Source of the DNA: an uncultured Porphyromonadaceae bacterium
Lineage (GTDB): Bacteria > Bacteroidota > Bacteroidia > Bacteroidales > Muribaculaceae
Assembly: GCA_947175665.1 (NCBI GenBank)
Contig: CAMWNR010000010.1
Span: 1 to 35,140, forward strand
Reading direction: 5' to 3'
Length of the DNA stretch: 35,140 nt
Below the pieces are notes generated by a model, which searched no databases, had not been told where the DNA came from, and saw nothing but the letters and a program-made list of their open reading frames with translations. This document shows positions 1 through 35,140 of this stretch, piece by piece (within the stretch, counting starts at the first letter, position 1; the number at the start of each line of letters is the position of its first letter). A program made the translations under genes and the position numbers.

Positions 1-252
1 CTTCTCGGATTCGCATTTGAGGCGATTGCCAAGGGGGGAAATATGCCGTGCATCCTTAATGCGGCCAACGAGGTTGCTGTCGCAGGCTTTCTCCAAAATC
101 GCATCCGATTCCTCTCTATGGCGGAGGTGGCTAAAAATTGTATGGATACTATACATTTTATATCAAATCCTACGTTAGATGATCTGATAGCCACTCATCA
201 TGAGACAACACTTTATGCAAAAAATCTTATTGACCACTTTTCAACTCTTTAG
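1..252 (+). CDS. dxr: 1-deoxy-D-xylulose 5-phosphate reductoisomerase, 3' end only
   Basis: The reading frame is open from base 1 and gives the last 83 residues of Dxr (IspC), the NADPH-dependent enzyme that converts DXP to MEP in the cytoplasmic non-mevalonate isoprenoid pathway. The visible 'LNAANEVAVAGFL' segment is the family's highly conserved C-terminal active-site helix region, and the rest matches the family's helical C-terminal domain. The N-terminal NADPH-binding part lies outside the window. The stop at 250-252 is followed by only 6 nt before rseP, so the two are almost certainly co-transcribed, an arrangement common in Bacteroidetes. The first in-frame ATG (43) is internal and is not the start. 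Confidence 0.93.
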   Translation, partial: LLGFAFEAIAKGGNMPCILNAANEVAVAGFLQNRIRFLSMAEVAKNCMDTIHFISNPTLDDLIATHHETTLYAKNLIDHFSTL

Positions 253-258
253 TAAGTA

Positions 259-1803
259 ATGGATGTTTTTCTGATTAAAGCAACTCAACTTATCCTCGCC
301 CTCGCTTTTCTTATCATTATTCACGAATTCGGCCATTTCTTCTTTGCTCGCATTTTTGGCACCAAAGTAGAAAAGTTCTATATATTTTTCGATCCCTTCA
401 CCGAGATTTTCAAGTGGAAACCGGGCAAATATTTCGGTTTCTTCGGTTCTCACCATGAGATCAAAAAGAATAACACTAACAGCAATGATACTCAGGGGTC
501 TGACAATATCGCAACTGCTGCTGATGTTACCGCCACCGAAATTACTGACAAACCTTCAAAAAAGAAAAGTTCTTTCTGGGGCGACACCGAGTATGGCATT
601 GGTTGGATTCCTCTGGGCGGTTATTGCCGTATAGCCGGTATGATCGATGAGTCTATGGATACCGAGCAGATGAAGCAACCTGTACAGGATTGGGAATTCA
701 GAGCCAAACCGGCTTGGCAACGTCTGCTGATTATGATCGGTGGAGTGCTCTTCAACTTCCTGCTTGCCATTCTCATTTACGCAGGTATCGTTTATGCTAC
801 GGGTGAAAAATATGTACCTTTCCGCAATGCTCAACTCGGCATGACTTATTCACCCGCGGCCCACGAAATCGGTTTTAAGGATGGTGATATTCCACTTTAT
901 GCCGATGGCAAGGAACTCAATTACCCCGCCGATGCCATAATGGATATGCTTCAGGCGCGTAAAGTCACTGTCTTGCGTAATGGTAAGGATACTGTCAATA
1001 TCTCTATACCGGAGAAGTTTATCTTTACTCTCGAAGAGGAGCAGAAAGAGGGTAAGACTCCTTTCCATTTCATGACTTACCGCTTACCGACCCGCATCAC
1101 TCAGGTTATGAATGGCGAGGGAGCGGCCAAGGCCGGTATCCTTTCGGGTGATGAGATTATCGCAATCGACTCTATACCTACGCCCTCTCTATTTGAGTTT
1201 CAGGAGACTCTTGCCTCTGAGGCAAATCGTGTCAAAAAGAGCACGAACAGTAAAGAGGCTGACGTAACTCTTACTGTAGTGCGCGATAATGATGCATCTA
1301 AAGCAACCGCTAAAGATACCCTGCAGATACCGGTGCATCTCTCTGAGGGGAATAAAATGGGGGTAGGTCTTGAGGTGGATATTACTAAATTCTATCCTGC
1401 CGAAGAGAAACATTATTCTCTATTTGCAGCGATTCCTCGCGGTGTTGAGATGGGTACCGACAAACTGACTGCTTACGCAAAATCCATGAAGTTGGTAGCC
1501 ACCAAGGAAGGCGCTAAATCTATAGGCGGCTTCGGGTCTATAGGTGCCATATTTCCTGAGAAATGGGATTGGATCGCTTTCTGGAACATTGCTGCTTTCC
1601 TATCGGTGGCTCTCGCTTTCATGAATATACTTCCTATCCCTGCTCTCGACGGCGGTCACGTTTTATTCCTCCTTTATGAAATAATATTCCGCCGCAAACC
1701 GAGCGAGAAGTTTATGGAGAGAGCCCAGATGGTGGGTATGGCGATATTGCTATTACTCCTTATCTATGCCAATGGTATGGATATTATAAGACTGTTCAAG
1801 TAA
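259..1803 (+). CDS. rseP: RIP metalloprotease RseP (site-2 protease, M50)
   Basis: Membrane-embedded zinc protease that cleaves transmembrane segments of anti-sigma factors and remnant signal peptides. The zinc motif HEFGH is at residues 22-26 inside the first membrane helix, and the third ligand lies in the 'PALDGGH' motif (D464) near the C-terminal membrane segments. The central part (about 200-420) contains PDZ-like periplasmic sequence, with a 'GDEIIAIDSIP' carboxylate-loop-type turn. Residues about 70-105 form a low-complexity Asn/Thr/Lys insert, which lengthens the protein to 514 residues against about 450 for E. coli RseP. It starts 6 nt after the dxr stop. The start (ATG 259) overlaps the upstream TAGTAAGTAA sequence. 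Confidence 0.95.
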   Translation: MDVFLIKATQLILALAFLIIIHEFGHFFFARIFGTKVEKFYIFFDPFTEIFKWKPGKYFGFFGSHHEIKKNNTNSNDTQGSDNIATAADVTATEITDKPSKKKSSFWGDTEYGIGWIPLGGYCRIAGMIDESMDTEQMKQPVQDWEFRAKPAWQRLLIMIGGVLFNFLLAILIYAGIVYATGEKYVPFRNAQLGMTYSPAAHEIGFKDGDIPLYADGKELNYPADAIMDMLQARKVTVLRNGKDTVNISIPEKFIFTLEEEQKEGKTPFHFMTYRLPTRITQVMNGEGAAKAGILSGDEIIAIDSIPTPSLFEFQETLASEANRVKKSTNSKEADVTLTVVRDNDASKATAKDTLQIPVHLSEGNKMGVGLEVDITKFYPAEEKHYSLFAAIPRGVEMGTDKLTAYAKSMKLVATKEGAKSIGGFGSIGAIFPEKWDWIAFWNIAAFLSVALAFMNILPIPALDGGHVLFLLYEIIFRRKPSEKFMERAQMVGMAILLLLLIYANGMDIIRLFK

Positions 1804-1871
1804 GTAACGACTAATATATATCAGAATCTACATTGATTCCTATATATACAATCTACAAATATATTTAGGAA

Positions 1872-3056
1872 ATGAATAAAACCGAAATAATTCTTAAACC
1901 CGGCAAAGAGGAATCCATCTTACGCCACCACCCTTGGGTATTCTCGGGGGCAATTGCAAAAATCAACGGCGAACCCGAAGAGGGTGATTACGCAGTGGTA
2001 AAAAGTGCGGATGGTCGCGTATTGGGTATAGGCCACTACCAGATCGGCAGCATTACCGTGCGCCTGCTGGAGTTTGGCAAAGATTCTCTCGACGATGATT
2101 TCTATTTCCGCCGTCTGGATAATGCCGCTAAATTGCGTCGCTCACTCGGCTTGATCCGACCCGACAACAATTGTTTCCGCCTTATACACGGCGAGGGGGA
2201 TTTCTTACCCGGTCTCGTGGTTGACATCTATGGTGATACCGCCGTTATGCAGGCTCACTCTCCGGGCATGCACTTCGAGCGTAATACTATCGCCGAAGCA
2301 CTCACACGCCTCCCTGACATAAATATACGCAATGTCTATTATAAGAGTGAGACCACTCTGCCATTTAAAGCCCAACTTGATCCGCATAATGACTATATCA
2401 TCGGTTCGTTTGACGGCAACATTGCCATCGAGAACGGCCTGCAGTTCAATATCGATTGGCTTAAAGGACAAAAGACAGGCTTCTTTGTAGATCAGCGTGA
2501 GAATCGCGCCCTCCTCGAAAAGTTCGCTTTCGGTCGTAAGGTTCTTAATATGTTCTGTTATACCGGAGGCTTCTCGGTTTATGCCATGCGTGGCGGCGCA
2601 CTTAGTGTCGACTCGGTCGACTCTTCGGCCAAGGCGGCCGCTCTGACCGATGCCAATATCGAATTAAACTTCCCCGGTGATGCCCGACATCAGACTCATG
2701 CCGTAGACGCATTTAAATACCTCGCGGATATGCCAAAAGATAAGTATGACCTTATTATACTTGATCCTCCGGCATTTGCCAAACATCGCTCTGCATTAAA
2801 AAATGGTCTGATCGGTTATCGCAAACTTAATGCCAAGGGGTTTGAGAAAATTCGTTCGGGAGGTATCCTGTTTACTTTCTCCTGTTCGCAGGTTGTAAGC
2901 AGAGAGGCTTTCCGCCTTGCAGTCTTCTCTGCCGCAGCAAAATCCGGACGTAAAGTGCGGGTGTTGCATCAACTCACCCAACCGGCCGACCACCCCTTCG
3001 ACATATCCCACCCCGAAGGTGAATACCTGAAAGGCCTCGTACTCTATGTAGAGTAA
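1872..3056 (+). CDS. rlmI: RlmI-type class I SAM-dependent 23S rRNA (cytosine-C5) methyltransferase
   Basis: A 394-residue protein with an N-terminal PUA-like RNA-binding domain (about 1-75, containing 'HHPWVFSGAI') and a C-terminal Rossmann methyltransferase domain. SAM motif I is 'VLNMFCYTGGFSVYA'; motif IV is 'LDPPAFAK' at 297-304, typical of the RlmI/RlmK family; the C-terminal 'FSCSQVV' segment carries the expected cysteine. RlmI methylates C1962 of E. coli 23S rRNA; the equivalent target here is inferred. It is 68 nt downstream of rseP, so it could be in the same transcript or have its own promoter. The stop is part of a TAAGTAA motif, seen repeatedly in this window. Confidence 0.9.
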   Translation: MNKTEIILKPGKEESILRHHPWVFSGAIAKINGEPEEGDYAVVKSADGRVLGIGHYQIGSITVRLLEFGKDSLDDDFYFRRLDNAAKLRRSLGLIRPDNNCFRLIHGEGDFLPGLVVDIYGDTAVMQAHSPGMHFERNTIAEALTRLPDINIRNVYYKSETTLPFKAQLDPHNDYIIGSFDGNIAIENGLQFNIDWLKGQKTGFFVDQRENRALLEKFAFGRKVLNMFCYTGGFSVYAMRGGALSVDSVDSSAKAAALTDANIELNFPGDARHQTHAVDAFKYLADMPKDKYDLIILDPPAFAKHRSALKNGLIGYRKLNAKGFEKIRSGGILFTFSCSQVVSREAFRLAVFSAAAKSGRKVRVLHQLTQPADHPFDISHPEGEYLKGLVLYVE

Positions 3057-3190
3057 GTAACCTGCCTAAGGTCTCCGGAGCAAGTAATTTACTTTATGAA
3101 GATTATATATGGTATATACACCTTAGATATACTCTATCTAAATTACTTACGGTTCCAACCTTGTTTACATTAAAATTAAACCTGATATTT

Positions 3191-5209
3191 ATGAAAAAAT
3201 TTATTCCGGCTATGGCTCTCGTACCTATGCTTTCATTATCGCTCCATGCAGCCGAAGACAAAAATTTCAACTACCACGTTGATGATTTTGCCGACATCGA
3301 GGTGCTTCGCTACGAAGTACCCAAGTTCAACTCTCTCTCTCTGCAACAGAAGTTGATGACCTATTATCTTACTCAGGCTGCTCAGGCCGGTAGAGATATT
3401 ATCTGGGATCAGAACGGTAAATATAATCTCCCCCTGCGTAAGGCTCTCGAAGAGATTTATACCCGATATGACGGTGACAAAAACAGTCAGGATTTCAAGG
3501 CCTTTGAGAAATATCTTAAACAAGTCTGGTTTGGCAACGGTATCTATCACCACTATGCCAATGATAAATTCATCCCTGAGTTTTCGCAAGATTTCTTCTC
3601 GGCTCAGTATGATCTGATTCCCGCTGACCGACTCCCCTCTATACCGGGTCTCGCAGGTAATGAAGTTAAGGCGATGCTTAATAAGGTTATTTTTGATCCG
3701 GCATTTATGCCTAAGAAAGTTAACCAGGACAGCAATGCCGATGTAGTCGCCACCTCCTACGGTAACCTTTATGAGGGAGTCACTCAGCAGGAAGTGGAAG
3801 ATTACTATAACCTCCTTAAAGATCCCAATGATGCCACCCCCATCTCATACGGACTTAACGCTAAAGTAGTAAAAAAGGACGGTAAGGTTCAAGAAGAAGT
3901 GTATCACCTTAACGGCCTTTATGGTCCTGCAATCGCCAAAATCATATACTGGCTTGATATGGCTAAGAGCGTTGCTGAAAATGATGCTCAGCGGGAGTAC
4001 ATCACACGCCTCATCGATTTCTATGTTACCGGTGACCTCCGACTCTTTGATGAGTATTCTATACTTTGGGCCGAAGATACCAAGTCTGATGTAGATTTTG
4101 TAAACGGCTTTATTGAGTCGTATAACGATCCTCTCGGCATGACCGGCTCTTGGGAATCTTACGTCAACTTTAAGAACCGTGAGGCTTCTGCCCGCACTGA
4201 GGCCATTTCGGGCAATGCTCAATGGTTTGAAGACCACTCTCCGGTAAACCCTGCTTTCCGCAAACCGGAAGTTAAGGGGGTATCTGCTAAGGTTATAACC
4301 GCTTCTTACCTCGGCGGTGATGCGTTCCCCGCTACCGCGATTGGTATTAACCTCCCTAACGCCAACTGGATCCGCGCTGCTCACGGTTCTAAATCGGTAA
4401 CACTTGAGAATATTACCGAGGCTTACGCACTCGCCTCTATCGGCAACGGTTTTAACGAAGAGTTTGTAATTGATGCTCCCACCTCCAAACTCCTCGATGA
4501 TTACCTCTATATTACCGATATGCTCCATACCGACCTTCACGAGTGCCTCGGTCACGCTTCAGGCCGTCTTAACCCCGGAGTGGATCAGGATGCTCTTAAG
4601 GAGCATGGCGCTACCCTCGAAGAGGCGCGTGCCGACCTCTTTGCTCTTTACTATCTCCCGGATGCAAAACTTCAGGAAATCGGTGTGCTCGATAATCCCG
4701 ATGCCTACAAGGCGGAGTACTATAAATATATGCTCAACGGATTGATGACTCAACTCAACCGCATCGAACCCGGCAAGGATGTAGAAGAGGCACACATGCG
4801 TAACCGCCAACTTATCGCCAAGTGGGTACTCGAGAAGGGTAAGAAAGATAAGGTTATGGAACTGGTCAAGAAAAATGGTAAAACTTACGTCAAGATCAAT
4901 AACTACAAGAAAATGCGCGATCTGATCGGCCAACTCCTTGCTGAGATACAACGCATCAAGAGTGAAGGTGACTATAAGGCAGGCAATGATCTCGTGCAGA
5001 AATATGCCGTTAAGGTTGATCCGAAATTACATAAGGAGGTGCTGGATCGCTATGCCAAACTCAATATTCCCCCATATCGCGGATTTATCAACCCCGTTTA
5101 CAAACTCGTGAAAAACGATAACGGTGAAATTATTGATGTCACCATCGATTACACCGAAGGGTATACTGACCAGATGCTCCGCCTCTCACGCGATCATTCC
5201 AATTTATAA
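3191..5209 (+). CDS. dipeptidyl peptidase III (peptidase family M49), secreted
   Basis: Zinc metallopeptidase that removes dipeptides from the N-terminus of oligopeptides. Family M49 is identified by the unusual six-residue motif HECLGH (450-455 from this start) and the second motif EEARAD (477-482) supplying the third zinc ligand. A signal peptide 'MKKFIPAMALVPMLSLSLHA' is clear when translation begins at the ATG at 3191; a longer in-frame start at 3161 would put ten extra residues before it and is less likely. The signal implies periplasmic or surface peptide degradation, which suits a protein-using gut bacterium. About 672 residues, normal for bacterial M49. Monocistronic, with long gaps on both sides. 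Confidence 0.92.
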   Translation: MKKFIPAMALVPMLSLSLHAAEDKNFNYHVDDFADIEVLRYEVPKFNSLSLQQKLMTYYLTQAAQAGRDIIWDQNGKYNLPLRKALEEIYTRYDGDKNSQDFKAFEKYLKQVWFGNGIYHHYANDKFIPEFSQDFFSAQYDLIPADRLPSIPGLAGNEVKAMLNKVIFDPAFMPKKVNQDSNADVVATSYGNLYEGVTQQEVEDYYNLLKDPNDATPISYGLNAKVVKKDGKVQEEVYHLNGLYGPAIAKIIYWLDMAKSVAENDAQREYITRLIDFYVTGDLRLFDEYSILWAEDTKSDVDFVNGFIESYNDPLGMTGSWESYVNFKNREASARTEAISGNAQWFEDHSPVNPAFRKPEVKGVSAKVITASYLGGDAFPATAIGINLPNANWIRAAHGSKSVTLENITEAYALASIGNGFNEEFVIDAPTSKLLDDYLYITDMLHTDLHECLGHASGRLNPGVDQDALKEHGATLEEARADLFALYYLPDAKLQEIGVLDNPDAYKAEYYKYMLNGLMTQLNRIEPGKDVEEAHMRNRQLIAKWVLEKGKKDKVMELVKKNGKTYVKINNYKKMRDLIGQLLAEIQRIKSEGDYKAGNDLVQKYAVKVDPKLHKEVLDRYAKLNIPPYRGFINPVYKLVKNDNGEIIDVTIDYTEGYTDQMLRLSRDHSNL

Positions 5210-5250
5210 CTTGAAGTTGTTTAAACTTATTTCTTCGTTAAAATTTCGTC

Positions 5251-5335
5251 AGATTTTTGAGTGGATTTCTCCATCCGAAGAGGGAGTTTAGCGTGCTAAG
5301 CGACCGATGAGGAGGAAGAAAGCCGCCAAAAAGAT
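5251..5335 (+). repeat. structured intergenic element, copy 1
   Basis: An 85-nt element bounded by AGATTTTTGAG on the left and CAAAAAGAT on the right. Exactly the same boundary words bound an 84-nt segment at 10415-10498. In this copy a hairpin, GTTTAGC/GCTAAGC (5286-5292 and 5295-5301, one G.U pair), begins 35 nt from the left edge, the same offset as the hairpin in copy 2. A second hairpin, CCGCCA/TGGCGG (5324-5340), surrounds the right edge. Function unknown; it could be a mobile repeat, a small RNA or a transcript-end structure. Confidence 0.6.
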
Positions 5336-5418
5336 GGCGGAAGATTAATGAAGAGATTATAAAATTCACAACATTTAACAATTATATTCAATCGTAAATA
5401 AGGTTAAACAACTTCATA

Positions 5419-5895
5419 ATGTTGAAATCTATTAAACATCAATTTATGGCTTTCCGCAATGGCATCGTTGCCGATGCCTTGCGTAAAGCCGGTGATCCGC
5501 ACAGTGTGATATTCGGTCTGCAACTTCCGCAGATAACCGAAATTTCACGCACTCTCCCCCACGATGCCGATCTTGCCCGCGCCCTTTGGCAAGACCGCAA
5601 TGTCAGGGAATCCAGACTTCTCGCCACGCGAATATTCCCTGCCGACCAACTTACAGTTGATGAGGCTTACGATATGATTCGCTCTGTATGCACCCGGGAA
5701 GAGGCCGATATTATCACCTTCTATCTGCTCAAGCACACCCAACATCTCCCTACTCTTCTTAATATGATAGAGACCTCCGAAGTTCAGGACAGCGGGCAGC
5801 AGGGAGACCAAAACGAAGCGAGCGCAGCCAACTGCAAACTCTCAGATACAGTAAGAATGTGGATCACAGACGCCATAAAAAGAAATATCGGGTAA
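5419..5895 (+). CDS. AlkD-like DNA alkylation repair / HEAT-repeat protein (short form)
   Basis: A 158-residue soluble protein with helical repeats and the segment 'WQDRNVRESRLLATRIF', which resembles the AlkD/DNA-alkylation-repair HEAT-like family, whose members excise bulky or positively charged N3/N7-alkylated purines. It is shorter than classical AlkD (about 230 residues) and resembles the truncated Bacteroidales versions, so glycosylase activity is uncertain. The C-terminus (from about residue 122) is Gln/Ser/Asn-rich before a final helix. The stop codon (5893-5895) lies in the loop of the rho-independent terminator, so the gene is the last of its transcript. Confidence 0.6.
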   Translation: MLKSIKHQFMAFRNGIVADALRKAGDPHSVIFGLQLPQITEISRTLPHDADLARALWQDRNVRESRLLATRIFPADQLTVDEAYDMIRSVCTREEADIITFYLLKHTQHLPTLLNMIETSEVQDSGQQGDQNEASAANCKLSDTVRMWITDAIKRNIG

Positions 5896-5912
5896 TCCCG
5901 ATATTTCTTTTT
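5877..5912 (+). terminator. rho-independent terminator overlapping a stop codon
   Basis: A perfect inverted repeat AAAAAGAAATATCGGG / CCCGATATTTCTTTTT (5877-5892 and 5897-5912) with a 4-nt loop TAAT. The right arm ends in a U tract. The loop contains the TAA stop (5893-5895) of the upstream gene, so the whole left arm is coding. Because of its symmetry it could also work on the other strand. Confidence 0.9.
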
Positions 5913-6129
5913 ATGTATATACTTCAACCCTGCTGATCTCACACTACATTCTAACCTCTCGTGCCTGAGAAAATATCTGATAGCGATATGACGCTTATTC
6001 ACCCACTGCCATTCATCGTCCCGGTTCTTGCGTATTCGGATCGTAAAACTGTTTAATACCCTAATCTACAAATACTTTTTTGCATATTTAATGTATATAA
6101 AGCGAGTAAAAATAATAAAGTAACAATTA
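5913..6129. other. gene-free stretch upstream of the large secreted protein
   Basis: Between the terminator and the promoter region of the 6285 gene I see no gene with recognisable features, no tRNA and no long repeat. Composition becomes strongly AT-rich from about 6050 onward, as usual for Bacteroidetes upstream regions. Confidence 0.5.
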
Positions 6130-6183
6130 AGAAATGAAAAATTTAAAAAAAATTTTCATTTCTCATTTTTTTTATTACCTTTG
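6130..6183 (+). promoter_or_regulatory. Bacteroidetes promoter with overlapping inverted repeat
   Basis: The -7 element TACCTTTG (6176-6183) fits the Bacteroidetes consensus TAnnTTTG perfectly. The expected -33 position (about 6152-6156) holds only a T-rich TTTT. The same position is part of an 11-bp inverted repeat AGAAATGAAAA (6130-6140) / TTTTCATTTCT (6153-6163), which may be an operator or hairpin. Transcription would begin near 6190, leaving a leader of about 95 nt before the ATG at 6285. Confidence 0.65.
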
Positions 6184-6284
6184 TGACCGAAGATTACCAA
6201 TAAATGTGATATCTATTGCATCTTCTAATTTTCCTCCTCAACCGCGTGAATATTATTTTTTTTAATTAACCAAATTAACTACAA

Positions 6285-8291
6285 ATGAAAAAGTTTTTAC
6301 TCGCATTTGGTGTTTTGGCCACTTTGACTGCCTCTGCAGCCAATCAGTACGGAAGTAAGCCTGCCGAAGGCTTTCTTAACACTGCCGACAATTCCGGTGG
6401 TATCGCAAGTATCGAGATTGATGTTAACAATGCTGTAATCAATCGCAACTGCACTCTGTATGCAACTCTTAGTAAGGGTGGTCAAATCATTAAGGCTATC
6501 CCCGCCAGCAACACAAGAATGGTTTATACCTACCAAGGATTTGACCGTACAGAGGTAGGTACTCCCCATATCACCTTCTACAACGAAGCAAATTCTCCCG
6601 CTTCTACAGGTGGTAATTTCGTAGTTACTATCCCCTCTAACTTCTTTACCGTAAATGGCAAGCCCAATGCTCGCCTTGAGTATTCATTTACTGTTGAGGG
6701 TGACGGTGTGACTAAAGTCGTAACTCCTACCCCCGGTGCAAGCATCACTGAGTTTACTACACTCAGCATCAACTTCGAGAATGCTTCTCGCATACAATAT
6801 ACCGGTGGTACTACAGGCATCAATATCGAATATGCTAACCCTGAAAATGACGAGGAGACTCTCTTTATCTATCCTAAGGATGTAACTGTCGATGGTACTG
6901 TTCTTACCGCTACTTTCGACCCCTATACCGTAGAAGGTCAGATATTCGTAAACGTTAACTCCGGTGTTGTCCGCTATCAGGAAATCGGTGAATCCGGCAC
7001 TAAGACTATGGGTCAACAACTTTACCGTTACTACATCGCTCCCGCTATGGACAACGGTTTCACCCTCACTCCCGGTCCTGCCACTGTAACTTCACTCAAG
7101 CCCTATAAGAGCGGCATGGTTACCAGCACTGTAAACGGTTCTACTTACGAAATCATGCGCAGCGATTACTTCGATCTTAAACTCCCCGAAGGTTATACTT
7201 GTGGCAATGTTGCCGCTCGTCGCGTAGTTCTCGCTCAGGAGCAGGCTGACGGTACTTTGAAAAATACTTCCAAGTACTTCAACAACTGGGCTGCTAACTC
7301 TACTAAAGACGCTTATACTCTCTACCTCACCGGTGATGAGAATACTGAAGTAAAACTCGCTCCCGGTAAGTACTGGCTCGTTATCCCGAGCAGTTCTTTC
7401 TATGTAATGGCTCCCGGTGCTACTGCCGCTGCTCCTTACGCTACTGAACTTAAGTTCGGTCCTTGGATCGTAGAAGGCGAACCCGCTCAGTACACTGTAA
7501 CTCCCTCTGAAGAACCTGTTGACGCTATCTCTACTATCCAGATTAAATTTGATGAAGGTTCTGACGTAGTAGTTAATAAAATCGGTTGGTTTACTATCAT
7601 GGAAGATGTAGTGGAATATGACGTTCGCGGTGTTGCTGACGGCAACGTAGTAACTCTCACTATCTCTCCCGCTCTCACTACTCCCGGTGAATACAAACTC
7701 ATCTCTGAGGCTTCTAATATCAAAGTTAACGGTGTAGATACTGCAGTATCTGCAACATTTACAGTTATCAAGAGTTTCATCACCGAACTCAATCTCCTCT
7801 GTAACGGCGAACCCGCACAAGGTGAGGTAGTAGAAGATGAAGACTACGGTAATGTTTGGGCTGTTTCAGTTCACACTCCCGCAAACTCTGACGTTGCTTC
7901 TGTGACTTTCGAACTTCCCCTCGGTTACGATGAAGTTTACACATTCGATTATGAAGTATCTACCGACAGACTCCTTGCTAACAAGCGTATCCCCGCTGAT
8001 GACATCCTTGCTGCCGGCTTCCAGCCCATTGCTAACAACACAATCGAAAACCTCAGCATCGGTACTCACTTCATCGGCTTCACTTACGGCTCTAACGGTG
8101 ACTTCCTCGTACCCTCTATGATGACTCTTACAGTGCTTAAGGGTGAGGACAACGAATCCACTGGTGTTAACGAAGTAGTTGCAGCAGAAGAGGCTGAATA
8201 CTACACTCTCCAGGGTGTAAAAGTTGCTAACCCCGAAAAAGGCATCTACATCAAGGTTGCCAACGGCAAAGCAGTTAAAGTAAACCTCTAA
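6285..8291 (+). CDS. large secreted repeat protein with sorting-type C-terminal tail
   Basis: A 668-residue exported protein of unknown function. The N-terminus 'MKKFLLAFGVLATLTASA' is a signal peptide. The body is beta-rich and built from several similar units, each opening with a phrase like 'VTPTPGASITEFTTLSINF' (about 147), 'TLTPGPATVTSLKP' (about 260) or 'VTPSEEPVDAISTIQIKF' (about 405), suggesting tandem Ig-like domains. The C-terminus 'YYTLQGVKV...GIYIKVANGKAVKV' resembles the short tail on many secreted proteins of Prevotella/Muribaculaceae and is reminiscent of type IX secretion C-terminal domains; that link is inferred. Codon choice is noticeably uniform (ctc, tac, act), consistent with high expression. 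It has its own promoter and terminator, so it is a separate unit from the pigment cluster. Confidence 0.8.
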   Translation: MKKFLLAFGVLATLTASAANQYGSKPAEGFLNTADNSGGIASIEIDVNNAVINRNCTLYATLSKGGQIIKAIPASNTRMVYTYQGFDRTEVGTPHITFYNEANSPASTGGNFVVTIPSNFFTVNGKPNARLEYSFTVEGDGVTKVVTPTPGASITEFTTLSINFENASRIQYTGGTTGINIEYANPENDEETLFIYPKDVTVDGTVLTATFDPYTVEGQIFVNVNSGVVRYQEIGESGTKTMGQQLYRYYIAPAMDNGFTLTPGPATVTSLKPYKSGMVTSTVNGSTYEIMRSDYFDLKLPEGYTCGNVAARRVVLAQEQADGTLKNTSKYFNNWAANSTKDAYTLYLTGDENTEVKLAPGKYWLVIPSSSFYVMAPGATAAAPYATELKFGPWIVEGEPAQYTVTPSEEPVDAISTIQIKFDEGSDVVVNKIGWFTIMEDVVEYDVRGVADGNVVTLTISPALTTPGEYKLISEASNIKVNGVDTAVSATFTVIKSFITELNLLCNGEPAQGEVVEDEDYGNVWAVSVHTPANSDVASVTFELPLGYDEVYTFDYEVSTDRLLANKRIPADDILAAGFQPIANNTIENLSIGTHFIGFTYGSNGDFLVPSMMTLTVLKGEDNESTGVNEVVAAEEAEYYTLQGVKVANPEKGIYIKVANGKAVKVNL

Positions 8292-8311
8292 TCCCCATAC
8301 ACAACAATATC

Positions 8312-8342
8312 AAAAGCGCTCCGGTGACGGAGCGCTTTTTTT
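8312..8342 (+). terminator. rho-independent terminator
   Basis: A perfect 12-bp stem AAAAGCGCTCCG / CGGAGCGCTTTT (8312-8323 and 8328-8339) with loop GTGA, followed by further T residues to 8342. It lies 20 nt after the stop of the secreted repeat protein and should isolate it from the downstream cluster. Confidence 0.93.
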
Positions 8343-8409
8343 ATTACCCATCCCCCTCCCCTCAATCTCTAATGTCGCGAAGCATTCCTCCTTGTAAATA
8401 TCGAGACTC

Positions 8410-8521
8410 ATCCCGCATAGCGGGATTTCAGCATAGGCACGTATCCGGCAAAGCCGAAGGGTTTGCCGGGTGCGTGTATATTGTAGTTCCCACTCCGAAA
8501 ACTGTGCCGCGTTAGCGGTAC
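8410..8521. repeat. cluster of three hairpins in intergenic DNA
   Basis: Three stems occur in about 110 nt: ATCCCGC-ata-GCGGGAT (8410-8426, perfect); CACGTATCCGGCAAA paired with TTTGCCGGGTGCGTG (8438-8452 and 8462-8476, about 15 bp with two non-Watson-Crick positions); and GTGCCGC-gtta-GCGGTAC (8504-8521, one G.U). The hairpins resemble REP-like palindromes or a structured non-coding RNA. No open frame crosses the area convincingly and no promoter is obvious. Confidence 0.55.
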
Positions 8522-8646
8522 TTCTAAACGCGGAATAATATATGGAATTTGACTATTTTTGACCGGAAAATCTACTCCCGAACGCAATTACAAAAACCGA
8601 TATTACCCTCTGATTCAGTGCGACTTAACTAAAATAAATATCCAAA

Positions 8647-8668
8647 TCTCTTAGGAAGAGATTTGGAT
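8647..8668 (+). repeat. left inverted repeat of a putative invertible promoter (IRL)
   Basis: The 22 nt at 8647-8668 are the exact reverse complement of 8828-8849, checked base by base; the match stops at both ends. IRL is also the right part of a larger 29-nt near-palindrome (8640-8668: 13-nt arms around the asymmetric centre AGG). Confidence 0.85.
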
Positions 8669-8827
8669 GAGATGGCTATATAATTGATTATCACGAGAAT
8701 TAGAAATGAATAAAAATGTGTATTTTAAAACTATATTTGTTAAATTCCTACAAAGGTTATGAATTTGGATGAAAATTACTCATTAAAAATTGCACACTTA
8801 GAGGAATTTAGTTACTTTTGCAAAAAT
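8669..8827 (+). promoter_or_regulatory. putative phase-variable invertible promoter segment, ON orientation
   Basis: The 159-bp segment between the inverted repeats contains a promoter pointing at the ammonia-lyase gene. Its -7 element TACTTTTG (8813-8820) fits TAnnTTTG, with ATTG at 8789-8792 as a -33 element and a 20-nt spacer, within the normal 19-21 nt range. A second perfect -7 word, TATATTTG (8732-8739), has no convincing -33. Transcription would begin about 8827, at the edge of the right repeat. Inversion would turn the promoter away from the cluster toward gene-free DNA. This is the layout of Bacteroides invertible promoters; no recombinase gene is in the window. Confidence 0.7.
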
Positions 8828-8849
8828 ATCCAAATCTCTTCCTAAGAGA
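8828..8849 (+). repeat. right inverted repeat of a putative invertible promoter (IRR)
   Basis: Exact 22-nt reverse complement of IRL, ending 8 nt before the ATG at 8858. If transcription starts near 8827 this repeat forms most of the mRNA leader and lies next to the ribosome-binding region, whose purine run AAGAGA is part of the repeat. Confidence 0.85.
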
Positions 8850-8857
8850 CAATAACT

Positions 8858-10378
8858 ATGAATCTTTCTGAAGTATACGAAATATTATTCCATAACCGTG
8901 AGTTAAACTTGCCCGATAAGGAGATGGATAACGTAGCTAAGTGCTATGACTTCCTCAAGGAGTTTGCTCACGACAAAGTCATTTATGGTATCAATACCGG
9001 TTTCGGTCCTATGGCTCAATGGCGCGTGGAGGATAATCATCTCAAAGAACTTCAATATAATATTATCCGCAGTCACGCCACAGGAGCCGGCGAACCGCTT
9101 TCTGACATCCGTGTAAAAGCCGCAATGATAGCCCGTATAGGTACCTTTCTGCAGGCACGTTCGGGTGTCAATCCGCATGTGATTACACTACTTCAGAGTT
9201 TTGTTAATCATGGTGTGTACCCCTTTATCCCTTGTCACGGTAGTGTCGGAGCAAGCGGTGATCTTGTGCAACTTGCCCACATTGCCCTTACTCTTATAGG
9301 GGAAGGGAAAGTACATTATAAAGGTGAATGGAGACCGGCGGGCGAAGTTCTTAACTTACTCGGTCTCACCCCGATGGGTATTGATGTGCGCGAGGGACTC
9401 TCGGTCACAAACGGTACCTCGGTAATGACCGGTATCTCCATAGTCAACCAGTACTATGCCGAGAATCTTTTGAAATATGCCACTATAGCAGGTGCATGGA
9501 TTAATGAGATCGCTGATTCGTTTGACGACTATATGTCGGTCGAAGAGAATTCCTGTCGCCGCCAACCCGGTCAGCAGGTAATAGCACGCTGGTTGCGCGA
9601 GGTATCGGCAGGTAGCCGACATCTGCAGAAACGGGAACACGAACTTTATGACCCCTCTCGCAATCGCGATGCCTATTTCGAACATAAGGTTCAGGCTTAT
9701 TACTCACTGAGATGTATCCCACAGATCTACGGCCCTGTTTACGATACCCTTTCAAACGCTGCCGAGGTGCTGCAAAACGAACTCAACTCAGCGTGTGATA
9801 ACCCCATCGTTGATTACGAAGCAGGTAACATATATCATGGTGGCAACTTCCACGGTGACTATATTTCACTGGAGGCTGATAAGGTTAAAATCGCTATGGT
9901 AAGGGTAGCAATGACAGCCGAGCGCCAACTTAACTATCTCTTCCATGATCGTATAAACGGTATCCTACCCCCATTCCTGAATCTTGGCAAACTCGGTCTT
10001 AACTATGGTATGCAGGCATGTCAGTTTACAGCCACATCCACTACCGCGGAGTGTCAGACACTGGCCATGCCGAACTATGTACACAGTATTCCCAATAATA
10101 ACGACAATCAGGATATAGTCAGCATGGGTACCAACTCTGCCCTGCTATGCGGCAAAGTTATAGATAACGCTTATCAGGTTATGTCTATATTATATATAGC
10201 CTTGGCACAAGCCACCGACTGTCTCTCTCTGGCCGATAAACTCTCACCGGCCACTCGCCGTCAATATGACGCCATTCGGGCAATCTGTCCGAAATTTATC
10301 GATGACACCCCCTTTTACGAAGAAGTGGCTGAAACCGAAAAATATTTACGAACAAATATTATCGACTATCTAAGGTAA
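8858..10378 (+). CDS. HAL/TAL-family aromatic amino acid (or histidine) ammonia-lyase
   Basis: A cytoplasmic MIO-dependent lyase that removes ammonia from an amino acid to give the aryl-acrylic acid. The self-forming MIO cofactor triad is A132-S133-G134 in 'GSVGASGDLVQLAHIALTL'; the catalytic Tyr lies in 'YGINTGFGPM'. 506 residues is the normal length for bacterial HAL/TAL. As the first gene of an aryl polyene cluster with no hutU, hutI or ftcD nearby, its likely job is to supply 4-coumarate or cinnamate (from Tyr or Phe) as starter unit. The selectivity pair is S72-H73, as in histidine ammonia-lyases rather than His-Leu as in the classical Rhodobacter TAL, so the substrate is not certain. 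It begins 8 nt after the right inverted repeat. Confidence 0.85.
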   Translation: MNLSEVYEILFHNRELNLPDKEMDNVAKCYDFLKEFAHDKVIYGINTGFGPMAQWRVEDNHLKELQYNIIRSHATGAGEPLSDIRVKAAMIARIGTFLQARSGVNPHVITLLQSFVNHGVYPFIPCHGSVGASGDLVQLAHIALTLIGEGKVHYKGEWRPAGEVLNLLGLTPMGIDVREGLSVTNGTSVMTGISIVNQYYAENLLKYATIAGAWINEIADSFDDYMSVEENSCRRQPGQQVIARWLREVSAGSRHLQKREHELYDPSRNRDAYFEHKVQAYYSLRCIPQIYGPVYDTLSNAAEVLQNELNSACDNPIVDYEAGNIYHGGNFHGDYISLEADKVKIAMVRVAMTAERQLNYLFHDRINGILPPFLNLGKLGLNYGMQACQFTATSTTAECQTLAMPNYVHSIPNNNDNQDIVSMGTNSALLCGKVIDNAYQVMSILYIALAQATDCLSLADKLSPATRRQYDAIRAICPKFIDDTPFYEEVAETEKYLRTNIIDYLR

Positions 10379-10414
10379 GTAAGTAATGAAAATTAATGCG
10401 CAAATAAATGTGAA

Positions 10415-10498
10415 AGATTTTTGAGATAATTTCCATGCAGAGCGAAGGAAGATACTTTGTATCTAACTGAGTGACAATTGGAAATTAGTCAAAAAGAT
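10415..10498 (+). repeat. structured intergenic element, copy 2
   Basis: An 84-nt counterpart of the element at 5251-5335, with the same edges AGATTTTTGAG and CAAAAAGAT. It can fold into a long hairpin: outer stem TAATTTCCA (10427-10435) with TGGAAATTA (10479-10487), and an inner hairpin AGATAC-ttt-GTATCT (10450-10464) that begins 35 nt from the left edge, as in copy 1. It separates the ammonia-lyase from the ketoreductase. Confidence 0.6.
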
Positions 10499-10570
10499 TA
10501 AGTTTTATTGCACAAGATATTCTATTACTTCTTTCTTTTATAATATCGATAAATTTTTATTACTTACTTA

Positions 10571-11299
10571 ATGAAATACGCATTAGTGACAGGATCTTCG
10601 CGTGGTATCGGTGCGGCCGTGGCCAAACGTCTGGCCGCAGCCGGTTACGCCATATTGCTTAATTACCGCTCTAATGAAGAGGCGGCACTTAAGGTTATGG
10701 AGGAGATTTCAAGCAATGGCGGCACAGCATCTCTGCTACCCTTTGACGTGGCTGACGAAGAAGCCGTAGACTCAGCAATCTGCAAATGGGAAAGCGAGAA
10801 TCCTGATGATTATATATCCGTATTGGTCAACAATGCCGGTGTGCGCGATGACAACCTTATGATTTTCATGAATTCCGGTCAATGGCATAAAGTTATCAAC
10901 ACTACCCTCGATGGCTTCTTTTATGCAAGCCGCAGGGTGCTTAAAGGTATGTTAACCCATCGCTACGGACGGATTATAAATATTGCATCTCTCTCGGGTC
11001 TTAAGGGGTTACCCGGACAGACCAATTATTCAGCGGCCAAGGGCGCGCTGATTAGTGCTACCAAGGCACTCGCTCAGGAAGTGGCTCCGCGCAAAGTTAC
11101 GGTCAATGCCGTCGCGCCCGGTTATATAAAATCCGATATGACAAAGGATCTTGATGAAGCCTCCCTGAAAAAGCAGGTGCCTCTGAATAGATTCGGATTA
11201 CCCGAAGAAGTCGCGGCCCTTGTATCCTTTCTTGCATCGGACGAGGCGGCCTATATCACAGGTGAAACTATTTCTATAAACGGAGGATTATACTCATGA
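10571..11299 (+). CDS. FabG-like 3-oxoacyl-ACP reductase (SDR), polyene ketoreductase
   Basis: A 242-residue short-chain dehydrogenase that reduces the beta-keto group of the growing acyl-ACP with NADPH. It has the Rossmann motif 'TGSSRGIGAAVA' at the N-terminus, 'NNAG' in the middle, the catalytic Ser in 'IASLSG', and the YxxxK pair in 'YSAAKGAL'. The 'TGETISINGGLYS' end is the typical FabG C-terminus. Its stop overlaps the next ketosynthase start by 4 nt (ATGA), so the two are translationally coupled; this placement points to a dedicated polyene ketoreductase and not the housekeeping FabG. ATG 10571 immediately follows TTACTTACTTA. Confidence 0.88.
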   Translation: MKYALVTGSSRGIGAAVAKRLAAAGYAILLNYRSNEEAALKVMEEISSNGGTASLLPFDVADEEAVDSAICKWESENPDDYISVLVNNAGVRDDNLMIFMNSGQWHKVINTTLDGFFYASRRVLKGMLTHRYGRIINIASLSGLKGLPGQTNYSAAKGALISATKALAQEVAPRKVTVNAVAPGYIKSDMTKDLDEASLKKQVPLNRFGLPEEVAALVSFLASDEAAYITGETISINGGLYS

Positions 11300-12522
11300 G
11301 CAGAAGAGTGGTTATCACCGGCATAGGTATATGGTCTTGTATCGGCACTGATGTCGACACAGTGGCTCGATCGCTATATGAGGGTAAATCCGGAATAGGA
11401 ATCGAAGAGGCGCGTCTTGAGTACGGTTACCGCTCTCCCCTCACCGGAATCGTACCCAAACCTCAACTCAAGGGGTTACTCGACCGCCGTATGCGCACCG
11501 GTATGTCGGAAGAGGCTGAATATGCATATATGGCTGCCCGACAGGCTTTGCAGCAGGCCGGCATTGACAGCGAGTATCTGAACACCAATGAGGTAGGTAT
11601 TATATTTGGCAACGATTCTTCTTCACGAGCAGTGATAGAAGCCCACGAAATCATGAAGGAGAAACGCGACTCTGCATTGATCGGATCGGGGTCGATATTC
11701 AAGTCCATGAACTCCACTGTCAATATGAACCTTTCTACCATCTTCAAGATTAAAGGTATCAACATGACTGTGAGTGCGGCCTGCGCAAGCGGTTCACACT
11801 CGATCGGGTTAGGATACCTGATGATTAAGCAGGGTCTGCAGGATATGATACTCACCGGTGGCGCGCAAGAGACCAACTATTACTCCATGTCATCGTTTGA
11901 TGCCCTGGGTACATTTTCTAACCGTACCGATAATCCCGCAGCGGCATCCAGACCATTTGACCGTGACCGTGACGGATTGATACCGAGCGGCGGAGCCGCG
12001 GCTCTGGTACTTGAAGAGTATGAGCATGCTGTAGCACGTGGTGCCAACATTCTCGCTGAGGTTGTAGGCTACGGCTTCTCCTCAAACGGTGGAGGCATCT
12101 CCCAACCGAGCGATGAAGGTTCTGTCGTAGCCATGACCAGAGCCCTTGAGGATGCCGGCATCTTCCCCGAGGAAGTAGACTATGTAAATGCGCATGCCAC
12201 CTCCACTCCGCAGGGGGATGCTTTTGAAGCCAAAGCATTGAGCAGACTCTTTGCGGGTAAAAAAGCACTTATCAGCAGTACCAAATCTATGACAGGTCAT
12301 GAGTGCTGGATGGCAGGTGCGAGCGAAATCGTATATTCCGTCCTTATGATGCAACACGGCTTTGCCGCTCCTAACATCAATCTGGAAAATCCTGATGAGA
12401 ACGCAGCGGGACTGAATCTGATAACCAAGGCTGTTGCCACCCCGATCAAAACCATCCTCTCCAACTCTTTCGGTTTCGGAGGTACCAATTCCGCTTTAGT
12501 TCTAAAAAAGCCGGAAGATTAA
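11296..12522 (+). CDS. beta-ketoacyl-ACP synthase (FabF-like), stand-alone ketosynthase
   Basis: A 408-residue condensing enzyme that adds malonyl-derived C2 units to an acyl-ACP. The catalytic set is complete: C163 in 'VSAACASGS', H300 in 'NAHATSTPQGD', K330 and H335 in 'TKSMTGH'. Of the three ketosynthases here it is the only one without a C-terminal extension, and it pairs with the ketoreductase through a 4-nt overlap. A good ribosome-binding site (GGAGGA) lies 8 nt before the ATG. By analogy with aryl polyene systems it may act as a homodimer in starter elongation; this role is inferred. Confidence 0.88.
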   Translation: MSRRVVITGIGIWSCIGTDVDTVARSLYEGKSGIGIEEARLEYGYRSPLTGIVPKPQLKGLLDRRMRTGMSEEAEYAYMAARQALQQAGIDSEYLNTNEVGIIFGNDSSSRAVIEAHEIMKEKRDSALIGSGSIFKSMNSTVNMNLSTIFKIKGINMTVSAACASGSHSIGLGYLMIKQGLQDMILTGGAQETNYYSMSSFDALGTFSNRTDNPAAASRPFDRDRDGLIPSGGAAALVLEEYEHAVARGANILAEVVGYGFSSNGGGISQPSDEGSVVAMTRALEDAGIFPEEVDYVNAHATSTPQGDAFEAKALSRLFAGKKALISSTKSMTGHECWMAGASEIVYSVLMMQHGFAAPNINLENPDENAAGLNLITKAVATPIKTILSNSFGFGGTNSALVLKKPED

Positions 12523-12609
12523 GAAGATTAAAAGGTAACCGATGCCAATTTAGTTGCCAATTCTAAATAACCCGACAATATATTTTACTTACCAATTTAA
12601 AAATTTATT

Positions 12610-13152
12610 ATGAAAAAAATCATCTTACTATCAATGATGGCGATAGCGTCAGTCACTTCAGCATCTGCTCTTGACATCAGTTACAAAGGTTTCGGCGAAC
12701 TATATTCAGGTTATGCCGGAGCCAAAAATCTTGACGAAGAGTCATATTCAGGGGTATGTTACGGTCTCTCTACCACACACGGTGTTACGCTGATAGATGG
12801 ACTGTTTGTAGGTGCAGGTCTTAATATATGTGCTGTTACCTGCGACGATCTGAGTGCATTACTTGCAGTTTATGCGGAGGGTCGCTACAATTTTATTCCT
12901 GACCGCAAAGTAAATCCATACGTAGGTATGAGACTCGGTGGCGGATACAATGGTTTTACAGAAGGCGGATCATTCTATTTTAGCCCTGCAGTAGGGGTCG
13001 CTATTAACTTTACCGACAAATTCGGTATAGATGCCGGACTCGGATATGATCTGTTCACCGGCAGAGCAGAACGCTATTATGCGGGGGACGTTTACGAACA
13101 TGTGGCTACCAATACCAATATGATTACATTCCGTGTAGGCGTTCACTTCTAA
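12610..13152 (+). CDS. small outer-membrane beta-barrel protein
   Basis: A 180-residue protein with a signal peptide 'MKKIILLSMMAIASVTSASA' followed by alternating hydrophobic/aromatic strands rich in Gly and Tyr ('YNFIPDRKVNPYVGMRLGGGY', 'AVGVAINFTDKFGIDAGLGYDL') and a C-terminal strand ending in Phe ('TFRVGVHF'), the hallmark of BAM-inserted barrels. It belongs to the general OmpW/OmpX-like eight-strand porin type; the substrate is unknown. It lies inside the pigment cluster after an 87-nt gap that contains a weak promoter-like pair (GTTG 12553-12556, TATATTTT 12579-12586), so it may be separately transcribed. It could help anchor the polyene in the outer membrane or be a passenger. Confidence 0.7.
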   Translation: MKKIILLSMMAIASVTSASALDISYKGFGELYSGYAGAKNLDEESYSGVCYGLSTTHGVTLIDGLFVGAGLNICAVTCDDLSALLAVYAEGRYNFIPDRKVNPYVGMRLGGGYNGFTEGGSFYFSPAVGVAINFTDKFGIDAGLGYDLFTGRAERYYAGDVYEHVATNTNMITFRVGVHF

Positions 13153-13193
13153 TTGTATATCTAAATAACCTTTAACCAAATATTAATTAACTT

Positions 13194-13730
13194 ATGAAAA
13201 AGTATCTTCTTACTTTGATCGTGGCCATCGCAGGATGCATGGCTGCTATGGCCGGTGATGATATCAAACTTACTTCCGGTTCTATCGCTTCACTTAAAGA
13301 TGGGGGTGTTGGGTGCGTTACCATCGATATGAAAGACACTCAGTTTGACAATAAGAAACCTCTGCGTCGTGATGAGCGTTTCGCCAATATCGATCAGGAT
13401 CTTCCGGAATGCGCTTCTGAATTTGTACGCGAGTTTAATGATAACTCCAAGAAATTTCGCATGACTGAAAAGGCCGAAGAGGCTGAGTATGAGTTTATCG
13501 TTAAGATTACTAACCTTGACACATTTATCAATGTAATGTCGTTTAAGGGTGGTATCGGTATCAAACTCTGGGGGTCTGTCACTATCAAGAAGAAGGCTAC
13601 CGGCGAAGAAGTGGCTGTCTATACCATCGATGAAGAGTCTAATTCCGGCTTTACATATCAGATCGCTGTAGAAGAGGGCTTTGAAGGTATCGCCAAGTTC
13701 CTTGCAAAACGTATCAAGAAAGGTAAATAA
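13194..13730 (+). CDS. exported protein of unknown function, possible lipoprotein
   Basis: 178 residues, not assigned to a family I recognise. The N-terminus 'MKKYLLTLIVAIAGCMAAMA' contains IAGC, which would serve as a lipobox; alternatively signal peptidase I could cut after AMA. The remainder is a compact alpha/beta domain with a central Gly-rich strand 'FKGGIGIKLWGSVTIKKKA' and a basic C-terminal helix 'GIAKFLAKRIKKGK'. It follows the beta-barrel gene by 41 nt in the same direction and probably shares its transcript. Its presence between the ketosynthase and methyltransferase genes suggests an envelope role linked to the pigment, without direct proof. Confidence 0.6.
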   Translation: MKKYLLTLIVAIAGCMAAMAGDDIKLTSGSIASLKDGGVGCVTIDMKDTQFDNKKPLRRDERFANIDQDLPECASEFVREFNDNSKKFRMTEKAEEAEYEFIVKITNLDTFINVMSFKGGIGIKLWGSVTIKKKATGEEVAVYTIDEESNSGFTYQIAVEEGFEGIAKFLAKRIKKGK

Positions 13731-13752
13731 TCATCAATACTCAATAAGTTGA

Positions 13753-13803
13753 GGGTATCTGAAGAGTATGGATTACGATTGTAGTCCATACTCCCTGATA
13801 TCC
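13753..13803 (+). repeat. intergenic hairpin
   Basis: A stem of GAGTATGGA (13764-13772) with TCCATACTC (13785-13793), extended by outer GGGTATC (13753-13759) with GATATCC (13797-13803). No T tract follows, so it is not a classic terminator. It may protect an mRNA end or attenuate transcription between the exported-protein pair and the methyltransferase. Confidence 0.5.
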
Positions 13804-13817
13804 TCATAAATTCAATC

Positions 13818-14915
13818 ATGAATCTTTTTCCCGAACTCCTTAAGAAATATACTAAGGAAAATCTAAACGCACGCGATGCCCAGCGCCTCGCGGAGTTTAT
13901 CGCTTTCGGCCCGGTAATTTTCCAGACTGCCCGTATCATGCTCAAACGCGGTATTCTGGATATGATTCGCAACACCCGGGGCGGGCTTACCATTGAGGAA
14001 ATCGCCGAGCAGAGCGGCCTTTCCTTATATGCTGCCAAATGCCTTATCGAGGCTTCTCTCTGTATCGGCTTGATTATAGTCGACCCTGACTCAGACAGAT
14101 TCACCATCTCTAAAACAGGATGGTTTCTTATAAATGACCCCGCCACAAGAGTAAACATTGATTTTAACCATGATGTAAATTATCTCGGTTGGTTTGATCT
14201 TGAGGAGGCATTGACAACCGGCACACCGGCCGGTCTTAAAACGCTCGGCGACTGGCCAACTATTTATGAGGGTCTCTCTTCACTTCCCGATCAGATACGC
14301 CATAGTTGGTTTGGATTTGATCATTTTTATTCTGACCATTCGTTTGATGAGGCTTTGGATATCGTGTTCTCGTATCATCCCCGCACTCTTCTGGATGTAG
14401 GTGGCAATACCGGACGATGGGCTTTGAAATGTGTGGAGTATAATCCGGAGGTGAAAATTACAATCCTTGACCTGCCGCAGCAGATAGGCCTTATGCTGGA
14501 TAATATCAAAGGTAAACCCGGTGCTGACAGGATCGAAGGGATGGGGGTAAACCTCCTCGATCCCGACACCCCCATGCCTGAGGGGAAACGTTTTGATGCT
14601 ATCTGGATGAGTCAGTTTCTGGACTGCTTTAGCGAAGATGAGATAGTAAGCATACTCACCCGCGCACGCAAGGTGATGGATGCCGATTCAAGACTCTTCA
14701 TTATGGAGACTCTCTGGGACAGACAGCGATTCGAACCGGCCGCTCTATGTCTCACCCTAACCTCTCTCTACTTTACAGCACTTGCCAACGGCAACAGTAA
14801 GATGTATCACTCTGATGATATGATAAGGCTTATTGACAAAGCCGGTCTTAAGGTGGAGAAGATCCACGATCATCTCGGTCAGGGTCACAGTATTATTGTG
14901 TGCCGCATGGCGTAA
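13818..14915 (+). CDS. SAM-dependent O-methyltransferase (plant-OMT/ASMT-like fold)
   Basis: A 365-residue class I methyltransferase with an N-terminal winged-helix dimerisation domain (about 30-110: 'LTIEEIAEQSGLSLYAAKCLIEASLCIGLI') and a C-terminal Rossmann domain with SAM motif I 'LLDVGGNTGRWALKC' and acidic 'ITILDLPQQ' after strand 2. This two-domain form is typical of small-molecule O-methyltransferases. In an aryl polyene pathway it would methylate the phenolic head group or a ring position; aryl polyenes from other phyla often carry methyl or methoxy aryl ends. The gene is followed by TAAGTAAG and TTACTTACTTA before the first carrier protein. Confidence 0.83.
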   Translation: MNLFPELLKKYTKENLNARDAQRLAEFIAFGPVIFQTARIMLKRGILDMIRNTRGGLTIEEIAEQSGLSLYAAKCLIEASLCIGLIIVDPDSDRFTISKTGWFLINDPATRVNIDFNHDVNYLGWFDLEEALTTGTPAGLKTLGDWPTIYEGLSSLPDQIRHSWFGFDHFYSDHSFDEALDIVFSYHPRTLLDVGGNTGRWALKCVEYNPEVKITILDLPQQIGLMLDNIKGKPGADRIEGMGVNLLDPDTPMPEGKRFDAIWMSQFLDCFSEDEIVSILTRARKVMDADSRLFIMETLWDRQRFEPAALCLTLTSLYFTALANGNSKMYHSDDMIRLIDKAGLKVEKIHDHLGQGHSIIVCRMA

Positions 14916-14966
14916 GTAAGATTACTTACTTAATCTCTTAATTTTTAACTAAATTTTTAAATTCAG

Positions 14967-15209
14967 ATGAATATTGACGAAATAAAAGAAAAAGTTAACC
15001 GCTTCCTTATCGATGATCTCGAAATTGAAGAAGATTCTCTCTCTGATGGTGCCGCACTTAAAGATGACCTCGGTATAGATAGTCTTGACTTTGTAGATAT
15101 CGTGGTGATAGTGGAGAAAAACTTCGGATTTAAAATCAAGCCGGAGGAGATGAGTAACATCATTACCCTGCAGGATTTTTACAATTATATCGCATCTAAG
15201 GTAGGCTGA
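14967..15209 (+). CDS. acyl carrier protein (first)
   Basis: An 80-residue acidic four-helix carrier protein. The phosphopantetheine attachment Ser is S39 in 'DDLGIDSLDFVDIV'. It is one of two ACPs in the cluster, and distinct from the second by sequence ('LGIDSLD' against 'LGLDSID'). It stands only 3 nt upstream of the acyltransferase gene, so these are translationally linked. It would carry the growing aryl polyene or the aryl starter. Confidence 0.92.
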   Translation: MNIDEIKEKVNRFLIDDLEIEEDSLSDGAALKDDLGIDSLDFVDIVVIVEKNFGFKIKPEEMSNIITLQDFYNYIASKVG

Positions 15210-15212
15210 ACA

Positions 15213-16103
15213 TTGGGAGAACTGAGTCACGATAAATGGGCGGGTACTACCTACGGTAATGACTTTATGCACCGCTGGTTGATAAGGGGATTGAGATATA
15301 TCCCCACTAAGGCTATCTATATCTTTTCGAAGATATTTGTAGTCCCTCCTACCATGCTTATAAACCGCAAGTCTCCCCGTATCATTTACCGCTACTTCCG
15401 TGAGCGCCATCAGTACAATCCCCTTAAGGCTGCCTGGTTTACCCTGCGCAATCATTGGGATTTCTCTGAAGTTGTCATAGATAAATTTGCCGCATACGCC
15501 GGCAAAAAATTTGATATCGTTATTGATAATTATGATCTGTTTAAATCTCTCTCGGAGTCACCGGGCGGATTTATCCAGTTATCCTCACATATAGGCAACT
15601 ATGAGATGGCGGGGTACTCGCTGGTTTCTCCCAAACGACTTAACGCATTGGTGTTTGGCGGTGAGAAGGAATCGGTTATGGCCAACCGCACCAAAATGTT
15701 TGAGGATAAGAATATCCGGATGATTCCGATGCTTGCCGATATGAGTCATATCTTTATGATCAACGCGGCTCTGAGCAACGGTGAGATAGTAAGTATGCCT
15801 TGCGACCGTATCTTCGGTTCTCAAAAGGGATTTGACGTTGAGATTCTCGGTGCGGAAGCGCGGGTGCCTCAGGGCCCTTTTCTCCTTGCCGCTACCAAAA
15901 ACGTACCTCTCCTCTTCACAACAGTGATGAAGGAGGGTTCGCACCGTTACCACATCACAATACATCGCATCGACTATCCCGAAGGGATGCCTCCCAAAAG
16001 GGGCGCGCAGATAATGGCTGATAATTTCGGAAAATTACTGACTGCGACAATGAAGGAATATCCTACTCAATGGTATAATTATTTTGAATTCTGGAATCTT
16101 TAA
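15213..16103 (+). CDS. LpxL/HtrB-like lysophospholipid acyltransferase
   Basis: A 296-residue membrane-associated acyltransferase of the lipid A late-acyltransferase type. The catalytic HX4E motif is H126-I-G-N-Y-E131 in 'SSHIGNYEMAGYS', followed by the family's 'MPCDRIFGSQKGF' segment with the Asp-Arg pair. The start is taken as TTG (15213), 3 nt after the ACP stop, with AAGGTAGG as ribosome-binding site; an ATG at 15267 would also be possible and would remove 18 residues. Such acyltransferases accompany aryl polyene clusters and are thought to transfer the ACP-bound polyene onto a lipid or sugar acceptor. Location: inner face of the cytoplasmic membrane, inferred. Confidence 0.82.
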   Translation: MGELSHDKWAGTTYGNDFMHRWLIRGLRYIPTKAIYIFSKIFVVPPTMLINRKSPRIIYRYFRERHQYNPLKAAWFTLRNHWDFSEVVIDKFAAYAGKKFDIVIDNYDLFKSLSESPGGFIQLSSHIGNYEMAGYSLVSPKRLNALVFGGEKESVMANRTKMFEDKNIRMIPMLADMSHIFMINAALSNGEIVSMPCDRIFGSQKGFDVEILGAEARVPQGPFLLAATKNVPLLFTTVMKEGSHRYHITIHRIDYPEGMPPKRGAQIMADNFGKLLTATMKEYPTQWYNYFEFWNL

Positions 16104-16108
16104 ATCTC

Positions 16109-16570
16109 ATGTGTGACTATAGCAGACTACCTGATGAGAAGATCCGAGAGATCGATATACACGGTATTTTACCACAACGCGAACCATTTGTAATGATCGG
16201 TCGTTTGGAGCATTTCGATATGCGTACCGTGATAACCTCTACTCTGATAACCGAGGATAATATATTTGTATCCGACCGTCATTTCTCTTCGGCCGGAATT
16301 ATAGAGAATATCGCGCAGACCTGTGCCGCCCGTATAGGTTATATCAACAAGTATATTCTTAAAAAAGGGATACAGATAGGTTATATCGGAGCAGTGTCAA
16401 ATCTTAATATCCACTCTCTCCCTGAGGTTGGAACCACAATTAAGACCGTAGTGACGGTACAAGAGGAGATTTTCGGAATGATACTCGCTTCGGCCACTGT
16501 CACTGCCGGCGATGAGATCATAGCCTCTACCGGTATCAAGATAGCACTTTCCGACCGGGAGGTGCGATAA
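16109..16570 (+). CDS. hot-dog fold 3-hydroxyacyl-ACP dehydratase (first)
   Basis: 153 residues. The N-terminal 'ILPQREPFVMIGRLEHFD' resembles the 'LPHRxPMLLLDRV' opening of FabZ/ApeP-type dehydratases, and 'GIIENIAQTCAARIGY' corresponds to the central 'G-(I/V)-E-x-(M/L)-AQ' helix. The HF pair of the classical 'GHFPxxP' loop is only weakly kept ('DRHFSSAGI'), so this is more like the ApeP subtype than FabZ. It would dehydrate 3-hydroxyacyl-ACP to build the conjugated chain. It lies 5 nt after the acyltransferase and is in the same operon. Confidence 0.78.
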   Translation: MCDYSRLPDEKIREIDIHGILPQREPFVMIGRLEHFDMRTVITSTLITEDNIFVSDRHFSSAGIIENIAQTCAARIGYINKYILKKGIQIGYIGAVSNLNIHSLPEVGTTIKTVVTVQEEIFGMILASATVTAGDEIIASTGIKIALSDREVR

Positions 16571-16612
16571 TAAAAAATATCCGGCAACGATAATTCATAG
16601 AATCCTGACAGT

Positions 16613-17035
16613 ATGAAGAAACTTTTTGCTACAAAACAGTTGAATATACGCTTCTCGGAAGTTGACTCGATGAGTGTGGTATGGCACGGCTCCTATCCGC
16701 TATATTTTGAAGATGCGCGCGAGGAGTTTGGCAAAAAGTATGGACTTGAATACCTTACCATTTTTAACAACGGATGCTTTGCTCCACTGGTAGAGTTAAA
16801 CTTCCGGTACCGCCGCCCTATCCGATACGGTATGTCACCGATAATCGAAATCGAATACACCCCTACCGAAGCCGCAAAAATAATTTTTGATTACACAATC
16901 AGAGATTCCCTATCAGGTGAAATAATGGCTACCGGGCGCTCCATACAGGTATTTATGGACCACAACTACAATCTCCTCTGGGATAATCCCCCCTTCTACC
17001 AGGAGTGGAAAAAACACTGGCAAGTAATACCCTAA
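16613..17035 (+). CDS. 4-hydroxybenzoyl-CoA thioesterase-like hot-dog thioesterase
   Basis: A 140-residue acyl-thioesterase of the YbgC/4HBT family. The N-terminal 'IRFSEVDSMSVVWHGSYPLYFEDAR' shows the family signature (D-x(4)-V-x-x-x-x-Y, with the Asp/His active site region), followed by the long hot-dog helix. A thioesterase in the same place is a regular part of aryl polyene clusters, where it may remove stalled or finished chains from the ACP; that function is by analogy. It ends 11 nt before the 10-bp repeat array. Confidence 0.85.
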   Translation: MKKLFATKQLNIRFSEVDSMSVVWHGSYPLYFEDAREEFGKKYGLEYLTIFNNGCFAPLVELNFRYRRPIRYGMSPIIEIEYTPTEAAKIIFDYTIRDSLSGEIMATGRSIQVFMDHNYNLLWDNPPFYQEWKKHWQVIP

Positions 17036-17046
17036 AAACATCAAAT

Positions 17047-17106
17047 AATCAAGATTAATCACCCTAAATCAAGATTAATCAAGATTAATCAGGCTAAATC
17101 AAGATT
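17047..17106 (+). repeat. tandem array of 10-nt units, upstream of fused ketosynthase 1
   Basis: Six consecutive units with exact 10-nt spacing: AATCAAGATT (four times), AATCACCCTA and AATCAGGCTA. Where unit ends meet, the palindrome GATTAATC forms (17053, 17073 and 17083). The same units make the array at 19371-19450. A 10-nt period places each unit on the same face of the helix. Confidence 0.9.
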
Positions 17107-17137
17107 AAAAAAACCACAATCCGGAATACTAAAATAA

Positions 17138-18928
17138 ATGATCACCATACTGTCACATAACATCACCTCTCCGTTAGGTTTTACCTCGCAAGAAAACTTC
17201 GAGGCGATTCTTGACGGCAAGTCGGCCCTTAGACGCAATATCTCCTGCTTTGGTCTTCCGGAGAAGGTATGTGCTTCACTTTTCGACCGCGATACAATAG
17301 AATCAAAGGTTGCCGCACTGGATATCGACTCCTCGCGTTATACTTTTTTCGAAAAGATTGCGATACTCTCGGCCACCGATGCTATTGCTTCGGCAGGTAT
17401 TGATCCCTCTTCTGATGATGTGATATTTATTATATCTTCTACCAAGGGTAATGTCGATTATCTGGAGTTTGATGAGTATGATGAGAGGTGCTTCCTGAGC
17501 GGCTCTGCAAAAAAAATAGCAGATTATTTCCGCAACCCCAATATTCCTGTTACTGTTTCTAACGCATGTATCTCCGGGTTATCAGCACAAATTCTGGCCG
17601 AACGTTTGCTTATCTCCGGTCAATACCGCACCGCTGTTGTAATAGGAGCCGATACACTCTCTAAATTTATTATCTCGGGCTTTCAGTCTTTTATGGCTTT
17701 GAGTGCCACTGAGTGTCGTCCTTATGATAAGTGGCGCAACGGTTTGAATCTTGGTGAGGCCGCGGCAACATTAGTGTTCTCTCGCCTTGATGACAATAAG
17801 AGTGCCAATTACAGGTGGCATCTGGCATCAACTTCTTCTCACAATGATGCCAATCATATCTCGGGCCCCTCCCGCACAGGTCAAGGCGCTTATCTCGTAT
17901 TAAAGGATCTCATTAAAGATTGTGACATTGATGATATAGCCTTTATCAATGCTCACGGTACTTCTACCCTTTATAATGATGAGATGGAGTCTATCGCTAT
18001 ACATCGTGCCGGATTGGATAAAGTTCCTGTCAATGGCCTTAAGGGATTTTATGGTCATACCCTCGGTGCAGCCGGTATAGTAGAAACTATTTTATCAACT
18101 ATGGCTCTTGATAAGGGGTTAATACTACCTACGCGGGGATACTCCGAACCGGGAACATCCCGCGAACTTAATCTGGATTCCAAACTCCGCAAAACCAATG
18201 GCCGCACGTTTATCAAACTCCTCTCGGGATTCGGAGGTTCGAATGCCGGTGTCCGTTTCATCAAAACTCTTTCTCCCGATTCCTCTGATAGCACTGAAGC
18301 GTCTGCATCTCAAGCCGAAAAAGGATTGAAACGTATTGACAATGCAGCGATAAATCGTGACGGTAACGATACAACCGGTATAAATACAAGAGTCATTGAC
18401 GAGATTATCATCACTCCTACCGGCATTAAACACGGTGACCGGAGTGAGGATTGGAATGTGGATTCTCTTACCGAATTATATCGGGAAAAGTGTGGCAATT
18501 ATCCTAAGTTCTTTAAGATGGATAATCTATGCAAGTTGGGTTTTATAGCGTCGGAGATCATTCTTTCTGATTTTCCAAAAGAGGAGAAAGAGAAGTGCGC
18601 CGTTATCCTGTTTAATCGGGATGGTTCGCTTAACACCGATCGTAACTATATGAAAACAATATGCGATACGACCAACTTCTTCCCAAGCCCCGCTACTTTT
18701 GTATACACCTTGGCTAATATAGTTACCGGTGAAATTGCTATCAGACATAAAATATTCGGTGAGACATCTTTTTATATTCTGGATAAGGAAGAGGCCGAAC
18801 TGCAGAATAAAATTGTAACCTCGACCTTCTTAACCTCCTCCCCCAAGATGATTCTGACCGGTTGGGTGGAATATGAAAACTGCCACGATTATTATGCTCA
18901 TTTTCAACTCATAAAACCGACCACATAA
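17138..18928 (+). CDS. ketosynthase fused to a degenerate thiolase-fold domain
   Basis: 596 residues in two parts. Residues 1-385 are a beta-ketoacyl-ACP synthase with a complete active site: C144 ('VSNACISGL'), H273 ('NAHGTSTLYND'), K302 and H307 ('KGFYGHTLGAAG'). A Ser/Thr/Asp-rich linker (about 385-418) leads to a 180-residue C-terminal domain with 'FKMDNLCKLGFIASE', 'CAVILFNRDGSLNTDRNY' and 'IVTGEIAIRHKIFGETSFYI'. This looks like the N-terminal half of a thiolase/KS fold that has lost the nucleophilic Cys (the corresponding 'VYTLANI' has none). In related Bacteroidales clusters I would expect such a piece as a separate small protein, so this appears to be a fusion, possibly a chain-length partner in cis. 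Confidence 0.82.
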   Translation: MITILSHNITSPLGFTSQENFEAILDGKSALRRNISCFGLPEKVCASLFDRDTIESKVAALDIDSSRYTFFEKIAILSATDAIASAGIDPSSDDVIFIISSTKGNVDYLEFDEYDERCFLSGSAKKIADYFRNPNIPVTVSNACISGLSAQILAERLLISGQYRTAVVIGADTLSKFIISGFQSFMALSATECRPYDKWRNGLNLGEAAATLVFSRLDDNKSANYRWHLASTSSHNDANHISGPSRTGQGAYLVLKDLIKDCDIDDIAFINAHGTSTLYNDEMESIAIHRAGLDKVPVNGLKGFYGHTLGAAGIVETILSTMALDKGLILPTRGYSEPGTSRELNLDSKLRKTNGRTFIKLLSGFGGSNAGVRFIKTLSPDSSDSTEASASQAEKGLKRIDNAAINRDGNDTTGINTRVIDEIIITPTGIKHGDRSEDWNVDSLTELYREKCGNYPKFFKMDNLCKLGFIASEIILSDFPKEEKEKCAVILFNRDGSLNTDRNYMKTICDTTNFFPSPATFVYTLANIVTGEIAIRHKIFGETSFYILDKEEAELQNKIVTSTFLTSSPKMILTGWVEYENCHDYYAHFQLIKPTT

Positions 18929-18939
18929 TATCATCTCAG

Positions 18940-19055
18940 CCTTATTCCCCACTCTCTCCCCTCAACCGCCTCCCTCCTCTATCACCCTCCTCTTAATCCT
19001 CTCCGGATTATCTCCAATTCTCTCCTTACCTATAAAAATTTCCTCTTAAATTCTT
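18940..19055 (+). promoter_or_regulatory. C/U-rich, G-poor leader (possible Rho-utilisation site)
   Basis: Only 3 G residues occur in these 116 nt (18968, 19005, 19006), while C and T make up most of the sequence, with runs such as CTCCCTCCTC. A long, unstructured C-rich and G-poor RNA is the usual composition for Rho loading. It lies in the 170-nt gap after the fused ketosynthase, before the second ACP, where premature termination would create polarity. CCTCC words also resemble anti-Shine-Dalgarno sequence. Function inferred only from composition. Confidence 0.4.
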
Positions 19056-19098
19056 GACTTACCGATTAAAACATCTTAACATATAATTAAATAACGAT

Positions 19099-19347
19099 AT
19101 GGAAAATCTGATTGATAAACTTAAATCTCAAATAATCGAAGTTCTGAATCTCGAAGACCTTACTCCTGCCGATATTGATGTAGACGCACCTCTTTTTGGC
19201 GAGGGATTGGGACTCGACTCAATAGATGCGCTCGAACTTATTGTCCTCCTCGAACGCGAATACGGTATAAAACTTTCAAATCCAGCCGAAGGTAAAGAGA
19301 TATTCAAGTCAGTCAAATCAATAGCAGACTATATCTCCAACCATTAA
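19099..19347 (+). CDS. acyl carrier protein (second)
   Basis: An 82-residue ACP, with the phosphopantetheine Ser at S41 in 'GLGLDSIDALELIVLLE', and 'DVDAPLFGEGLGLD' before it, which is the sequence style of carrier proteins working with type II polyketide or aryl polyene ketosynthases. It lies between the two fused ketosynthase genes, with a C-rich leader before it and a 10-bp repeat array after it. Two ACPs in one cluster are expected for aryl polyene systems, perhaps one for priming and one for elongation; which does what cannot be read from sequence. Confidence 0.92.
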   Translation: MENLIDKLKSQIIEVLNLEDLTPADIDVDAPLFGEGLGLDSIDALELIVLLEREYGIKLSNPAEGKEIFKSVKSIADYISNH

Positions 19348-19370
19348 GCCAAAAGCAAGATTAAAGCCTA

Positions 19371-19450
19371 AATCACGTTTAATCAGGCTAAATCAAGATT
19401 AATCAGGCTAAATCAGGCTAAATCAGGTTTAATCAAGATTAATCACCCTT
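19371..19450 (+). repeat. tandem array of 10-nt units, upstream of fused ketosynthase 2
   Basis: Eight consecutive 10-nt units: AATCACGTTT, AATCAGGCTA (three), AATCAAGATT (two), AATCAGGTTT and AATCACCCTT, preceded by two decayed units (19353-19370). GATTAATC palindromes occur at 19397 and 19437. It is clearly the same repeat as at 17047-17106 and occupies the equivalent place before a fused ketosynthase. Confidence 0.9.
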
Positions 19451-19486
19451 TCGCTCCGGTTTTATACCCCCCTAAGACTCTAATAT

Positions 19487-21808
19487 ATGGAAATTTTCAT
19501 CACAGGATACGGCATCATTTCAGCCATCGGCAATGGGGTTGACGAAACTCTCAATTCTCTTCTGGATTCTTCCTCAGGAGTCGGACCGATACGTCATCTC
19601 CTTACCGATCATGCTCATCTGCCCGCCGGTGAGGTTAAATTTTCCAATTCTGAATTGGCCACCCTGGCCGGTGTGGGTTATCCTGAGTCTGAATTACGTA
19701 CTGTTCTTCTCGGTATTATTGCCGGCAAGGAGGCTATCGCTTCCGCAAGACTGCAGAAGGTTGATATTGAGCATGCCGCCTTTATCAATGGTACTACTGT
19801 CGGAGGGATGGATTTATCGGAGAAGCATTTTGCCAAACTTCTTCAGGATAGATCTGACGATATCGCTATGGCCGAACTGGGTTACAACGATTGTGGTGTT
19901 TCATCCCGACTTATCGCTGATCGTCTTGGCAAATTCGGTTTTATCACCACCTCTTCTACCGCTTGCTCTTCGGCTGCCAATGCCATTATCTTGGGAGCAA
20001 ATATGATTAGTAACGGTTTAGTTGACATAGTTGTGGCCGGTGGCAGCGAATCTTTGAGCAAATTTCATCTTAACGGATTTAATACTCTGATGATTCTTGA
20101 TAAGGAGAAGAGTCGCCCGTTTGATGAATTGCGTGCCGGCATCAATCTGGGTGAGGGCGCGGCTTATATCGTTCTGGAGAGTAAGCGCAGCGTATTGCGT
20201 AGGGGCGTCACTCCACTCGGTATACTCAGAGGTTATGCCAATACCTGCGATGCTTTTCATCAGACAGCCTCCTCTGACAATGGCGAGGGGGCATATCTTT
20301 CTATGACTGAGGCGATGGATATGGCCGCTATCAAGCCCGCGGAGATAGATTATATCAATGCTCATGGCACCGGCACCCCCAACAATGATATTACGGAGTT
20401 GGCCGCCATGCAGAGAATCTGGGGACAAGCCCTCCCCCATTTCTCTTCTACCAAACCCTTTACCGGTCATACTACAAGTGCTTCCGGTTCTATCGAGGCA
20501 GTCATATCGCTTCTGGCACTCCGCCACGGTTTCATACCTGCAAATGCAGGATGGGTTTCACCTATCGCTCCGGATTCTACGCCGGTAAGGAGTATGTTAC
20601 GTCATAACGGTCTCAGAAATATAATTTGCAATTCATTCGGTTTTGGTGGTAATGATTCCACTCTTATCTTTTCTAATGCGGACTACCGTTTCTTAAATTC
20701 TGAATATGGTGCTGACAATCCGGTCTGCCGAACTCCCCGTAAGGTCTGCAATATATCCGAAACCGAAACCGAATGGATACAATATCCGTGTTATGTCCAA
20801 TCTATCGCGCAGGTTTCCTGTCAGTCTCCTCTTTGTGATGACTGGATGGAGAATCCTGCTCTCTACTCCGATAAATTCGCACCGGCGATAGAACCCTCTG
20901 TCAAGGAGTTTGTAAAACCCTCCGAGGCGAGGAGACTAAGCCGGATTCTGAAACGTACAGTTGCCACATCGCTTACCGCTCTTAAGGAGGCGTACTTGGA
21001 TATGCCCGATGCCATAATCACCGGTACAGGTATGGGATGTCTGGAAAATTCAGAAAAGTTTCTTACCGATATGGCGGTTTATGGTGAGAGTAAACTTAAA
21101 CCTACTCTCTTCATGCAGTCTACACATAATACTATCTCTTCGCTGATAGCGATTATGCTTAAGTGTCACGGATATAACAATACTTATTCGCACCGCGGCA
21201 TCTCGTTTGACAGTGCCTTGCTTGATGCCATGACACAGATTAATTGCGGCAAGATAATGTCGGCTCTTGTGGGAGCGCATGATGAGGTGACACCCCTTTT
21301 TGCGGATATTATGGCGCATACACATCCTGAGTTTAACCTTATCTCGGAGAACTCTGTATCTGCTGTAATTTCCGGTAATGCCGATAATGCTATCTGCCGG
21401 TTGGCAGATATTAAAATACTGAATCGGCCGGTATTAACCGATGTTGCCTCTATCCTGAAGAATTGGATGAGTGATCCTTCCCGCTCCGCCATAATCACCG
21501 GGATGAATGGTAATCCCCTTAACGATACCCCGTATAAGCATCTGCTTGACCTTGTCAATTTTAAAACGAGAGTATTGAAGTTCCGTCACATTTTTGGCGA
21601 TAATTACTCCTCTTCCGCTATGGGATTTTACGTAGGTGTGCGTATTCTGGAGAATTCTGCTATTCCTGCTCATCTTGTGGCCGGATCTGAGGAGATTGCA
21701 AATGATATTCCTGTCGATACCGGTATGCTTAAGGATGTAATTATTCTCAATCATACTGAAGATGACATCTGGAGCATTATCAAGTTAACTTCTATACGTA
21801 ACCTATGA
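19487..21808 (+). CDS. ketosynthase-chain length factor fusion
   Basis: 773 residues. Residues 1-400 form a ketosynthase with complete C160 ('TSSTACSSAAN'), H293 ('NAHGTGTPNND'), K323 and H328 ('TKPFTGHTTSASG'). From about 415 on is a second, divergent ketosynthase-like half ('PCYVQSIAQVSC', 'AIITGTGMGCLENSEKF', 'MQSTHNTISSLIAIML', 'GYNNTYSHRGISFDSALLDA') matching the chain-length-factor-like KS domain style (Pfam Ketoacyl-synt_2), in which the catalytic Cys is replaced (here the STHNT segment). KS and CLF are separate proteins that form a heterodimer in proteobacterial aryl polyene systems; here they are one chain. The stop overlaps the next gene by 4 nt (ATGA). Confidence 0.85.
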   Translation: MEIFITGYGIISAIGNGVDETLNSLLDSSSGVGPIRHLLTDHAHLPAGEVKFSNSELATLAGVGYPESELRTVLLGIIAGKEAIASARLQKVDIEHAAFINGTTVGGMDLSEKHFAKLLQDRSDDIAMAELGYNDCGVSSRLIADRLGKFGFITTSSTACSSAANAIILGANMISNGLVDIVVAGGSESLSKFHLNGFNTLMILDKEKSRPFDELRAGINLGEGAAYIVLESKRSVLRRGVTPLGILRGYANTCDAFHQTASSDNGEGAYLSMTEAMDMAAIKPAEIDYINAHGTGTPNNDITELAAMQRIWGQALPHFSSTKPFTGHTTSASGSIEAVISLLALRHGFIPANAGWVSPIAPDSTPVRSMLRHNGLRNIICNSFGFGGNDSTLIFSNADYRFLNSEYGADNPVCRTPRKVCNISETETEWIQYPCYVQSIAQVSCQSPLCDDWMENPALYSDKFAPAIEPSVKEFVKPSEARRLSRILKRTVATSLTALKEAYLDMPDAIITGTGMGCLENSEKFLTDMAVYGESKLKPTLFMQSTHNTISSLIAIMLKCHGYNNTYSHRGISFDSALLDAMTQINCGKIMSALVGAHDEVTPLFADIMAHTHPEFNLISENSVSAVISGNADNAICRLADIKILNRPVLTDVASILKNWMSDPSRSAIITGMNGNPLNDTPYKHLLDLVNFKTRVLKFRHIFGDNYSSSAMGFYVGVRILENSAIPAHLVAGSEEIANDIPVDTGMLKDVIILNHTEDDIWSIIKLTSIRNL

Positions 21809-22167
21809 TACTCTGGAGATTAATATTATTGGTTTTGATTCAGAGCGTCGCTCTCTCATCGGGTCAACTTACCATGAAGATCGCACTCGACCGTATGCCT
21901 CAATTCTCATGGTCTGTGGCATTTTGGCGCGACCTGCTCACTAACTGGTGGTTTCTCCTGTGTGGCATACTCTTCGGAGTGAGTTCGATACTCTGGATGT
22001 ATATTCTTAAACATTATCCGCTCAGCGTGGCATACCCTATGGCAAGCGTAAGTTACATTATCACCATACTTATGGCGATATTCTTTCTGCACGAGGAGGT
22101 ATCTGCGTTGCGCTGGGTTGGAATAGCGCTTATCACTCTCGGCTGCATATTTGTAGCCGGGAAGTAA
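21805..22167 (+). CDS. small DMT/SMR-like membrane transporter (EamA half)
   Basis: 120 residues with four predicted membrane helices and the signature 'YPLSVAYPMASVSYIITILMA' plus 'LRWVGIALITLGCIFVAGK', typical of the small multidrug resistance/EamA superfamily, including ArnE/ArnF-like flippases of lipid-linked sugars. Such a protein would work as a dimer. It is translationally coupled to the KS-CLF fusion by a 4-nt overlap, so it is a true member of the operon, and a role in flipping a lipid- or sugar-linked polyene precursor is plausible but inferred. Confidence 0.72.
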   Translation: MILWRLILLVLIQSVALSSGQLTMKIALDRMPQFSWSVAFWRDLLTNWWFLLCGILFGVSSILWMYILKHYPLSVAYPMASVSYIITILMAIFFLHEEVSALRWVGIALITLGCIFVAGK

Positions 22168-22193
22168 ATGATAAAAACTCTATAAGTAAGTAT

Positions 22194-22838
22194 ATGAAAC
22201 ATATCTTTTATATATTGATTATCACAATTTTCTCGGTATGTAATCCTATTATCGGTGTTGCCGTAACTCCGGTTATCGGATCTGAACTTACCAACACTGT
22301 CACTGCGCTCAACAAGGCTTCGGCTCAGTTGAAAAGTATGGAGTGTGAGTTTGTACAGACCAAGAACCTCAAAATGCTCAAGGATAAAATGGTATCTAAA
22401 GGTAAAATGTATTATGCCGCCCCCGATAAGTTACGCTGGGAGTATACCAATCCTTATCAGTACCTCTTTATCTTTAACGGCTCTAAAGTCTTTATAAAAA
22501 ACAAGGGTACTCAAAATGTAATAGATACCAAATCCAACAAAATCTTTAAAGAGGTGGCTCGCATCATGATGCAGACCGTGACCGGAAAAGCATTGTCCGA
22601 TTCTAACGACTTTGTTATCTCTGTCTCTAAAGATGCCACGACCTATTTTGTCTCGATGACTCCTAAAAAGAGGGATTTGAAACAACTTTTCCAGTCGGTG
22701 ACTCTATCCTTTAACCGCAATTCAAAATTGATAGACTGTATACGTATCAATGAGAAGAATGGAGACTACACCGTGATTAAACTTACTAATTTAAAATCTA
22801 ACAGATCTCTTGATGCAAAGTTATTCAGCATTCCTTAG
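22194..22838 (+). CDS. LolA-like periplasmic carrier protein
   Basis: 214 residues with an N-terminal signal peptide (hydrophobic 'IFYILIITIFSVCNPIIGVAV') and the LolA fold signature: 'SMECEFVQTKNLKML', 'SKGKMYYAAPDKLRWEYTNPYQYLFIFNG'. LolA shuttles lipoproteins across the periplasm; cluster-linked paralogues are a regular component of aryl polyene loci and are thought to carry the hydrophobic pigment. Its last 26 nt overlap the start of the next gene, indicating tight coupling. This is probably not the housekeeping LolA because of its location. Confidence 0.85.
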   Translation: MKHIFYILIITIFSVCNPIIGVAVTPVIGSELTNTVTALNKASAQLKSMECEFVQTKNLKMLKDKMVSKGKMYYAAPDKLRWEYTNPYQYLFIFNGSKVFIKNKGTQNVIDTKSNKIFKEVARIMMQTVTGKALSDSNDFVISVSKDATTYFVSMTPKKRDLKQLFQSVTLSFNRNSKLIDCIRINEKNGDYTVIKLTNLKSNRSLDAKLFSIP

Positions 22839-23355
22839 TCGCTTATCTCTACTGATATTATTTCTCTTCTCTCCCTTTTCAGGATATGAGATTATAGCCG
22901 GCGAGAATGGTGAGAATGGTGCGATTGTCAATGTGGATGAAACGCCTCCCGGTGAGTATGAATTGCCGGCCGGTGATAGTGAGGTCAGGAGATGGAATAT
23001 TAATCTTTCTACACCTAAGGCTGCTGTTTCCGGTTTTTTTCTGATACGCGATGAGAATGATTCTATCGCAGGCTCTATCATCAATGAGTTTGGTATTTCT
23101 TTAGCGGATTTCAGATTTAATCCGGTTTCGGGCAAGGTGAAATTTATAAATCTTACCGGGTTTCTCAATAAGTGGTATCTCAAAAAGTTGCTGGCTAAGG
23201 ATTTATCTCTTGCATTAAAGCGATTGACCACCCCCTCCCTCTCTTCGCCCAAAGGGTATGATGTCTTTGTATCATCAGATACAGTCGTTATCCATAATCT
23301 TAAGTATGATATAACTTATCAATTCTCCCCCCTGAGTGATGAAACTGATAAATAA
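22813..23355 (+). CDS. exported LolB-like companion protein
   Basis: About 180 residues with a signal peptide (hydrophobic 'LSRLSLLILFLFSPFSGYEII') and a small beta-rich domain containing 'DENDSIAGSIINEFGISLADFRFN' and 'GFLNKWYLKKLLAKDLSLAL'. I cannot name the family with certainty. The position right after LolA and the 'GSIINEFG' pattern resemble the LolB-like/DUF3261-type protein of other aryl polyene clusters, which would receive cargo at the outer membrane; no lipobox Cys is seen, which is against a canonical LolB. The ATG at 22813 is preferred over a TTG 3 nt earlier. It overlaps lolA by 26 nt and the next gene by 17 nt. Confidence 0.6.
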   Translation: MQSYSAFLSRLSLLILFLFSPFSGYEIIAGENGENGAIVNVDETPPGEYELPAGDSEVRRWNINLSTPKAAVSGFFLIRDENDSIAGSIINEFGISLADFRFNPVSGKVKFINLTGFLNKWYLKKLLAKDLSLALKRLTTPSLSSPKGYDVFVSSDTVVIHNLKYDITYQFSPLSDETDK

Positions 23356-23722
23356 TCTTTTCGATATAATCTCTCCTTATGATTCCGATATTTTCCGCAT
23401 CAGGCTTAACCCTGACTGCATAATATACCGTGCGCATTTCCCTGAATTGCCTATTACTCCGGGAGTATGCATTTTACAGATAGGTGCTGAGATTCTGGAG
23501 CGTAAGTTTGACACTCCTCTTGAAATCACCAAGGTCAGAAACGCCAAGTTTCTTAAAGTCATCAATCCCGTTGATACGCCTGAACTTACTTATCGGTTTA
23601 CATCTCTGACAATTGTTGATACACATAATATTTCGACTTCTCTTTTAGTAGAAGCCGATGGGGTGGTATATTCCAAATTATCCTTTACTCTAACTCCTGC
23701 ATCTCAAATTGAACTTAAGTAA
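23339..23722 (+). CDS. FabZ-like hot-dog 3-hydroxyacyl-ACP dehydratase (second)
   Basis: 127 residues. 'RAHFPELPITPGVCILQ' keeps the classical FabA/FabZ active-site loop (HFPxxPxxPGV with the catalytic His). It therefore looks like the catalytic FabZ-type dehydratase, complementing the earlier ApeP-type one. The ATG at 23339 is taken as start (a GTG 3 nt earlier is also open). The 17-nt overlap with the previous gene and the TAATG junction with the next gene show strict operon structure. Confidence 0.82.
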   Translation: MKLINNLFDIISPYDSDIFRIRLNPDCIIYRAHFPELPITPGVCILQIGAEILERKFDTPLEITKVRNAKFLKVINPVDTPELTYRFTSLTIVDTHNISTSLLVEADGVVYSKLSFTLTPASQIELK

Positions 23723-25734
23723 TGGAAAAGATCGTTACAGCATCCTTACGCTCGGTGATGAGAGATAACCGCATCTGCGTTATAGTACCTACATATAATA
23801 ATGCAGGTACACTTGAGGGTGTGATCAATGATATTTCCCGGTATTGCGATGACACCATAGTAGTCAACGATGGGAGTACGGATGCTACCACCGACATCCT
23901 CGCTCGGTTCGGAGATACTATATCTGTAGTATCCTATCCGGCCAATCGTGGCAAGGGGTATGCCTTGCGCGAAGGTTTCAGATATGCAATCTCCAAGGGG
24001 TTTGATTACGCTATCACAATTGATTCTGACGGTCAGCATTTCGCATCAGATATACCGGCTTTTGTAAAGGCTGTTTTAGAGTATCCGGATTCTATTATTG
24101 TCGGGGAGAGGGATCTCTCGAATGTAGATATTAACCGTAAGAGTTCGTTTGCCAATAAGTTTTCCAACTTCTGGTTTCACCTTCAGACCGGCAAATCTCT
24201 GCAAGATACCCAGACAGGATACCGGGCTTACCCTCTCCGCAATCTTCACGGTCTCTCGATGCTCACTTCGCGCTATGAGGCGGAGTTGATGCTGCTTGTG
24301 ATGGCCGCATGGAATGGCGTTCGTATCCACCCTATCCCTATCCGGGTTTACTACCCGCCTCAGTCCGAACGGGTGTCTCATTTCCGACCGGCCAAAGATT
24401 TTACCCGCATAAGTATTCTCAATACTTTTCTTTGTATCGGTGCTTTGATATATGGATTACCGATGAGGATTTATACTGCGATCAGGGATAAAAAAGTCTT
24501 TAATCGCGAATGCAGGTTCATGACCCGCAAAAAGGGTGAAAAGAAGGAGGCCGCTACTACTCTCGACCGCCTGTTTCGCTCCCTTTACGGACTCTCTTTC
24601 TTCCTGTTCTGGTCTTTATTTATCTTCGCTCCTTATACTTATCTCTCTTTCAGGTTTGGTAAACCTACCGAACAAAAACGTTTGCGTCTGCACCGCAGAC
24701 TACAGCGTTTATCAAAATATATCGTGACTCATTATCCGGGTGGTAAAACAGTAAATGAGAACGTAAATCTTAAGGAGTTTGATAAACCGGCCATGATCGT
24801 CTGCAATCATCAATCTCAACTTGATCTCCCTCTGCTGATGGCTCTGCATCCGAAGTTGATCTTCCTTACTAATGATTGGGTATGGCATTCCCCTTTCTTC
24901 GGAAGTCTGATACGGCTGGCTGAGTTTCTCCCGGTTTCGGCGGGAATTGAAAAAATAATACCTCATCTGAGCCAATTGGTGGAGAGGGGCTATTCGATTG
25001 TAGTTTTTCCGGAGGGTACAAGATCTGCTGACTGCCGTATACGACGTTTCCATCAGGGGGCTTTTTACATTGCTTCGCAACTTAACCTCGATATTATACC
25101 GGCTGTAATACATGGCGCGGGGCATTATCTCCCTAAGAATGATTTCATGTTCCGTCGCGGTTTGGTTACCTTACGTTTGCTTGACCGCATCCCTCAGTCC
25201 GTTCTGCGCGATTTACCTCTTATGAAACAGGCTGCAATGCTGCGCAAAAAAATTTCGGAGGCTTATTCCGAATTGGAGCATCACAAGGAAAAAGCCCGTT
25301 ATTTCACACCTCTTATCTCTTATAAGTATGCCTGGAGGGGGTGGAATTGCGTGGCGCTCTATAAATCGTTTATGAAGTGCTTTGACAAGTTTGAAGATAC
25401 AATAAATGCTGAGTCACCGGTCGGTATTAATCCGTATCCTACGGGCAACATTGCCATTCTCAACAGCGGTATCGGTGTTTTTGCACTTTATTACGCTTTG
25501 GTAAATAAAGGGGTGCAGGTATACGCTTTTGAGGCGGATATATATAAGCACCGTATTGCTGTTTCCACTCCGGGGCTACCCTCAAATCTGCATTTTATTC
25601 ATGCCGTATTTCCTGAGGATATCAAGGTTGTCGGGACTGATATAGAGAGTTGGGATAAGGTGATACGGTTTGCCGGACCACTTAAAGCGGATAATAATAA
25701 CAGTTCAGTTATCGAGTATGGGGAATGCTGTTGA
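23722..25734 (+). CDS. glycosyltransferase family 2 - PlsC acyltransferase fusion with Rossmann-like tail
   Basis: 670 residues with three parts. (a) GT2 domain, about 10-230: 'VIVPTYNNAGTLEGVI', 'VVNDGSTDATTDI' and the metal-binding D101-S-D103 in 'TIDSDGQHF'. (b) After a membrane segment near 290-315, a PlsC-type acyltransferase with the HX4D motif H363-QSQL-D368 and FPEGTRS (429-435). (c) From about 520 a tail with 'NIAILNSGIGVFALYYALV' and 'VYAFEADIYKHR', resembling a degenerate SAM-methyltransferase Rossmann half. GT-acyltransferase fusions occur in aryl polyene clusters and probably glycosylate and acylate the polyene for anchoring. It shares one base (TAATG) with the previous gene. Confidence 0.85.
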   Translation: MEKIVTASLRSVMRDNRICVIVPTYNNAGTLEGVINDISRYCDDTIVVNDGSTDATTDILARFGDTISVVSYPANRGKGYALREGFRYAISKGFDYAITIDSDGQHFASDIPAFVKAVLEYPDSIIVGERDLSNVDINRKSSFANKFSNFWFHLQTGKSLQDTQTGYRAYPLRNLHGLSMLTSRYEAELMLLVMAAWNGVRIHPIPIRVYYPPQSERVSHFRPAKDFTRISILNTFLCIGALIYGLPMRIYTAIRDKKVFNRECRFMTRKKGEKKEAATTLDRLFRSLYGLSFFLFWSLFIFAPYTYLSFRFGKPTEQKRLRLHRRLQRLSKYIVTHYPGGKTVNENVNLKEFDKPAMIVCNHQSQLDLPLLMALHPKLIFLTNDWVWHSPFFGSLIRLAEFLPVSAGIEKIIPHLSQLVERGYSIVVFPEGTRSADCRIRRFHQGAFYIASQLNLDIIPAVIHGAGHYLPKNDFMFRRGLVTLRLLDRIPQSVLRDLPLMKQAAMLRKKISEAYSELEHHKEKARYFTPLISYKYAWRGWNCVALYKSFMKCFDKFEDTINAESPVGINPYPTGNIAILNSGIGVFALYYALVNKGVQVYAFEADIYKHRIAVSTPGLPSNLHFIHAVFPEDIKVVGTDIESWDKVIRFAGPLKADNNNSSVIEYGECC

Positions 25735-27253
25735 AAATAGTGCTGTTAAAGATAAGAATATTCTTATAATCGGTGGGGGACTAGGAGGCCTCTTTACCGG
25801 AGCACTGTTGGCTAAGAACGGTGCGATAGTTCGTGTGCTTGAAAAGAATGTCATTATCGGCGGGGGCCTCCAATGCTTCAGCCGTAATGGCAAAAGTTTT
25901 GAGACGGGGATGCACATTGTGGGCGGGTTCCGGCCGGGTGGTACTCTGTATAAGTTATCTTCCTACCTCGGCATTTTAGATCGGCTTCAACTCGAACATC
26001 TTGAGGGTGAGTATGCCGATACGATTTTTTTTGCCGATAACAACTTATCCTTCCGTCTCCCCTCCGGTCGCGAAAATTTCACCAAAGCGCTTATATCTTA
26101 TTTCCCCGATGAGGAGGAGGGTATAAAGGGTTATATCGACGCTATATTCAGCCTCTCTGATCTACTCCCTTTGTATAACTTAAGGGAGCGTTGCGATTAT
26201 CTTATCAATCCACCGGAGGAGTTTGTGATGCCGGCCGATATGCTTATTGCAAGGTATGTTTCCGATCCTACCCTCAGGGCTCTGCTCGCATATCACAATT
26301 CTCTTTATGATGGTGTCAAGGAAGAAACGCCCGCTTTTATTCATGCAGTGATTAATACCTTGTATATTACAGGGCAATCAAGGTTTATAGGAGGGAGCCT
26401 GCAACTTGCTTCGGCTTTGGCTGAAGTAATTATAAATAACGGCGGTGAGGTTCTGTCGCCTAAAGAGGTCATATCTCTTGAGATGCTCGACAACAGAGTA
26501 ATCTCGGCTACCACCGGTGACGGGAAGGTATATACTGCAGATTATTTTATATCGGCCATACATCCCGCCACTCTTTCAAGCATGATGCCACCTCATGCTT
26601 TCAAAAAAAGTTACTCCCGGAGATTAAACGAGATTCCTAATTCCTGCTCGGCTTTCTCTCTATATATCGATCTTAAACCGGGGGCTTTCCCTTACCTTCC
26701 CCATACCAATTATTATATTGAAAATGAGAATCTTGTTTGGCAACAGGAGAAGTATAACCGGGGAGGTGAGATTAAGGCTTTTATGTATATGACCCCTCCT
26801 GATCAGCATCAGGGGGAGTATGCATCGCGCCTGCTGGTGTACTCTCTTATGAGTTTTGATGAGGTCAGGGAGTGGGAAAACAGTTCTCTCGGCAATAGAG
26901 GTGAGGGTTATGAGGTATGGAAAAAAGGGTATAAGGATTATCTGCTTGACAAACTTGAGCATCTCTATCCCGGTTTCCGCAATATGATTCTGCATACCTA
27001 TTCTGCGTCTCCTCTTACAATCAGGGATTATTATAACACAAAGGAGGGGGCTATATTCGGGTATCGGAAAGTATCTGGTAATATGGCCTTTTCTCATATC
27101 CCGGCCGCCACAAAGATTCCGAATCTTCTCCTTACGGGGCAAAATATCGGATTGCATGGGATCTGTGGAGTACCTATCAATGCAATAATAACAGCCGAGG
27201 AGTTGCTGGGGAAGAATTTTCTTGTCAGGGAGATTAACCGATGCGTCAGATAA
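25718..27253 (+). CDS. FAD-dependent oxidoreductase, phytoene desaturase/CrtISO-like
   Basis: 511 residues from the ATG at 25718 (17-nt overlap with the previous gene; an upstream TTG at 25670 is open but would place 16 residues before the first plausible start). The dinucleotide-binding motif is 'NILIIGGGLGGLFTGALLAKNG' with 'RVLEKNVIIGGGLQCF' completing the FAD-binding N-terminal region, and 'NLLLTGQNIGLHGICGV' is the typical C-terminal FAD motif of CrtI/CrtISO-like enzymes. It may oxidise, isomerise or saturate double bonds of the polyene. It is a common element of Bacteroidetes pigment loci. Confidence 0.85.
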   Translation: MGNAVENSAVKDKNILIIGGGLGGLFTGALLAKNGAIVRVLEKNVIIGGGLQCFSRNGKSFETGMHIVGGFRPGGTLYKLSSYLGILDRLQLEHLEGEYADTIFFADNNLSFRLPSGRENFTKALISYFPDEEEGIKGYIDAIFSLSDLLPLYNLRERCDYLINPPEEFVMPADMLIARYVSDPTLRALLAYHNSLYDGVKEETPAFIHAVINTLYITGQSRFIGGSLQLASALAEVIINNGGEVLSPKEVISLEMLDNRVISATTGDGKVYTADYFISAIHPATLSSMMPPHAFKKSYSRRLNEIPNSCSAFSLYIDLKPGAFPYLPHTNYYIENENLVWQQEKYNRGGEIKAFMYMTPPDQHQGEYASRLLVYSLMSFDEVREWENSSLGNRGEGYEVWKKGYKDYLLDKLEHLYPGFRNMILHTYSASPLTIRDYYNTKEGAIFGYRKVSGNMAFSHIPAATKIPNLLLTGQNIGLHGICGVPINAIITAEELLGKNFLVREINRCVR

Positions 27254-27299
27254 CACTTTTATATAGAGCATCTTGTTTTGTGAATATTTTATGTAAGTT

Positions 27300-28214
27300 A
27301 TGAAGAGATTCTATTATATTCTTTTTTTATCAGTAGCCTTGCTGACTCCCCTTCCGGTTTGGAGTGCTGATAAGTCGGCTGATAACAAACCGATTAATAT
27401 ATGGGCCGATACTGATTGTAAATCTAAAGTATGGCTGACTCCTTATCTTGCTCCGGGCGACAATAATCCGGCCATCATTGTTTGTCCGGGTGGGAGTTAT
27501 TTCTGGCATGATATGGAAGTCGAGGGGAAAGGTGTGGCTGAATGGCTTCAGGCCAATGGTATCTCGGCTTTTGTGCTTAAGTACCGTGCCGGTACTATCG
27601 CGGGGTTTATAACTCATTACCGTCTGATAGCCCGCGGTAACCGCTATCCGGATATGCTGCAGGATATACAGCGCAGTATTCAGTTGGTGCGTGAAAATGC
27701 TTCCGGTTTTAATATCAACCCTGACCAACTCGGTGTGATGGGATTTTCGGCCGGTGGACATCTGACTGCCATGTCGGGGATATTTTTTGATACTGATGTT
27801 CTCTCCCCTCTCGGCATCAAACCGGATGTTTCTCTGAAACCGGATTTCATTGCGCCTGTTTACCCGGTAGTAACTTTTACCGCTCCCTGTACTCACGGGC
27901 GTTCGAGACGCGGTGCTTTAGGCGAAGGGAGGTCTATCAGCAAGGCCATGAAAGATTCTCTCTCGCTTGAGAAGCATGTGAGGAGTGATATGCCACCCGT
28001 CTTTCTGATGAATTGTATGGATGACCCGATTGTGGATTATCATAATTCAGAACTCCTTGATTCGGCCATGACTGCCAAGGGGGTGCCGCATAAATATATA
28101 CAATACCGCACCGGAGGGCATGGTTTCGGGGCATCGGCTCACAAAACGACTGCTGAAGCCATCGGGTGGAAATCGGCATTTCTGGCATGGCTTAAGGAGA
28201 TAATCAATTTTTAA
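27300..28214 (+). CDS. exported alpha/beta-hydrolase (esterase)
   Basis: 304 residues with a signal peptide 'MKRFYYILFLSVALLTPLPVWS'. The hydrolase fold shows an oxyanion segment 'IVCPGGSYFWHD', the nucleophile elbow 'GFSAGGH' (Ser), an Asp in 'NCMDDPIVDYHNS' and the His in 'GGHGFGAS', so the triad looks complete. It resembles acetyl-xylan-esterase/BD-FAE-like carbohydrate esterases. It is same-strand and 46 nt after the oxidoreductase; a periplasmic esterase could process the pigment ester or act on dietary polysaccharide. Confidence 0.8.
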   Translation: MKRFYYILFLSVALLTPLPVWSADKSADNKPINIWADTDCKSKVWLTPYLAPGDNNPAIIVCPGGSYFWHDMEVEGKGVAEWLQANGISAFVLKYRAGTIAGFITHYRLIARGNRYPDMLQDIQRSIQLVRENASGFNINPDQLGVMGFSAGGHLTAMSGIFFDTDVLSPLGIKPDVSLKPDFIAPVYPVVTFTAPCTHGRSRRGALGEGRSISKAMKDSLSLEKHVRSDMPPVFLMNCMDDPIVDYHNSELLDSAMTAKGVPHKYIQYRTGGHGFGASAHKTTAEAIGWKSAFLAWLKEIINF

Positions 28215-28278
28215 CCTGTCGGTGTTTCTCCATACATTTTTAATATTAACTGCTTCCTGACCATAGATCGCAGCAGAT

Positions 28279-28309
28279 TTTGAAAAGATGGTTTCACTGC
28301 TTATATTAT
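28279..28309 (+). promoter_or_regulatory. possible internal promoter
   Basis: TTTG (28279-28282), 19 nt and TATATTAT (28302-28309) approach the Bacteroidetes promoter pattern, with two mismatches in the -7 element TAnnTTTG. It sits in the largest gap (111 nt) in the late part of the cluster, just before the ligase-exporter gene pair. Confidence 0.3.
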
Positions 28310-28325
28310 TAACTGAGATAAAAAA

Positions 28326-29618
28326 ATGATAACTGACGATATAGAATTTAAATCGGCCGGAGAGATTAAGATTTATCAGGATTCTCGCCTGCGGGAGGCT
28401 CTGCAATATCTTAATACAAAGTCTCCTTTTTACAAGAGGATGTTTGCCGAGCATGGTATAGATATAAAGAATATCAAGTGTATCGAGGATCTTTCCTCTC
28501 TCCCCTTTACCGAGAAGAAGGATTTGCAATTACATAATGATGATTTTCTATGCGTACCGCGTGAGAAGATCGTAGATTATATCACTACCTCGGGTACTCT
28601 GGGTGATCCGGTTACTTTCGGCTGTACCGAAAAAGATCTGCAGCGCCTTGCTTATAATGAGAAGAAGTCTTTTGACTGTGCCGGTCTCGTACCGGGCAAT
28701 ATAGTTCAGTTAATGACAACTCTCGACAAGAGATTTATGGCCGGTCTGGCCTATTTCCTCGGTATCAGAGAGTTGGGAGCGAGTGTAATCCGTGTAGGCA
28801 ACGGTATGCCTGAACTGCAGTGGGATACAATTTCGCGTCTTAATCCGGATACTCTAATGTGTGTACCCTCTTTCATACTCCGGCTTATCGAGTATGCTGA
28901 GCAAAACGGTATAGATTATCGCAATTCGAGTGTGAAGAGGATCATCGGTATCGGTGAGGGACTGAGAAATCAGGATTTTTCACTCAATCTTCTCGGCAAC
29001 CGCATTAAGGAGAAATGGGATGTGGAACTCTTTGCTACATATTCTTCCACTGAAATGGGGGCAACCTTTTCGGAGTGCACTTACGGTTGCGGCGGTCATG
29101 TGCATCCTGAACTGATCATCGTGGAGATTATAGGTGATGATAACCTCCCTGTTAAAGATGGTGAGACCGGAGAGGTAGTGGTTACCACTCTCGGTGTGGA
29201 GGGGATGCCTTTATTGCGCTTCCGTACCGGTGATATCAGCAGCAAAGTGTCTGAGAAGTGTAAGTGCGGCCGAAGTTCGTATCGTCTTACCCCCTTGATA
29301 GGACGCAAAAATAATATGCTTAAACTTAAGGGAACTACCATTTACCCGCCCGCTATCAATGATGTATTGGATAATACACCATATATAGTCAATTATCTTG
29401 TCGAAGTGCGCAACAGTTTTGCAGGTACCGATGAGGTGATAGTTAAGGCGGGAGTTTCCGTGGCCCAACCTTTTGATATGATCAAGGATCTTAAAGACCG
29501 CTTCAGGTCACGTATCCGTGTGGCGCCTATTGTGGAGATTATGTCGCCCGATGATATTGCAAAGATCATTAATCCGGGCAATAATCGCAAACCTGTTAAA
29601 TTTATCGATCACCGTTAA
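28326..29618 (+). CDS. phenylacetate-CoA ligase-like adenylate-forming enzyme
   Basis: 430 residues of the ANL superfamily, PaaK-like branch. The phosphate-binding motif is 'TTSGTLGDPVTF', 'YSSTEMGATFSEC' is the A5-type adenine motif, and 'LRFRTGDISSKVSEKCKCG' is the A7-A8 region with the PaaK-type Cys-rich KCKCG turn. Typical PaaK length is about 430. In this pathway it should activate the aryl acid from the ammonia-lyase to the CoA or ACP thioester. Being separated from the lyase by 18 kb is unusual but the functional link is clear. It lies 18 nt before the exporter gene. Confidence 0.86.
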   Translation: MITDDIEFKSAGEIKIYQDSRLREALQYLNTKSPFYKRMFAEHGIDIKNIKCIEDLSSLPFTEKKDLQLHNDDFLCVPREKIVDYITTSGTLGDPVTFGCTEKDLQRLAYNEKKSFDCAGLVPGNIVQLMTTLDKRFMAGLAYFLGIRELGASVIRVGNGMPELQWDTISRLNPDTLMCVPSFILRLIEYAEQNGIDYRNSSVKRIIGIGEGLRNQDFSLNLLGNRIKEKWDVELFATYSSTEMGATFSECTYGCGGHVHPELIIVEIIGDDNLPVKDGETGEVVVTTLGVEGMPLLRFRTGDISSKVSEKCKCGRSSYRLTPLIGRKNNMLKLKGTTIYPPAINDVLDNTPYIVNYLVEVRNSFAGTDEVIVKAGVSVAQPFDMIKDLKDRFRSRIRVAPIVEIMSPDDIAKIINPGNNRKPVKFIDHR

Positions 29619-29636
29619 TATATCTTTTCTGATAGC

Positions 29637-32555
29637 ATGACCGGATTGGTTCTGAGTATATACAGATTTTTTAATCGGTATCCTCTGATTGGAGTTACTG
29701 CATTCATCATTACCACTCTCGCACTTGTAGGGTCGGTGATGACTCTTCACTACAATGAGGATATTTCGGATTTTCTTCCGCTCGATGAGGAGAATAGCGA
29801 CGCTCTGGATGTTTACCGCCGTGTGTCGGGCGCGGATAAAATCATTGCTATGGTGATGTCAGCAGATACTGATTCGGTTGATGCATCAGTATTGGCCGCG
29901 GGCATAGAGTCTCTCTCAGATAATATTTCGGCTCTCGACTCTGTAGGCGCTATACGCTCTATGATGCAGAGAGTCGATATGGAGAATATGATGGATATTG
30001 CCGATGAGGTCTACGCCAATATCCCTTATTTCCTTACCGAGAAGGATTACTGTACCATTGATTCCCTCCTCTCTACCCCCGATTATGTGGCACAGCGGAT
30101 GAGAGCGAATCGTGAAATGCTCTTATTACCTACAGGCAACTTGATAACCCAAAATATATCGCGCGATCCGCTGAATCTATTCTCCCATGTGCTTAACCGT
30201 TTGTCTTCAGGTAGCGTAGGTATGGATTATGACACTTATGACGGTTACATTCTCACCCCCGACAGAAAACGGGGATTGGTGATTATCGAGTCTTCTTATG
30301 GTGCTAATGAATCGGAGCATAATACTGACCTTACCGGCCTGCTTAATGCCGCGGCCGACAGCGTTGCTAAAGCGTATCCACAATTACAGGTGAGGTATGT
30401 CGGAGGACCTGTTATCGCGGTTGAGAATGCATCTCGTATTAAGAAAGATTCTATTTTGGCTATCACTATTGCCGGTCTGCTGATAGTGGCGCTGTTGATT
30501 TATGTATTCCGCAGTGTGCGCAGCATATTGCTTATAATTATTTCGGTGGCGTGGGGATGGTTGTTTGCAATAGGAACCATCGCGATCTTTTATGATTCAA
30601 TATCTATAATTGTAATCGGTATTGCTTCGATTATACTCGGCATTGCTGTCAATTATCCGCTTCATCTTATCGATCACCTTAAAAGCACCCCCGATATTAA
30701 ATCGTGTCTGCGCGAAATTGTGGCTCCGCTCGCTGTAGGCAATATCACTACCGTGGGGGCTTTTTTATGTCTGGTCCCCCTTAATGCCCCGGCGTTGCAT
30801 GACCTCGGTCTGTTCGGTTCGCTACTACTTGTGGGTACTATCATTTTCGTGTTGCTGTTTCTACCTCATCTGGTCAGGAGCAGACGATTTAAGAATGGGG
30901 AGGCTGTAAATAAAACACCTGATTTAATATCGCGTATCTCAGAAATCTCTATTGAGAAGAACCGATGGATTATATACACAATGTTTATCCTTACTGCTGT
31001 TTTTGCAGTGTTTGCTTTTCACACCGAGTTTGATTCTGATATGCGGCATATAAATTATATGTCTGATCAGCAGCGCGAGGATCTGGAGTACCTCTCTACA
31101 CTTACATCCGCGAGGGGCAATGATAGTATACATCAATCTGCCACACCATCCGAACAGATTTTTATAGTCAGTAAAAATACTGACTACGACAAGGCAGTAT
31201 TACAATTTGAAAATCTGGTGCCGGTTTTATCGAAATTGCAGAGCCAAGGTAAAGTAACCTTTACCAATCATGTCGTTGATTTCATACATTCTTCCGAGTC
31301 TCAGGAGTCTGATCTGAATAGATGGAATCAGTTTTTAGAGGCTCATCCCGATATTTTATCTTCTGTCTCTTCAGCCGGTGCCGCCGCGGGATTTAGTGAT
31401 GATGCTTTTATGGAATTTTCGGATCTCTTGAGTGATTCTTTTTCTACTAAACCTATTGAGTCTTTTGAACAGATTGGCTCAACGGTTTTCGCATCCAATC
31501 TCCTCACAGACCTTGAGAGTGGTAATAAGATGTTTGTGGTTTCACTTAATGTGAATCAAGAGGATCTTGATGAGGTTATGGACACTCTGCATGATGCCAC
31601 TGCTACGTTAACAGCCAATCGTAGTACTGACTTGAATACCTCCGGCTCTGACCGTCTGTTTGCCTTTGATGTAAAGGGTATGAATACCTCCATCACCAAT
31701 TCACTCTCTGATGATTTTAATTATATCGGCGTAGCCTGCAGTCTGATAGTATTCATTTTCCTCTGGATTTCGCTCGGCAGCCTTGAACTGGCTATTATCT
31801 CGTTTATCCCTATGGCTGTGAGTTGGATATGGATTTTAGGTATAATGGGTATCGCCGGTATTAAGTTTAATATCGTCAATATTATCCTTGCAACATTTAT
31901 ATTCGGTCAGGGTGATGATTATACTATCTTTATGACCGAGGGGCTTACTTACGAATTCGCCTATCGCAAGAAGATGCTCGCTTCATTTAAGAATTCCATT
32001 ATCATCTCGGCCTTGATTATGTTCATCGGCATCGGCACTCTCATAATTGCCGAGCATCCGGCTATGAAATCTTTGGGCGAGGTGACAGTGGTAGGTATGC
32101 TCTCGGTGGTACTGATGGCCTACTTCTTCCCACCTTTTATCTTTAATTGGCTGGTTAGAAATCCTGACGGTTCGCTGCGACGGAGTCCAATAACTATTTC
32201 CGGTTTTCTAAGTAAGTTATCTGGATACGGTAAGTATCATCGTAATCCTGATTCGGAAATTTTAAACCTTGCTTTCAGTCGATACCTGTATAAAGGGAGA
32301 GAGATCGAGCGTCGTGCCCGGAAAAATATTAACCGGATTGCGCAGTCCGGGATTCCTGTCATACCGGCGGAGACGGAGGAATACGAATTTATCTGTGATC
32401 TTGATTCTCAGGGTGAGATCGCTTTGATTACAGCGCTCAAATACCCCGATTGTAAAATTAAAGTAATTCTGCCTACCGACCTGCAATATGAGTTACTCAG
32501 AGGTTGCGCACAGGATTTGGTTAGCAATCTGACTATATCTCACCGAAAAGCATGA
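29637..32555 (+). CDS. MMPL/RND-family exporter with C-terminal Rossmann-like tail
   Basis: 972 residues. It has a first membrane helix near the N-terminus, a large periplasmic loop (about 40-270), then helices ('ITIAGLLIVALLIYVF', 'IVIGIASIILGIAVNYPLH') and a repeat of that arrangement with the second periplasmic loop (about 450-690) and helices to about 840, containing 'FGQGDDYTIFM', the acidic proton-relay site typical of MMPL/RND proteins. The C-terminal 110 residues after the last helix are cytoplasmic and look like an additional domain. It is the likely pigment (or pigment-lipid) transporter of the inner membrane, working with the LolA-like carrier. Confidence 0.87.
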   Translation: MTGLVLSIYRFFNRYPLIGVTAFIITTLALVGSVMTLHYNEDISDFLPLDEENSDALDVYRRVSGADKIIAMVMSADTDSVDASVLAAGIESLSDNISALDSVGAIRSMMQRVDMENMMDIADEVYANIPYFLTEKDYCTIDSLLSTPDYVAQRMRANREMLLLPTGNLITQNISRDPLNLFSHVLNRLSSGSVGMDYDTYDGYILTPDRKRGLVIIESSYGANESEHNTDLTGLLNAAADSVAKAYPQLQVRYVGGPVIAVENASRIKKDSILAITIAGLLIVALLIYVFRSVRSILLIIISVAWGWLFAIGTIAIFYDSISIIVIGIASIILGIAVNYPLHLIDHLKSTPDIKSCLREIVAPLAVGNITTVGAFLCLVPLNAPALHDLGLFGSLLLVGTIIFVLLFLPHLVRSRRFKNGEAVNKTPDLISRISEISIEKNRWIIYTMFILTAVFAVFAFHTEFDSDMRHINYMSDQQREDLEYLSTLTSARGNDSIHQSATPSEQIFIVSKNTDYDKAVLQFENLVPVLSKLQSQGKVTFTNHVVDFIHSSESQESDLNRWNQFLEAHPDILSSVSSAGAAAGFSDDAFMEFSDLLSDSFSTKPIESFEQIGSTVFASNLLTDLESGNKMFVVSLNVNQEDLDEVMDTLHDATATLTANRSTDLNTSGSDRLFAFDVKGMNTSITNSLSDDFNYIGVACSLIVFIFLWISLGSLELAIISFIPMAVSWIWILGIMGIAGIKFNIVNIILATFIFGQGDDYTIFMTEGLTYEFAYRKKMLASFKNSIIISALIMFIGIGTLIIAEHPAMKSLGEVTVVGMLSVVLMAYFFPPFIFNWLVRNPDGSLRRSPITISGFLSKLSGYGKYHRNPDSEILNLAFSRYLYKGREIERRARKNINRIAQSGIPVIPAETEEYEFICDLDSQGEIALITALKYPDCKIKVILPTDLQYELLRGCAQDLVSNLTISHRKA

Positions 32556-32642
32556 CGGCCTGATAATGTAGCCGGTATATAATTACTCCCCCCTTGAATC
32601 ATTTTTTATATTAGAGTGTATTTCTAAATTAGTAGTGACATT

Positions 32643-33971
32643 ATGAAAACCATATTTTCAGGACTTTTTATAATACTCTTTATTGGTATAGGCGTTATGA
32701 ATATTTACGCTGAGGAGCCGACCGATGTAAATTCTGTCAACGATACTCCTGTTTTAGTCTCCCCTATTATCAATAAAAATAATTCCGTTACCTTTACCTA
32801 TTATAATCCGGAGGCTGATGAGGTGTATATCAAGGGTAATTTTTTACCCCGCAAAAAGATTTTCGGTCCATTTTCTAAAGATGGAAAGAAAAAGATGCAG
32901 CGTCAGGGTGACCTGTGGGTTTATACTACAGACTCTCTCCCCTCTGATCTCTATACCTACTCTTTTGAGGTTGATGATGAACCGGTCTATGACCCTATAA
33001 ACCCTGATAAGGTTCGTGATGTGGCTGATACCCTTAGTTACTTCGTAATTAACGGCAAGGTGGCTGATGATTATTTGCGGCATAATGTGCCGCACGGTAA
33101 AATAGAGATGGTGTGGTATCCTTCTCAACTCCCCGGCTTCGAAAAAAGACGTATGGCGGTATATCTCCCTCCACATTTTTCTTCCCAATCTACCAAGAAA
33201 TATCCGGTTTTGTATCTTCTCCACGGCTCGGGTGGTGATGAGGAGGCGTGGATAGAGTGTGGTAAAGTTGTTGAGATTATGGATAATCTTATAGCCCAAA
33301 AGAGATGCAAACCGATGATTGTAGTACTCCCGAATGGCAATATTAATCTTGCTGCCACACCGGGTAAGGATCCCGAGAACCCGCATGTCGATCCTACCGG
33401 TAATAATATCTCTTCTATGTTCGGACGTATCGAGTCGGTGTTTATGAATGATATTGTAGATTTTGTAGAGAGCCGATACCCGGTTAAGACCGATAAGGCC
33501 GATCGCGCTATTGCGGGTTTGTCGCTGGGAGGATTGCACACCAAATTTATAACTCTCAATAATCCTCAGAGTTTTGATTATATCGGTCTGTTTTCTGCAC
33601 AGACCACCAATGCTATGAATTCTCATCGTATTGAGAAAGTTCTTGACCTTAATGCCGTTTGGAGCGAAATTAAAGATACTATTTCTTCAATCGGTGAGGG
33701 GCGTCTGGGCCGGAAAATCACAGACCTTACTGATACCGACATTTCTATTTATGATGATGAGGAGGAGAAACTTTCAGCGCAATTCAATCCGCCTCCCCGC
33801 TTATATTATATTGCAGTAGGAAAAGATGATTTCACCAAGCGGCTTAATGATGATTGGCGGCTTACCCTCACTGAGCATGGCTGTACCTTTGTATATAATG
33901 AATCTGATGGAGGCCATACCTGGGAAAACTGGCGTCGCTATCTCGTAGATTTCCTACCTCGGTTATTCTGA
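32643..33971 (+). CDS. exported carbohydrate-esterase family 1-like esterase with N-terminal Ig-like domain
   Basis: 442 residues with a signal peptide 'FSGLFIILFIGIGVMNIYA'. Residues about 40-140 form an early-set/CBM48-like domain ('VTFTYYNPEADEVYIKGNF', 'YTYSFEVDDEPVYDP'), then an esterase domain with 'YPVLYLLHGSGGDEEAW', the nucleophile 'AIAGLSLGGLHT' and the final His in 'GGHTWENWR'. The order is typical of secreted feruloyl/acetyl esterases and enterochelin-esterase-like proteins. It is the last + strand gene, 87 nt after the exporter, so its membership of the pigment cluster is uncertain. Confidence 0.83.
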   Translation: MKTIFSGLFIILFIGIGVMNIYAEEPTDVNSVNDTPVLVSPIINKNNSVTFTYYNPEADEVYIKGNFLPRKKIFGPFSKDGKKKMQRQGDLWVYTTDSLPSDLYTYSFEVDDEPVYDPINPDKVRDVADTLSYFVINGKVADDYLRHNVPHGKIEMVWYPSQLPGFEKRRMAVYLPPHFSSQSTKKYPVLYLLHGSGGDEEAWIECGKVVEIMDNLIAQKRCKPMIVVLPNGNINLAATPGKDPENPHVDPTGNNISSMFGRIESVFMNDIVDFVESRYPVKTDKADRAIAGLSLGGLHTKFITLNNPQSFDYIGLFSAQTTNAMNSHRIEKVLDLNAVWSEIKDTISSIGEGRLGRKITDLTDTDISIYDDEEEKLSAQFNPPPRLYYIAVGKDDFTKRLNDDWRLTLTEHGCTFVYNESDGGHTWENWRRYLVDFLPRLF

Positions 33972-33999
33972 CACATCCGGTTCGCTGTCTTAGGATTGT

Positions 34000-34059
34000 T
34001 CGGACTTTATACTTTACAATAGGATTCTATATTTTACCGTCGGATTTTATATTTTATAA
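34000..34059. repeat. three degenerate 20-bp tandem repeats
   Basis: Three contiguous 20-nt units (34000-34019, 34020-34039, 34040-34059) of the pattern T-C/A-GGA-YTYTATAYTTTAYMR. Units 1 and 3 match at 17 of 20 positions; units 2 and 3 at 15 of 20. The last unit enters the 3' end of the convergent glycerate kinase gene, whose stop is at 34047-34049. It fills the gap between two converging genes. Confidence 0.7.
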
Positions 34060-35102
34060 CGGCCGATAAATTCACTTACTTTATTGGCTATTCTTTTTGC
34101 CGCGACTTCGGGATTCAGAGGATCGGCCGGATCTTTATCATATCCCGAATTGATACATAGCAGATAATCGAATCCGTATCTCTGCAGGTCTTCTATATCT
34201 TCAAAACGTCCGGATACCAATAAGACCGGAACATTATATCGGTGTGCTTCTTTTAAAATGCCGGACGCCGCTTTCCCTTGACAGGTCTGTCTGTCTGACT
34301 TACCTTCACCGGTTATTACCAGATCTGCATTAGATACTGATTGGTCAAACCTTGCAGCCCTCAATACCTCTTCGATACCGGGCTTACCCTCGGCATGGAG
34401 AAATGCGTAAAATCCACCTCCGCATCCACCGGCCGCACCGGCTCCTCTTGCTTCGGCCGGATCTCTATGTGTATATTTGGCTATCAGGTGACCGACTCTC
34501 TGCATCTCTGCATCGGTTTCCTTTAGATCATTGAGATCGACCATCCCTTTCTGAGGCGCATATAACATCACTGCTCCCTCGGGACCGCAAAACGGGATCT
34601 CGGCATCATACAGATAACTGAATCTTATACCTTTTATATTTGCCTGTAACTCTGTTGAGTCAAAACCGGCGATATGCTTTAACATCCCTGCCGCGATGGG
34701 TCCCATCTCATTGCCACAATCATCATATACTTTCAATCCTAATCCCTGCAATGCTCCTAACCCCATATCATTTGTACCGCTCCCTCCTAAGGTGAGTATT
34801 ATATTTTTATTCCCTTTTTTTATCTCTTCTTTTATCATTTCCCCTACCGGATAAGTGGATTGAGTGTATACATTCCTGTCTTTAACTCTTCTCAATCCCG
34901 CTCCTTTCGCCATCTCAACCACCCCGGCGCTGACCCCGTATCCTTCTAATACTTCGGCTGTACCTTCTCCTCCATCGGCAATAGGGAGAATTACTATATC
35001 CGCTTCCGGGTGAATTTTCATTATCCCCGTGCGCGCTGCCTCGGCAGCCTTAATGCTGCTCAAACACCCCTTGTATGAGTCAATGGCAATTACTATTTTC
35101 AT
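34047..35102 (-). CDS. glycerate kinase (GlxK/GarK family)
   Basis: Phosphorylates D-glycerate with ATP (usually to 2-phosphoglycerate in this family). N-terminal 'MKIVIAIDSYKGCLSSIKAAEA' is the family hallmark ('DSFKGSLSA'), with 'ADGGEGTAEVL', 'LTLGGSGTNDMGLGALQGLG' and 'GEGKSDRQTCQGKA' following as expected; 351 residues is close to normal. The start is placed at 35102, where the family begins; a second ATG at 35129 would add nine residues and follows directly after a TAAGTAAGTAA motif. The gene converges on the esterase and is unrelated to the pigment pathway. Confidence 0.9.
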   Translation of the reverse strand: MKIVIAIDSYKGCLSSIKAAEAARTGIMKIHPEADIVILPIADGGEGTAEVLEGYGVSAGVVEMAKGAGLRRVKDRNVYTQSTYPVGEMIKEEIKKGNKNIILTLGGSGTNDMGLGALQGLGLKVYDDCGNEMGPIAAGMLKHIAGFDSTELQANIKGIRFSYLYDAEIPFCGPEGAVMLYAPQKGMVDLNDLKETDAEMQRVGHLIAKYTHRDPAEARGAGAAGGCGGGFYAFLHAEGKPGIEEVLRAARFDQSVSNADLVITGEGKSDRQTCQGKAASGILKEAHRYNVPVLLVSGRFEDIEDLQRYGFDYLLCINSGYDKDPADPLNPEVAAKRIANKVSEFIGRYKI

Positions 35103-35140
35103 CACTTGCTTAAGCATAAAGATTTTCATTACTTACTTAC

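Follow-up and report, generated by a model that had tools for sequence, protein, structure and literature searches.

The 159-bp segment in front of a pigment gene cluster in an uncultured Porphyromonadaceae bacterium is probably a promoter switch, predicted to be flipped by a tyrosine recombinase, with the flexirubin-type pigment operon behind it likely ON as the segment now lies and OFF when the segment is inverted. The stretch of DNA analysed, called the window throughout, is 35,140 nt long and comes from a draft genome of 2.33 Mb (166 contigs, 99.2% complete). The original prediction of a phase-variable invertible promoter is supported by a site family found across the genus, by linkage of a recombinase to these sites in relatives, by both orientations of a segment in one relative’s assembly and by the switches at flxA, the first gene of the cluster, whose promoter faces flxA in two cases and away from it in three. 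As the window’s two sites are members of a widespread site family with a predicted role in DNA flipping, it seems likely that cells toggle their pigment by promoter flipping.

Table 1. Features of the predicted switch and the pigment gene cluster, in window coordinates
Feature	Position	Strand	Description
Terminator-like hairpin	8312..8339	+	3' of upstream ORF 6285-8291
Left site	8640..8668		29-nt palindrome ATCCAAATCTCTT-AGG-AAGAGATTTGGAT; arm matching the right site is 8647-8668
Predicted invertible segment	8669..8827		159 nt
Bacteroides-type promoter	8789..8820	+	ATTG 8789-8792, 20 nt, TACTTTTG 8813-8820
Right site	8828..8849		ATCCAAATCTCTT-CCT-AAGAGA; centre is the inverse of that in the left site
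flxA, flexirubin-type tyrosine ammonia-lyase, first gene after the switch	8858..10378	+	NF053541, 811 bits, cut-off 700
flxB, SDR-family reductase	10571..11299	+	NF053542, 392 bits, cut-off 340
Ketosynthase-like gene	11296..12522	+	NCBIfam ketoacyl-ACP synthase models, all under cut-offs
Methyltransferase	13818..14915	+	PF21212, PF00891
Two more ketosynthase-like ORFs	17138-18928, 19487-21808	+	PF00109, PF02801
LolA2, flexirubin biosynthesis/transport	22194..22838	+	NF053544, 208 bits, cut-off 125
Glycosyltransferase-acyltransferase fusion	23722..25734	+	PF00535, PF01553
FlxY, putative acyl-CoA ligase	28326..29618	+	NF053551, 685 bits, cut-off 520
MMPL-family exporter	29637..32555	+	PF03176

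The repeats are as first described, 22 nt at 8647-8668 and 8828-8849 with 100% complementarity and 159 nt between the arms. They form the window’s only exact inverted repeat longer than 13 nt at a spacing of 60-600 nt; in 200 dinucleotide shuffles of the window the longest exact inverted pair at that spacing was 15 nt, compared with the 22 observed. The left site had been called a near-palindrome of 29 nt, and it is palindromic, but perfectly so (13+3+13). The core of the right site, absent from the earlier account, is also palindromic (TCTCTT CCT AAGAGA), and the core common to both sites is TCTCTT-NNN-AAGAGA, with AGG on the left and the inverse CCT on the right. The proposed promoter was confirmed and reads towards the lyase start at 8858. 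Two more TAnnTTTG words point at flxA, TATATTTG inside the segment and TATTTTTG to its left, and within 8601-8870 a TTG at 19-21 nt spacing accompanies the TACTTTTG word and no other. The locus thus has the form of an inverton, inverted repeats around an outward-facing promoter. A terminator and gene-free DNA had also been proposed to the left of the switch, and both are there: the terminator-like hairpin follows the upstream ORF on the + strand, 8292-8857 holds no ORF of at least 80 aa, and the stretch of about 300 nt from hairpin to switch is equally free of them.

By its sequence the cluster is of the flexirubin type of aryl polyene clusters. FlxA, FlxB, FlxY and LolA2 all exceed curated cut-offs in a scan of part of the cluster’s ORFs, and a Pfam scan placed an acyltransferase gene among its members. 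The region 8858-32555 may be read as a single transcript. In the description given for the Chitinophaga pinensis flexirubin cluster, a tyrosine ammonia-lyase and the FlxY ligase likewise start the aryl polyene (PMC3992019); the words “promoter” and “regulat-” are absent from the main text of that paper.

The window’s sites belong to a family characterised by TCTCTTNNNAAGAGA and TTTGGAT-type arms. Of 111 genomes of the genus, 60 contain the 22-nt site pattern with at most two mismatches; the reversed control gave 0 matches. An exact site scan of a genome contig collection matched 53 stretches, mostly titled Muribaculaceae, Porphyromonadaceae, Bacteroides or Bacteroidales, and a few titled Clostridium, Clostridia, Oscillibacter, Pseudoflavonifractor, Prevotella or Sulfurovum.

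The centres of the sites are inverted between partners. When pairs at 120-300 nt were seeded with TCTC-N7-GAGA, the 7-nt centre was exactly inverted in 67 of 71, one position off in none and different in four. Seeding with 12 arm positions gave inverted centres in 73 of 76 pairs (69 of 72 non-redundant ones); among the three exceptions, one in L231 spans two adjacent switches and one in L263 includes a site that has its own partner. These two seedings are the fair tests of inverted centres, as a set of 82 segments, the distinct ones in the loci fetched to that point, was picked by near-identical arms and its 82/82 inverted triplets are partly built in. Across these sites the outer arms stay constant and positions 6-10 vary. 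This fits a tyrosine recombinase with a short overlap, for which partners would match and other loci differ.

The segments themselves follow a rule of one promoter each. TAnnTTTG was found at exactly one outward edge in 74 of the 82 distinct segments, at both edges in 3 and at neither in 5, while among shuffled segments 4.9 had any outward edge TAnnTTTG. In 75 of 81 cases the start of the word precedes the core by 21-24 nt.

In one relative, G032, the two states of a segment can be compared directly. Two of its contigs, C53 and C96, are identical along 1203 of 1203 nt of flank, beyond which the segment runs one way in C53 and the other way in C96; they match over 1370 of 1371 nt once the segment is inverted, against 1203 nt as they stand. 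The promoter word of C53 faces away from a NusG-domain gene and that of C96 faces the NusG side; the C96 contig stops at the far site. The segment is therefore inverted between near-identical sequences, whether from one strain or two: the bin has an estimated contamination of 6%, so the two orientations may derive from two close strains. A shorter case was found in G015 (86/86 nt, 32 of them flank), and each of these two genomes shows a segment bounded by sites of this family in both orientations. Contig pairs from G036, G074, G034 and G013, compared as ON/OFF alleles, each scored higher after inversion and are not counted because their flanks diverge or match partly; G068 was uninformative. 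Six contigs (G070:C3, G122:C42, G068:C16, G015:C9, G001:C9 and G015:C126) have a site within about 45 nt of their start, which would be expected if the coexistence of both orientations makes assemblers break there.

The enzyme predicted to act on the sites was found beside them. Ten ORFs of about 400 aa next to site pairs were scanned, and nine were tyrosine recombinases (PF17293, PF13102, PF00589), with PF17293 under cut-off in one of the nine; as the ten had been chosen by size and position, the profile and locus counts that follow are less biased. The nine are 56-83% identical to the first one. Tyrosine recombinases use R, K, R, H and Y in catalysis, and these residues are at the expected places in the nine, with one R unreadable because of an ambiguous base. 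A profile built from the nine matched 81 of the 111 genomes at E<=1e-40. At E<=1e-100, a threshold set after the table had been viewed, 50 genomes had both sites and recombinase, 10 sites alone, 23 recombinase alone and 28 neither (p=4e-5); site-less genomes are counted here by the strict site, and the recombinase is present in 23 of these 51. The threshold leaves out eight genomes with weaker matches (G102, G106, G067, G111, G027, G128, G132 and G035); with these added the association gave p=0.003, and both p-values are only a guide as related genomes are not independent. Two unrelated recombinases showed no association with the sites (p=0.42 and 0.38). At the level of loci, 17 of 30 recombinase loci had a site pair and another 3 a single site near a contig end, compared with 1 of 19 control loci, which had been fetched for lyase paralogues. 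A search of 48 genomes with PF00589 at E<=1e-15 missed the recombinase family that neighbours the sites because its members score just 28-42 bits with PF00589. Three other candidates for the switch recombinase, all from the window’s own genome, were rejected: C82 (310 aa) and C28 (431 aa), which match in 16 and 27 of the 111 genomes with no association with sites, and C16, which is XerC-like.

The window’s own draft genome carries the core without mismatch six times, as three exact pairs on three contigs: the pigment pair (AGG/CCT), C12:9786/9961 (TGT/ACA) and C61:11444/11645 (ATT/AAT). All three have exactly inverted 15-nt cores, each with its own centre, and several distant site pairs in a single genome are what a tyrosine master-invertase system would show. 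In the C61 segment TAACTTTG points at a UpxY/NusG-like gene, so called on two model scores that are both under their cut-offs, followed by capsule-type genes. In the C12 segment TACATTTG points away from the operon to its left, three of whose genes have no Pfam match. Two promoters in this genome thus face an operon (pigment and capsule) and one (C12) faces away. The C12 operon is found at L032 558-5976, with the promoter word facing away in the present assembly. A 21-nt word, GTGCCGCGTTAGCGGTACTTC, lies at window 8504-8524 and again at L033 5783-5803 and 5850-5870; it adjoins both the pigment and the capsule switches of this genome and is perhaps a dispersed repeat.

Switches at flxA occur in other species. 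Within the genus, 11 of the 111 genomes encode FlxA of at least 79% identity; a family-wide sample of 397 genomes gave 31 with FlxA at E<=1e-150. We examined 32 flxA loci, leaving out G192, an FlxA genome for which no locus was obtained. Five have an intact switch of the window’s site family. The promoter faces flxA in the window and G070 and faces away in G016, G036 and Muribaculum caecicola, and in these last three the upstream stretch of 694 to 1,100 nt holds no TAnnTTTG towards flxA. A sixth, in G021, is a degraded pair with the promoter word between the pair and flxA. The other 26 loci have no pair of this site family, and TAnnTTTG faces flxA in 23 of them; for one of the 26, G128, the sequence covers only 259 nt upstream of the lyase motif. 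The five flxA segments do not align with one another and 0 of 15 comparisons clearly favoured one orientation, so orientation was judged from the promoter word alone. The window’s segment is known in one orientation, from the one genome of its species.

In one named strain, M. caecicola NM86_A22, the switch is accompanied by both the pigment genes and the recombinase. The recombinase (928-2223), which shares 82% identity with the family reference, is followed by an esterase, two tandem switches, a 184-aa ORF and flxA, and is thus in cis to the flxA switch. The tandem switches (3218/3405 and 3535/3721) have different centres and all three of their TAnnTTTG words face away. The flxA locus of G270 (4,515 nt) is found letter for letter in the NM86_A22 record; G270 belongs to the window’s family, and NCBI places M. 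caecicola in the Muribaculaceae. G036 and G070 also encode the recombinase, identical to the reference at 307 and 325 of 400 aligned positions respectively, and the profile matches G016 as well. On a tree of the 32 FlxA proteins the switch is scattered, requiring at least 5 changes, 2 of them forced by well-supported branches. This is no better than shuffled labels, 141 of 500 of which needed as few changes, and the scatter makes repeated gain or loss likely.

The flipping mechanism we propose draws on the anatomy of the sites and on what is known of tyrosine recombinases. The recombinase would bind the TCTCTT/AAGAGA arms of both sites and pair them, strand exchange would take place inside the shared variable centre, and the segment between would flip. 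If exchange occurs within the centre, only partners with matching centres should recombine, and the three switches of the window’s genome would therefore stay independent. With the segment oriented as in the window, transcripts would begin near 8826-8828 and extend through flxA and the pigment genes. After inversion, which we infer for the window’s own locus, the promoter would read left into DNA without an ORF of at least 80 aa, leaving the operon OFF.

The switch could be real and yet locked ON in the window’s strain through loss of the recombinase, which would make the pigment constitutive. The recombinase profile had 0 matches in this draft despite its 99.2% completeness, and the degraded pair and fixed promoter of G021 show that switches do decay. 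Against this, the three pairs of the genome keep exactly inverted 15-nt cores, and in the pigment pair the two arms match along 22 nt. Moreover, 46 of 48 genomes gave a high-scoring PF00589 match and this draft gave none, which suggests that recombinase genes may be unassembled, gaps being plausible in 166 contigs. We consider a locked switch unlikely, though not negligibly so.

The alternative raised with the original prediction, that the repeats are two operators for a dimeric regulator and that nothing inverts, gains something from the palindromic form of both cores. Operators, however, need no exactly inverted locus-specific centre (67/71), no adjoining recombinase and no constant segment with one promoter, and a related segment has been found inverted (G032). 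The operator idea leaves the inverted 7-nt centres, the recombinase linkage and the one-promoter-per-segment rule unexplained, and we regard it as very improbable. Still less probable is a role for the repeats in RNA, with the right site forming a short hairpin in the flxA 5' leader that tunes translation: the TCTCTT-CCT-AAGAGA core would fall in the predicted leader, but the matching left site and the evidence from the site family would go unexplained. The original suggestion of Mpi or a tyrosine recombinase stood in its second part, through the linkage to sites in relatives, and fell in its first, and there is scarcely any chance that a serine invertase of the Mpi type, which is described as flipping 13 regions in Bacteroides fragilis (PMC4747536), acts here, as PF00239 has 0 matches in the window’s genome and is present in 15 and absent from 46 of 61 genomes of the genus, while 36 of the same 61 carry sites.

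A promoter flipped by a tyrosine recombinase, the reading we prefer, has close parallels. In B. fragilis, Mpi and the tyrosine recombinases Tsr19 (BF2766) and Tsr0667 are described as acting on several promoters (PMC4747536). Compared by description, the present system resembles Tsr19 and Tsr0667 in that a tyrosine recombinase is tied to several distant TAnnTTTG promoter switches, but the targets given for those enzymes are polysaccharide/vesicle and SusC/SusD loci (PMC4747536) and here a pigment cluster. Recombinase and sites occur together in 50 of 60 site-bearing genomes (E<=1e-100) and in cis in M. caecicola; the window’s own draft gave no match to the recombinase profile. The B. fragilis capsule promoters under Mpi, as described, share the arrangement of inverted repeats around an outward promoter (PMC4747536), and the C61 pair of the window’s genome faces a UpxY/NusG-like gene and capsule-type genes; Mpi, however, is a serine recombinase. 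The invertible promoters described for Bacteroidales resistance genes are similar in that new cargo has captured a promoter switch and a local invertase (PMC8748976), though the cargo there is resistance on conjugative elements and here pigment synthesis. A survey of invertons describes integrases or recombinases near invertons and surface-related targets (PMC11892184).

The kind of switch is thus already known, and as far as our searches reach into the open-licence PMC literature the pigment target is not in print. Phase variation of an aryl polyene pigment had been expected to be new, and that literature contained no precedent: no phase-variable flexirubin or aryl polyene cluster, and no invertons with a biosynthetic gene cluster. 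One paper matching pigmentation phase variation and promoter inversion has Myxococcus colour variants as its subject.

We lean, with more doubt than over the switch itself, towards a phase-variation regulon spanning the Muribaculaceae, in which one tyrosine recombinase family acts on one arm sequence and a centre of about 5 bases serves as a locus-specific address that lets each promoter flip independently. The pigment cluster would have been wired into this regulon on at least two occasions, in one species along with a recombinase of its own and a tandem pair of switches, so that pigment in the gut is bet-hedged alongside capsule, fimbriae and restriction. Such a central address hints at a way for a single enzyme to flip many loci and leave the chromosome otherwise unrearranged, and the pairing of site and recombinase offers a simple predictor of phase-variable operons across a family of gut bacteria. 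The targets described for Bacteroidales promoter switches in the literature compared are surface structures, nutrient uptake, restriction and resistance genes; a switch-controlled pigment cluster would add secondary metabolism to this repertoire. With cells locked ON or OFF, one could then test the benefit that aryl polyenes bring in the gut.

The first genes beside other site pairs, listed by adjacency rather than by promoter direction gene by gene, include a type ISP restriction enzyme, a fimbrillin, a BspA-type repeat protein and a NusG/KOW protein. At L250 875-7289 a switch has the recombinase gene on one side and a 1645-aa type ISP restriction-modification gene on the other, and restriction itself may be phase-variable there. 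Besides those of M. caecicola (L237 3218-3735), tandem switches with different centres were seen at L231 4657-5158 and L246 4079-4584. Core-to-core distances group around 159, 171 and 182 nt; for the 61 pairs below 200 nt the best-fitting period is about 11.5 nt, which could come from helical phasing of a short synapse or from common ancestry.
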